From: Lathyrus oleraceus
Taxonomy: Eukaryota > Streptophyta > Magnoliopsida > Fabales > Fabaceae
Assembly: GCF_024323335.1 (NCBI RefSeq)
Contig: NC_066581.1
Location: 227,742,539-227,806,538, forward strand
Direction of reading: 5' to 3'
Length of the DNA stretch: 64,000 bases
Below, in pieces: positions 1 to 64,000 of this stretch. Numbering within the stretch: the stretch's first letter is position 1; each line of letters starts with the position of its first letter. The notes under the pieces are model-generated. The model was not told where the DNA came from. It did no database searches and saw only the letters and a program-made list of their open reading frames with translations. The translations under genes and the position numbers were made by a program.

Positions 1-987
1 ATAAGACTTGGGAGCTAAATGATCTTTCTAAAGGAAAAAATACATTTGTGTGAATTAGGTTTATAAGACAAAGTTTATTGAAAAGGGAGAGATTGAGAAG
101 TTCAAAGCAAGGCTGCTTGTGAAACGTTACAAGTAAGAGCATGAAGTTGATTATAAATAAGTCTTTGTTCATATAGAAAGACACGATGCCACTCGATTGG
201 TGGTTTCATTAGCATCACAAAATTCATTTTCCATCTTCCAACTTGATGTAAAATCAAACTTTATTAATGTTGAACTAGTTGAGCAAGTCTACATTGAACA
301 ACCTCTTTGAATATGTGGTAGTAGGTAGTGAACACAAGGGTTACAAACTAAAAAAAAGTCCTTATATGGTTTGAAGTAGGCACCACAAGTATCTTATCAT
401 TGTATAAAAGGTCATTTTGAGATGGAAGGTTTCAACAAATTCCCATATGATAACACTTTATTTATCAAATCATGAGAAAGAGGTAAATATTGATAGTTTT
501 CTTATATGTTAATGATCTGATTTTCACTAGTAGTGATGAAGCTATGTTTTATAATTTTAATAATGCTATGATGGTTGACTTTACATGACTGGTTTAGGAA
601 AGATGAAATATTTTCTTGGTATATAAGCAATACAAACAATTGTGTGTTTGTTCATTGGCTAAAGCAAATATGTTAAGGAAGTTTTTAAGAGGTTTCCATG
701 GATAATTAAAATCAAATTGGGAGTCCAATTGTAAAGTTCTCATGTGATCTTGATGAAGAGAAGGTTGACAATACTTACTTCAAACAAATTGTTGGAAGTT
801 TAACGTACTTGTAAGTCCCCAGGCCTGATATTATGTATGTTGTTTTTGTGATTAGTACGTACATGTAAATACCAACAGAGATGCAACTCAAAATCGCAAA
901 AAGGTAGCTTGTTTATTTGGAAGGAATACTAGATTTTTCGTGTTTTCTATATAATAAATGGAGAAACTATTTTGACTAGTTTCATAG
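1..987 (+). pseudogene. Copia element 1, reverse transcriptase/RNase H fragment, duplicate copy 1
   Basis: Degenerate Ty1/copia reverse transcriptase. With frames shifted at several places one can read the TWEL start block, the KARLLVKRYK-like and FQLDVKSNFINVEL blocks, EQVYIEQPL, the catalytic region as YVNDLIFTSSDE (YVND where copia normally has YVDD), and the RPDIMYVV and ISTYM blocks that precede RNase H. Many stops and frameshifts make it a dead relic. It starts before the window. It ends at the target site CATAG (983-987), where an Ogre-type LTR is inserted; the reading continues at 40,401 as an RNase H block (FIDINYA). The same segment recurs at 3814-4815. The family is known; that this is an old, non-functional copy is inferred from its lesions. 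Confidence 0.85.
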
Positions 988-3813
988 TGTAAGACCCCAA
1001 TTTTGACCCTAAGATCCCTCATGCAATTTCATCATAAGCATTAGCATTGGAATCATACCTTGGCGTACTCCTTACCCTTTTTCATTGGATTTGTTTTGGA
1101 AGAGATCACCAAGCACTATGAGACTGTATCATACTTGTATTTTATCATTTTCACTAACCAAAATACCAAAAATATGTCTTTGTGTTTGCCTAACTCTTTT
1201 GTAGGTAGAGCATGATCCCATTGATCTATCGAGTTCACATCTAGGGTTTGAGACCCTCATGAACAAAAAACACAACCATGGATTGATACAAGAATGATAA
1301 CAAGCATCATATATGAGTCCCAATGATCTCTACATGTTATTTTAATCAAGAATTCTTCAAGAGTTTGAGGGTGATTTGCCTTGGAAACCCTAGTTCGACA
1401 AGGTATCTTGAGTAACTTCTCCAACAAGCTATCTCACCATTTGATCAAATTTCTAAAGGGACACTTCAAAATTCATCATCGTATGCATATGTGATCTACC
1501 ATGAGCCTAGAAAGTCAAGAGAATTGAAGATTAGCAAGTTGGTTGATGGTGGTTGGCCAGATGAATTCATCTGATCAAAACTGGGTCTCCCTAGACCCTA
1601 TCGCCTACAATTTTCACCATATGAAAATTATTCTAAGAGAAATGTTACTCTAAATGACATTACAAACAACTTTAATGTTGAGACCTAGATCTAGTTTTGC
1701 TTGGAAAATGATTTTCTATGTTGAAACATTATAGGTCATTTTGTCTAAACCCTAATTTGAATATCAACTTCCCAAGGCCATAACTTGCTCAACTTTATGA
1801 GATGAAAGATTTACAAGTTGCACAATCAAATTCAAGATATCTACTTCAACTTTTATGTTTGGAGTGAGAGCTAATTCAACTTTTATGAGCATGTGATATG
1901 AGGCTACATTATAGGTCACTTTTGACCTATACCATTGAACAAGTGATTTTTCCAAACTTAAAAAATGCATAACTCTATCATTTCAAATCCAAATGACATG
2001 AAATTTGTGACTATTTTAAATTTCTTTGAAAGATATACAACTTTGATGAAGACACTTTTCTCATTTGAAGCTCACATAAAAAGTTAAGCAAGGTGGAATA
2101 TTGGGATATACGGCTTGACACTTAGAAAAAATTTCAATATGTTGAAATTTCCAAACTTCCACCTCAAAATTCATCATGATACAAGCTTCAAATGAAAAAG
2201 TGTTGAACATGAAAGTTGTTCCTCTTGATTTAGCCTTTCCAAAAAGTCCTAGTTCATTCATTTTGGACAAGAATTGAATAGGCTGCGCATGGCTTGAACA
2301 TTGCATCATCATTTGGCAAAGATCAAACTTCAAGTTTCCATGTACACTTGCCTTGCAATCCAAGTTGATTTCAGACTCTCTCACACTCAATTGTGGACCT
2401 AAAGCAATGATCTCATGGGCCTGTACACGCCCATGCACCCGTGCATCACTCATTGTCAATTTTAGAAAGTCATTTGGAAGGTGCAAATATCACATGATCA
2501 AGCTATAAATAGAGCTCCATATGCTCAAAATTCAACAGGCATTCGCGCCTGCTTTGATCCTAGACCACTAACCCTTCCATTTGAGAGGATAATCCTGAGA
2601 ATTTCATCTTGAAATTGAGTTTGAATCTCACTATTTTGAGATTCAAAACTCTAGGGATCCAAGACCTTTTGTGCATTTCATTCTACTTCTGCAAGTATTC
2701 TGAGTGAGATCAAGCACGAGCCAAGGCAAGAACAGTTGAATCCAGACCTACATCGAAGGTATTTTCCAGAAAATTTCATCTCTTCGGTTCTCTCTCAATC
2801 TTGCTCAATTCTCTAGATTCTTTGGTTGTCTGAAGTCCTACCAATGTAGGCAAGAAGATTGAGTTTCTTAAAGGTCAAATCGAAGCAACTCAGTTGACAC
2901 ACCTCAAAATTCAACTCCTCATATCTTTCTATATGTGAGGAGTTAGTTAAAATTGAGGTCAGATTCGTGCTCTATGCCATTTTTTCTTTCAGATCATATC
3001 CTCCTTTTTCATTTTTTTGATGGTGATGAGCGAACCAGTCCGGCAAGGGTCATCGGAGAAGATGACCGACCTTTGGACGTTGGTGATGTGTTGGCACGGT
3101 TCATAGCCATTGATCCCTTTTAAATTGTTTTAATCTCGTGCGTTGTTTTTAATTCATGCATGTGCCGCGTTGACTCAAGTCCACCATGGAACGCGCGCTA
3201 GTGGCCACTTGATCTGCCACCTCAATTAATGAGGGAGATCAAGTGCTCCACATTTTTTCTGATTATTTGAATTTCATTTTAATTGCTTTATTTTCATTAA
3301 TTCATATTAATTTTAATATTGATCCAAAAAATATTAGAATTTCACCAAAAAATTTCAAAAAATTTCCTCTTTCATATTCTGAATTAAAATTATTTTTTGG
3401 ATCATTATTAATATTTTTCATGATTTAATTAATTTTTCATTTGTTTTTAATTGTTTAAAAATAATTTTAGGTCTTTAAAAATTCTGAAATTTTTTCTCCA
3501 AGGTTTTTTGACCTTGTTTGACCTATGATAAATCTCATGGAAATTTATTTGGTGTTTTGATGAGGTTTTAGGAATTTGACAAACCATGTTTAATTTAAAT
3601 GTATTATTTTAGTATTTTTAATTGGAATAAATGCCAAATAATTTTGTTGACCAATTGTGATGACTTGTTTGTGTTTGACTCTTGTTGTTGGGCCTTGGTC
3701 AAGGTTGATTTGACTTTGTCAAATTAATATCATTGGATTTAGGGGATTGATGGAATGTACATTCCATCTCCCAAAATGAATGGATGATATTAATTTGGTA
3801 AAAGCCCCCCTAT
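988..3813 (+). mobile_element. Ogre/Tat-type LTR, 5' part, duplicate copy 1
   Basis: Starts TGTAAGACCCC directly after the target-site copy CATAG (983-987). It is the first ~2.8 kb of a ~4.7-kb LTR whose 3' end lies at 40,400. No credible coding capacity: the short ORFs here are non-conserved. The stretch 3240-3480 is very AT-rich. It is truncated at 3813 by the tandem-duplication breakpoint. The Ogre/Tat assignment rests on the 3' end of the third copy, which carries the GCGCGGTGGCGACTC block typical of these LTRs. Confidence 0.8.
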
Positions 3814-4815
3814 GATTATAGAGAAGAATAAGACTTGGGAGCTAAATGATCTTTCTAAAGGAAAAAATACATTTGTGTGAATTGGGTTTATAAGACAAAG
3901 TTTAATGAAAAGGGAGAGATTGAGAAGTTCAAATCAGGGCTGCTTGTGAAACGTTACAAGTAAGAGCATGAAGTTGATTATAAAGAAGTCTTTGTTCATA
4001 TAGAAAGACACGATGCCACTCGATTGGTGGTTTCATTAGCATCACAAAATTCATTTTCCATCTTCCAACTTGATGTAAAATCACACTTTATTAATGTTGA
4101 ACTAGTTGAGCAAGTCTACATTGAACAACCTCTTTGAATATGTGGTAGTAGGTAGTAAACACAAGGGTTACAAACTAAAAAAAAAGTCCTTATATGGTTT
4201 GAAGTAGGCACCACAAGTATGATATCATTGTATAAAAGGTCATTTTGAGATGGAAGGTTTCAACAAATTCCCATATGATCACACTTTATTTATCAAATCT
4301 GGAGAAAGAGGTAAATACTGATAGTTTTCTTATATGTTAATGATCTGATTTTCACTAGTAGTGATGAAGCTAGGTTTTATGATTTTAATAATGCTATGAT
4401 GGTTGACTTTACATGACTAGTTTAGGAAAGATGAACTATTTTCTTGGTATATAAGAAATACAAACAATTGTGTGTTTGTTCATTGGCTAAAGCAAATATG
4501 TTGAGGAAGTTTTTAAGAGGTTTCCATGGATAATTATAATCAAATTGGGAATCCAATTGTAAAGTTCTCATGTGATCTTGATGAAGAGAAGGTTGACAAT
4601 ACTTACTTCAAACAAATTGTTGCAAGTTTAACGTACTTGTAAGTCCCCAGGCCTGATATTATGTATGTTGTTTGTGTGATTAGTACGTACATGTAAATAC
4701 CAACAGAGATGCAACTCAAAATCGCAAAAAGGTAGCTTGTTTATTTGAAAGGAATACTAGATTTTTCGTGTTTTCTATATAATAAATGGAGAAACTATTT
4801 TGACTAGTTTCATAG
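3814..4815 (+). pseudogene. Copia element 1, reverse transcriptase fragment, duplicate copy 2
   Basis: Second copy of the degenerate copia RT at 1-987, beginning slightly earlier (reading MIIEKNKTWEL) because the first copy starts outside the window. It has the same lesions, including YVND in place of YVDD, so the gene was already dead before the duplication. It ends with CATAG (4811-4815) next to the duplicated Ogre-type LTR. Confidence 0.85.
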
Positions 4816-7415
4816 TGTAAGACCCCAATTTTGACCCTAAGATCCCTCATGCAATTTCATCATAAGCATTAGCATTGGGATCATACCTTGGCATACTCCT
4901 TACCCCTTTTCATTGGGTTTGTTTTTGGAGAGATCACCAAGCACTATGAGATTGTATCATACTTATATTTTATCATTTTCACTAACCAAAATACCAAAAA
5001 TATGTCTTTTTGTTTGCCTAACTCTTTTGTAGGTAGAGCATGATCCCATTGATCTATCGAGTTCACATCTAGGGTTTGAGACCCTCATGAACATAAAACA
5101 CAACCATGGATTGATACAAGAATGATAACAAGCATCATATATGAGTCCCAATGATCTCTACAAGTTATTTTAATCAAGAATTCTTCAAGAGTTTGAGGGT
5201 GATTTGCCTTGGAAACCCTAGTTTGACAAGGTATCTTGAGTAACTTCTCCAACAAGCTATCTCACCATTTGATCAAATTTCTAAAGGGACACTTCAAAAT
5301 TCGTCATCGTATGCATATGTGATCTACCATGAGCCTAGAAAGTCAAGAGAATTGAAGATTAGCAAGTTGGTTGATGGTGGTTGGCCAGATGAATTCATCT
5401 GATCAAAACTGGGTCTCCCTAGACCCTATCGCCTACAATTTTCACCATATGAAAATTATTCTAAGAGAAATGTTACTCTAAATGACATTACAAACAACTT
5501 TAATGTTGAGACCTAGATCTAGTTTTGCTTGGAAAATCATTTTCTATGGTGAAACATTATAGGTCATTTTGTCTAAACCCTAATTTGAATATCAACTTCC
5601 CAAGGCCATAACTTGCTCAATTTTATGAGATGAAAGATTTACAAGTTGCACAATCAAATTCAAGATGTCTACTTTAACTTTTATGTTTGGAGTGAGAGCT
5701 AATTCAACTTTTATGAGCATGTGATATGAGGCTACATTATAGGTCACTTTTGACCTATACCATTGAACAAGTGATTTTTCCAAACTTCAAAAATGCATAA
5801 CTCCATCATTTCAAATCCAAATGACATGAAATTGGTGACGATTTTAAAGTTCTTTGAAAGATATACAACTTTGATGAAGACACGTTTCTCATTTGAAGCT
5901 TACATAAAAAGTTAAGCAAGGTGGAATATACAGATATACGGCTTGACACTTAGAAAAAATTTCAATATGTTGAAATTTCCAAACTTCCACCTCAAAATTC
6001 ATCATGATACAAGCTTCAAATGAAAAAGTGTTGAACATGAAAGTTGTTCCTCTTGATTTAACCTTTCCAAAAAGTCCTAGTTCATTCATTTTGGACAAGA
6101 ATTGAATAGGCTGCGCATGGCTTGAACATTGCATCATCATTTGGCAAAGATCAAACTTCAAGTTTCCATGTACACTTGCCTTGCAATCCAAGTTGATTTC
6201 AGACTCTCTCACACTCAATTGTGGACCTAAAGCAATGATCTCATGGGCCTGTACACGCCCATGCACCCATGCATCACTCTTTGCCAATTTTAGAAAGTCA
6301 TTTGGAAGGTGCAAATATCACATGATCAAGCTATAAATAGAGCTCCGTATACTCAGAATTCAATAGGCATTCACGCCAGCTTTGATCCTAGACCACTAAC
6401 CCTTCCATTTGAGAGGATAATCCTGAGAATTTCATCTTGAAATTGAGTTTGAATCTCACTATTTTGAGATTCAAAACTCTATGGATCCAAGACCTTTTGT
6501 GCATTTCATTCTACTTCAGCAAGCATTCTGAGTGAGATCAAGCACGAGCCAAGGCAAGAACAGTTGAATCCAGACCTGCATTGAAGGTATTTTCCAGAAA
6601 ATTTCATCTCTTCGGTTCTCTCTCAATCTTGCTCAATTCTCTTGATTCTTTGGTTGTCTGAAGTCCTACCAATGTAGGCAAGAAAATTGAGTTTCTTAGA
6701 GGTCAAATTGAAGCAACTCAGTTGACACACCTCAAAATTCAACTCCTCATATCTTTCTATATGTGAGGAGTTAGTTAAAATTGAGGTCAGATTCGTGCTC
6801 TACGCCATTTTTTCTTTCAGATCATGTCCTCATTTTTCATATTTTTGATGGTGATGAGCGAACCATTCCGGCTAGGGTCATCGGAGAAGATGACCAGCCT
6901 TTGGACGCCGGTGATGTGTTGGCACGGTTCAGAGCCATTGATCCCTTTTAAATTGTTTTAATCTCGTGCGTTCTTTTTAATTACCATGCATGTGCCGCAT
7001 TGACTCAAGTCCACCATGGAACGCGCGCTGGTGGCCACTTGATCTGCCACCTCAATTAATGAGGGAGATCAAGTGCTCCACATTTTTTTTTGATTATTTG
7101 AATTTCATTTTAATTGCTTTATTTTCATTAATTCATATTAATTTTAATATTGATCCAAAAAATATGAGAGTTTCACCAAAAAAATTCAAAAAAATTTCTC
7201 TTTCATATTCTGAATTTAAATTATTTCTTGGATCATTATTAATATTATTCATGATTTAATTAATTTTTCATTTGTTTTTAATTGTTTAAAAAAACTTTTA
7301 GGTCTTTAAAAATTCTGAATTTTTTTCTCCAAGGTCCTTTGACCTTGTTTGACCTATGATAAATCTCATGGAAATTTATTTGGTGTTTTGATGAGGTTTT
7401 AGGAATTTGACAAAC
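4816..7415 (+). mobile_element. Ogre/Tat-type LTR, 5' part, duplicate copy 2, interrupted by SIRE
   Basis: Same LTR start (TGTAAGACCCC) and same course as 988-3584. At 7416 it stops inside the LTR where the terminus TGAAATTC of a SIRE element begins. On the far side of SIRE (35,818) the LTR does not resume at the matching point; it restarts near LTR base 89 of a third copy. The right flank was therefore rearranged after the SIRE insertion. Confidence 0.8.
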
Positions 7416-8762
7416 TGAAATTCTAGTTAACAGACTTTCGATGTCACACGGGATGTTATGACATCCAATTCTACGCAGACAAGAATTATGCAGAACTTAA
7501 AAAGTAAGTGCAGTAAATAACACAAGGAATTGTTTATCCAGTTCGGTGTCACACACACCTACGTCTGGGGGCTACCAAGCCAGGGAGGAAATCAACTATT
7601 AGTAGTATTAATTCAGACCTTAAACCAACTGTTTAATCCTATCACTTAATACCTACCCAATGCAATTTCAATCTTACACTAAGATCAGAGTTCCTACTCA
7701 CTCCCCCTCAATCACCTCAGTGATTACAACCTTTAATTATATTAAAGTTTATAGTGAAGTCACACTTCAAACAACTCTTGATTGTGCTTAACAACTTTAA
7801 TCAAGATACACAGCACTCACGCTTAAAAGCTTAGAGTGACACAACACTTACAACTCAATAAACACCCTAGTCCAATGCAATCATCTAGGTGACAATTGCT
7901 TGGCTCACAAGATACACCTAATACAAGACACACAAAAATACAGCAGTGAAGTATGATGGAACAATAAAATCTTCACGCCTAAAAATCCCCGAGTTCTAAA
8001 TGAAGGATTGCCATCCTTTTATATTGCAGCACTTGGGCCTTGTACTTGTATTTCCTAAAATTAAGGTCAAGCAAGTTAACCTAATTTCCACATATTAGGG
8101 TACTAACAAATAGGCTATTTGTTAGGTTCATTAATTGTAGCTCAGTTGTTAGTTTCCTGGATTTTAGCTCAGCTGTTGGATTCCTGAAAAATAGCCTGAG
8201 AAAAGTACTGAAACAGAAAAACTAACCATCCTACAATTTAGCATATGCTGTCAGGAATGAATGTCACAACATTCAGTTTGACGTCCAGAACATAGACCAT
8301 ATGCTAAGTCTGTTATTTTTCTGAAAATAGACTGTACAAAATGTTGTACTGTAAAAGACCAACCAGTCTATACTTCAGTATCAGCTTACAGTAATAAATG
8401 TCAAAACATCCAATTTGACATTTACAGAATGGGCCTTATGCCAGGTCTGTTATCCTTCTGAAGAACAGACTAAGATACATATTGAACTGTAGCAGAAAAC
8501 CAACTGTTCTACACCTCAGTATCTGCTGTCAGGGATGAATATCATAACATCTAGTTTGACATTCGGTAAATCCTGTATTAGCTAAACCTGCAGCATACTA
8601 CTCAAGTATGTCATGACATCAGTCAAGACATCAGAGTACAGTTAGATGTTCTAACACAAAATGCAGCCAATCAAACATCTCCCAAGCATGTCATGACATC
8701 AGTCAAGACATTAGAGTCCAGCTAGTGTTTTAACATAAAATGCAGCCAATCAAACATCTACA
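7416..8762 (-). repeat. SIRE 3' LTR (left, complete)
   Basis: 1347 bp, matching 34,485-35,811 with a few substitutions. On the plus strand it runs from TGAAATTC to ATCTACA, so in sense it starts TGTAGATG and ends GAATTTCA. It contains a near-duplicate of about 80 bp at its sense 5' end (8600-8680 against 8683-8762, both ending in GCAGCCAATCAAACATCT) and three related blocks built around a GTCAnAACATnCA core. Confidence 0.9.
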
Positions 8763-8776
8763 AACTCCCCCTTTGG
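8763..8776 (-). other. SIRE polypurine tract
   Basis: In sense the sequence reads AAAGGGGGAG followed by TT, directly next to the 3' LTR. This is the plus-strand primer expected at this place in copia elements. Confidence 0.8.
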
Positions 8777-9214
8777 CAAATTTTTGGCTAAAACAACTTT
8801 GCATCACAACAGAGTTCACAGCAGCGGAAAACACACATCTAGCAGGGAAAAAACCTAGCTAATACACTCAGAGCAGCTACACACACAACACATATAGAAG
8901 TTAAATAAAAACTTCTAACAGCAGCACACACTTCTAACAGCAGCACACACACATAAGTTAAATAAAAACTTCTAACAGCAGCACACATACAGGTAACACA
9001 CTCACACTCATCACACATAGAAGTGGAACATCAGCTGCAGCACAACCTCTGAATTAGAGGATCTTCAATATCTGTTTAATCACATAATATGTTGTCCTGG
9101 GGCATCACAGGTGTTACTCCCCCTTTTTGTCAAAAATGTTGCCAAAGCAACACCATAAATTACAGACCAAAATAAACAGAATTACACACAAATGACAGAA
9201 ATACAGGAAATGAT
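8777..9214 (-). repeat. SIRE 3' untranslated region with a short degenerate tandem repeat
   Basis: No gene. Around 8880-9000 the blocks AACTTCTAACAGCAGCACAC and AAGTTAAATAAAAACTTC recur two or three times, forming a small degenerate tandem array between the envelope-like ORF and the purine tract. Confidence 0.55.
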
Positions 9215-9801
9215 TTAATCATCTGACTCAGAGTCAGTCTCAGCATCAGTGCCATCATCAGGTCTGGCATCCTCTTCACCTTCTGCACTTTGCCTTGCAG
9301 CTTCTTCTGTAGCCTCAGCAGCTTCACCAAGCACACCATCATCAGACATCTCCAATTTGATAATCAACTTTTCCAAAGTGAGCTTCCTTGCCTCTAGCTC
9401 TTTGCAAGTCTCTCTGAGTATGGCAATGGCAACAGCTTTATCTGGTTGATTGCCAACACTTGATGTCTCTCCTGTTGTCATGGCAATGTCAGGGACATGC
9501 TTACCCAGGAACAGTTTATAATTGAAGGCCAACGGACTCTCTCTTCTTTTCACAAAGTCATTCTCTGTCAATATGTTTGGAAATTGATTCAACACAATGC
9601 CACATATGAAGGAAGGAAAGGCTATAGGCCCCTTCACACTGAAGCTCCCAGCATGTTTCATTGTTTGATCAAAAATGTAGGTTTCATAGTCAAACTTTGC
9701 TTTGGTTCCAACAGCATAGATGAACTTTCCAAGCATCACAACCACAGTGGATTTGTGATTGGTGGGTACCCAGTTGGCAGCTCCAATTTTGTGTAGCATA
9801 G
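9215..9801 (-). pseudogene. SIRE envelope-like protein, C-terminal part
   Basis: The last ~194 residues of the SIRE envelope-like ORF, ending in an acidic tail (TDAETDSESDD). It shows a conserved globular stretch (NYKLFLGKHVPDI region) and a charged helix likely to be a coiled coil (ELEARKLTLEKL) before the acidic end. It is separated from its N-terminal part by the chromovirus at 9802-18,203; across the 5-bp duplication CATAG the reading joins from 18,209. In SIRE elements this ORF follows pol, and its function is unproven. The insertion makes it a pseudogene. Confidence 0.8.
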
Positions 9802-11749
9802 TGTAACACCCCGATTTAAAAATAAGATAATTATTTAATTTAAGTTAATATTATATTTATTAATTTAATTAAATAATTGGAATTATTGGATTATTATTAT
9901 TATTATAATTGGAATAATAATTATTGGAAAATATATAAGTTGGAAATAAGAAAAAGAGTCCCATTTGGAAAATAAAGGGTTTCACGTGAAAAGCAGAGAA
10001 GCGGCTGAAAAGAGGAAAAGGGCAAAGGGGACAGAGCAAGAGGAAGAAGGTTGGAGAAGAGAAAAGCTTGAAGCTTAAAGATTCGCCGGATTAACTCAGG
10101 TAAGGGGGTTTATCGTCGTTTAATGGGTATTATGGGTTAGCATGTAATGGGTAGTGATAAACCGTTGAATTGACCCTAATTTGGGATTTGGAATGCTGAG
10201 AAATTGTGATGAATAAGTTGTGTGAAAACTGTAATTGAATCGATAATGGTGTGTGTCGTAAACTGCTGGACGTGTAGCTTTTTACGGAATTGGAATCGGA
10301 GGTCCGGAAGTCCTCCAACGGTGGAAAATGCGGAGAATTCTGCATTCTGCTTTGTGTTAGCGCAGGAACAGCTTTCTGTCTTGCGTTAACCGGTTAACCC
10401 AGGGCGTTAACCGGTTAACACTGTTATAAATTGTGAAAAACTGTTGTTTTGTCTGCGTTAACCGGTTAACCCAGGGCGTTAACCGGTTAACACTGTTAAG
10501 TTTTGGGCAGGAAGCGTGTTTGTGCTGCGTTAACCGGTTAACCCAGGGCGTTAACCGGTTAACACTGTTGAAAAGTGGAAAAATGGATATTTTAAATGTT
10601 ATGTGTATATGTGATGATTGGCCTATATCGGTGTGTGATATAGTAGGGATTATTCCCGCTGTTTTGAGCAGTATAGGTATTAGTAGAGTGTGCTAATACT
10701 GTGATTAATTAATTGACACGATATGATGTTTGATGAATGTGTGGATGATGTATGATGGTATGCATAATGCTATGAGTGTATATATTACGCATGTGTTTGT
10801 GAATGGACTATTTTATGGCTTAGAGTGTGAGCATATGTCCATTGTGGATTATTGTTGATGATGTTGCATTGCTAGGTGAATTAGCATGCATATTGTGGCC
10901 TTTATGGTGGTAGCTAATTCCCATGGTGAGGAATTAGTGATGTTAGTCATTTTGGACTGTTGTTGATGTTTGCATGCTAGGTGAATTAGCGTGCATAGCA
11001 TGGCCCTTGGGGTGGTAGCTAATTCCCATGGTGAGGAATTAGTGATGTGAGTCACTAGGTCTCAAATGAGTGGGACTAGTGAGCTTGGTAGCCGTACCTG
11101 GATTTGGTCGGTGAAGTTGAACTATATGTTCACGAATAGTCGGTACCGCATGCATGGAGTTTCATTGCATAGTGTATGTATGGCGTATAATATGAATGGA
11201 TGTATTCCAGTATGATACGTGTGTTTGTGTTGATATTGAGTATGAGTTGCATTGGTATTGAGTATGATATTTGAGTTGATGTGCCGTTACTGAATGTGTG
11301 ATGTGATTAGGGTGATTAATGTGTTAAATTACTTAACATGACATGATATTTTATAATGCTTATTATATCGATTGAGGAACTCACCCTTACAACTATTTTT
11401 CAGGTAACGAGCAGTGATTGAGTAGAAGCTAGTGCTTGGAGTCTAGTGTAGTCTCCTTAGTGGGTCATGCTCTGGTAGATGTAACATCGGGATGGGATGT
11501 TTTAAAAGTTTATTGTTGGTTGTGAACCAGTTTACATGTAATATGCTACATGTTTTGAATGATCGATTTGATCTCTATCCGCTGCGTATTGTGCAATGCT
11601 TTATGTTTTGAATTAAATAATGAGCATGACCAAATATTATGGTGAATGGTGTGAAGTGTTTGTGTGACACCCTTAATTGCATATTTACTCTGATTGATAT
11701 ACATTGTTATTTTAATTAAATATTTGGGGTAATTTAGAAGGGTGTTACA
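9802..11749 (+). repeat. Chromovirus 5' LTR
   Basis: 1948 bp. An AT-rich start (TTAATTTAAG, TTATTATTATT) is followed by an untranslated leader. At 10,385-10,563 lie six perfect GTTAACCGGTTAAC palindromes in three pairs. Around 10,870-11,050 two imperfect ~115-bp copies share GGTAGCTAATTCCCATGGTG. The ORF at 10,433-10,696 is only a read-through of the palindromes. Confidence 0.92.
10385..10563. repeat. Three pairs of GTTAACCGGTTAAC palindromes (5' LTR)
   Basis: Palindromes start at 10,385, 10,406, 10,457, 10,478, 10,529 and 10,550. The spacing within pairs is exactly 21 bp and between pairs exactly 72 bp. The sequence between the palindromes of a pair is constant (CCAGGGC), while the stretch between pairs differs in sequence but keeps its length. 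The same array occurs in the 3' LTR at about 16,839-17,017. Confidence 0.95.
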
Positions 11750-11753
11750 TTAG

Positions 11754-11765
11754 TGGTATCAGAGC
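11754..11765 (+). other. Chromovirus primer-binding site
   Basis: TGGTATCAGAGC, complementary to the 3' end of initiator tRNA-Met, lies five bases after the 5' LTR ends (GTGTTACA). This is standard for chromoviruses. Confidence 0.9.
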
Positions 11766-11869
11766 ATAGTCGGTCGAGTCGTAATTATTCTGTTTTCTCT
11801 GTACGGGATAGGTGTTGTGTAACCCTATCAGTACTTATTGTTTTAGCTTGTTGGGTTTTCAGAATAGAG

Positions 11870-12793
11870 ATGGCTGGAAGAGGTAGAGACGATGCTGCGA
11901 TTGCTGAGGCTCTGGGTATGCTAGCTGGAGTACTTGGAGGGAATCCGAATGTTGTGGGAATGGGAGTTGCTCGTCAACTGAGTGAGTTCCAAAAGAACAA
12001 TCCTCCAATGTTCAAGGGAGCATACGATCCAGATGGCGCTCAGAAGTGGTTGAAGGAGATCGAGAGGATCTTCCGAGTGACTGAGTGTGCCGATAACCAG
12101 AAGGTCAGGTTCGGTACGCATATGCTGTCAGAAGAAGTAGATGATTGGTGGGTTGCTACCCGCACTGAGTTGGAATCTGCTGGGAATACTGAGATCACTT
12201 GGGCTGTGTTCAGAGAGAGATTCCTGAGGAAGTACTTTCCAGAGGATGTCAGAGGAAAGAAAGAGATAGAGTTCTTAGAATTGAAGCAGGGCAATCGGTC
12301 TGTTACTGAGTATGCTGCTAAGTTCACAGAGCTGTCGAAGTATTACACTCCCTATGATGAGGCTACTGGGGAATTCTCGAAATGTGTGAAGTTTGAGAAC
12401 GGGTTACGTCCCGAGATTAAGCAGGCTATTGGGTATCAACGGATTAGAGTGTTTTCTGATTTGGTTGACTGTTGCAGGATTTTTGAACAGGATACCAAGG
12501 CTAGAGCAGAGAGCTATCAGCAAAGGGTTGATAGGAAAGGCAAGAATCAGAATGATCGTGGGAAACCGTATGCAGCTGGCAAAGGTTTCCAGAGACAGAG
12601 TGGGATGAAGAGGACTAGTGGGGGAGACTCCAGTGCCCCTGCTAAGTGTTACAGATGTGGCCAGGCTGGACATCGTTTCCACGAGTGTACCAGTGCTGAG
12701 AAGAAGTGTTTCAAGTGTGGCAAAGGTGGTCACTTGGCTGCAGCGGTTGAAGACTATGACTTGTTTCAACTGTGGAGAGGTGGGTCATATTAG
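11870..12793 (+). pseudogene. Chromovirus gag, frameshifted in the second zinc knuckle
   Basis: The likely start is ATG 11,870 (MAGRGRDDAAIAEALG); the open frame upstream is LTR-proximal leader. A retrotransposon gag domain is evident (KWLKEIERIF, FLRKYFPEDVR, FTELSKYY). It is followed by a basic stretch and CCHC zinc knuckles (CYRCGQAGHRFHEC). The second knuckle (CFKCGKGGH) loses its last cysteine near 12,740-12,750, where the frame shifts; the third knuckle (CFNCGEVGHISPQC) is in the next frame. The reading then ends at 12,793. A small deletion is the simplest cause. Confidence 0.85.
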
Positions 12794-13256
12794 CCCACAG
12801 TGTCCTAAGCCGAAGAAAGAGAACCAGTCGGGAGGCAAGGTCTTTGCTTTATCGGGTTCTGAGACTTCTGCAGATGATCGTTTGATCCGAGGTACGTGTT
12901 ATATTAATGGCTTTCCTCTTGTAGCTATTATTGACACAGGTGCGACTCATTCCTTTATATCTTTGGATTGTGTTGTGAAACTTAAGTTAGAGATATCTGA
13001 GATGCATGGAAGTATGGTGATTGATACTCCTGCGAAGGGTTCAGTGACTACTACTTCAGTTTGTTTAAATTGTCCTTTGAGTATTTTTGGTAGAGACTTT
13101 GGGATGGACCTAGTGTGTCTTCCACTAGTGCAGATTGATGTTATTCTGGGTATGAGCTGGTTGGTGTTTAACCGAGTTTATATCAATTGTTTTGATAAAA
13201 CTGTGATCTTTCCTGAGATTGAGGAAGGGAAGAGTTTGTTTCTGTCAGCAAGGTAG
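12744..13256 (+). pseudogene. Chromovirus third zinc knuckle and aspartic protease
   Basis: Continues gag-pol in the shifted frame. The third CCHC knuckle (CFNCGEVGHISPQC) is followed by a retropepsin-like protease with the catalytic DTG in IIDTGATHSFIS and the downstream DVILGMSW block. An in-frame TAG at 13,254-13,256 ends it; the polymerase frame goes on directly from 13,257. Chromoviruses normally encode gag-pol as one ORF, so the stop is a lesion. Confidence 0.85.
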
Positions 13257-15101
13257 GTGAATGAGGCAGTAGCAGATGGGGCAGAGTTGTTTATGCTGTT
13301 AGCGACTTTGGAGGCTAAAGATAAACTTGTGATTCGCGATCTAGCCGTGGTGTGTGATTTTCCTGATGTGTTTCCAGAAGAAGTGAATGAATTACCGCCA
13401 GAGCGTGAAGTTGAGTTCTCGATTGATTTGGTACCTGGTACTAGACCGATATCGATGGCTCCGTACCGTATGTCTGCTGTTGAGTTAACTGAATTGAAGA
13501 GTCAGTTGGAAGATCTGTTGGATAAGAAATTTATTCGTCCGAGTGTGTCACCGTGGGGTGCACCAGTGTTATTGGTTAAGAAGAAAGAAGGTACTATGAG
13601 GCTGTGTGTGGACTACAGGCAACTGAATAAAGTGACGATCAAGAATCGGTATCCTTTGCCGAGGATTGATGATTTGATGGATCAGTTGGTTGGTGCGAGT
13701 GTGTTCAGCAAGATAGATTTGAGATCTGGGTATCATCAGATACGTGTGAAAACTGAGGATATTCATAAGACTGCTTTCAGGACAAGGTATGGACATTATG
13801 AGTATTCTGTAATGCCTTTTGGTGTGACTAATGCGCCTGGAGTATTTATGGAGTATATGAATAGGATTTTCCATCCGTACCTAGACAAGTTTGTTGTGGT
13901 GTTTATTGATGACATTTTGGTGTATTCGAAATCTGAAGAAGAGCATGCTGAACATTTGAGAGTGGTTTTAGGAGTTCTACGAGAAAAGAAGTTATTTGCG
14001 AAACTGTCTAAGTGTGAATTTTGGTTAGAAGAGGTTAGTTTTCTTGGTCATGTGATTTCGAGAGGTGGTGTTGCTGTTGATCCTTCTAAGATAGAAGCGG
14101 TGTCTAAGTGGGAAGCTCCTAAGTCTGTTGCTGAGATTCGAAGTTTCCTTGGTTTGGCTGGTTATTATAGGAAATTTATTGAGGGATTTTCTAAGTTGGC
14201 ATTACCGTTGACGATGTTGACTAGAAAGGGGCAAGCTTTTGTTTGGGACTCAAAATGTGAAGAAGGTTTCCAAGAGTTAAAGAAGAGGTTAACTACTGCT
14301 CCTATTCTGATATTACCGAGTTCGTCGGAATCATTTGAGGTTTACTGTGATGCTTCATTGTTGGGTTTGGGTGGTGTGTTGATGCAGAATAAGCAGGTTA
14401 TAGCTTATGCTTCGAGACAGCTGAGGGTTCATGAGAGGAACTATCCGACACACGATTTAGAGTTGGCAGCTGTGGTATTTGTTCTGAAGTTATGGAGGCA
14501 TTACTTGTACGGGTCAAGATTTGAGGTTTTCAGTGACCATAAGAGTTTAAAGTATTTGTTTGATCAGAAAGAGCTGAATATGAGACAGAGGAGATGGTTA
14601 GAGTTTCTGAAGGATTATGACTTTGGTTTGAATTACCATCCGGGTAAAGCAAACGTAGTGGCTGATGCATTGAGTCGGAAATCATTGCATATGTCTATGT
14701 TAATGGTTAGGGAATTGGATTTAATTGAGCAGTTTAGAGACTTGAGTTTGGTGTGTGAGAGTACTCACAATAGTGTTAAATTGGGAATGTTGAAGTTAAC
14801 GAGTGGTATTCTGGATGATATTAGAGAGGGTCAGAAATCCGATGTGCTTTTGGTTGATAAGTTGACTCTAGTGAATCAAGGTCAAGGTGGTGAATTCAGA
14901 GTTGATGAGAATGGTGTTTTGAGATTTGGTAATCGGGTGTGTATTCCGGATGTTATCGAACTTAAGAAGAGTATTCTTGAGGAAGGACATCGTAGTGGCC
15001 TGAGTATTCATCCTGGAGCTACGAAGATGTATCATGATTTGAAAAAGTTATTTTGGTGGCCGGGAATGAAAAGAGAAATTGCGAGTTTTGTTTATTCCTG
15101 A
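13257..15101 (+). pseudogene. Chromovirus reverse transcriptase, RNase H and start of integrase
   Basis: A 614-codon open stretch with the complete RT ([24 protein letters not shown], catalytic [11 protein letters not shown]), a connection region ([13 protein letters not shown]) and a Ty3-type RNase H ([42 protein letters not shown]). The first half of the integrase zinc domain follows ([19 protein letters not shown]). It ends at a TGA inside the zinc domain, where the next frame continues. The region that should hold the two zinc-binding cysteines is missing, consistent with a ~20-25 nt deletion near 15,100. Confidence 0.88.
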
Positions 15102-16213
15102 GTATTCATCAGAAGCCGTCTGGGCTAATGCAACCGTTGACTATTCCAGGGTGGAAGTGGGATAGTATCAGTATGGATTTTGTGTCTGGTTTGCCGAGGA
15201 CAAATAAGAATTGTGAAGCTATTTGGGTGATTGTTGACAGATTGACGAAATCGGCTCATTTCATTCCGATCAGAATGGATTATCCGTTAGAGAGATTAGT
15301 TGAGTTGTATATTGAGAAGATTGTAAGTTTGCATGGTATTCCGTCGAGTATTGTTTCGGACAGAGATCCTAGATTTACATCGAAGTTCTGGGAAGGTTTG
15401 CAAAGGGCTTTGGGAACTAAGCTGAGATTGAGTTCTGCATATCATCCGCAGACTGATGGTCAGACTGAGAGGACGATTCAGTCATTAGAGGATCTTTTGA
15501 GAGCTTGTGTTTTGGAAAAGGGAGGTGCTTGGGATTGTTATTTACCTTTGATTGAGTTTACCTACAACAATAGTTTTCATTCGAGCATTGGTATGGCACC
15601 GTTTGAAGCTTTGTATGGTAGGAGATGTCGGACACCTTTATGTTGGTATGAGTCCGGTGAGAGTGTTGTGGTTGGACCGGAGATTGTTCAACAGACTACG
15701 GAAAAGATTAAGATGATTCAGGAGAAGATGAGAATTGCTCAGGGTCGTCAGAAGAGTTATCATGACAAGAGGAGGAAGTCACTTGAGTTCCAAGAGGGAG
15801 ATCATGTGTTTCTTCGTGTTACTCCGATAACTGGAGTTGGTCGAGCTTTGAAGTCGAAGAAGTTGACACCTCGATTTATTGGTCCTTATCAGATTTTGGA
15901 GAGGATAGGGGAGGTAGCCTATCGTATCGCTTTACCGCCGTCACTTGCGAATTTGCATGAGGTGTTTCATGTGTCTCAGTTGAGGAGGTACATTCCTGAT
16001 CCGTCGCATGTAGTCCAAGTAGATGATGTACAGGTGAGAGATAACCTGACTGTTGAAACATCACCTATGAGGATCGAGGATCGAGAGTTGAAGCAGTTGC
16101 GGGGTAGAGAGATTGCCTTGGTGAAGGTAGCTTGGGGAGGACCAGCAGGTGGCAATGTGACTTGGGAACTTGAGAGTCAGATGAAGGAGTCTTATCCGGA
16201 GTTATTCGCTTGA
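15102..16213 (+). pseudogene. Chromovirus integrase core and chromodomain-like C-terminus
   Basis: Integrase catalytic core with D in SISMDFVSGLP, D in SDRDPRFTSKFW and E in QTDGQTERTIQSLE, followed by the GPY/F-like block (KLTPRFIGPYQILERIGEVAYR). The C-terminal chromodomain-like segment (LVKVAWGGPAGGNVTWELE) is of the Tekay/Del kind. In chromoviruses this segment directs integration to heterochromatin. The core looks intact, but the N-terminal HHCC zinc domain is broken upstream. Confidence 0.87.
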
Positions 16214-16242
16214 GGTATGTTTTCGAGGACGAAAACTCTTTT

Positions 16243-16255
16243 AGTGGGGGAGAGT
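16243..16255 (+). other. Chromovirus polypurine tract
   Basis: AGTGGGGGAGAGT lies directly before the 3' LTR start TGTAACACC at 16,256 and after the pol stop. Confidence 0.85.
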
Positions 16256-18203
16256 TGTAACACCCCGATTTAAAAATAAGATAATTATTTAATTTAAGTT
16301 AATATTATATTTATTAATTTAATTAAATAATTGGAATTATTGGATTATTATTATTATTATAATTGGAATAATAATTATTGGAAAATATATAAGTTGGAAA
16401 TAAGAAAAAGAGTCCCATTTGGAAAATAAAGGGTTTCACGTGAAAAGCAGAGAAGCGGCTGAAAAGAGGAAAAGGGCAAAGGGGACAGAGCAAGAGGAAG
16501 AAGGTTGGAGAAGAGAAAAGCTTGAAGCTTAAAGATTCGCCGGATTAACTCAGGTAAGGGGGTTTATCGTCGTTTAATGGGTATTATGGGTTAGCATGTA
16601 ATGGGTAGTGATAAACCGTTGAATTGACCCTAATTTGGGATTTGGAATGCTGAGAAATTGTGATGAATAAGTTGTGTGAAAACTGTAATTGAATCGATAA
16701 TGGTGTGTGTCGTAAACTGCTGGACGTGTAGCTTTTTACGGAATTGGAATCGGAGGTCCGGAAGTCCTCCAACGGTGGAAAATGCGGAGAATTCTGCATT
16801 CTGCTTTGTGTTAGCGCAGGAACAGCTTTCTGTCTTGCGTTAACCGGTTAACCCAGGGCGTTAACCGGTTAACACTGTTATAAATTGTGAAAAACTGCTG
16901 TTTTGTCTGCGTTAACCGGTTAACCCAGGGCGTTAACCGGTTAACACTGTTAAGTTTTGGGCAGGAAGCGTGTTTGTGCTGCGTTAACCGGTTAACCCAG
17001 GGCGTTAACCGGTTAACACTGTTGAAAAGTGGAAAAATGGATATTTTAAATGTTATGTGTATATGTGATGATTGGCCTATATCGGTGTGTGATATAGTAG
17101 GGATTATTCCCGCTGTTTTGAGCAGTATAGGTATTAGTAGAGTGTGCTAATACTGTGATTAATTAATTGACACGATATGATGTTTGATGAATGTGTGGAT
17201 GATGTATGATGGTATGCATAATGCTATGAGTGTATATATTACGCATGTGTTTGTGAATGGACTATTTTATGGCTTAGAGTGTGAGCATATGTCCATTGTG
17301 GATTATTGTTGATGATGTTGCATTGCTAGGTGAATTAGCATGCATATTGTGGCCTTTATGGTGGTAGCTAATTCCCATGGTGAGGAATTAGTGATGTTAG
17401 TCATTTTGGACTGTTGTTGATGTTTGCATGCTAGGTGAAGTAGCGTGCATAGCATGGCCCTTGGGGTGGTAGCTAATTCCCATGGTGAGGAATTAGTGAT
17501 GTGAGTCACTAGGTCTCAAATGAGTGGGACTAGTGAGCTTGGTAGCCGTACTTGGATTTGGTCGGTGAAGTTGAACTATATGTTCACGAATAGTCGGTAC
17601 CGCATGCATGGAGTTTCATTGCATAGTGTATGTATGGCGTATAATATGAATGGATGTATTCCAGTATGATACGTGTGTTTGTGTTGATATTGAGTATGAG
17701 TTGCATTGGTATTGAGTATGATATTTGAGTTGATGTGCCGTTACTGAATGTGTGATGTGATTAGGGTGATTAATGTGTTAAATTACTTAACATGACATGA
17801 TATTTTATAATGCTTATTATATCGATTGAGGAACTCACCCTTACAACTATTTTTCAGGTAACGAGCAGTGATTGAGTAGAAGCTAGTGCTTGGAGTCTAG
17901 TGTAGTCTCCTTAGTGGGTCATGCTCTGGTAGATGTAACATCGGGATGGGATGTTTTAAAAGTTTATTGTTGGTTGTGAACCAGTTTACATGTAATATGC
18001 TACATGTTTTGAATGATCGATTTGATCTCTATCCGCTGCGTATTGTGCAATGCTTTATGTTTTGAATTAAATAATGAGCATGACCAAATATTATGGTGAA
18101 TGGTGTGAAGTGTTTGTGTGACACCCTTAATTGCATATTTACTCTGATTGATATATGTTGCTATTTTAATTAAATATTTGGGGTAATTTAGAAGGGTGTT
18201 ACA
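16256..18203 (+). repeat. Chromovirus 3' LTR
   Basis: 1948 bp, same length as the 5' LTR. I see about six differences: one near 10,469/16,923, one near 10,986/17,440, one near 11,098/17,552 and three near 11,700-11,712. The six GTTAACCGGTTAAC palindromes are unchanged (16,839-17,017). Confidence 0.92.
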
Positions 18204-18208
18204 CATAG

Positions 18209-18958
18209 CATACTTAACACTGAGTTTGCTGGCCACCAACTTACCTTTCAGAGGCCACTTTCTGACTTGATTAGCAGTGATGACTTGACAGATTGTGTTG
18301 TCAGTCACCTCAAGCTCAGGTTGAGCTACATCAGGTCTTCCCAAATACAGGTTGATTACTGAGGGAGAGAAGTTCACACACTTTCCTCGCACATATACTT
18401 TTCTGAATTCCCTAGACTTTCCATCTGCACATTCCTTAGACACATTGACAATAAACTCCTTTACTAAAGTCTCATAGCACTTTGAGAGTTGAGTCACAGT
18501 TTTCATTAACCCTGCCTCTTGAATAAGGTCTACAATCTCCTTACACTCCAGGGCATTCTGAGCCAGTTCCCTCTCCAAGGCCAGCCTCTTGTGATAGACA
18601 TACTTCCACCTGTTCACACTAGAAGCAAAATGGAATGACACGTTGTCAATATGTACCTCAGGGACACTAGCAGCCAACTTGCTAGCGGTTGGCTTCTTCT
18701 TTGACAGAGATGTTGTGACATCACATGGGACATCTGAATCAGACTCCACAACAACATACTTGGTCTTCATTTTCTTGGGCACCTCTTTGCTCCAAGATTT
18801 CGCAGGCCCATGCCCTTTCCTTTTGAGGGAACTCTCTGTCACCTTTGGATTGGAAGAAGTTGCCACATCAATCTTCCCTTTTGGGGACCTCTGTACCACA
18901 GTCTTCTTTTCTCTCCTAGTCCTAACCCTTTTGGCTATGCTAGGGACAACTGAGGTCA
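18209..18958 (-). pseudogene. SIRE envelope-like protein, middle part
   Basis: Middle ~250 residues of the SIRE envelope-like ORF. It begins with a basic segment (IAKRVRTRREKK, nuclear-signal-like), then Ser/Lys-rich sequence. A helical domain follows (HFASSVNRWKYVYHKRLALE, FIVNVSKEC, RKVYVRGKCVNFSPSVINLYLG) of the kind annotated as a putative plant transposon protein domain. A frameshift near 18,985 separates it from the N-terminus, and the chromovirus interrupts it at 18,204. The extra residues read beyond 18,204 are chromovirus LTR. Confidence 0.8.
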
Positions 18959-19450
18959 ACAGTTCATTATCAGAGAACTCACCAGATTAACTGTGTCAGC
19001 TTTAGGGTTGTCACTGACATCATGAGTGACACGGACTGCCTCACTACCCACTTTCTCTAAGGGTTTGTCAGTATTTGACCCCTTATGAGCATCATTTTGC
19101 TTAGACTCGTCAGAGGCATTCTTTCTTAAGACTACTGCGTTTTCTTGACATGCAACATTATCAGGTATGATAGTGTTTAAGGGAATGGAGACCCCAGGAA
19201 CCTTATGATTACCAGATAGTATCCCAGTCACCATAGTTGCAATGGCATTGTGCACATACCTGGAGCCTTCCCTGGTTTGTTCATCAAGTGCGATTTCTGA
19301 GGAGAATCCGGAGACCGTTTCTTTAGGTCTTCTTGCATGAGACGTCTTTGCAGCGTCAACCACAGGATCTTCCCGGTTAGGGTTGCAAGACTCAGAGTTG
19401 GAGGAATCAGACATGGTTGTGTAGGAAGTTGAGTCGGATTGGTGCGACAT
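18956..19450 (-). pseudogene. SIRE envelope-like protein, N-terminal part
   Basis: Probable start at ATG 19,450 (MSHQSDSTSYTTMS); the frame is open upstream to 19,633, but that part lacks SIRE-like sequence. The segment is low-complexity, Ser/Asp/Asn-rich and likely disordered. It runs into a frameshift around 18,985, after which the next frame (18,958 downward) continues the protein. I see no strong signal peptide, so the name envelope-like rests on position and family only. Confidence 0.7.
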
Positions 19451-19639
19451 GATGAATATCTCGGAGGATAGATGAATAGTTTCTTTGAGAGAAAGTTTGC
19501 AAGACTGAAAGTTGAAACGATGGAATAGGAAACGCTTGTTGCACGAGCAATGTCTATTATTTGTTGACCAATCAGAGTGCACTATCAATTGTTTAATAAG
19601 TTGACTTACTAAACAGTAAATAACTAACATCATTAGTTG

Positions 19640-20010
19640 CTATAATTTCTCAGAAGCGCTCATTCCCTCTTTGCCCCTAACTTTGTCAAACTGAGTAGCA
19701 TCCAATGTCATGACAGTCTGAGTGACATTGTACTCAGTCTGCATCTGGTTCATCCATACCAGTGGTGAACACCTGCTACCAGAAGCTAGGTACTTAGCTT
19801 CTGCAGTGGACAATGATACACACTTCTATTCTCCCTTGCTACTACACCATTTTGATGAGGTCCAATAGGTGAGGATAACTCATGGCTTTCAATCTGACAT
19901 TTTCCACAGCCTTTTCTTTCATCCATAAGCAGATTTGGGATTCCTCTAATTGCTTCCTTGGATATGATCTTCTTCATTCCTCTTAAATGAAGTTGTCCAA
20001 GTCTTCCATG
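19640..20010 (-). pseudogene. SIRE pol remnant: pre-integrase, integrase end and RNase H scraps
   Basis: In sense, the GAG-pre-integrase motif (MKKIISKEAIRGIP, CGKCQI) jumps directly to the end of the integrase core (PHQNGVVARENR, with A where E of VVERKNR is usual). After a second jump and frame change it reads RNase H sequence (LSTAEAKYLASGS, LVWMNQMQTEYN). Most of integrase and all RT motifs are absent, a loss of roughly 2.5-3 kb compared with complete SIRE elements. Without RT this copy cannot move by itself. Confidence 0.8.
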
Positions 20011-20400
20011 TCACAGCTTCACTTCCTGCTCTTCCTTGGCTAAGGGGCACTTTGAGGAGTAGTGTGAGACTTTAGATTCCCATAGATAACTGTTATCTTT
20101 GAATATGGCTCCTCTCATAACTTCCTGATTGCAGCCATTCATCACCACACATCCTTCCTTAGTGAACTGTACATTGAAGCCTTGATCACATAGCTGGCTT
20201 ATGCTGATGAGATTAGCAGTTAGTCCTTTTACTAACAGCACATTACTCAGTTTTGGAACTCCAGGACAATCCAGCTTACCAACACCCTTGATTTCTCCTT
20301 TAGCTCCATCACCAAATGTCACATACCTGGTAGCATGAGGTTGTAGATCCACCAATAAGTTGCTCATCCCAGTCATATGTCTTGAGCAGCCACTATCAAA
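20011..20400 (-). pseudogene. SIRE aspartic protease and linker
   Basis: Contains the copia protease active site (WYFDSGCSRHMTG, near 20,370-20,400). The typical copia stretch follows (GDGAKGEIKGVG, LSNVLLVKGLTANLISISQLCDQG). The frame stays open to a stop at 20,011. The function would be processing of gag-pol in the virus-like particle. Confidence 0.85.
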
Positions 20401-20967
20401 ATACCAGTCTTGTCTGGTAGATGGCCTTGGAGATGTGTGAGCTAGTTTAGCAACCCATTGTTGTTTCTCAATGGGGATATTATGCTTAGATGCCTGCTGC
20501 TTAGGTCTGACTTGAGGTGTCTGATTAGAAACCCACTTTTATTTCTTAATGGGGGCATTATGCTTAGATGCCTTCTCCTTAGGTCTGACTTGAGTAGTCT
20601 GGTTAGGATAACCATGCAGCCTGTAGCAGAAAGGTTTTATGTGACCAAATCTACCACAGTAGTGACATCTCCATCTCTGAAATTTCTTCTTTTGATGGTT
20701 ACTCATCCTGGTTCCCTGATGTTGAGACATCGGTTGTGAGTTCTGCTTGAGTTTCTGAACTTCAGCCTTTGATCTTTTGAGTTCAGTTGAGGATTTCTTA
20801 GCAAAGCCTAAACCAGACATGGTTCCTGACTTCTGTCCCACCTTTAGAATCTCTTCCAAGGTGTCAGTTCCTTTATTCAGCATTCTGATGGATTTAGTCA
20901 TTTGTTCTAGCTTAGATGTCAGTAAAGATATCTCACCATTCAGACCATCTATGACTGTCAGCTGCTT
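20401..20967 (-). pseudogene. SIRE gag, C-terminal part with second zinc knuckle
   Basis: Follows a stop at 20,968 in the same frame. It has a helical stretch (GEISLLTSKLEQMTK, FAKKSSTELKRSKAEVQKLK) and a CCHC knuckle, CHYCGRFGHIKPFC. A near-repeat comes next: NQTTQVRPKEKASKHNAPIKK and a diverged second copy, encoded by an internal ~80-bp duplication at 20,460-20,610. Confidence 0.8.
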
Positions 20968-21835
20968 CTATTTCTCACCTTCCAGCTCTTTGATGAGTTT
21001 CTTCTGCTTTTCTCCTTGGATACACACTTCTGCACTTTTAACACATAGTTCTTTATATGAAGCAGCAAGTTCATCAAAGGTAAGTTCATCTCCACTTGAG
21101 TCATCATCAGAGGCACAGACACTGGTCAGAGCAGTGACATGTTTAGCAGATTCTCCTTCAGTTTCACTCTCAGAATCTCCTTCGGACCAGGTGACAGATA
21201 ACCCTTTCTTTTGCATCTTGAGGAAGGTAGGGCATTCAGCTTTAATATGACCATAACCTTCACATCCATGGCACTGGATTCCCTTGCCTTGAGTGACCTT
21301 TTCTTCATATTTTGACCTTCTACTGATGTCAGATGAAGAATTCTTGACATTAGGTCTACCCTGTTGATCAACCTTCTTTATGAACTTGTTGAACTGTCTT
21401 CCAAGCATGGCTATGGCTTCTGAAATGCTTTCATTCCCTCCAATGTTTCCTTCTTCTGAATCCCCTTCAGTATTTGATACAAAAGCTATGCTTTTGTTCT
21501 TCTTTTCAGCATCCTCACATAAGCCCATTTCAAAGGTTTGGAGTGAACCAATAAGCTCATCAACCTTCATATTGCTGATATCTTGAGCCTCTTCTATGGA
21601 TGTGACCTTCATGGCAAATCTCTTTGGCAATGATCTTAGAATCTTTCTTACAAGTTTCTCTTCGGCCATTTTCTCACCTAAGCCACTAGAAGTGTTGGCA
21701 ATTTCAAGAATATTCATGTGGAAGTCATGAATAGTCTCATCCTCTTTCATCCTCGGATTTTCAAACTTGGTGGTCAGCATCTGAAGTTTAGACATCCTCA
21801 CCTTGGGGTACCTTCATGAGTTATCTTGAGGGTAT
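20968..21835 (-). pseudogene. SIRE gag, middle part with first zinc knuckle
   Basis: Reads MSKLQMLTTKFENPRMKEDE, then the copia gag core (LRSLPKRFAMKVTSIEEAQD, KVDELIGSLQTFE) and the knuckle CHGCEGYGHIKAEC. A coiled-coil-like acidic stretch (SFDELAASYKEL-like, KLIKELEGEK) ends at a stop at 20,968. Upstream it is cut by Cyclops at 21,836. Between that junction and the MSKLQ block one base is missing near 21,800, which shifts the frame. Confidence 0.85.
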
Positions 21836-23334
21836 TGTTAGATGCCCAAAAGTGCTTATTTGAGCTATCATATGTGGGCATCTTTTACTCTTTTTCCTTG
21901 CTAAAATTGTCAAAACCACATTTGTTTTACATGGAATGCATTACATTGATAAACAAGCTTGGTGCCTTTGATTTGTGTGTTATTGTGCAGGAAAAAGGCA
22001 TGAACTAATTGAAAATGAAGACACAAGAAAATTGGCAAAGGAACCAAAGAATACAAGCATTTCATCAGCCTGCTCGCTAGGCGAGGCTGTGGCGAAGCAC
22101 TGCTTCGCTAGGCGAGCTCCAGGCGAAAAGCCCCAGTAAATTGACAAATTAATTCGCCAGGCGAGCTGAAGGCGAAGGTGGTAGCGAGTTCATTCTGTTT
22201 TGGTGAAAAACGCAGCCAGCACTCACTCGCTAGGCGAAACTCTAGCGAGTCCCCAGCGAGCATTCCAGTAGCAAAACCTCTCAACCTCGCTGGGGCGAAG
22301 GTTGAAGTGTGTCCTTCGCTAGGCGAAGGTATGTTCGCTAGGCGAACATGACAGTTCAGCAGACCCTGTTTTCTCTGGGCGCAGGGGCCTTATGTGCCCA
22401 TATTAGACCCTCGCTAGGCGAGCCATTCTGCTCGCCTAGCGAACATGACAGCCCAGCAGTGGTCTATAAGTAGCAGGTGCCACTTTTGAGCACCATACCT
22501 TAGTTTTACCTCATTTTTCCACTTTTGTACTTTCTTCTAGATATTTTTGCAGCATTGTTCTTGGGAGCTTTTATGCCCTAATTTTCATTTCTCTTCATCT
22601 TAGAACCATCTTCTACAAAAAGAAGGTGGATTCCCATCCAACTTCGATTATCCGACTTGGATGTTGATCAACCTTCTTTCCTTACTTGCCGACCAAGCTA
22701 CCATGAAAATGAGTAGCTAAGTCATCCATTTGTCAAGGTTAGATGTAGGTGATTACTAGCTTTGTGTGTAAATGTAAGGATCCTCATATGTAAACTCTTT
22801 AATGGTAAATATATGATGAAAACTTTGTTTCTATTTAAAACTCTTTGTGTTGGTTTATGATCGAGAGATGTTTACCGACTCTTGACCTAGGTTTTCATCC
22901 AAACTTGTTTGTTAGCTAGAGATAGTAATGAATGATTTTGTTCACCATAAGGTTGAACCAAAAAGTTGTCATTTTGATAGATTGTGTTCGAGAGAAACAA
23001 TGGATCAAAATGGAAAAACTCACAATGTGTGTTCGAGAGAAACATATTGAGAGGACTTTGTGAAATTATTTATCATCTAAAGGAGTTTATAAGATTGTTG
23101 ACCGAGCAAATACATGCAAAGTGATCATTGAAACCTAACTTTGACAATATTTCTCATTTAATCAAACCATAACTTTTACCGCAATTTATTACTTTTTATG
23201 CAAGATAACTTGATTAAAAACAAAACCCTATTGTTACATTGAGCTACGATTAATACAACCATCGAACGGCGGTGATATCTTACAATCCCTGTGGATACGA
23301 TAACAAAAACCCGACACGAAAAATACTTTCAACA
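21836..23334 (+). repeat. Cyclops 5' LTR
   Basis: 1499 bp. A cluster of short inverted repeats around the core CGCTAGGCG fills 22,070-22,445. A possible TATA-like box is TCTATAAGTA near 22,464, about 20 bp after the hairpin cluster. The remainder is T-rich leader-like sequence ending TACTTTCAACA. Confidence 0.93.
22072..22445 (+). repeat. Cluster of CGC-TAG-GCG short hairpins in Cyclops 5' LTR
   Basis: At least six inverted repeats share the core CGC-TAG-GCG, with arms that vary together. Arms are CCTTCGC/GCGAAGG at 22,313-22,329, ATGTTCGC/GCGAACAT at 22,331-22,349, CTCGC/GCGAG at 22,073-22,085 and again at 22,410-22,422, plus weaker copies near 22,103 and 22,225. The last copy (22,431-22,444) is in reverse orientation. 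The same cluster is in the 3' LTR at about 32,831-33,204. Confidence 0.9.
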
Positions 23335-23337
23335 AAA

Positions 23338-23355
23338 TGGCGCCGTTGCCGGGGA
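23338..23355 (+). other. Cyclops primer-binding site (tRNA-Asp type)
   Basis: TGGCGCCGTTGCCGGGGA begins three bases after the 5' LTR. This sequence is the usual primer site of Athila/Cyclops elements. Confidence 0.93.
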
Positions 23356-23460
23356 TTGTAAATTGATATTGCGAGCATCGCAATGGTTGTTTAAGTTTTA
23401 GCTTGTGAATTTTTGACTTGTGCTTGTAATTTGTTTGGTTTAGTGTGCAGCTTACGTTTT

Positions 23461-26400
23461 ATGCGAGGGCAAATCCCTGTGGACGAACTTCTTTTTGATC
23501 CTGAGATCGAGAGAACCGCAAGGAGGCTCAATAGCAAAACGAGACGTAGGAGGCAACAGGCTAGACAACGCCAAGAGCAAGGAGAAAGTTCTTCAACCAC
23601 AAATCCACCACCATTCGAACCAAACATGGAGCCACAACCACCACCACCTATTTCTACTCCATGCATCAATAGTCCAAGGAACACCGCTCAGTTTGCCAAC
23701 CACACCGGAAGGCAAGCTGAGATGAAAACGGGAACTCTGAATTTATTATATGGGAGTCCATTCACCGGAATGGACCATGAAGACCCATTTGCTTTTCTCA
23801 CAAAATTTTATGAGATAGCATTGGCTGCCGGAGTGGATCAGGCTCAGGAGCTTCCGTTGTTCAGACGATTATTTCCCCACGCTTTGCTCGGTAAAGCAAA
23901 GGATTGGTACCTAGATCAAACACCAGCCGTAATGACAGACTGGAACGTGTTAGAAGAGAAATTCATTGAAAGATTTTTCTCCCATAACCGATTCATGGAA
24001 TCAAAGACGGCCATCTCGGTGTTTTCTCAAGGAACCAGGGAATCTTTGAATGAAGCGTGGGAAAGATTCAAGTCCATGCTTCGGAAATGTAAAGGGCATG
24101 GATTTGATGAAATGACTCAAATCCATATCTTCAGAAATGGACTTCAACCAAACTGCAAAACGTTGTTGGATGCTACCTCGGGTGGCTCTTTATTGTCAAA
24201 AAGTGTCGAAGAAGCCACGAACATTATAAATCGAATGGCTTTGAATGATCTTCAGAGTCAAAGTCGAGGAAATTCTTTGAAGAAGGCGGGAGTGCTTGAG
24301 CTAGGGACGAACGATGCCATCCTTGCCCAAAACAAGCTCATCTCACAACAAGTGGAACTCTTAACGCAACAAATCAAAGAGTTAAGAGAACCGTCAAAAG
24401 CTAAACAAATAGCTTGTTGTGAACTTTGTAAAGGTGAACATGACACCGGATTTTGTCCACCTCCCGGTTTTGACGAAGTAAACTACATGGCCAATCAACG
24501 GGACTATCAACCGAGACAACAACAACAACAACAACAACCTTATCAACCGCACCCTCAAAATCAACAACAACAATTCCAAGGGAACCAAGGGTTCCAACCT
24601 AGAAGCAACTATTATCATAACCAAGGTTATGGAGGTGGTTCTTCTAGCCGTCAAAACCCTCCCCAAAATCCTTATCAACCTCAACCTCAACAACCGTCGG
24701 TCGTAACTTCTAAATTGGAAGAGACATTGACGCAATTCATGCAAATGTCAATGGCTAACCAAAAGAGCAATGACGCGGCCATAAAAAATCTCGAGACTCA
24801 AGTTGGGCAACTTGCTAAGCAACTCGCGGAACAACAAACCGGTCCTTCCTTTTCGGCAAACACGCAAACAAATCCTAATGCACATTGTAAGGCGATTATG
24901 ACGAGAAGTGGGAGGGAGTTGGGTAGTGAGAATGAAAAAAGAGTTGAGAGTGAACAAAGAGAGAAAGAAATTGAGGAGGAAATAGTGGAGGAAAATGTTG
25001 ATGGTGAAGTAGGAGTGTGGAGTGATGGTGAAGAAGTTGAAAAGAATAAAAATAATGGTGAAGTTGAAAAAGAGAAAGGTGTGGAGATGGAAAAAAATAC
25101 AAGTGATGAGGTAATAAGGGAGGTAGTGAAAAAGCCTAGATGGAAGAGTGCTAGAATTGCAAAGGGAAAGGAGGTAGTGAGCGCTACTCCGGTCCAAAAT
25201 CTTCCTTATCCTCATGCTCCTTCCAAAAGGGAGAATGAACGGCATTACGCCCAGTTCATGGATATTTTTAAACAGTTGCAAATCAACATTCCGTTTGCTG
25301 AAGCCTTGGAACAAATGCCAAAGTATGCCAAATTCATGAAGGACATACTAACCAAAAAGCGGAGGTATACGGAACCGGAGACCATCGTCCTTGATGCGAG
25401 CTGTAGTGCCATTATTCAAAGGACGCTTCCTAAGAAAGAGGTTGATCCGGGAAGAGTTACATTGCCGGTTAAAATTGGTGACGTGTATGTCGGGAAGGGA
25501 CTTATTGACTTGGGGTCGAGCATTAATCTTATACCTTTGTCAATTATCAAGAGGCTTGGCAACATTGAGATTAAGTCCATCCGAATGACGTTGCAATTGG
25601 CGGATAAATCGACAACCCATCCTCATGGCATAGCCCAAGATGTTTTGGTGAAGGTCGACAAATTCTTTTTCCCGGTCGATTTTATTGTTATTGATATGGA
25701 GGAAGATGATGATGCTCCGCTCATCTTGGGCCGACCATTCATGAAGACCGCGAGAATGATGATAGATGTTGATGACGGTTTAATGAAGGTGCGAGTTCAA
25801 AATGAGGAAGTCACATTTGATCTATTCGAGGCGATGAAGCATTCAAAAGATAGAAATGATAGCTTTCGCATCGATGTGATTGAAGACGCTATAATGGAGG
25901 TTTCAAAGCATATTCATGAGATATCTCCTATGGAGTTAGCTCTTGACGACTCATTGGAGGTTTTCACTGTTGAAGAAGAGCTGGCTCTTGAGGAATGCTT
26001 AAAGGAACTCGATAGTTTAGATGACCTACAACCATGGGAAGTAGAGGAGGAAAACTTGAAAAAGGAGGTTATTGACGAAAAAGCGCCAATTGAATTGAAA
26101 GTGCTACCCTCTACTTTGAAATATGTGTTCCTAGATGAGACCGAGGCAAAGCCGGTCATCATAAGCAACCTTTTGACAAAAGAAGAAGAAGCCCGCCTAA
26201 TCATTGTGCTAAAAACCAATCAAGAAGCTATGGGTTGGACTCTTTCCGATCTAAAAGGAATAAGTCCATCCTATTGTATGCACAAGATTTTGATGGAAGA
26301 GGATTTCAAGCCGGTAGCTCAACCACAACGCCGCTTAAATCCTACCATGAAAGAGGTTGTTCGAAAGGAAGTTGTGAAGCTATTGGATGCGGGAATGATT

Positions 26401-28986
26401 TACCCGATCTCGGATAGTCCGTGGGTTAGTCCCGTGCACGTGGTTCCGAAGAAGTGTGGAATGACCGTAATCCGAAATGACAAAGACGAATTGATCCCGA
26501 CCAAAGTTGCAACAGGGTGGAGAATGTGTATAGATTATAGACGGTTGAATACCGCGACTCGTAAGGACCATTTCCCACTCCCATTTATGGATCAAATGCT
26601 TGAAAGACTATCGGGCCAACAATACTATTGTTTTTTGGACGGCTACTCCGGGTACAACCAAATTGCGGTTGACCCGGTTGATCATGAGAAGACGGCTTTC
26701 ACGTGTCCGTTTGGAGTGTTCGCATACAGAAAAATGCCCTTTGGGCTGTGCAATGCACCAGCGACCTTCCAACGATGTGTCCAAGCCATTTTTGCCGATC
26801 TGATAGAGAAAACAATGGAAGTCTTCATGGATGACTTCTCGGTATTTGGTGGGACGTTTAGTCTATGCTTGGCAAATTTGAAGACGGTGTTGGAAAGGTG
26901 TGTGAAGACCAATTTGGTGCTTAATTGGGAGAAGTGTCACTTCATGGTGACCGAGGGGATCGTGCTAGGCCACAAAGTCTCTAGAAGGGGGCTTGAAGTG
27001 GATAGAGCTAAGGTTGAAGTAATTGAAAAATTACCCCCTCCGGTGAATGTGAAGGGCATCCGTAGCTTTTTGGGGCACGCGGGGTTCTACCGGCGCTTTA
27101 TCAAGGACTTCTCAAAGGTGGCTAAGCCTTTGAGCAATTTGCTCGCCAAGGACCAGGTATTTCTCTTCACCGAAGATTGTTTGCAAGCTTTTGAGGTTTT
27201 AAAAGAAAAATTGGTTACCGCTCCAATAATAGTCGCTCCCGATTGGAATGAAAATTTTGAACTAATGTGTGACGCGAGTGACTATGCTGTTGGAGCGGTA
27301 CTTGGCCAAAGAAAAGACAAAACTTTTCATGCGATACATTATGCGAGTAAGGTTCTTAACGAGGCTCAAATAAATTATGCCACAACGGAAAAAGAACTAC
27401 TTGCAATAGTGTATGCGCTAGAAAAGTTTAGGTCTTATCTTATAGGGTCTAAAGTTGTTGTGTACACCGACCACGCGGCGATTAAATATCTGCTAACCAA
27501 GCCGGATTCGAAGCAAAGGCTCATCCGTTGGATCCTCTTGTTACAAGAATTCGATGTAGAAATCAAAGACAAGAAGGGGTCGGAAAACTTGGTAGCGGAT
27601 CATTTATCCCGATTAGTGAACGTGGAGGTTACCGCGTCGGAAAAAGAAATCCGGGAAGAATTTCCTGATGAAAAATTGTTTAAGGTTCAAGTTAGGCCGT
27701 GGTTTGCAGACTTTGCAAACCACAAGGCTAGTGGTTTTGTGCCAGCCGACCTAACTTCGAACCAAAAAAGGAAGTTCCTTTCGGATGCGAAGTATTATGT
27801 TTGGGATGACCCATACTTGTTTAAGTTGGGTAGCGATAACCTGTTAAGGAGATGCGTAACTGGTGATGAAGCCCAGAGCATCCTTTGGCATTGTCACAAC
27901 TCGCCTTATGGCGGACATTATAATGGGGTTAGAACGACCACTAAAATTCTTCAATCGGGATTTTATTGGCCAACTATTTTCAAAGACGCACATACCCATG
28001 CGCAAAATTGTGACAGTTGCCAAAGAAGCGGTGGGATAGGTAAGAGAGATGAGATGTCTCTCCAAAATATCCAAGAAGTGGAAGTATTTGATTGTTGGGG
28101 CATAGATTTCGTAGGACCTTTCCCACCCTCTTATGGGAATGAGTACATGCTTGTCGCTGTCGATTATGTCTCTAAGTGGGTTGAGGTGATTGCCTCACCT
28201 CGGGCGGATGCCAAAACGGTGATAAAATTTTTGAAGAAAAACATATTCTCCCGTTTCGGAACCCCCCGAGTGTTGATAAGTGACGGAGGGTCACACTTTT
28301 GTAATGCACCTTTGGAAACTATTTTAAAACATTACGGTGTATCGCATAGGGTGACAACTCCGTATCACCCTCAGGCTAACGGGCAAGCTGAGGTCTCTAA
28401 TCGAGAGATTAAGAGAATCCTCGAAAAAACCGTGTCTAATTCAAAAAAGGAGTGGTCCCAAAAATTGGACGAAGCATTATGGGCCTACCGTACAGCCTTT
28501 AAAGCTCCAATTGGCCTAACTCCCTTTCAATTGGTATTTGGTAAAACTTGCCATTTGCCGGTTGAATTGGAGCACAAGGCCTTGTGGGCCCTAAAGTTTT
28601 TAAATTTTGAACATGATTTGGCCGGTAACAAAAGGAAAGTGCAACTACTTGAGTTGGAGGAGATGCGCAATGCCGCATACCACTCAAGTTGGTTGTACAA
28701 GGAAAAGGCAAAAAAGTATCACGACAAGAAGCTTCGTAACAAAGAATTTGTGCCCGGACAATTGGTCCTATTGTTCAACTCCCGGTTGAAATTGTTTCCC
28801 GGGAAGTTAAAATCAAAATGGTCCGGGCCATTTCGGGTGAAAGAGGTGAAGGAGTACGGGGCCATTGTCATTGAAGACATGGACAAGAAAGATAGTTGGA
28901 CCGTGAATGGCCAACGATTGAAAGTGTATCTCGGCGGTCATGTGGATCGCGAGAGTTGTGCTCAGCCGCTCGATGCTCCTCTGTGA
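23461..28986 (+). CDS. gag-pol: Cyclops gag-pol polyprotein, intact (1841 codons)
   Basis: Single uninterrupted ORF; I chose ATG 23,461 (MRGQIPVDELLF) because the frame upstream has no other ATG. Order: gag core (residues ~90-260, FLTKFYEIALAAG), a zinc-knuckle-like CELCKGEHDTGFC (C-x2-C-x3-H-x4-C, one residue shorter than usual), Gln-rich and charged linkers, and protease with DLGSSINLIP, as in Athila. Then RT (MCIDYRRLNTATRKDHFP, catalytic FMDDFSVFG), RNase H (LMCDASDYAVGAVLGQ, VVYTDHAAIKYL) and integrase. Integrase has an HHCC domain (CHNSPYGGHYNG, CDSCQRSG) and catalytic D (WGIDFVGP), D (ISDGGSHF) and E (EVSNREIKRILE). All key residues are present, so the enzyme set may be functional. RNase H and integrase act in the virus-like particle and nucleus. 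Confidence 0.95.
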   Translation: MRGQIPVDELLFDPEIERTARRLNSKTRRRRQQARQRQEQGESSSTTNPPPFEPNMEPQPPPPISTPCINSPRNTAQFANHTGRQAEMKTGTLNLLYGSPFTGMDHEDPFAFLTKFYEIALAAGVDQAQELPLFRRLFPHALLGKAKDWYLDQTPAVMTDWNVLEEKFIERFFSHNRFMESKTAISVFSQGTRESLNEAWERFKSMLRKCKGHGFDEMTQIHIFRNGLQPNCKTLLDATSGGSLLSKSVEEATNIINRMALNDLQSQSRGNSLKKAGVLELGTNDAILAQNKLISQQVELLTQQIKELREPSKAKQIACCELCKGEHDTGFCPPPGFDEVNYMANQRDYQPRQQQQQQQPYQPHPQNQQQQFQGNQGFQPRSNYYHNQGYGGGSSSRQNPPQNPYQPQPQQPSVVTSKLEETLTQFMQMSMANQKSNDAAIKNLETQVGQLAKQLAEQQTGPSFSANTQTNPNAHCKAIMTRSGRELGSENEKRVESEQREKEIEEEIVEENVDGEVGVWSDGEEVEKNKNNGEVEKEKGVEMEKNTSDEVIREVVKKPRWKSARIAKGKEVVSATPVQNLPYPHAPSKRENERHYAQFMDIFKQLQINIPFAEALEQMPKYAKFMKDILTKKRRYTEPETIVLDASCSAIIQRTLPKKEVDPGRVTLPVKIGDVYVGKGLIDLGSSINLIPLSIIKRLGNIEIKSIRMTLQLADKSTTHPHGIAQDVLVKVDKFFFPVDFIVIDMEEDDDAPLILGRPFMKTARMMIDVDDGLMKVRVQNEEVTFDLFEAMKHSKDRNDSFRIDVIEDAIMEVSKHIHEISPMELALDDSLEVFTVEEELALEECLKELDSLDDLQPWEVEEENLKKEVIDEKAPIELKVLPSTLKYVFLDETEAKPVIISNLLTKEEEARLIIVLKTNQEAMGWTLSDLKGISPSYCMHKILMEEDFKPVAQPQRRLNPTMKEVVRKEVVKLLDAGMIYPISDSPWVSPVHVVPKKCGMTVIRNDKDELIPTKVATGWRMCIDYRRLNTATRKDHFPLPFMDQMLERLSGQQYYCFLDGYSGYNQIAVDPVDHEKTAFTCPFGVFAYRKMPFGLCNAPATFQRCVQAIFADLIEKTMEVFMDDFSVFGGTFSLCLANLKTVLERCVKTNLVLNWEKCHFMVTEGIVLGHKVSRRGLEVDRAKVEVIEKLPPPVNVKGIRSFLGHAGFYRRFIKDFSKVAKPLSNLLAKDQVFLFTEDCLQAFEVLKEKLVTAPIIVAPDWNENFELMCDASDYAVGAVLGQRKDKTFHAIHYASKVLNEAQINYATTEKELLAIVYALEKFRSYLIGSKVVVYTDHAAIKYLLTKPDSKQRLIRWILLLQEFDVEIKDKKGSENLVADHLSRLVNVEVTASEKEIREEFPDEKLFKVQVRPWFADFANHKASGFVPADLTSNQKRKFLSDAKYYVWDDPYLFKLGSDNLLRRCVTGDEAQSILWHCHNSPYGGHYNGVRTTTKILQSGFYWPTIFKDAHTHAQNCDSCQRSGGIGKRDEMSLQNIQEVEVFDCWGIDFVGPFPPSYGNEYMLVAVDYVSKWVEVIASPRADAKTVIKFLKKNIFSRFGTPRVLISDGGSHFCNAPLETILKHYGVSHRVTTPYHPQANGQAEVSNREIKRILEKTVSNSKKEWSQKLDEALWAYRTAFKAPIGLTPFQLVFGKTCHLPVELEHKALWALKFLNFEHDLAGNKRKVQLLELEEMRNAAYHSSWLYKEKAKKYHDKKLRNKEFVPGQLVLLFNSRLKLFPGKLKSKWSGPFRVKEVKEYGAIVIEDMDKKDSWTVNGQRLKVYLGGHVDRESCAQPLDAPL

Positions 28987-29864
28987 GCATCGCACCGTCG
29001 AGCTTAGCCGACGTTAAACAAGCGCTAGTTGGGAGGCACCCCAACATTGTAAGTATTTACTGTTTTTATGTTGTTTGTGTTGGGTTACATTGTGCTAATA
29101 CCATTCAGGATGAACTTGCAAGTGCTGCATTTGAAAAAGAATTTGCTGTCATGCTCGCTAGCAGCTCGCTAGGCGAGGCAGTAGCGAGCATGCTCGCTAG
29201 GCGAGGCAGCAGCGAGCGCTGCAGGACAGTTTTCTATTTAAAACTCAGCAGGGTCATTTTGCCCCAAATTTACAAAACTTTTCTGAACGGCTCTGCTGAG
29301 AAATTTGTGCTAAGCTTCTCAAACTCTCTCATTTGCATCTCTATCACCAACACTTGCTCTTTTCGGTCGATTGCAAACTCTTCTCACTTCACATTTCCGA
29401 ATCCGTGTAACTAAGGTTTGCCCTACTACATTTTTCTTTTTGTTTGAACTCTTAATTTCCAATTTGAATGGCAAATAGGATGAGTGTGGTATGGGAAACA
29501 TTTAGGTTGCATGTGGTATTTTGGAGTTTGCAATTTTTGGGATTTTAGGTTTTGAATTGGGGAATTTTTAGGTTTTGCATGCGAATAGGTCATCCCCAAT
29601 TCCATAGAACGGTTAATTGCTTGAGAAATCATTAGGTTCTGATGTGGGAACCATTAGAGTATGGGTTTTGGGGGAGAATCTCTGAACATGCTGAAAAACC
29701 CCAAAACCCGTAAGGTTCGCTAGCACTCGCTAGGCGACCCTGGGGCGAGCGTTCGCTGCCACTTCGCTAGGCGAAGCAGCAGCGAGCAAGGCAGTCTTTT
29801 AAATTATGCTTTGATGGCTAATCTGTGTGTTTGGTGTGTGTTGTTTCTTTGTATATTTTGCAGA
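28987..29864 (+). other. Cyclops spacer between gag-pol and envelope-like ORF
   Basis: 878 bp with no credible ORF. It carries two clusters of CGC-TAG-GCG hairpins (29,153-29,216 and 29,715-29,788) like those of the LTR. It ends in a T-rich tract and TTTTGCAG (to 29,863), a good 3' splice-site match one base before the next ATG. Another possible acceptor, ACCATTCAG, is at 29,100-29,108. Confidence 0.75.
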
Positions 29865-31079
29865 ATGGAGTCAAGGTCTGGAGCGGGTAAGAAAAGAAAG
29901 GGAGCAACTACTTCTCGGACAGTGCCTATCCAGTTTGACCAAGACAAGTTTGCCGGCCCGAAGCAGGCCGCCAGATACATCGCTCTGGAGAAGCGGAAGA
30001 TACTTCCAGAGAAGCGATTTCTGATCAACCCACAGGGCACTTACAGAAACTTCGCCGGGTTGATTGACGCGAAGAGATGGGATAGGTTGATTAGTCCCTT
30101 AGAGCATTACGACATAGCGACAGTGCGTGAATTTTATGCTAACGCACTGCCCGACGACGACGAGCCCTTTACTTGGGTATCTAAAGTGGTCGGGCGTCCA
30201 ATTCCATTTGACCGGGATGCTATCAACCGAATCCTTGGGGAACCGCTCCAGCTGGGAGCTGACCAGAGAGACCAGTACCACACCGACCTAAGGCTTCACC
30301 GAGATGTTCCTGCCATTACTGCCGCCCTGCTTTTACCTGGGAAATCTGTTGAGCCGAACCCATCTGGGGTTCCAGTGAGGTATCACCGGGAGGACATGAC
30401 TCCCATGGCTCAATTGTTACTGCTCTTGGTATTGACCAACATCCAGCCTAAATCACACACCTCTACTGTGCCGATCCCAGTGGCACATTTGGTCCATTCC
30501 ATCCTCACCAATGTCGAGATCGATGTGGCGAGGATCATCGCAAATGAGCTGAAGTCCGTGGTCGAGAGTGGGCTTAAGTCGGGGGCTCGTGTTAATTGTC
30601 CCCTAGCTTTCCCGTGTTTGATCATGAGTTTATGCGTTCAGGCAAGGGTGAGACTTCCGTCTCGGGGTCAGGTAAGGATCCCGTCACCTATCGATGATCG
30701 GTATGTGGCTAAATATTGTAGACCGAAGACTACCGGTGGCAGTGCAGCCTCAGGAAGTACCCGGACTTCTGATGGTCCGGGTACTTCTACTCCTGGACTT
30801 GATCCGTACCTGCGGGCTGTGTGTGACTACAGTTTTGAGTGGATGGCGGCATCCCAGAGAGCTATGATTGATATGCACAACAGTATGCAGAGGTTGGAAC
30901 TGCAAGGTAATGACCCCTCCGGTGCTCGAGCATTGTTGGCGCGTGAGCAGTTTCTGCTTAACGCTAATTGGCCTGTGGACAGGCCTGTCTATGGTGAGGG
31001 GGTGGATGCTGATGCTGATGATGATGATGTTGATGATGAGGCTACCGGTTCTGAGGCCGGTAGTGAGGAGGAGTCCTGA
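29865..31079 (+). CDS. Cyclops envelope-like ORF (putative plant transposon protein domain)
   Basis: 405 codons, intact. I place the start at ATG 29,865 (MESRSGAGKKRKG) because it directly follows a splice-acceptor-like TTTTGCAG; the frame is also open from 29,811. It has a basic N-terminus (GKKRKGATTS, nuclear-signal-like), a conserved helical domain (LINPQGTYRNFAGLIDAKRW, VREFYANALPDDDEPF, VVGRPIPFDRDAINRILGEP) found in third ORFs of Athila elements, a predicted helix (YSFEWMAASQRAMIDMHNSM) and a strongly acidic tail. I see no clear transmembrane span downstream of 29,865. The envelope name comes from genomic position; the function is unknown. Confidence 0.8.
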   Translation: MESRSGAGKKRKGATTSRTVPIQFDQDKFAGPKQAARYIALEKRKILPEKRFLINPQGTYRNFAGLIDAKRWDRLISPLEHYDIATVREFYANALPDDDEPFTWVSKVVGRPIPFDRDAINRILGEPLQLGADQRDQYHTDLRLHRDVPAITAALLLPGKSVEPNPSGVPVRYHREDMTPMAQLLLLLVLTNIQPKSHTSTVPIPVAHLVHSILTNVEIDVARIIANELKSVVESGLKSGARVNCPLAFPCLIMSLCVQARVRLPSRGQVRIPSPIDDRYVAKYCRPKTTGGSAASGSTRTSDGPGTSTPGLDPYLRAVCDYSFEWMAASQRAMIDMHNSMQRLELQGNDPSGARALLAREQFLLNANWPVDRPVYGEGVDADADDDDVDDEATGSEAGSEEES

Positions 31080-32594
31080 GCCCTTAGTGGGTTAAGTTTT
31101 TTGTATTTTTTTCAGTTTTTATGTCATTTCTATTTGTATTTTTGGATTTTGTATCTTGATTTTGGGTTGTACTATTGGGGTGTTTTGTCCCCCATGAACA
31201 AATTTATATTTTCAGTTAATGTTATTTAGTTATGTTTTTAATTTTGTGTGTTTAATAAATTTTTGGTTGATTGAGTGGCAAACCCTTCTAGATTGGTTGC
31301 TCCTCAAGAAGTACCCAATGAAGGTGCATCCGAGCTTGGATGGCAATGATAAGAATAAACAAGTGAATGAAGCTAAGGTACATGGTTACCTTCGGCTAGA
31401 ATTTTAGAATGCATTAGGAACTTTACTCTTTTTGGTAAATTGAATATTGTCTTTTTGCAACATAATTGAATGAATGTTTCATCTAGAACTTAAAACCACA
31501 AATTGTGAGGAAACCTCCATTGTACACTTAAATGCTGGATTCTAATAAGTTTTGTTGATTCATGTGATTCATGCTTTGTCTTTTATTATTGTGAAATTGT
31601 GGAAGCAATTAGAAATGATCAAGGCACTTGTTTTCTTTTGAGCACAACTACATCCAAAAACAACTTACCTGTGAGCAGAGAGAGTATTTGTTAACCCCTT
31701 TGAGCTTAAACAGTTGAATCTCGGCTTGAAATAAAGCGAGATCTCAAACATCTTTTTTTTACAACCCGGAAAATCTTGATTATTGTTCTTTTGCCGTAAA
31801 AAGTTAAGAGCATTCACTTAGGGTGTGGAAGAAATAAGTTGGGGAGAACGAAAAAGAATTGGTAAGTACCATAACTCTTGTAAAAGAAAAGAAAAACCGA
31901 GCAAGCAAAAAAAAAATGTATGTATAGAAAATATAGAAAAGAAACATCTGTTTTGTATATTTGATGTGAAAGAAAAAAACAAAAATAGAAAGAATGAAAA
32001 TGAATGCTTGCTTGGAAGAAAAATAGTGAAAAATAAAAATTGAGTTGTGGAATATGTGTTATGAAGGTTACAAATAAGAAACAAATGAAACAAAGTCGAG
32101 TAGTGTGAATAATATTGTGAATGTCTCTTTTGCATCGGCACTTTCGTTTCAATGGCCTTAGAAATGTCCCTTGTTTGTTAACCTAGCCAAGCTGCACCCT
32201 AAAAGCCCTTAGTGATCTTTATGCTTCCACAGTACCATTCATAATTGTTAGACATTGTATGAATCTATTTGTTTTCTTCATTGTTTGTTAGAGAGTGAGA
32301 TTAATCCCGCGGTTGCAAACGCGTAAAATCTTCATTCCTTATTCGAAGAGGAGAGATAGGATGATTCATTCAGAATAGTATTGTTGTAGATAGATAAATA
32401 TTTTGCATTTCTATTTAAGTTTTAGTTCTTATGTATTATGTTATTCGAACCGTTGGAAACTTGTATTTGCTGATTTCGCTTGTGTTTGAGCCGTTTATCC
32501 AACTTCGGAGAAACCAGTTTCTTAAAGCAAATCCTCTTGTCCTGCAAGAGGCATACTTTGCTTGAGGACAAGCAAGAATCTAGTTGGGGAGAGT
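31080..32594 (+). other. Cyclops 3' untranslated region and polypurine tract
   Basis: 1.5 kb with no supported gene. It contains T-rich sequence (31,090-31,270), an A-rich purine stretch (31,840-32,045) and two purine tracts sharing the 11-mer AGTTGGGGAGA: one internal (31,837-31,847) and one at the LTR border (32,582-32,592, continuing GT to the LTR start at 32,595). The border copy is the functional polypurine tract by position. Confidence 0.8.
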
Positions 32595-34093
32595 TGTTAG
32601 ATGCCCAAAAGTGCTTATTTGAGCTATCATATGTGGGCATCTTTTACTCTTTTTCCTTGCTAAAATTGTCAAAACCATATTTGTTTTACATGGAATGCAT
32701 TACATTGATAAACAAGCTTGGTGCCTTTGATTTGTGTGTTATTGTGCAGGAAAAAGGCATGAACTAATTGAAAATGAAGACACAAGAAAATTGGCAAAGG
32801 AACCAAAGAATACAAGCATTTCATCAGCCTGCTCGCTAGGCGAGGCTGTGGCGAAGCACTGCTTCGCTAGGCGAGCTCCAGGCGAAAAGCCCTAGTAAAT
32901 TGACAAATTAATTCACCAGGCGAGCTGAAGGCGAAGGTGGTAGCGAGTTCATTCTGTTTTGGTGAAAAACGCAGCCAGCACTCACTCGCTAGGCGAAGCT
33001 CTAGCGAGTCCCCAGCGAGCATTCCAGTAGCAAAACCTCTCAACCTCGCTGGGGCGAAGGTTGAAGCGTGTCCTTCGCTAGGCGAAGGTATGTTCGCTAG
33101 GCGAACATGACAGTTCAGCAAACCCTGTTTTCTCTGGGCGCAGGGGCCTTATGTGCCCATATTAGACCCTCGCTAGGCGAGCCATTCTGCTCGCCTAGCG
33201 AACATGACAGCCCAGCAGTGGTCTATAAGTAGCAGGTGCCACTTTTGAGCACCATACCTTAGTTTTACCTCATTTTTCCACTTTTGTACTTTCTTCTAGA
33301 TATTTTTGCAGCATTGTTCTTGGGAGCTTTTATGCCCTAATTTTCATTTCTCTTCATCTTAGAACCATCTTCTACAAAAAGAAGGTGGATTCCCATCCAA
33401 CTTCGATTATCCGACTTGGATGTTGATCAACCTTCTTTCCTTACTTGCCGACCAAGCTACCATGAAAATGAGTAGCTAAGTCATCCATTTGTCAAGGTTA
33501 GATGTAGGTGATTACTAGCTTTGTGTGTAAATGTAAGGATCCTCATATGTAAACTCTTTAATGGTAAATATATGATGAAAACTTTGTTTCTATTTAAAAC
33601 TCTTTGTGTTGGTTTATGATCGAGAGATGTTTACCGACTCTTGACCTAGGTTTTCATCCAAACTTGTTTGTTAGCTAGAGATAGTAATGAATGATTTTGT
33701 TCACCATAAGGTTGAACCAAAAAGTTATCATTTTGATAGATTGTGTTCGAGAGAAACAATGGATCAAAATGGCAAAACTCACAATGTGTGTTCGAGAGAA
33801 ACATATTGAGAGGACTTTGTGAAATTATTTATCATCTAAAGGAGTTTATAAGATTGTTGACCGAGCAAATACATGCAAAGTGATCATTGAAACCTAACTT
33901 TGACAATATTTCTCATTTAATCAAACCATAACTTTTACCGCAATTTATTACTTTTTATGCAAGATAACTTGATTAAAAACAAAACCCTATTGTTACATTG
34001 AGCTACGATTAATACAACCATCGAACGGCGGTGATATCTTACAATCCCTGTGGATACGATAACAAAAACCCGACACGAAAAATACTTTCAACA
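32595..34093 (+). repeat. Cyclops 3' LTR
   Basis: 1499 bp, equal in length to the 5' LTR. Differences I noticed include AAACCAC/AAACCAT, AAGCCCC/AAGCCCT, TTCGCC/TTCACC, GGCGAAACT/GGCGAAGCT, GAAGTGT/GAAGCGT, GCAGACC/GCAAACC, GTTGTCA/GTTATCA and TGGAAAA/TGGCAAA. The hairpin cores are intact in both copies. Confidence 0.93.
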
Positions 34094-34098
34094 GGTAT

Positions 34099-34414
34099 CC
34101 CAACCTTCCTTAGCCAGCTCACAGTGATGCACCAGTCTGAAGATGTTCTTACTTATTCCATTGAACAATGCATTCAAGGCCTTAGAATTTCCAAGGGCTA
34201 ATGCCTCTCGCTCCTTGTCCCACTCTTCTTCAGGAATTTTCATATTGACTCCATCTTTACCTGTCTTCGTTGGATGTTCCCATCCTTTGTTGACAGCTCT
34301 CCAGACTTTGCTATCTAGAGACCTCAAGAAGGCTATCATATGAGGCTTCCAGTTATCATAGTTAGAACCATCCAGCATGGGTGGTCTATTTGAGTATCCT
34401 ACGTCCTTGTCCAT
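34099..34414 (-). pseudogene. SIRE gag, N-terminal part
   Basis: Start ATG 34,414, about 56 bases downstream in sense of the primer site. It reads MDKDVGYSNRPPMLDGSNYD, then the copia gag N-terminal block (WKPHMIAFLRSLD, VWRAVNKGW) and ends at GWDT, where Cyclops is inserted. The sense continuation is at 21,835. Intact by itself, it is dead because of the insertion and the downstream frameshifts. Confidence 0.9.
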
Positions 34415-34470
34415 GGTACTAAAAAGTAACTTCCCTAGATCTCACCCAGAAATTAACACGCAGGTTGCCT

Positions 34471-34484
34471 GCTCTGATGCCAAT
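34471..34484 (-). other. SIRE primer-binding site (Met type)
   Basis: In sense it reads ATTGGCATCAGAGC next to the LTR end, complementary to initiator tRNA-Met with one difference (GGCATC for GGTATC). This fixes the minus-strand orientation of the element. Confidence 0.88.
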
Positions 34485-35811
34485 TGAAATTCTAGTTAAC
34501 AGACTTTCGATGTCACACGGGATGTTATGACATCCAATTCTACGCAGACAAGAATTATGCAGAACTTAAAAAGTAAGTGCAGTAAATAACACAAAGAATT
34601 GTTTACCCAGTTCGGTGTCACACACACCTACGTCTGGGGGCTACCAAGCCAGGGAGGAAATCCACTATTAGTAGTATTAATTCAGACCTTAAACCAATTG
34701 TTTAATCCTATCACTTAATACCTACCCAATGCAATTTCAATCTTACACTAAGATCAGAGTTCCTACTCACTCCCCCTCAATCACCTCAGTGATTACAACC
34801 TTTAATTATACTAAAGTTTATAGTGAAGTCACACTTCAAACAACTCTTGGTTGTTCTTAACAACTTTAATCAAGATACACAGCACTCACGCTTAAAAGCT
34901 TAGAGTGACACAACACTTACAACTCAATGAACACCCTAGTCCAATGCAATCATCTAGGTGATAATTGCTTGGCTCACAAGATACACCTAATACAAGACAC
35001 ACAAAAATACAGCAGTGAAGTATGATGGAACAATAAAATCTTCACGCCTAAAAATCCCCGAGTTCTGAATGAAGGATTGCCATCCTTTTATATTGCAGCA
35101 CTTGGGCCTTATACTTGTATTTCCTAAAATTAAGGTCAAGCAAGTTAACCTAATTTCCACATATTAGGGTACTAACAAATAGGCTATTTGTTAGGTTCAT
35201 TAATTGTAGCTCAGTTGTTAGTTTCCTGGATTTTAGCTCAGCTGTTGGATTCCTGAAAAATAGCCTGAGAAAAGTACTGAAACAGAAAAACTAACCATCC
35301 TACAATTTAGCATATGCTGTCAGGAATGAATGTCACAACATTCAGTTTGACGTCCAGAACATAGACCATATGCTAAGTCTGTTATTTTTCTGAAAACAGA
35401 CTGTACAAAATGTTGTACTGTAAAAGACCAACCAGTCTATACTTCAGTATCAGCTTACAGTAATAAATGTCAAAACATCCAATTTGACATTTACAGAATG
35501 GGCCTTATGCCAGGTCTGTTATCCTCCTGAAGAACAGACTGAGATACATACTGAACTGTAGCAGAAAACCAATTGTTCTACACCTCAGTATCTGCTGTCA
35601 GGGATGAATATCATAACATCTAGTTTGACATTCGGTAAATCATGTATCAGCTAAACCTGCAGCATACTACTCAAGTATGTTATGACATCAGTCAAGACAT
35701 CAGAGTACAGTTAGATGTTCTAACACAAAATGCAGCCAATCAAACATCTCCCAAGCATGTCATGACATTAGTCAAGACATTAGAGTCCAGCTAGTGTTTT
35801 AACATAAAATG
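34485..35811 (-). repeat. SIRE 5' LTR (right), truncated by 20 bp at its outer end
   Basis: 1327 bp, matching 7416-8742 of the other LTR. The last 20 bp on the plus strand (8743-8762 in the left copy, CAGCCAATC...ATCTACA) are absent. The sequence goes directly into Ogre-type LTR sequence, so the outer terminus was lost by deletion. Confidence 0.88.
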
Positions 35812-35817
35812 ATCTCT

Positions 35818-38546
35818 CCCTTTTCATTGGGTTTGTTTTTGGAGAGATCACCAAGCACTATGAGATTGTATCATACTTGTATTTTATCATTTTCACTAAC
35901 CAAAATACCAAAAATATGTCTTTGTGTTTGCCTAACTCTTTTGTAGGTAGAGCATGATCCCATTGATCTATCGAGTTCACATCTAGGGTTTGAGACCCTC
36001 ATGAACAAAACATACAACCATGGATTGATACAAGAATGATAAAAAGCATCATATATGAGTCCCAGTGATCTCTACATGTTATTTTAATCAAGAATTCTTC
36101 AAGAGTTTGAGGGTGATTTGCCTTGGAAACCCTAGTTTGACAAGGTATCTTGAGTAACTTCTCCAACAAGCTATCTCACCATTTGATCAAATTTCTAAAG
36201 GGACACTTCAAAATTCATCATCGTATGCATATGTGATCTACCATGAGCCTAGAAAGTCAAGAGAATTGAAGATTAGCAAGTTGGTTGATGGTGGTTGGCC
36301 AGATGAATTCATCTGATCAAAACTGGGTCTCCCTAGACCCTATCGCCTACAATTTTCACCATATGAAAATTATTCTAAGAGAAATGTTACTCTAAATGAC
36401 ATTAAAAACAACTTTAATGTTGAGACCTAGATCTAGTTTTGCTTGGAAAATCATTTTCTATGTTGAAACATTATAGGTCATTTTGTGTAAACCCTAATTT
36501 GAATATCAACTTCCCAAGGCCATAACTTGCTCAACTTTATGAGATGAAAGATTTACAAGTTGCACAATCAAATTAAAGATGTCTACTTCAACTTTTATGT
36601 TTGGAGTGAGAGCTAATTTAAATTTTATGAGCATGTGATATGAGGCTACATTATAGGTCACTTTTGACCTATACCATTGAACAAGTGATTTTTCCAAACT
36701 TCAAAAATGCATAACTCTATCATTTCAAATCCAAATGACATGAAATTGGTGAAAATTTTAAAGTTATTTGAAATATATACAACTTTGATGAAGACACTTT
36801 TCTCATTTGAAAGATATACGGCTTGACACTTAGAAAAAATTTCAATATGTTGAAATTTCCAAACTTCCACCTCAAAATTCATCATGATACAAGCTTCAAA
36901 TGAAAAAGTGTTGAACATGAAAGTTGTTCCTCTTGATTTAACCTTTCCAAAAAGTCCTAGTTCATTCATTTTGGGCAAGAATTGAATAGGCTGAGCATGG
37001 CTTGAACATTGCATCATCATTTGACAAAGATCAAACTTCAAGTTTCCATATACACTTGCCTTGCAATCCAAGTTGATTTCAGACTCTCTCACACTCAATT
37101 GTGGACCTAAAGCAATGATCTCATGGGCCTGTACACGCCCATGCACCCATGCATCACTCATTGCCAATTTTAGAAAGTCATTTGGAAGGTGCAAATATCA
37201 CATGATCAAGCTATAAATAGAGCTCCATATGCTCAGAATTCAACAGGCATTTGCGCCAGCTTTGATCCTAGACCACTAACCCTTCCATTTGAGAGGATAA
37301 TCCTGAGAATTTCATCTTGAAATTGAGTTTGAATCTCACTATTTTGAGATTCAAAACTCTAGGGATCCAAGACCTTTTGTGCATTTCATTCTACTTCTGC
37401 AAGCATTCTGAGTGAGATCAAGCACGAGCCAAGGCAAGAACAGTTGAATCCAGACCTGCATTGAAGGTATTTTTCCAGAAAATTTCATCTCTTCGGTTCT
37501 CTCTCAATCTTGCTCAATTCTCTTGATTCTTTGGTTGTCTGAAGTCCTATCAATGTAGGCAAGAAGATTGAGTGTCTTAAAGGTCAAATCGAAGCAACTC
37601 AGTTGACACACCTCAAAATTCAACTCCTCATATTTTTCTATATGTGAGGAGTTAGTTAAAATTGAGGTCAGATTCGTGCTCTACGCCATTTTTTCTTTCA
37701 GATCATGTCCTCCTTTTTCATTTTTTTGATGGTGATGAGCGAACCAGTCCGGCTAGGGTCATCGGAGAAGATGACCGGCCTTTGGACGCCGGTGATGTGT
37801 TGGCACGGTTCAGAGCCATTGATCCCTTTTAAATTGTTTTAATCTCGTGCGTTGTTTTTAATTACCATGCATGTGCCGCGTTGACTCAAGTCCACCATGG
37901 AACGTGCGCTGGTGGCCACTTGATCTGCCACCTCAATTAATGAGGGAGATCAAGTGCTCCACATTTTTTCTGATTATTTGAATTTCATTTTAATTGCTTT
38001 ATTTTCATTAATTCATATTAATTTTAATATTGATCCAAAAAATATGATAGTTTCACCAAAAAATTTCAAAAAATTTCCTATTTCATATTCTGAATTAAAA
38101 TTATTTTTTGGATCATTATTAATATTTTTTATGATTTAATTAATTTTTCATTTGTTTTTAATTGTTTAAAAATACTTTTAGATCTTTAAAAATTTTGAAT
38201 TTTTTTCTCCAAGGTCCTTTGACCTTGTTTGACCTATGATAAATCTCATGGAAATTTATTTGGTGTTTTGATGAGGTTTTAGGAATTTGACAAACCATGT
38301 TTAATTTAAATGTATTATTTTAGTATTTTTAATTGGAATAAATGCCAAATAATTTTGTTGACCAATTGTGATGACTTGTTTGTGTTTGACTCTTGTTGTT
38401 GGGTCTTGGTCAAGGTTGATTTGACTTTGTCAAATTAATATCATTGGATTTAGGGGATTGATGGAATGTACATTTCATCTCCCAAAATGAATGGATGATA
38501 TTAATTTGGTAAAAGTCCTCCTTTGATCAATTTGAGTTTTCATCTG

Positions 38547-38579
<33 letters not shown>

Positions 38580-40400
38580 ACTCCATCTCATTCATTTTCT
38601 TTATCCATTCATCTCATTTGGCCTATGATATCTCAAAGTCCTAAAGATAGTTGATTGAAAAATTAACATGAGTATGGATGAGATTAGGCCATACCTTTTG
38701 CATATTCTTTTTGTGTGTGGTATGTTTCATGAGCATAGTCCATAATACTATGTCTCCAACATGCATTAACACCAAAATTCTATTGTCCGGCCTCAAATCG
38801 TTGTGACTTCTACATAAGTCCAATTACGATTGCTTAACATAGTGCTAAATTTGTGACATAAAAGGCATAGCATTCTAGTCAGTGAGATTGTAAGTCTCCC
38901 CTCTTTCATGGTATTGTGTGGAAACTTGGCCTTTTTTCCTTCCTTTGGAAGATGTCTTGGTTCAAGGATCCATGTCTTGGTTCAAGGATCCATTGCAAAA
39001 GCAAAACAATACTAACTTCTAACCTATTAACAACTAACTTTTAATTTCAAGTCATTTACTTTAATGTCATTTAATTCTAGCTTTTATACATTTGCCATTA
39101 TTTATATCATTCTGATTGTTTATGTTAATTTAATTTTCACTTTGTCCACTTGAACCATATTGCGTGATATATTTTGTTTGTGTATACTTTGCTTGTTTGT
39201 GTGGTCTTTGACCATTAATGTACATAATAACAACAAAAACCCTAAAAAACTTTTGTGTGGACTGTTGGCTTGATCTTGGACAAATGGACTTAGAACTTAG
39301 GCAACATTCCTATGCTAAAGGACTTGGCCAATGCCAACTTGTTGAGAAACCAAGTGCTTACAATTTGAAACTTCATCTGATACATCATTCAAGATCCCTT
39401 TGAGTTCATCTGCATCATGATCATTGTGAAGCTGTTATTTTGAACCTGTGACTTGTGGAATTCATCTGTTACATGAGATATTTTGAAGAAGATCATGGAA
39501 TGGATAAGCTTGGATATGACTATCTTTATTTGATGCCTTGCTCTTCAAGATAATATAATTGTGCATTTATGTGTTGCTTGATTCTAAAAAGTCCAAGGGA
39601 ATTCTGGGTTTCTATTGACAGTCTTGTCTATTGGATTGCTACCCATTCGGTCAGATCTTTTCAACTCTTAACTTATAAACTTTTGTACATAGGATAGTCT
39701 CTTCATCTTCTCCCCATTTCTTTAATTTCAAAATCTCTCCCTCCCTTTTCAAAATCTTCTTTGTTTGGACCTATTTTGTTCTAAACTTTGACCACTTTGT
39801 AAAACGATAGAAACTTTGGCCTTATGCCATTACATTTTCAAACTTCTTTTCTTAAATCAAACTTGTAAATAAACTTAACTATACTTGACTTAAACTTTCA
39901 AAAAGGCAAAAAAGAACTAACTCATTCAAACCATTTTTAGGCCTTTGTGCCTTTCAAACTTAATCTTTATTAAAAGCAATGCATCCATTTTGAAATTTAT
40001 ATCACGAACTACGAGGTTTTAATCTCTCATTTTTATGTTGGTACGTAGGCACAAGACCGAAGGTCTTGCCAAACACAAAAATATAATTAATGAATTCTTT
40101 TCTCATCCCCTCATTCTATTTGTTTGGGAACATCATTTTGTACCAAATACACATGCACACAAAAAGGTCTCCCTAGGAGTACCTAGGACACTTTGGGTGC
40201 TAACACCTTCCCTCTGTGTAACCAACCCCCTTACCTGTAATCTCTGACATTTTATTAGTTTTGATTTGAAAACTTCTTACTTTTGGGGTTTGTTCGTACT
40301 TTATCCCGTTTCCCTTGGAAACAATAAAAGCGCGGTGGCGACTCTTGTTATTTGATCTCTAGCTTATCCATAGTTTGATGATCATGAATTTACCGCTACA
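35818..40400 (+). mobile_element. Ogre/Tat-type solo LTR, third copy, with true 3' end
   Basis: Starts near LTR base 89 compared with 988 and 4816 and runs to the complete 3' end ATTTACCGCTACA at 40,400, followed by the target duplication CATAG (40,401-40,405). Ogre-like marks lie close to the end: GGTGCTAACACCTTCC, AATAAAAGCGCGGTGGCGAC. No primer site or internal region follows, so this is a solo LTR. It contains a C-run followed by a CA repeat (38,550-38,580). The short ORFs within (e.g. 39,218, 40,035) are not conserved coding sequence. Confidence 0.85.
38550..38580. repeat. Poly-C tract and (CA)n microsatellite
   Basis: About 17 C residues followed by roughly nine CA units, inside the third Ogre-type LTR copy. 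Copy 1 is truncated before this point and copy 2 is interrupted by SIRE, so the age of the repeat cannot be judged. Confidence 0.9.
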
Positions 40401-40903
40401 CATAGACATCAATTATGCGACTGATTTGGATTATAAGCGAAGTACATTTGGCCATGTATTTATGATTGGATCAATTGTTGTATCATGGGCATCAAAGAAG
40501 CAAAAAAAAAATTAATTTGTCCAAACCTAACCAAATTTCATAGTTATAACAACTTTGGAATGTTAAGTAATTTGGGTAAGAAGAACTCTTGAAGAGTTTC
40601 ATTTTAATCAGGATGGGCCAACTGTGTTTCATTATGATAATAATTCAACTAACTAACCATAGAAAATCCAATCTTTCCTGGGTGAAGTAAGCATATAGAT
40701 GTTAGATATGATTTTCTTTGTGATCTTATTACTGATAGAACCATAGATTTGGTTTCTTGTCGAAGTGTAGAGCAAATGGTAGATACTAGATATCATGATA
40801 AAGTCTCTAATGTTGAAAGCATTTGCAAAGTTACATGGATTATTTGGTGTTTGTCCAAATTTAGTGTTAAAATAAATGATATAACATTCGGTTTAAGGGA
40901 GGG
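40401..40903 (+). pseudogene. Copia element 1, RNase H and 3' end
   Basis: Continues the copia pol cut at 987. With one CATAG kept the codons join as FIDINYATDLDYKRSTFGHVF and then VVSWASKK, the standard copia RNase H block. Further on, VRYDFLCDLI, LVSCRSVEQM and CKVTW/KLHGLFGVCPNL remain readable through frameshifts. It ends with the purine tract TTTAAGGGAGGG (40,891-40,903). Confidence 0.85.
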
Positions 40904-41088
40904 TGTTAGGTTTTGGAAATTTTAGTTTCCTTAATAAATTCCTATTTGTTAGAATGTCGATTTTTTTTCTTTTGAGTATCCCATGTTATCAGAAGTGGTA
41001 AATTGTGGGATTAGTGTATTCCTACTTTCTATTGTTTTAGTTGGTTACTTTTGTATTATTTAATCACTTTCAAATCAATTTATCAACA
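40904..41088 (+). repeat. Copia element 1, putative 3' LTR
   Basis: Begins TGTTAGGTTTTGG right after the purine tract. An end at 41,088 (TTATCAACA) is the best TG...CA choice but uncertain. A related sequence starts at 44,028 (TGTTAGATTTTAG), after a similar pol end. Confidence 0.55.
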
Positions 41089-41317
41089 TTCAGTTTTGCA
41101 GAAAACATTTTTCAAGAACCTAGTCAATTTCAAACAAGATATTTATCAATGAAGAAAAATTGGAATATGTTGTAATCATTGAGAAAAGCGTTCGCTCAAT
41201 GGCACACAAATTTTACTATGTGCTATTGTTCCATAGAAGAATCGAACGACATTGATAGTGTTTTGATTGATATGTTGCAAAGCTCGCTATTATTTCATGA
41301 GAAGAAGATAACCATCC
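41089..41317 (+). pseudogene. Copia gag fragment
   Basis: From about 41,165 one can read, with one frameshift, an EKSVRSMAHKF-like block and then CSIEESNDIDSVLIDMLQSS, the conserved core of copia gag. It stops at 41,317, where a CACTA-type terminus begins. No primer site is seen between the LTR end and this fragment, so it may belong to a different copia copy. Confidence 0.65.
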
Positions 41318-41590
41318 ACTACAAGAATACTGCATTTTAGTGTAGGCCAAAAGCCCTCTCTACAAGGCAAAAAACTGACACTAATAGGTGTTAGCGTCGG
41401 CCTAATGTCAAGGTCGGGATGTACACCTCACAGCTGGAAGCTAAACGTAACGTCTATCGGACGTTAACTTTAGCGCCGGCGTTGCTGAACGCTAAAAGGA
41501 CGCTAAAACATTGTTGGATAATGGCCAAGGTAGCGTTGCAAAGGGGTTCGACGCTACTGTACAAATATCTTTAAACTTAGCGTTGATCTT
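41318..41590 (+). mobile_element. CACTA-type transposon terminus (one end only)
   Basis: Starts CACTACAAGAATACTGCA directly after copia gag. It holds subterminal direct and inverted motifs around TTAGCGTYG and AACGCTAA (e.g. near 41,390, 41,460, 41,490, 41,540 and 41,575), as CACTA elements do. I found no partner terminus (TTCTTGTAGTG) downstream, so the element is truncated or its other end has decayed. Confidence 0.6.
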
Positions 41591-41605
41591 CATTATGTCG
41601 GTTTT

Positions 41606-41608
<3 letters not shown>

Positions 41609-41673
<65 letters not shown>

Positions 41674-41676
41674 CTC
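41609..41676. repeat. (TA)n microsatellite followed by (GTTA)n
   Basis: About 24 TA units and then four GTTA-like units. No gene nearby. Confidence 0.95.
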
Positions 41677-43690
<2,014 letters not shown>

Positions 43691-43699
43691 TTTTTTAAT

Positions 43700-43917
43700 C
43701 TTAAGTATTAAGTGTTTAGGGTAAAAATGGAATAAAATATTATAATATATTTCCGCTCTATTCAATTTTTAAAGACTGGAATGGAATATTAGTTCTGCTC
43801 CGTTGTAAAATAGTCAAACATTGAAATGGAGTTTACGTTTTGTTCCTTTTCACTATATTCCATTCCATTCCGTTCTATTTCATTCCGTTAGTTTTAAATT
43901 ATTCAAACATAGCCTAA
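43700..43917. mobile_element. MITE-like fragment related to 44,115-44,330
   Basis: Its right end reads CAAACATAGCCTAAG, the complement of a TTAGGCTATGTTTG terminus, preceded by the pyrimidine-rich motif CATTCCATTCCGTTC. The left terminus is unclear. The neighbouring 44,115-44,330 copy has the same right-end motif. Confidence 0.4.
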
Positions 43918-44114
43918 GAGAAAGTCTCTAAAGTTGGAAGCATTTGCAAAGTTACATGAATTATTTGGAGTTTCGTTCAAGTTCGCTCTTAAGTTGAATG
44001 ATAAATTGCATTCAGTTTAAGAGAGGTTGTTAGATTTTAGAATTGTTCCTTTCCTAAATAAATTCCTATTTGTTAGAAATTAATCTATTTTTTATTAAGA
44101 GTATCCCATGTTAA
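43918..44114 (+). pseudogene. Second copia 3' end (RNase H tail, purine tract, partial LTR)
   Basis: Parallels 40,798-40,998: AAAGTCTCTAA, GCATTTGCAAAGTTACATG, the purine tract TTTAAGAGAGG and an LTR start TGTTAGATTTTAG at 44,028. Same family as copia element 1. It is truncated at 44,114 by a MITE-like insertion; a short stretch GAGTATCC resumes after it. Confidence 0.7.
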
Positions 44115-44330
44115 TTAGGATATGTTTGGACGGGTAGTATGAGATGAAATAGAATGAAGTGTAGTGGTAACTAATGTGATTCTATTGTTTGGGATGGAAT
44201 GAGATATTTTTAATAGAATAATCAAATAATTGAGTGGGATGTACATTTCATTTCATTCCGTTCCATTCTGCTCCGCTTTGTTCTGTTCCGCTCCACTCTG
44301 CTATGTTCCATCAATCCAAACATAAGATTA
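44115..44330. mobile_element. MITE-like inverted-repeat element, ~215 bp
   Basis: Ends in the inverted repeat TATGTTTGGA (44,121-44,130) and TCCAAACATA (44,315-44,324). Longer imperfect complementarity follows: GATGAAATAGAATGAAGTG against CATTTCATTCCGTTCCATTC. No transposase and no clear target duplication. The hAT-like assignment is a guess from the terminus. Confidence 0.5.
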
Positions 44331-44339
44331 AGAGTATCC

Positions 44340-44715
44340 GAGATTATTTGAACCATTTTACCATGAGGAGCCATTCGTAATGGCCATGATATGTCCTGAA
44401 AGCTATCTTGCATCTATCTTCCGGTCGAATAGATCAAGCTTTGAAAAGTAGTTTGCACCGTAAAGTTCGTCTAACAGTTCATCGACTGTAGGCATAGGAA
44501 AATTGTCCTTTACGGTTATTGCATTCAGAGCTCTATAATAGGTATAGAATCTCTATCTTTCATCCTTTTTCTTCACTAAAACTATGGGTGATGAGAAATG
44601 TCTGTTACTTGGTTGAATAATTCCTTTTGACTCAACATTTCATGCACCATTTTTTCAATTTGCTCCTTTTGACTGTGAGGATATCTATATGGGTGCACTT
44701 TTACTGGTTTTTATC
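44340..44715 (-). pseudogene. Ty3/gypsy reverse transcriptase fragment, antisense
   Basis: In sense, frame by frame: KPVKVHPYRYPHSQKEQIEK, MVHEMLSQKELFNQ, a fragment near the RYRALN region, and AFRTYHGHYEWLLM. This is the RT fingers-to-palm region of a Ty3/gypsy element with many stops. No LTR or other domain accompanies it. Confidence 0.7.
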
Positions 44716-44983
44716 ATTCTTGTAACGGAATTGCATTGTCTTGACTTCGTTGCATGATCATGTGTTTTTACCACCTGTACCATATATAATTCTGCAATTG
44801 CAGCAGTGTGTTGCATCCTCTTGAAGTGTTGAAATTACAAGAATTAAACATTGGTGCTGGTCCAATGGGTAACTTCAAAACCTGAGCAATTACAAGAATT
44901 AAAATTGAAATGAAATACGTTAACTGAAAGTGAAAGTTCAATTACAAGAATTAATAGTTGTAAAAAGGGGAATTAGAATTTAG
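44716..44983. other. Non-coding stretch with short AATTACAAGAATTAA repeats
   Basis: No gene. The motif AATTACAAGAATTAA (or close) occurs at about 44,832, 44,889 and 44,940. Confidence 0.5.
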
Positions 44984-45192
44984 AAGGGAGAGAGATAACA
45001 ACTCTTCATACAAATTCGACACACATTCTTATAGTCACTAGCCACACACATAGCCTTCCAATGTTCTGTTAGCCACCTGATTCCCGGATCTTCCACAACA
45101 GAATTACAAGCTCCCCTTGCCACATGTCTCATTTCTTCTTCTGTCACCCTTACGATCACCCCATTTAAAATCTTATACTTTTGCTTCTTCTA
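44984..45192 (-). other. Orphan exon-like reading frame, unknown protein
   Basis: On the minus strand an open frame of about 68 codons is preceded by a pyrimidine-rich stretch and TTTGTTAG, which resembles a 3' splice site, and ends at a stop in CTCCCTTCTAA. It contains VIVRVTEEEMRHVARGACNS, a segment IRWLTEHWKAMCVASDY and a Cys-rich end CRICMKSC. The composition looks protein-coding (balanced, Trp and Cys present), unlike the AT-rich surroundings. I do not recognise the family. It could be a captured gene fragment or part of a decayed transposon ORF. Confidence 0.35.
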
Positions 45193-45428
45193 ACAAATTT
45201 TTGAAAAAAAAATTGTGCCACTATATATTTTAAATGACTAGATTGTTGGAATTTGAAATGAAGTTTCAATAACTAAAACCAAAAAAGAGAATTTATCTAC
45301 GTGTTTAAAATTAAACTTGACAACTTAATTTACTATTCTGTTTAAGTTTCTTTTAGTTTTCTTTTAGTTTTCTTTTAGTTATTCTCTTTGGTCAATTCTA
45401 TCAATTTTTGAAGAGAAAAAAAATGTTA
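45193..45428. other. AT-rich sequence, nothing recognised
   Basis: It contains three successive copies of TTTTCTTTTAGTT near 45,352-45,382 and no other structure. Confidence 0.5.
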
Positions 45429-45606
45429 AGTTACACTAGTGTAACAAAAAGGTCATTGATACAAATTTGAGTCACCATATGTGATTAAAAATTGATATAT
45501 GATTTAAATTGGGGTTTTCCAAAAACAAAACTCATACCGTTTAAACATTGTACCAATTTTTAGATTGATTTAGATTTATATCAATGGTCTTACTATTACG
45601 CCACGT
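45429..45606. mobile_element. Possible MITE with imperfect terminal inverted repeats
   Basis: The left end (GTGTAACAAAAAGGTCATTGA) and the complement of the right end (GCGTAATAGTAAGACCATTG) match over about 30 bp with several mismatches. Length is about 178 bp, with no ORF. Family unknown. Confidence 0.4.
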
Positions 45607-46960
45607 CATTAGAACTTAATTTTTTTTTGTCTGAATATAATAACAAAAATGAAATTAAATAACTAATTTGTAACGCTTTTTAGTTAAGAGACTAAAACAA
45701 AACATTAAATTAAGTTAATGGATTTAGTTGTTAATTATACCTCTTTAATAATAGAATTTTATCAAAATACTTTCGGACAATTTTTACTATTTAATTTGTT
45801 ATTTTTAGAGATTTGAAAAATCTTAACTTTTTATTGGCTTTTTTGAACTTTCTATTAGATATTTACAAAGTAAATGTTTTTGTCTATTAAATTTATGTAT
45901 TTATATATGCGATTTTGAATTTATATTAGATTTTTTATGAAAAAAATGTTTTTTTATCAACATTTTTGAAATGTCTGATAAAATTTAACTTTTTGCATGT
46001 ATTTTTACTAGTATGTTTGAAATATAGAATAAAATCCAATTTTTTCATGTATTTTTTATCAATATTTTTTAAACTTGTAGTATTTTACATGAATTTTTAT
46101 TGATATTTTTTAAATTCTTAATAAAAAAAAGTATAAATACATACCAGCAATTTTAAAAAGGCACGTAGAATATCGAATTTTACCTAAATACCATTGGTCA
46201 TTTCCGTATTTTTAAAAATTTAATAATTCATTTTTTATTTTATTTTATTTTGTCTTTTTTATTTATTTTAATGTTGTTTCATTCTTGAATTTTTAGGGAA
46301 AATTTGTCATGCATCAAATTTTTAAAAATTGCTGATGAAAATATATACCGGATCTTTTTAATGGCAATTTTGATTGGCTATTGAATTTTTTATACGAAAT
46401 TATTAATAAAATATTTGAGATGTAAATTTTTTTAGATTAAAAAACATTGAAGGGTGTCGGGTCAAAATAAAAGAGTGCAACTAAAATATTATATATCACA
46501 ATTTGAAAAATTCCTAAGCAACAATAGCTATTTTTTCTCTCCATTAGTGAAAGCCTTGTCGGCAAAAATAGTACATCCTACAACCATCAATAAAAAAGAG
46601 TAATTGTTATTTCACCAATAAAAAACAAACGACGATTTCTTGACATGCCAACCTTGTATTAAAGGTCAAAGATATGTTGAAATTTATCTGATCATTTTCT
46701 TATGCCATCTTTAACTCTTTTTGTCAGACGCACTTAAAAAAAATATTTTAAATTATAAATTATAAAATAAATAAAGTAACTAATAATTCAATTTATTGAC
46801 ACAAATAAAAAAGGATTACACAATCTAAGAGCAATGTGATGCTTATATTGTTCATAGTGTCGTGTCACAATTTATGAGCAATATGATGCTCAAATTGTTT
46901 CTAGTGACGTGCCCTCCTGAATAATGATATTCATCTTTCTGATGTGTATGTCGCTTCTTC
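45607..46960. other. AT-rich intergenic sequence with degenerate repeats
   Basis: No gene supported. Around 45,930-46,130 a block like ATGTATTTTTTATCAATATTTTT recurs in diverged form. Near 46,828-46,910 GAGCAATRTGATGCT occurs twice about 50 bp apart. Confidence 0.55.
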
Positions 46961-46992
46961 TGTTGAAAGTTATTCAAGTAATTCAAGTGATA

Positions 46993-47171
46993 TAACCGGT
47001 TAATACGGGATGGTAACCGGTTATAGTAAGTTCAGAAGCTCATCCAAGTAGCATGAAAGTAGTTTTTTCGTTGTTGTAACCGATTAACCTGTTGTATTAA
47101 CTGATTACCACTGAATGAGATTTAATTTTCATGTCAGGTGTAACCAGTTAATCAAATGGTGTAACCGGTTA
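46993..47171. repeat. Three pairs of TAACCGGTTA-like palindromes in a copia LTR
   Basis: TAACCGGTTA at 46,993 and 47,014; TAACCGATTA at 47,077 and TAACTGATTA at 47,098; TAACCAGTTA at 47,141 and TAACCGGTTA at 47,162. Each pair is spaced exactly 21 bp with an 11-bp spacer of changing sequence. Confidence 0.93.
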
Positions 47172-47285
47172 CAAGCCTAATTTTTGTATTTTTCTATTAC
47201 TTTACTGGGTCATTTTGTTTTCCAATCATATTGTAACTCATGTATAAATGTATATGATGCATTCTCATCCTAGGTTAATGCAATC

Positions 47286-47290
<5 letters not shown>

Positions 47291-47361
<71 letters not shown>
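47291..47361. repeat. (CT)n microsatellite in copia LTR
   Basis: About 35 uninterrupted CT units. The overlapping minus-strand ORF is an artefact of the repeat. Confidence 0.97.
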
Positions 47362-47365
<4 letters not shown>

Positions 47366-47417
47366 TTCAAAGCTTCTCCACCATTGTTCATCAGTCTTCT
47401 GATGTATAGTTCCAACA

Positions 47418-48151
47418 TTTGGCATCAAGAGTTTGGTTCTGATCCACAAACACCTAATGTCCAACATGAGTTTTGTCTCCAATGAAAGAATCCTTCCAAA
47501 CCTATACATATCCTTGATGTGAAGAATCGCGATAAATGGTGCAAGCAAATGAAGGTGTTGTTTGGCTGTCAAGATGTCCTTAAAGTGATCAAGAATGGTG
47601 TTATTCCTTTTGTTCAAGATGCAACAGAGGCACATGAAGCAACACATAAGTAAGAGAGGAAGAAATATTTCAAAGCGATGTTCTTTATCCAACAATGTGT
47701 TGATGGTGACAACTTTGAGAAAGTTGGTGATTGTGATTCGTCAAAGCCAGCGTGGAAGATCTTAGAGAATGTCAATGTCGGGATTGACAAGGCGAAGGTG
47801 ATGAGGTTACAAACTCACAAATTTAAGCTTAAATTGATTCAAATAGAAGAAAAGTAGACAGTCAAGGATTTCACACCGAGAATCACCCAGTTGGTGAATC
47901 AAGTGAAGGCATGCGGAGAAACTGTTACGAAGCAGTAAGTTGTCGCTAAAATATTGAATTCTTTAACACCAAGATTTGACAATATAGTCATGGCGATTGA
48001 GGAATCGAAAGATCTTACGACGTTGAGCAAAGAGGAGCTGCAAAGCTCTCTTGAGGCTCATGAGCAAAGGATGGAGGAGAGAAATAACGATAAGGCAAAG
48101 GTGAAGATCGCTTTGCAAGTTTGTTTCAATGAGAAGGACAAGAGATCGAAA
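47418..48151 (+). pseudogene. Copia element 2, primer site and gag (first part)
   Basis: The primer-site-like TTTGGCATCAAGAG directly follows the LTR. Gag is then readable with three stops (near 47,652, 47,855 and 47,937): WCKQMKVLFGCQDVLKVI, PAWKILENVNVGIDK, ILNSLTPRFDNIVMAIEESK, LSKEELQSSLEAHEQRM. It is cut at 48,152 by a CACTA element; removing that with one AAA joins KRSK to GKWPMKSK, as expected in copia gag. Confidence 0.85.
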
Positions 48152-48379
48152 CACTACTATAAATAACACATGTCATATCAGACGCGAAATGAATTTCACC
48201 TCGGTTACAATGCCGATGTAACGAAGGGTGACATGAAAAGTGGAAACTTTACCCCTCGGTTAAAAAATAACCGAGAGGCTAGTTTATATGGTCATGGGTT
48301 CGAACCCCAACAATAGTTTTTATATATTTTTTAAACTAGTACTATAGACCTCTCGGTTTAATAACAAAATCGAGGGGAA

Positions 48380-48435
<56 letters not shown>

Positions 48436-50001
48436 CACTGTTTACATAGAATATTAAAGTAAACATATATTAAAAAAATTGAATCTGATTCATTTCCATC
48501 GTTGTCAATGAAGAATAAATGATGGATATCTTGGGGAAGAACAAATGTTGGATCCTCGTTTCATTGAATCTTGGGGAAGATCAAATGTTGGATGCAACAT
48601 ATTCTCTATGGATTTTACATTCATTTGTTCCTGATACAAAAGAAAGGTTAGATAAATAAAATAAATATCCAGTTAAGAGATTATGTTAGAACACAAACCT
48701 TGAACCAATTATTTTTTGCACTTGCAATCCATCACATAAATCTTTGGCAAAGTAAATACAATATCACCAACCACATATTAAAAACATAAATTGTATATGC
48801 TCTTGCAATTTATCACATTGGTACTTTTACTTTGTAAAATCTCATGGAATTCTGATTAACATAGAGGGTTTCACAACAACATTTACGTTTCTTGTGGATT
48901 CACTAATATTCATAATGCTTTTATAATGGGGCTTTTAGGTTTCACAAGGATCACTATGGCAGTGTCTTGAACGTTGATATTCATTAAATGGACGACAAAT
49001 ATTTGTTTAAGGACGGTGAAGAAACTGAATAAACACGCTTATATTTTACCTCGTATATTACTCAAAACTGAGGTAAAATGTATTTCTTTTTAAATTAAAA
49101 AAACAATCAAATATGTTTCAACCCAAGCGCCACATAGCTCTCGCTTTCTGTTAAAAACCAAGGGGAAAAAGTTTTTTTTTTATATTTACATAGAATATTA
49201 AAATAAATTATTTAAACAAATCAAAAGTTTGACAGTTGATTCTTAGAGAACAACATATTTTTTCAAATTTCTGATATGTTATCTATTCCAAATAAGCGAG
49301 AAAAAAAATTGTACTTGCAATCCATCTCGAAGAGATTTCATTATCTTGAGAAAATGTTTTCATGGAAAATGCTTTCACATGTCAGAGAACGTGAAAGAGA
49401 AATGGATGATTATTTTTAGGAATAAATTTCTCAATGTTATCAATCAAGGAAAACAATGATTTCTCAATATTTTCTTTGATTGACAACATAGGAAGTTTAT
49501 TACAAAAATACAACAAAAACATCAACATCATTATGTGAGATAGATTGCAAGGGCAGAAAAAATATTTTGTTCAATATTGAAGAACATTGAAGATTTTTTC
49601 TGTCTTGCAATGCATCCTAGAGAATGATGTGTAAGACTTTAGAGTGGCTACATATAAGTCAGGTTTAGGGTAAAATATGATTAATGAGTGATTTTATAGT
49701 AAAATATGATAATATAATCCCTCGGTTATTAAATATAACTGATGGAATAGATCATTAATTTAAAAATCATGAATAAAATAATAAAAGACATCACTTTTAA
49801 ATAAATAAAAACATAAACTGTTGATGTTAGGATTCAAAGCATGTCCTGAAATATTTTTCCCTCGGTTTTATTTAGAAACTGAGGGAATATGTGGTATTTA
49901 TTAAAAAATAATATAAAACATGGCGGGCATTGACCTTTTACCTAAATTTTTTGTAGGGTGAGGTGAAAGTTTTATCATGAAATATATTATTTGTAGTAGT
50001 G
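48152..50001. mobile_element. Non-autonomous CACTA transposon, 1850 bp
   Basis: Termini CACTACTATAAATAA and TTATTTGTAGTAGTG form a 15-bp inverted repeat with one mismatch, flanked by the 3-bp duplication AAA (48,149-48,151 and 50,002-50,004), as CACTA elements make. Subterminal regions are full of CTCGGTT...AACCGAG inverted motifs (48,214-48,375 and 49,055-49,880). No transposase ORF. A (TA)n microsatellite lies at 48,384-48,432. It sits in copia element 2 gag. Confidence 0.85.
48384..48432. repeat. (TA)n microsatellite
   Basis: About 24 TA units inside the CACTA element. Confidence 0.95.
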
Positions 50002-50004
50002 AAA

Positions 50005-50502
50005 GGAAAATGGCCCATGAAAAGCAAAGAGAATTTTTCATAATTTTGGTGGAGGAAAGTCACAAAATTCAAAGAATTTGACTTATCAAAAGGGTGAGAG
50101 CAACTGCAATAAACATGGTGGTCAAGGCAACTTTAGAGGTGAAAAGAAGAGGTTTGACAAGAGCAAGAAGTTATGCAATAAGTCTCAACGGTTTGGTCAT
50201 TTTATAAAAGAGTGCAATGCGAACAAGAAGAAATATCAAAGGGATGAAGCCAAAGTTGCAAGACAAGAGTTTGATGAAGAGAATATACTCTTGGTCATGA
50301 TCACGGAAGGGGATTGCAGCAGCAAACAACTGCGGGACAACAGCTGCAGTAGCTCAAAGAATTCTGAAAAATTGAGTTGTAATCGGTTGAATGATGTGGT
50401 TAACCGGTTGCATGAAGAGGAAGATGCCATGATGAGTTTGAAAGGAGTTCAATGCAGTGAGGAGTGGTATTTGGACTCGGGTTGTTCAACTCATATGACG
50501 GG
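50005..50502 (+). pseudogene. Copia element 2, gag zinc knuckle and protease start
   Basis: Continues copia gag after the CACTA element: GKWPMKSKEN, FRGEKKRFDKSKK, a damaged zinc knuckle CNKSQRFGHFIKEC (second Cys replaced by Ser), and a linker that contains a pair of CGGTT palindromes (50,380 and 50,401, again 21 bp apart, read as NRLNDVVNRL). The protease active site WYLDSGCSTHMTG follows. It ends at 50,502, where an Ogre LTR is inserted; the rest of the copia element lies beyond the right edge of the window or is lost. Confidence 0.85.
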
Positions 50503-53500
50503 TGTCGCATCGCGCGAAAAACCGGCGGGAAAAGAAAGAACAACAGAGCCGCCACCGTGCGTTATTTATCCCAAAAGAGGGAAAGGAAACGCTCAGAGTA
50601 AACCTGGGAAAGAACATGGTCTCGCGACCAAAGAGAAAGGGTTCGGGAGTCGGTTATGCGAAGGGAAGGTATTAGCACCCCTACGCATCCGTAGTACTCT
50701 ACGGGATCCACGCACAAAAGGAAGGAAATTGGTTGCTAAACACTGCTCAAATACTCACACACACTGGCTGAAAGAAACGCAAGAGACTGACCGAAACTGA
50801 CTCGGCAGGATATCGTATCCTGGGCCTACTTAGTCTATCAGGCATAGACATCAGAGTCGAAGTAGTTCGGACTGGGGAAACGACACATGCTCGCTAGGAT
50901 ATCGCATCCTATGCATACGTATCTTCTCGGACGAGAGAAGAATCAGAGCATTCGTAGCTCGGCTAACACGCACACAAACAAACAGACAAAGGCGAACGTG
51001 GAGCCCGACTGCCAATCACTGGACTTATGTCAGCATCCGAACCTAAACACCACAACAGATAGAGGCAAACATGGAGCCCAAATGCCAATCACTGGACTTA
51101 CATTGACATCCGAACCTAAACAACACAACAGATAGATAGGGAGTCGGGGACTCAGCCTATAACTGTCAAGCACACACTCAAACAAACAGACAACAAATTG
51201 CTAAGGAGTCAGGCACTCGAGCCTAGCAACTGTCAAACGACTCACACAAAAAAGAAAAAAGGGCGCCCGGAGAGATCAGCTCAATCTCCTGCCTACATAC
51301 TTCATCTGGTATGAAGATCAGGGCGATGTAGTTCCCCTACGCAGGGACAAGGGTCTAGCCTAACCAGATAACAGAGGGAGACACAACTAGGGAGACTACG
51401 ACTCGAGCCTAGATGTTATCATGCAAATCATCCCTAAGTTAAGGTTTCTAGCTAAATGGCACAAGGGCCAACCTATCCTAAGTATGGCTCACACAGGGAG
51501 CAAGCCACACACACTTAACTTGCACAGGAAGCAAGCCAAGCAAAACCTACTTGCGCAGGAAGCAAGTCTAAACTAAACCTAACTTGCACAGGAAGCAAGT
51601 CAAACAATCCTATCTTGCACAGGAAGCAAGTCAAACTATCCTAACTTGCACAGGAAGCAAGTCAAACTATCCTAACTTGCACAGGAAGCAAGTCAAACAA
51701 TCCTACAAGCACAGATAGCACACGCTATACACAAACAAGTGGCTCAAACAAGGGTTAGGTTTTAGTCAAGGGGTCATATCAACCTCAACAAACAAACCTC
51801 TGGAATGGGGTGAGTGTTGCTCTTAACCTTGCCATTGAGGGGCTAAGGTGAAGCAGATGAAAGGATGAAGTGAGGATGAGACCTCACAGCTCTTATCCCT
51901 GGCCTGGGAGAGCTCAAGACAAGAATGTGTGGGTTCAGAAAGTGGGAACCCTTCTACACATTTAAGACTGACTCAACTGTGCAATGGCACAAGATCTTGG
52001 GTTTTTACCTGTAATGCATCAACACAGTGGTGTGAGCAAAGCAGATGACACACTGAATAGTGGGGGATAGATTGCATATCCCTACCTTCCACCAATTGCC
52101 TCTTCGCTTAGGAGGTCTTTGACTCTATGCAAGGACAAAAGTAAACAACCACAAACATTGCCTCTTAAGGAGGACTTCAGACAGTTGCCTGGCCAAGTAA
52201 CAAGCCAGGTCTTCCAGACTACATGAAGTGAAAGAGACATACCTCAATGCAAATTGCTTATACAAGCAAAGCAAAGCAAAAAGTTCACAAGGAACTAAGC
52301 AACTAAAGTACCTGAAACAGTCAAGCAGATGTTAGTATGCAACAAAACAAACAGAAACAGAAACCAACAGTCAATTGGAGGCACATGGATGTGCAAGGCA
52401 CAAGGCTTAAGGCATGTGAGCCAAGCCACCTACAAAACAAAGAGGGTTAGACAGTGATATTTGAGCAAGCTCAATCAAAAAGAATTGGTCACAATGGCCA
52501 TTTGATGGTCAACCTGAAATCGCAAACTCAAAGGTGAGTAACAGGACCACTAGGGCAAGCCTAGGGTCAAAAGTGAATGAGAAAGTCAAAACAGCAAGGG
52601 TTAAGTATCCAAAATCATGTTCAAACAATTAAGAAACAGAACCAATTGGGTTCACACTCATATCAATCACTATCATCATTTCATGAACCATTTAGGTCAA
52701 AACATGGCAAACAGAAGCTCATAGAAGTCAACAGAAAGACTGGACTCAAAACCAATCTAAACATTTTTCAAAAATCACCAAATAAATCATGATCAAACCT
52801 AACACATAGCATGGTAAGCATGTCAAATTTCATCCCATTTGGACAAGTGGAAGGCAGTCAATGAAAATCAGAAAGACAAAGCCAATTTGAACATGCTCAA
52901 AGAAGTCAACCAAACATGCATCAACTTAGAAAAATCATAAGTCAAGAATGGTGTATGATAAATGAATGGGACTAAAGCCATGGCAAAGATGAGGATGTCT
53001 AGTTATCACATGTCAAATTTCATGTCCATCCAATAAAGTATGAGAATTTCACAAATGCAATGGGAACATGTGTCACACAAGGTCAACATTTGACTAGGCA
53101 GGGGAGAAAATCTCAAACAATTAGGAAAATAGCTCAAATAAATCCAAGAAAATTCACATGTGAACTAGACATACAAGAGTAGGTTCATGCAAAATTTGGG
53201 GTCATTTGGATGTAAGGAAGCATGTGAACAAAAATTGTGAAAGTGTATGTCATCCATGTAGCAACAAATATAGCACATAACTTCAAAAAATCATAACCAG
53301 CAAACCACAAATGATAAATTCACAAACTTTATACCAAAATCACCATGAATGTGTCTAGTTTAAGCACAAAAAATTTGGGAACCATTGGATACATTCTCAT
53401 CATTTCACAAATGTTTTGGCAAGATGTACAAAATTTGGTCACATGTCACAAACCCTAAGGCCATTTAAAAACCACTCATCCAAAAATTCTGGAAAAATTA

Positions 53501-56500
53501 TGATAAAAAAGTAGAGATCATGATGAACACAACACAAAAAATCCCATTCAAATTGGATCAAAAATGAGCAAGTTATGAATTTTGGAAGATTGGTGATCAA
53601 AGTGAAGAAGTTAATTGGATTAATATTGGGAGAATGGCATTTTTGTAAATAACCCAGTCACTTATCAAAACGACCGTGTTTTGGTCCAGAAAATGAAATG
53701 TTTTCATTGGCTAGTGGGGAATGGCACAGTAACACGTGAGAATGTGAAAAATTCTGGAAAAATAAATTGGGAAACTAGGGTTTATGTTCATCATCATCCC
53801 CAAATTCGAATTTCTTAATTTCTCCCCAAAAATGTCAATTGAGCATACCATTGTAATCATCAAACATCATACAACAACAATCCAAACCCTATTTTCATTA
53901 ATTCGAACCACACAACAAGAAATCAAAGGAAACATTTTCAAGTATCAAACTTTATCTCATCATATCTTCATGAATAGGCAACCAATCCAAAAAGTGAAAG
54001 CATCACTAAATTCAGCATTAAAAAACCTATTCCAAACATGTGTCAATTTGAGAAATCATGGAACTCGAAAACTTACTTATTTGGAAAAGCAGTTGTGTTG
54101 CTGATGCTTTTGGATGTTATTGAAGTGCAACAGTTGTCCAATGGCCTTCTTGATGATGAATGATGATGCTAGCTTTGCTTTGGATGGCTTGTTTACTTGG
54201 AGTTTGATTAACTGTTTTTTTTTTGAAAAGTGCAAAATGTGTTTTTTGAGTGAATGAGAAACAAGGCTTTCTGGTTGATTATGTTGGCTGCATTGATTTA
54301 GGGTGATGCTTGAATGGTGGAAAATCACAATGCCAGGTTTTTTATTGGAAGTTTGGACTGTTTTAGGAAATGGCTAAAGGATGCAATTTTTTAGAATGAA
54401 GGATTTCTGTTGGTTTGTTGGTTGCAATGGATGCTGCCAGTAGGGTTTCAGAGTGATGAATTGATGGTCCAAACATAAATGCAAGGCTTGAGTTCTTTTG
54501 TGTTTGGACAGACTTTATTTGAAAATGCAAGGCAAGGTGAGGTTTTAAAAGTGAGCAAAAAAGCTTTGGTTTGAGATAATGCTGTGTGCAGGTTTTGTTA
54601 TGGCTATTTCATGACAGGTTTTCAAATGCCAAAGGGGTGGTCTTTAGCACCAGGTGTTTTCTGCTGTGAATGGTGGTATGATGCTGCTAGGCTTTTCATG
54701 ACAGGAGATGCAGAAGGGCCAAGTCAAGGTGACTGATTGGCTTGCTGCTAGCAAGTTTGTTGGCAAGGCAAGGTTTTACACACAAGGCAAGGCAAGGTTT
54801 GAAGGAAGTTTTTTTTGGTTTTGGACAGAAAATGGCCAAGGGTGTGTGGTTTGGTTTGTGGTCTTGTGGTTTTTGCAGGATGGATGCTTTCCTTTAGACC
54901 AAATGCAAAGGGCCAGGCTTTTGTTGGAAAAAGGCAAGTGAGGTTTTGGTTACCAAGCAAGGTTGGTGGATGTTTGTTCTACTGTGTTGATGACAGAAAA
55001 ATACCAAAGGCCAGGTGAGTTGGAGTGAGTGTGAAGAGACTTTTGTGTGAGTGAGTTGGATGTTTTTTTTGTGTGATGAGTTTGAATGAATGGGGTTAGG
55101 TCCTTTTGGTTTGGTGGCTGCAAGGTTTTTGAGGAAATGGCCAAGGGTTTTGGTTAGAATAGATGAAGTTTGTTGGTTGCCCCTGAATGGATCTGAGCAG
55201 AATCCTTCTTGATCATGCCCTCTTGCTGTTACTGCTACTACCAGTCCCCACCAATGTGCCCTGCTGTTACTGTCAATCGTTGTTCTATGCTGCAGACAGG
55301 TTTTTGAAATGCTTGAGTTTGGACAGTGTGTGTATTGGTCCTTTCTTTAATTGCACAGCAGGGTTTGACAATGCTTTTTCAAATGAAGGTTGTTAGGCTA
55401 CTGTTGTTGATTCAAAAATGCTGAATGAAAATGTGAGAATAGTTGGTTTTGCCATGTTGTTTTGGACAGATAAACTCAAATGTTAACAGCAGGGGTTTTT
55501 TCTTTTTGATCTCAGCAGCCTCCTTTTCATTTGCCTTGGCCAAGTGGTTTTTGTCCTGCTGCTCAAAAGGACAGAAGATACATCTTAGGTCTGCTGCATG
55601 GTATGGAGGTATGGTCTCTTGCTATTCCTTCTACTGTTGGCTCTCAGCAGGCTCTTTGTATTTTGGAAGTTTTGATGACTTGTTTTGTCCAAAATGGCCC
55701 AGGATGCATTTCTACAACATGGTTTATGCAGCAGTTAGTCTTTTCAAATGACAGAAAAACTCCCATCCCTAAAACCTGCTGTGGCTGTTGTTTTTGGTTG
55801 CCATGTAATCTCTTGGAACTGTGGTAATTTGACAGTTCCCTCCAATAGGGCCAAGGTGTGTGGTTTGTAGCTGCTTCAATTGGATTTCAAAAGGACAGAA
55901 AAATTGCACAATGCCTGCTGGACAGTACAAGGCATGGCTGTGCTGTTGGAGTCTTGACAACTTTTCGGCAAAATGGCCAAAGCAAAGTGAATGAGTTATT
56001 GGATGATTGATTTTCTAGGTTTGGTGCTGTCAAAAATGTATTTGATTATGCTTTTAATTACTGTGCAGCATGACAGGAAAAAATGGTGTTTTCTTCTTGT
56101 GACAAGCCAAGCCAAGGTCTTGTCTTTTGTGAGCTTTGACAGTAGGTTTCAAAAAATGCCAAATGCCAACAGAGTGAAATCCCTCCTGTTGGTTACTAAT
56201 GCTGTCATGTTCTCAATTAACAGGAAATGGTGTTGTCCAAAATTCTGCTATGGGACAGTAGTACAAGGCAAGGTTGCAAGTATGGTTCATGAATTGGACA
56301 TGTCCTTTTTCCAATTCTTAAGCAACTAAGCATGGTTCTTTGTTTTGCTATTAATTTTAGGCTGTAAGTGAGGCTCTAATGACAGAAAAAGTTGCTGCAT
56401 AATGCTGTCCTTTTGAGGTACAAGGCAAGGCATGGACAAGTATGGTGCAAGTATGGTTAAATGGTACTTTCTTACAATTCAAGCAACCAAACAATATTCA

Positions 56501-57597
56501 CATGGGCTGCATAATTTGACCTTGCAAACACCTTCTAAATGACATTTATGAGCTGTCCCAATTGGCCAAATGCTGAAAACATGTTTGAGTCAAAAAGTCA
56601 ACTCTTGGTCAAACTTCCATTTAAATGAAAAAGGTCAAAATATGCCATTTTGATTGGTGAAGTTTTGGCTCATGAAATTTATATTTTTGGAAAGAGGATG
56701 AAAAATGTGGTTTGTAGGAAAAAACCCCACCAAATTTGGCCAAACGGTTTGGGAGATATGGCTCTTTGAAGTTCAAGATTTTCTGAAATCGATTCGATCA
56801 TAACTTGCCAACCACACATGGGAATTGAGAGTTCTAGGACTTTTTGGAAATGGGAGAACAAGATCTTCAACTTTCATGTTGGGCAAAAATTCATTTGAGG
56901 CTTGTATCACAATGTAAGTTTGAGGATCAAAACTTTCCATTTTTGGTAAGTTTCAGTTACAGGCCCAGTTTCCGTTTTGGGAAATTCATGATCTGGCTTC
57001 AAATTCTTCCATGATGGGGTTTGGCATGATATATGATGACTATTTGGACATGAATGAACTCCCACAAACCAATTCCAATCATCAAATCTCTGATTAAATG
57101 GACAGTTGACCAACAGTTGACTATTAGGGTTTTTGTCTGATTATGCATTGACTGATGAATTCCAAACCCTAATTCCTTGAGAATTTGACTTCAAATGATG
57201 TCCCAAGTTGTATGAACTCTTGATTGTTGACCATGGTGCCCAAATTCCACAAGAATGACCACCATCCACTGCTTTGACTGACAGTTGACTTTTTTAGGGT
57301 TTTTGACTGTCTGTGTATGAACTGCTGACCTCTGAGCCCTTAACCCTTGACCAAAATACTTCAAATAGACCTCCAAACCATGTGAACTTGTTGGACAATC
57401 CCCAAGGCCTTGGTTCAATGAGAAATTCCTCTGCTTGCTTGGTTGACTGATCAGGAGGTTGGTTTGACCTAATTCCTTGACTGTCTTGCATTTGAGGCAA
57501 CTGGGAACAATGCAAATGATATGCAAGGGATCAGGATATGCTATGACCTAATATGAAAATGTATGCATAATGGTAGGTGCAAATTTGAGGTGCTACA
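50503..57597 (-). repeat. Ogre 3' LTR, ~7.1 kb
   Basis: On the plus strand from TGTCGCATCGCGCG (first base after copia protease) to GGTGCTACA; in sense it starts TGTAGCACCTC and ends GCGACA. The 3'-proximal block holds GGTGCTAATACCTTCCC and the GCACGGTGGCGGCTC-like block, as in the other Ogre-type LTR at 35,818-40,400. 7.1 kb is long for an LTR, so unrecognised insertions are possible. No credible coding ORF. GCAAGGCAAGG and TGACAGAAAA-like motifs recur at 54,500-56,450. Confidence 0.75.
51486..51693. repeat. 31-bp tandem array of small hairpins in Ogre LTR
   Basis: Seven copies of an inverted repeat with arms ACTTGC/GCAAGT and loop ACAGGAA, at about 51,486 (variant GGCT/AGCC), 51,518, 51,549, 51,582, 51,613, 51,644 and 51,675. 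The last four are exactly 31 bp apart. Confidence 0.9.
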
Positions 57598-57612
57598 GCT
57601 GCCCCTATTCAA
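57598..57612 (-). other. Ogre polypurine tract
   Basis: In sense, TTGAATAGGGGCAGC lies directly before the LTR start TGTAGCACC. Confidence 0.75.
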
Positions 57613-57729
57613 TCAGCTGGGAACCCGAACGGATGATAGCAACGGCTGTCAGACTTTCAGGGTAAACAGGGATTGAATACCAAAGAACCGTAGAATTTGC
57701 ACAGACTGGATATGATACCAAAGAACCAC

Positions 57730-58785
57730 GTCATTTACCGATGACAAACTGCATGACAGCTTTAGAAAAAAGCGAAACCATTTACCGATGGTTGGAGAAC
57801 TGGAAGCTTGATATTTACCGATATCAACTTCAGCACGACCATTTACCGATGGCGTCTGGGGAAAATAAACTTCTGAAAAACAACAACCATTTACCGATGG
57901 TTAGAACTTGATATTTACCGATATCAACTTCAGCATGACCATTTACCGATGGCTGCTGGGAAAAACGAATTGATGTAATAAGGAAGCAAGACCATTTACC
58001 GATGGTGGCTTCAAAGAAACTTGACATTTACCGATGTCAACTTCAAACTGGCCATTTACCGATGGCTACTGTAACTGGGGATCCGATATTTACCGATATC
58101 GAAGAAATACGGGGCCATTTACCGATGGCATCTCCACTTGGGGGAGGAACAAAATCCTTGTGGTGATACCAGACGAGACGTTTACCGACGACTTCTGGGG
58201 ATCTTGATTTTATTGACCAGACATTTACCGATGACTGGAATGAGACTCGATGTTTTACCGATATCGAAAGATGATGTTTACCGACATCAAAAAAATGACC
58301 AGACATTTACCGATGACTGGGAATGAGACTCGATGTTTACCGACATCGAAAGATGATGTTTACCGACATCCAAAGAATGACCAGACATTCACCGATGACT
58401 GGGATGGGACACGATGTTTACCGACATCGAAAGATGATGTTTACCGACATCCAAAGAAATGACCAGACATTTACCGATGACTGGGAATGAGAAATTTATT
58501 GGGGAGATACAAATATTTGCAACTGGAAACCAGATAGGACATTTACAGATGACTTTACTGGGGATTTCCAGCTGGGGATCTATCAGGCATTTACCGATGA
58601 CTGAGGAAAAGACTCGATGTTTACCGACACCGAAGCAATGGTGTTTACCGACACCAAAATGATGACCAGACATTTACTGATGACTGGGTGAGACTCGATG
58701 TTTACCGACACCGAAACAATGGTGTTTACCGACACCAAACAAAGAAACACTTGCGGGTGTTGATATGACACTTACTGGTATCACA
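57730..58785 (-). repeat. Array of ~31 TTACCG hairpins in the Ogre 3' UTR
   Basis: Small inverted repeats around an almost invariant plus-strand TTACCG (sense loop CGGTAA). The arms differ from copy to copy but remain complementary: GTCAT/ATGAC, AACCAT/ATGGTT, TTGATAT/ATATCAA, TTGACAT/ATGTCAA, CGATAT/ATATCG, CGATGT/ACATCG, TGGTGT/ACACCA. At 58,217-58,545 three hairpins form a unit repeated with an exact 82-bp period (58,217, 58,299, 58,381, 58,463). Tandem repeats in the 3' UTR of Ogre elements are known; the hairpin covariation is my observation. Confidence 0.92.
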
Positions 58786-60030
58786 AGAACGACATTTTAG
58801 ATATGTCAAGGCAAGGTTGACCACTTGCTGGGGGTCTCACTGAGGAGAAACAAACTTTCCGTCACCATCGGGTGAGGAAATAAACCTCTGTCACCATCGG
58901 GTGAGGAAATAAACCTCTGTGGGGAATAAACAATTCTGAATGCTGTCAAGAGCAACTGTAGCAGTCTTGCTGTGCTGATGTTGAATGAAATGATCCGCCT
59001 CTGTCGGGGATACGGTCTGGTGAAGTTAACACATGAATGCATATGTTTGAATTTTTCTATGGCGTAATGCTCCATATTGAATGGGAATGCTACGCAATTT
59101 TTGAGGATGCAATGATTACTACATGCAAAATGCAAATGGACCCTGGCTAGGGAGCCGAAATGATCAGATACTCTGACTCTGTGGGGAGACTCCTCTTGGG
59201 GAAATATTCTGCGGGGAACTCTGCTTGAGGAATGGTAAAGCGACTTCACACTCATGTTGGAGAATATCACTGCTGCTGGGAAAAGGTAAACTCCGCTGGG
59301 GATATCCTTCAGTCCACAGATAGGATAAATGCTGGAGATAAAATTCAATGAACCTGCCTCGCTCGGGGAGGAAATCGGCAAATACAGGCCTGCTGGGGAC
59401 AGGCCATCCTTAGATCTGTTGGGGAATAGAAAACACTATCCACAGACGTCTTCGCAGGGGAACATAACTCTGATAGCTTTCAAGCTTGCTTGGGGAAAAT
59501 ATCTGTTGAGGAAACGTCCTCACAGATGTCAACCTGAAAAACAGTCACAACAAAATGCCCCCAGGGGATACATGGACAAGATACGCTCAAGTGTTCTCAA
59601 CATTCAAAATGATTTTCAAAGGTTTTATCATTCTGCACATTGTTGTGTAGCCTTTATGTTCTTATATATGCAATGCTTATCAAAAATTCGGACATTTTGC
59701 AAACAAAACAGTAAAAATAAAAACAAGAGAGCTATTTATCTGAATAACGACTTTTATTAATTGAAATGTGCCTGAAGAGGCAAAATACATTGGGAAGCAA
59801 TTCCTAGAAAGAGGTAATTGCGTACAAAAGGAAAAATCTATCCTAATGGCAACGTGAACACGGCATCCACTACTTCCCAATTCTGTTATAACTCACAGAT
59901 CATCAGTTTTCTTCCCAACTCCTTGCTTTCTGAGAAGAACGACTGGACGGATCACATCTTTCGAGATGGCAGACGATAAAGCTTGATGAAGTACAGACAA
60001 CTCAGACTGTAGTCTTCGCTTTAATCCCTA
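58786..60030 (-). other. Ogre 3' UTR, middle part
   Basis: Non-coding. It contains a 29-bp perfect tandem duplication (58,861-58,889 and 58,890-58,918) and many scattered copies of CTGGGGA or TTGGGGAA (58,827-59,515). No ORF is supported; the longer open stretches lack any family motif. Confidence 0.6.
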
Positions 60031-60039
60031 ACTTTTGCC

Positions 60040-60229
60040 TGGATCGCCCTTTCGGGTTTTCAATCCACCGGGATACCCATTTTTGCCTAAGCCGCCCTTG
60101 CGGGTTTTCGACTTACCGGGTGTACAATTTTTTTATTTTTATCCCTAATTTTTGCCCGAACCTTTTCTTTCTGTTTTTGGTTCGCCGGGATGCCCCTTTT
60201 TTGCCTGGACTCTTTTTTCTTTTCGTCCA
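60040..60229 (-). repeat. Four hairpin units directly after the Ogre pol stop
   Basis: Units at 60,040-60,067, 60,088-60,115, 60,157-60,184 and 60,206-60,229; the first three are each 28 nt. In sense each is flanked by a CCCGG-like block before and GGCAAAA after. Arms: TGGATTG/CGATCCA, TAAGTCG/CGGCTTA, CGAACC/GGTTCG, TGGAC/GTCCA. The first two also share an AAAA bulge, a CCC/GGG upper stem and GNRA loops (GAAA, GCAA). Confidence 0.88.
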
Positions 60230-60239
60230 GCGGGTCAAT

Positions 60240-63200
60240 TTATGCGAAGTATTTTTTGACTACATCTGAGTTGACAGGAGACGGAAAATCCTCACCATCC
60301 ATAGTTGTAAGCATCAAGGCTCCGCCGGAGAAAACCTTCTTCACAACATACGGACCTTCGTAATTAGGAGTCCACTTGCCCCTGTTGTCTGTACCGGGAG
60401 GGAGGATCCTCTTCAAAACTAGATCACCGATCTGATAGCTTCGAGGACGCACTTTCTGATCAAAGGCTCGCTTCATCCTTCTCTGATACAACTGTCCATG
60501 ACATACAGCTGCTAGTCGTCTCTCCTCGATAAGGCTCAACTCGTTAAACCTTGTTCGAATCCACTCGGCTTCGTCCAGCTTGACATCCAATAAAACTCTC
60601 AGAGAAGGAATCTCCACTTCCACAGGTAGGACAGCTTCCATACCATACACAAGGGAGTAGGGGGTTGCCCCGGTCGACGTACGTACTGAGGTACGGTACC
60701 CATGCAAAGCGAAAGGCAACATTTCATGCCAATCCTTGTACGTAACGACCATCTTCTGCACAATCTTCTTGATATTCTTGTTCGCCGCTTCTACAGCACC
60801 ATTCATCTTCGGTCTGTAAGGAGAAGAATTGTGATGTTCAATTTTGAAATCTTTACAAAGTTCTTTCATCATCTTGTTATTGAGATTCGAACCGTTGTCA
60901 GTGATGATTCTCTCAAGAACTCCATAACGACATATGATTTCTTTCTTGATGAACCGGGTAACCACTTGTTTGGTAACGTTAGCATAAGAAGCTGCTTCTA
61001 CCCATTTGGTGAAATAGTCAATCGCAACCAAGATGAAGCGATGTCCATTCGAAGCAGTAGGCTCAATCTTCCCAATCATATCAATGCCCCACATGGCAAA
61101 CGGCCAAGGCGAATTCATGATATTCAGAGGGCTTGGTGGTACGTGCACCTTATCAGCATAGATTTGACACTTATGGCACTTCCGAGCATACTTGAAACAA
61201 TCGGATTCCATAGTCATCCAGTAATAACCCGCTCTCAACAATTTCTTAGCCATTGCATGTCCGCCGGCATGAGTACCGAAGGAACCTTCATGCACTTCTT
61301 GCATTAACATGTCTGCCTCGGGTCTGTCCACGCATCTGAGCAAGACCATGTCAAAGTTTCTTTTATACAACACATCATCCTGATTCAAGTAGAAGCTTCC
61401 AGCTAGCCTCCTCAGGGTTTTCTTGTCATTCTTAGACGCACCTTCAGGATACTCTTGAGTCTTGAGGAAATTCTTGATGTCATAAAACCACGGCTTCTCA
61501 TCACCCACAACAGACTCGGCTGCAAACACATACGCAGGCCTCTCGAGTCGATTCACTTCAATATGTGGCACATGATTCCACCAATGAACTTTGATCATAG
61601 ACGACAAAGTAGCCAAAGCATCAGCCATTTGATTCTCATCCCGGGGGACATGATACAACTTCACCTTCTTGAAGAACGTCAGTATTCTTCTGGTATAATC
61701 TCTATACGGAATCAAATGCGGCTGGTTCGTATTCCAATCTCCATTGACTTGATTGACCACTAGAGCGGAATCTCCAAATATGTCAAGGGTTTTGATCCTC
61801 AGATCAATGGCTTCTTCTATCCCCATGATACAAGCCTCATACTCAGCTTCGTTGTTGGTGACGTCAAACGTCAATCTGGCAGAAAAAGGTATATGAGCAC
61901 CTTTGGGATTAATCAATACTGCCCCAACACCGTTACCGTTCATGTTCACAGCCCCATCAAACATCAGTGTCCATTTGTCATCCGGGTCCGGTCCTTCCTC
62001 GACGAGAGGTTCTTCGCAGTCTTTCATCTTGAGATACATAATGTCTTCATCAGGGAATTCAAACATCATAGGCTGATAATCTTCAATCGGTTGTTCGGCG
62101 AGATAGTCTGACAGAATACTACCTTTGATGGCTTTCTGCGACGTGTACTGAATATCATACTCCGTTAAGATCATCTGCCAACGGGCAACACGTCCGGTGA
62201 GAGCTGGCTTCTCAAAGATGTACTTTACTGGATCCATCTTAGAAATCAACAAGGTAGTATGGTTCAACATATACTGCCTCAGTCGGCGAGCAGCCCAGGC
62301 CAAAGCACAGCAAGTTTTCTCGAGCAGTGAATATCTTGTTTCACAGTCGGTAAACTTTTTGCTAAGGTAGTATATGGCATGCTCTTTTCGACCAGACTCG
62401 TCATGCTGTCCCAATACACACCCCATCGAGTTCTCAGTCACTGACAGGTACATTATCAGAGGTCTCCCAGGAACTGGAGGTATAAGGATTGGAGGTTTCT
62501 GCAAATACTCCTTAATCTTGTCAAAAGCTTTCTGACAATCATCATTCCACTTGATCGCTTGATTCTTTCTAAGCAGTTTGAAGATTGGTTCACATGTAGC
62601 AGTTAGATGAGATATGAACCTTGCAATGTAGTTCAACCTCCCTAAAAACCCACGGACTTGCTTCTCCGTTTTCGGTTCAGGCATCTCTTGAATAGCTTTG
62701 ACTTTAGCTGGATCAACCTCGATCCCTTTCTCACTGACAATGAAGCCTAAGAGCTTCCCGGACCTCACCCCAAACGTACACTTGTTCGGATTCAACCTTA
62801 GTCTGAACTTTCTCAACCGGTCGAACAGCTTCTGCAAATTAACCAGGTGCTCCTCTTCTGTCTGCGACTTCGCAATCATATCATCCACGTACACTTCAAT
62901 TTCTTTGTGCATCATGTCATGAAAGAGAGTCGTCATTGCCCTCTGATAGGTAGCACCAGCATTCTTTAGCCCAAATGGCATCACCTTATAGCAGAACGTG
63001 CCCCAAGGTGTAATGAATGTCGTCTTTTCCATGTCCTCTGGCGCCATCTTGATCTGATTATATCCGGAGAAACCATCCATGAAAGAGAATACCGAGGATT
63101 GAGCCGTATTATCAACCAATACATCAATGTGAGGTAATGGGAAATCATCTTTCGGACTCGCTCTATTCAAATCCCGGTAATCGACACACATTCTGACTTT

Positions 63201-63717
63201 ACCATCCTTCTTCGGCACAGGAACGATGTTGGCCACCCACGGTGGATAACTGGTAACAGCCAGAAAACCCGCATCCCACTGCTTCTGAACCTCTTCCTTG
63301 ATCTTAGTTGCCATGTCAGGACTCGTTCTACGAAGCTTCTGCTTGACTGAAGGACATCCTTCTCTAAGAGGTAATCGGTGCATCACAATATCTGTATCCA
63401 ATCCAGGCATATCTTGATATGACCAGGCAAATATCTCCACATATTCTCTCAGCATCTCAATCAGCCTCCTCTTGACAGAGTCCTCTAAGGCAGCCCCAAT
63501 CTTGATTTCTCTTTTGTCGTCCTTAGTACCCAGATTAACAGTTTCCAACTCCTCCTGATGAGGTTGGATGACCCTTTCCTCCTGCTTCAGTAACCTGGCC
63601 AATTCTGCAGGGAGTTCACAGTCTTCCTCACTCTCCTCTTCAGCTTGATAGATGGGATTATCGAAATCATACTGAGCCATAACAGAACTGTTCATAGTGA
63701 ATGCCATAAGATCGCTT
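60240..63717 (-). CDS. pol: Ogre pol: reverse transcriptase, RNase H, archaeal-type RNase H, integrase
   Basis: Uninterrupted frame of about 1,159 codons from the probable splice acceptor (CATGCAG, AG at 63,718-63,719) to a TAA at 60,240. Order: leader, RT (MCVDYRDLNRASPKDDFPLP, YVDDMI at 62,877-62,894), a degenerate Ty3 RNase H, then archaeal-type RNase H (LMFDGAVNMNGNG, NNEAEYEACIMG, FGDSALVVNQ, supplying D, E, D). Integrase follows, with the zinc domain (HEGSFGTHAGGH, CHKCQIYAD) and catalytic D (WGIDMIGKIEP), D (ITDNGSNLNN) and E (NGAVEAANKNIKK). All key residues are present. The frame is open back to 63,836, but that part is probably intron. In Ogre, splicing joins this frame to protease. 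Confidence 0.92.
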
Positions 63718-63964
63718 CTGCATGTTTGATGCTTTGTTTTAGAAAAAGAGTTCAATAAAGTCACCAAAAACAAAAACATTGCCATTTTTATTGTTTTGAA
63801 AAAAGTGAAAACAGAAAATAGAAAGACAAGGATCACAAAGTTTGTTCAAAAAATGTCCTTCATTAATGATAATCATTAAAACATGATGAGGCCCTACAAA
63901 AATGAATCACTACGCCTTGGGCAGAACGTAGGATTTTCATGCAAAATGACAAAACAACAGAAAA
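63718..63964 (-). other. Probable 3' part of the Ogre intron
   Basis: Between the stop of the upstream reading frame (63,965) and the acceptor CATGCAG. In sense it is A/T-rich. An intron at exactly this place, between protease and RT, is known for Ogre elements. The donor site is not evident in the short stretch visible here. Confidence 0.5.
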
Positions 63965-64000
63965 TTACTCTGTCAGAAGAGTAACTTGAACCACTTCTTC
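63965..64000 (-). CDS. Last 11 codons of the upstream Ogre frame (partial)
   Basis: In sense reads EEVVQVTLLTE and a TAA stop at 63,965-63,967, in a different phase from the RT frame. By position it is the end of the gag-protease frame in the unspliced transcript. Too short for a firm call. Confidence 0.35.
   Translation of the reverse strand, partial: EEVVQVTLLTE

Follow-up and report, generated by a model that had tools for sequence, protein, structure and literature searches.

An array of covarying hairpins with a near-fixed loop in the 3' untranslated region of an Ogre-type retrotransposon of Lathyrus oleraceus

The window analyzed here, that is, the whole stretch of 64,000 nucleotides from contig NC_066581.1 of Lathyrus oleraceus, contains the 3' side of a retrotransposon, the 5' part of which lies beyond the window edge. 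The pol open reading frame (ORF) of this element (60,240-63,836, minus strand; 1198 amino acids) encodes, by Pfam domains, reverse transcriptase (RT; RVT_1, residues 207-367), RNase H (RT_RNaseH, 456-560), a second RNase H-like domain (RVT_3, 626-743), and integrase (rve, 912-1009). By this order of domains, which are those that the sections of PMC7004042 used here list for Ogre, the element is of the Ogre type, as the initial annotation had it. The 3' untranslated region (UTR), from the pol stop codon to the 3' long terminal repeat (LTR), occupies about 2.6 kb (57,598-60,239, minus strand), with the LTR edge placed by a recurrent junction sequence (57,587-57,614) that contains the presumed polypurine tract (PPT; 57,598-57,610, minus strand) and runs into the 3' LTR, which presumably begins at 57,597 and extends toward lower coordinates.

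Within this 3' UTR and adjoining the PPT, between the pol ORF and the putative LTR edge, lies an array of 30 hexaloop hairpins (57,725-58,785, minus strand); its assignment to the 3' UTR thus stands. The sense strand of the array is the minus strand, since the pol ORF is on that strand, and the sense loop is CGGUAA or a one-base variant of it. The window contains 47 copies of the plus-strand form of the loop, TTACCG, compared with 10.9 expected, a count reached by none of 100 shuffles; 27 of these 47 matches fall inside 57,735-58,731, every one on the plus strand. Together with three one-base variants, TTACCG makes up 32 loop-like sites in the array, and a stem is present at 30 of these, close to the 'about 31' hairpins counted originally; the two stemless sites are at 58,255 and 58,555. 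The loop had also been called invariant, which holds as near-invariance but not strictly: it is exact in 26 of the 30 stemmed units, and the other four carry TCACCG (58,389), TTACAG (58,543), or TTACTG (58,674 and 58,772). Each unit reads arm-CGGUAA-arm in the sense RNA, with a closing U-A pair, and most units follow one another at a loop-to-loop spacing of 23-53 nt. Elsewhere in the 3' UTR, outside the array, there are two exact 29-nt tandem copies (58,861-58,920, minus strand).

The arms of the units vary, and all the co-varying complementary arm pairs listed in the initial annotation are found in the array, for example, TTGACAT/ATGTCAA, with seven Watson-Crick pairs (58,021-58,040, minus strand). 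Eight units have a mismatch at pair 4 with pairing resumed outside it, seven of these being A-A (U-U in the sense RNA) and one G-A; the hairpin at 58,299-58,320 (minus strand; plus-strand arms CCAGACAT/ATGACTGG) exemplifies the eight-pair type with the sense U-U mismatch at this position. In two further hairpins (58,614-58,633 and 58,695-58,714, both minus strand), pair 4 is G-U only in the sense RNA; as noticed at the outset, these units, 58,621 and 58,702, show A-C on the plus strand. The contrary unit reported near 58,250 is the one at 58,255, which contains an extra T and, when given a 7-base loop by eye, indeed has one pair that goes the opposite way. An 881-nt piece of the sense strand folds with a z-score of -3.1 relative to 20 shuffles, and a search of the whole window against the curated RNA families of Rfam 15 at the gathering score yielded no matches.

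Hypervariable tandem repeats in the 3' UTRs of Tat/Ogre retrotransposons are recognized, as are these repeats as sources of satellites, in the sections of PMC7004042 used here, which cite Macas 2009 and Neumann 2019; this had been anticipated. The array resembles those repeats in the type of element, the location downstream of gag-pol, and the tandem units of varying number. Unlike here, the same sections of PMC7004042 treat the repeats as tandem repeats and satellite sources, with no role given, and the words 'hairpin', 'palindrome', 'secondary structure', and 'inverted repeat' do not occur in its main text. A literature search, mainly at the level of titles and abstracts and largely of open-access papers, found no hairpin arrays described for the 3' UTRs of Ogre or other LTR retrotransposons, in agreement with the initial remark that no description of such an array was known to its author. 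Within the literature so covered, tandem repeats in Ogre 3' UTRs are already known, whereas we found no account of them as covarying RNA hairpins with a near-fixed loop.

Such hairpins are not confined to the window. When at most one mismatch is allowed, the pattern GATNTTTACCGANATC matches the whole 3.795-Gb genome 33,586 times in the forward and 32,753 times in the reverse direction, compared with 251 and 241 for the reversed pattern used as the control. We analyzed 40 loci of contig C1 that were selected by hairpin patterns, that is, by the presence of the motif, together with the window. In these 41 loci, 1003 exact-loop hairpins point the same way and 2 the opposite way, and the number of hairpin units per locus ranges from 3 to 47. 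At least 31,813 copies of the PPT/LTR junction are present in the genome; among the 42 C1 junctions listed below 16 Mb, 22 had, by eye, no exact hairpin-pattern match within about 7 kb among the matches listed. A junction-chosen sample of 28 loci was assembled from 20 of these 22 and eight more, two of them pattern-less and six from outside that listing. The junction was recognized in 67 of the 69 loci (L014 and L024 were left out), and all 67 of the resulting UTRs contain at least one hairpin with the counted loop words. Collection of the 3' UTR from other Ogre copies, the check proposed originally, thus shows that the hairpins recur across 67 UTRs of the same genome. By a tally made by eye, 11 of the 28 junction-chosen UTRs contain CNGUAA hairpins, 12 have CGAUAA as the sole CNGUAA/CGAUAA word, and 5 (L082, L084, L086, L087, and L100) have neither. 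One locus with an L035-type higher-order array, L073 (near C1:35.8 Mb), contains eight two-hairpin units in succession at steps of about 84 nt, as in early satellite growth. Comparison of one 16-base unit with viral contigs produced 31 stretches with one match each, which we read as chance.

The loop is constrained in a specific manner. Across the 41 loci, TTACTG (CAGUAA in sense) recurs in as many as 18 copies within one context and TTACAG (CUGUAA) in as many as 15, whereas TTACCA (UGGUAA), which the same CpG should yield by change on the opposite strand, appears in 8 contexts, each private to one copy. Because the shared variants are at sense position 2 and TTACCA is private, the loop is better written CNGUAA. 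Near-fixation extends to the closing U-A pair and, within the loop, to positions 1 and 3-6; the arm sequence is free. When hexaloop hairpins with at least five Watson-Crick pairs are considered, a criterion that overlooks 4-bp stems, CGGUAA is carried by 15 inner-arm types in 47 copies; among the 26 loops listed, those other than CNGUAA, CGAUAA, and CCGCGU have at most two inner-arm types each. Other copies contain hairpins with further loops, CCGUUG, CCGCUG, and CCGCGU. The arms CTTGATAT/ATATCAAG also carry other hexaloops, CCGCGU in L098 and CAGUGA in L096 (sense), and loop words are therefore replaceable on one stem, which weighs against a loop-read signal. The iron-responsive element, which has the loop CAGUGN, was rejected as a match: the main loop here is CGGUAA, and CAGUGA was seen in L096 only.

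Covariation of the arms was assessed in a set collected irrespective of pairing, namely, all occurrences of CGGUAA, CAGUAA, CUGUAA, or CGAUAA across the 67 UTRs (1427 sites, 604 distinct 28-mers, 149 of them common to two or more copies). By corrected mutual information, stem pairs 2, 6, 4, and 5 rank first to fourth among the 325 column pairs of the shared 28-mers, followed by pairs 7 (7th), 1 (11th), and 3 (15th), with pairs 8-11 ranking 121, 33, 57, and 286; in all 604 28-mers, pairs 2 and 4 are 1st and 2nd, pair 1 is 5th, pair 6 is 10th, pair 3 is 15th, and pair 5 is 47th. In the CNGUAA set (66 22-mers common to at least three copies, out of 318 distinct ones), 90.2% of the 396 cells pair, compared with 25-43% when slid, and two-sided changes are found in 108 cells versus 43 after shuffling. 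Two of the five measures applied to this set, the number of pairs with two-sided change (6) and the number of further pair types (16), were not above the shuffles. RNAalifold predicts a 5-pair stem for the same set, with two-sided changes at every pair. Under a tree-based null (a home-made procedure, not R-scape, in which columns evolved independently on a FastTree tree with as many changes as observed), the summed statistic of 357.5 compares with at most 239.8 across 2000 runs; pairs 2, 3, 4, and 6 are each below 0.01, and pairs 1 (0.14) and 5 (0.07) are not significant on their own. Hence, the helix as a whole exceeds the tree-based null, and the outcome that the initial annotation regarded as fatal to its reading, no covariation beyond phylogeny, is not what we found. 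In a seemingly single slot of the array, that of the hairpin at 58,021-58,040, pair 3 is C-G in the window and other copies, U-G in L011, L012, and L025, and U-A in L020; these differences may also come from replacement by a neighboring unit.

Two-sided changes can also arise in one step if quasi-palindromes are corrected by template switching with no selection involved. This route would be expected to leave perfect arms, yet the commonest unit type is mismatched (54 of 423 units) and one G-U form persists in 23 of the 41 loci. Moreover, such correction is strand-neutral, whereas the mispairs shared between copies are not (20 versus 2, as detailed below), and we consider this explanation highly improbable. 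Neither the bias toward sense G-U pairs nor the near-fixed loop is accounted for by inversion or template switching alone, the other outcome named originally as damaging.

The strand on which pairing matters can be approached through the mispairs. Decay after insertion is expected to generate both transition mispairs about equally, because the two arms of a palindrome present similar contexts, one on each strand; selection on the sense RNA would retain those mispairs that form G-U in it. At exact loops, the internal mispairs that two or more copies have in common comprise 10 sense G-U versus none of the other kind, compared with 19 versus 16 among private ones (p 0.008); for the four loop words in the 67 UTRs, the shared mispairs are 20 versus 2 and the private ones 43 versus 27 (p 0.009), all these counts assuming that arm pairs are independent, which is weakened by relatedness. 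The private mispairs lean to the sense side too, and some of them may be inherited. In the final 110 nt of unpaired sequence adjoining the PPT, these mutation classes are balanced, shared 16 versus 15 and private 9 versus 10 (15 versus 11 and 8 versus 9 in a 100-nt version), and the stems differ from these controls with p values of 0.003 (110 nt) and 0.02 (100 nt). A 150-nt control (shared 28 versus 41, private 11 versus 11) was discarded because it overlaps the PPT-nearest hairpin in some copies. Given that the shared mispairs are skewed to sense G-U and that this skew is absent from unpaired sequence, we consider it likely that selection acts on pairing in the sense RNA. Shared arm mismatches, for their part, are mostly A-A on the plus strand (U-U in sense), and none is T-T.

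Folding energies give a less uniform picture. Folding of the transcript was among the checks proposed initially; global folding of 600-nt segments from the 67 UTRs favors the antisense strand (mean -151.1 versus -146.8 for sense, with sense lower in 23 of 67; in excess over 10 shuffles, sense is ahead in 9 of 67 only). Accordingly, global folding was rejected as proof of strand and is counted as evidence against sense-RNA selection. The antisense advantage is explained in part by an internal U-G pair that closes the antisense loop and adds 1 kcal/mol with three test arms. When the shared arms are combined with a neutral loop, the mean is -5.01 in sense versus -4.20 in antisense, and sense is favored in 44 of 89 cases, antisense in 31, with 14 equal, a moderate preference. 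Counts of G-U-containing hexaloop stems in 20 UTRs did not separate the strands (124 sense, 113 antisense). The CGAUAA sites have sense G-U in 164 of 211 cases and antisense G-U in 8, and these were excluded as evidence on the strand since RNAfold prefers another hairpin for the typical unit; on this prediction, CGAUAA units may fold otherwise.

The strand bias also bears on a function at the DNA level, in which the palindromes or TACCGACAT, which we take to be the drought/cold element (DRE), would serve as transcription factor sites or cruciforms near the 3' LTR. There are 5 copies of TACCGACAT in the array (57,700-58,800), and, repeated over many thousand genomic arrays, this sequence could form a large pool of factor sites. 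However, the 5 copies account for just 5 of the 32 loop-like sites, the arms vary too much for half-sites, and pairing in DNA offers no cause for a sense G-U bias, which makes a DNA-level role very unlikely.

The sense-RNA hairpins of the Ogre 3' UTR are probably kept by selection; covariation above the tree null and the shared sense G-U bias both support the original suggestion that compensatory change here signifies selected RNA structure. The strongest rival is that the hairpins are a by-product without a function for the element: they would stall reverse transcriptase, provoke strand transfer, and so be duplicated, perhaps later seeding satellites. Strand transfer is the proposed source of Ogre 3' UTR repeats in the sections of PMC7004042 used here, tandem growth and the range of 3 to 47 units would be explained, and stalling on sense RNA would likewise favor sense G-U. 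Such a process gives no reason for the loop to stay near-fixed across 15 inner-arm types or for the pattern of variable loop positions, and we regard it as unlikely.

Sister copies carry other loop classes, and the matter is therefore wider than a single array. In 10 of the first 20 junction-chosen UTRs, we found a second module, with CAG-ending hexaloops (NNYCAG) on 4-bp Watson-Crick arms, which is present in all five UTRs that lack CNGUAA and CGAUAA. In 11 UTRs rich in this module, the arms are CGGT/ACCG (73 sites), CGAC/GTCG (49), TGGC/GCCA (36), and, more rarely, CGAT/ATCG (5), CAGT/ACTG (4), and the G-U form CGGT/GCCG (5). Four Watson-Crick pairs flank a loop of size 6 in 170 of 463 sites in these UTRs, compared with at most 9 sites at any other loop size from 3 to 9. 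The second module occurs alone or alongside the CNGUAA module; several copies have both, and in L099 it lies farther from the PPT than the first. Covariation does not single out its stem: across all 67 UTRs, pairs 1-5 rank 200, 215, 3, 220, and 270 of 325 for distinct sites and 85, 91, 12, 51, and 8 for shared sites. Shared inner mispairs are 4 sense versus 1 other, some of them at sites that are not hairpins, and pair 5, outside the 4-bp stem, is often A-C in sense. The second module as a hairpin module is accordingly the less firmly tested one.

The CAG endings, as in 3' splice sites, fit a possible role in RNA processing, whereby the loops would bind host factors such as U1 snRNP and damp splicing or early polyadenylation before the 3' LTR. 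We take GGUAA to resemble a 5' splice site that could bind U1 snRNP, with CGGUAA and the closing A presumably able to pair with the 5' end of U1 through five bases. Against this, CAGUAA and CUGUAA loops are inherited, and CGAUAA words, in which the GU is lost, are common in other copies; we consider such a role distinctly unlikely.

We return, then, to hairpins selected in the sense RNA. Stems of free sequence that carry a constrained loop correspond to the design of hairpins that proteins read, and the balance tips slightly toward the loop being a putative signal read by a protein. The sense (genomic) RNA can fold into about 30 small hairpins; a protein would read the exposed CNGUAA loop regardless of the stem sequence; many copies of it could bind side by side, with the row of hairpins giving avidity; and the bound row might mark the genomic RNA for capture. 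The hairpins recognized by coat proteins of MS2-type phages, in which a protein reads the loop word that a stem presents and tandem copies are useful, are comparable in working principle. The likeliest reader would be the element's own Gag in packaging, followed by RNA export through a host or element protein. Nucleocapsid knuckles favor unpaired G. Gag ranks first among the candidates since the localization and the packaging of Ty3 RNA both need UTR or POL sequence (PMC4974528, in the sections used here); packaging by Gag in particular is a tentative and doubtful proposal by analogy. Yeast Ty1/Ty3 likewise have cis-acting RNA structures, with a Ty3/gypsy-type genomic RNA as the shared feature, and Ty3 dimers are proposed to make contact through a palindrome at the 5' end; no tandem row of tens of hairpins with one loop word is mentioned in the sections of PMC4974528 and PMC11381356 used here. 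We therefore view the 3' UTR as a candidate multivalent cis-acting RNA element, with a well-supported structure and a putative ligand and role.

More speculatively, but still conceivably, the 'hypervariable' Ogre 3' UTR could be a modular RNA recognition platform, in which loops are code words on drifting stems and at least two unrelated classes (CNGUAA and NNYCAG) have been exchanged or combined among lineages, presumably with a matching protein for each; satellites arising in such UTRs would in that case trace back to signals at the RNA level. If the RNA structure is indeed selected, this would explain the persistence of the region despite its sequence churn, help to show by what means giant plant retrotransposons recognize their own RNA, and make the array a natural set of RNA tags. 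Ogre elements account for 45% of the Lathyrus sativus genome, according to the sections of PMC7004042 used here.

The window contains other palindromes as well. Another retroelement (gag-pol ORF 23,413-28,986, plus strand) has 16 CGC-TAG-GCG and 2 CGC-CTA-GCG triloop hairpins (22,075-22,433, 29,167-29,765, and 32,834-33,192) both in the repeated ends and in the interior; the outer arms of these hairpins differ (CTCGC/GCGAG and TTCGC/GCGAA). Near both ends of a further element (gag, RT, and integrase ORFs, 11,753-16,213), GTTAACCGGTTAAC forms tandem palindromes (10,377-10,583 and 16,831-17,037), six copies each with one arm type. Finally, about seven copies of a 31-nt tandem repeat at 51,492-51,705 contain CTTGC-ACAGGAA-GCAAG hairpins, again with one arm type.
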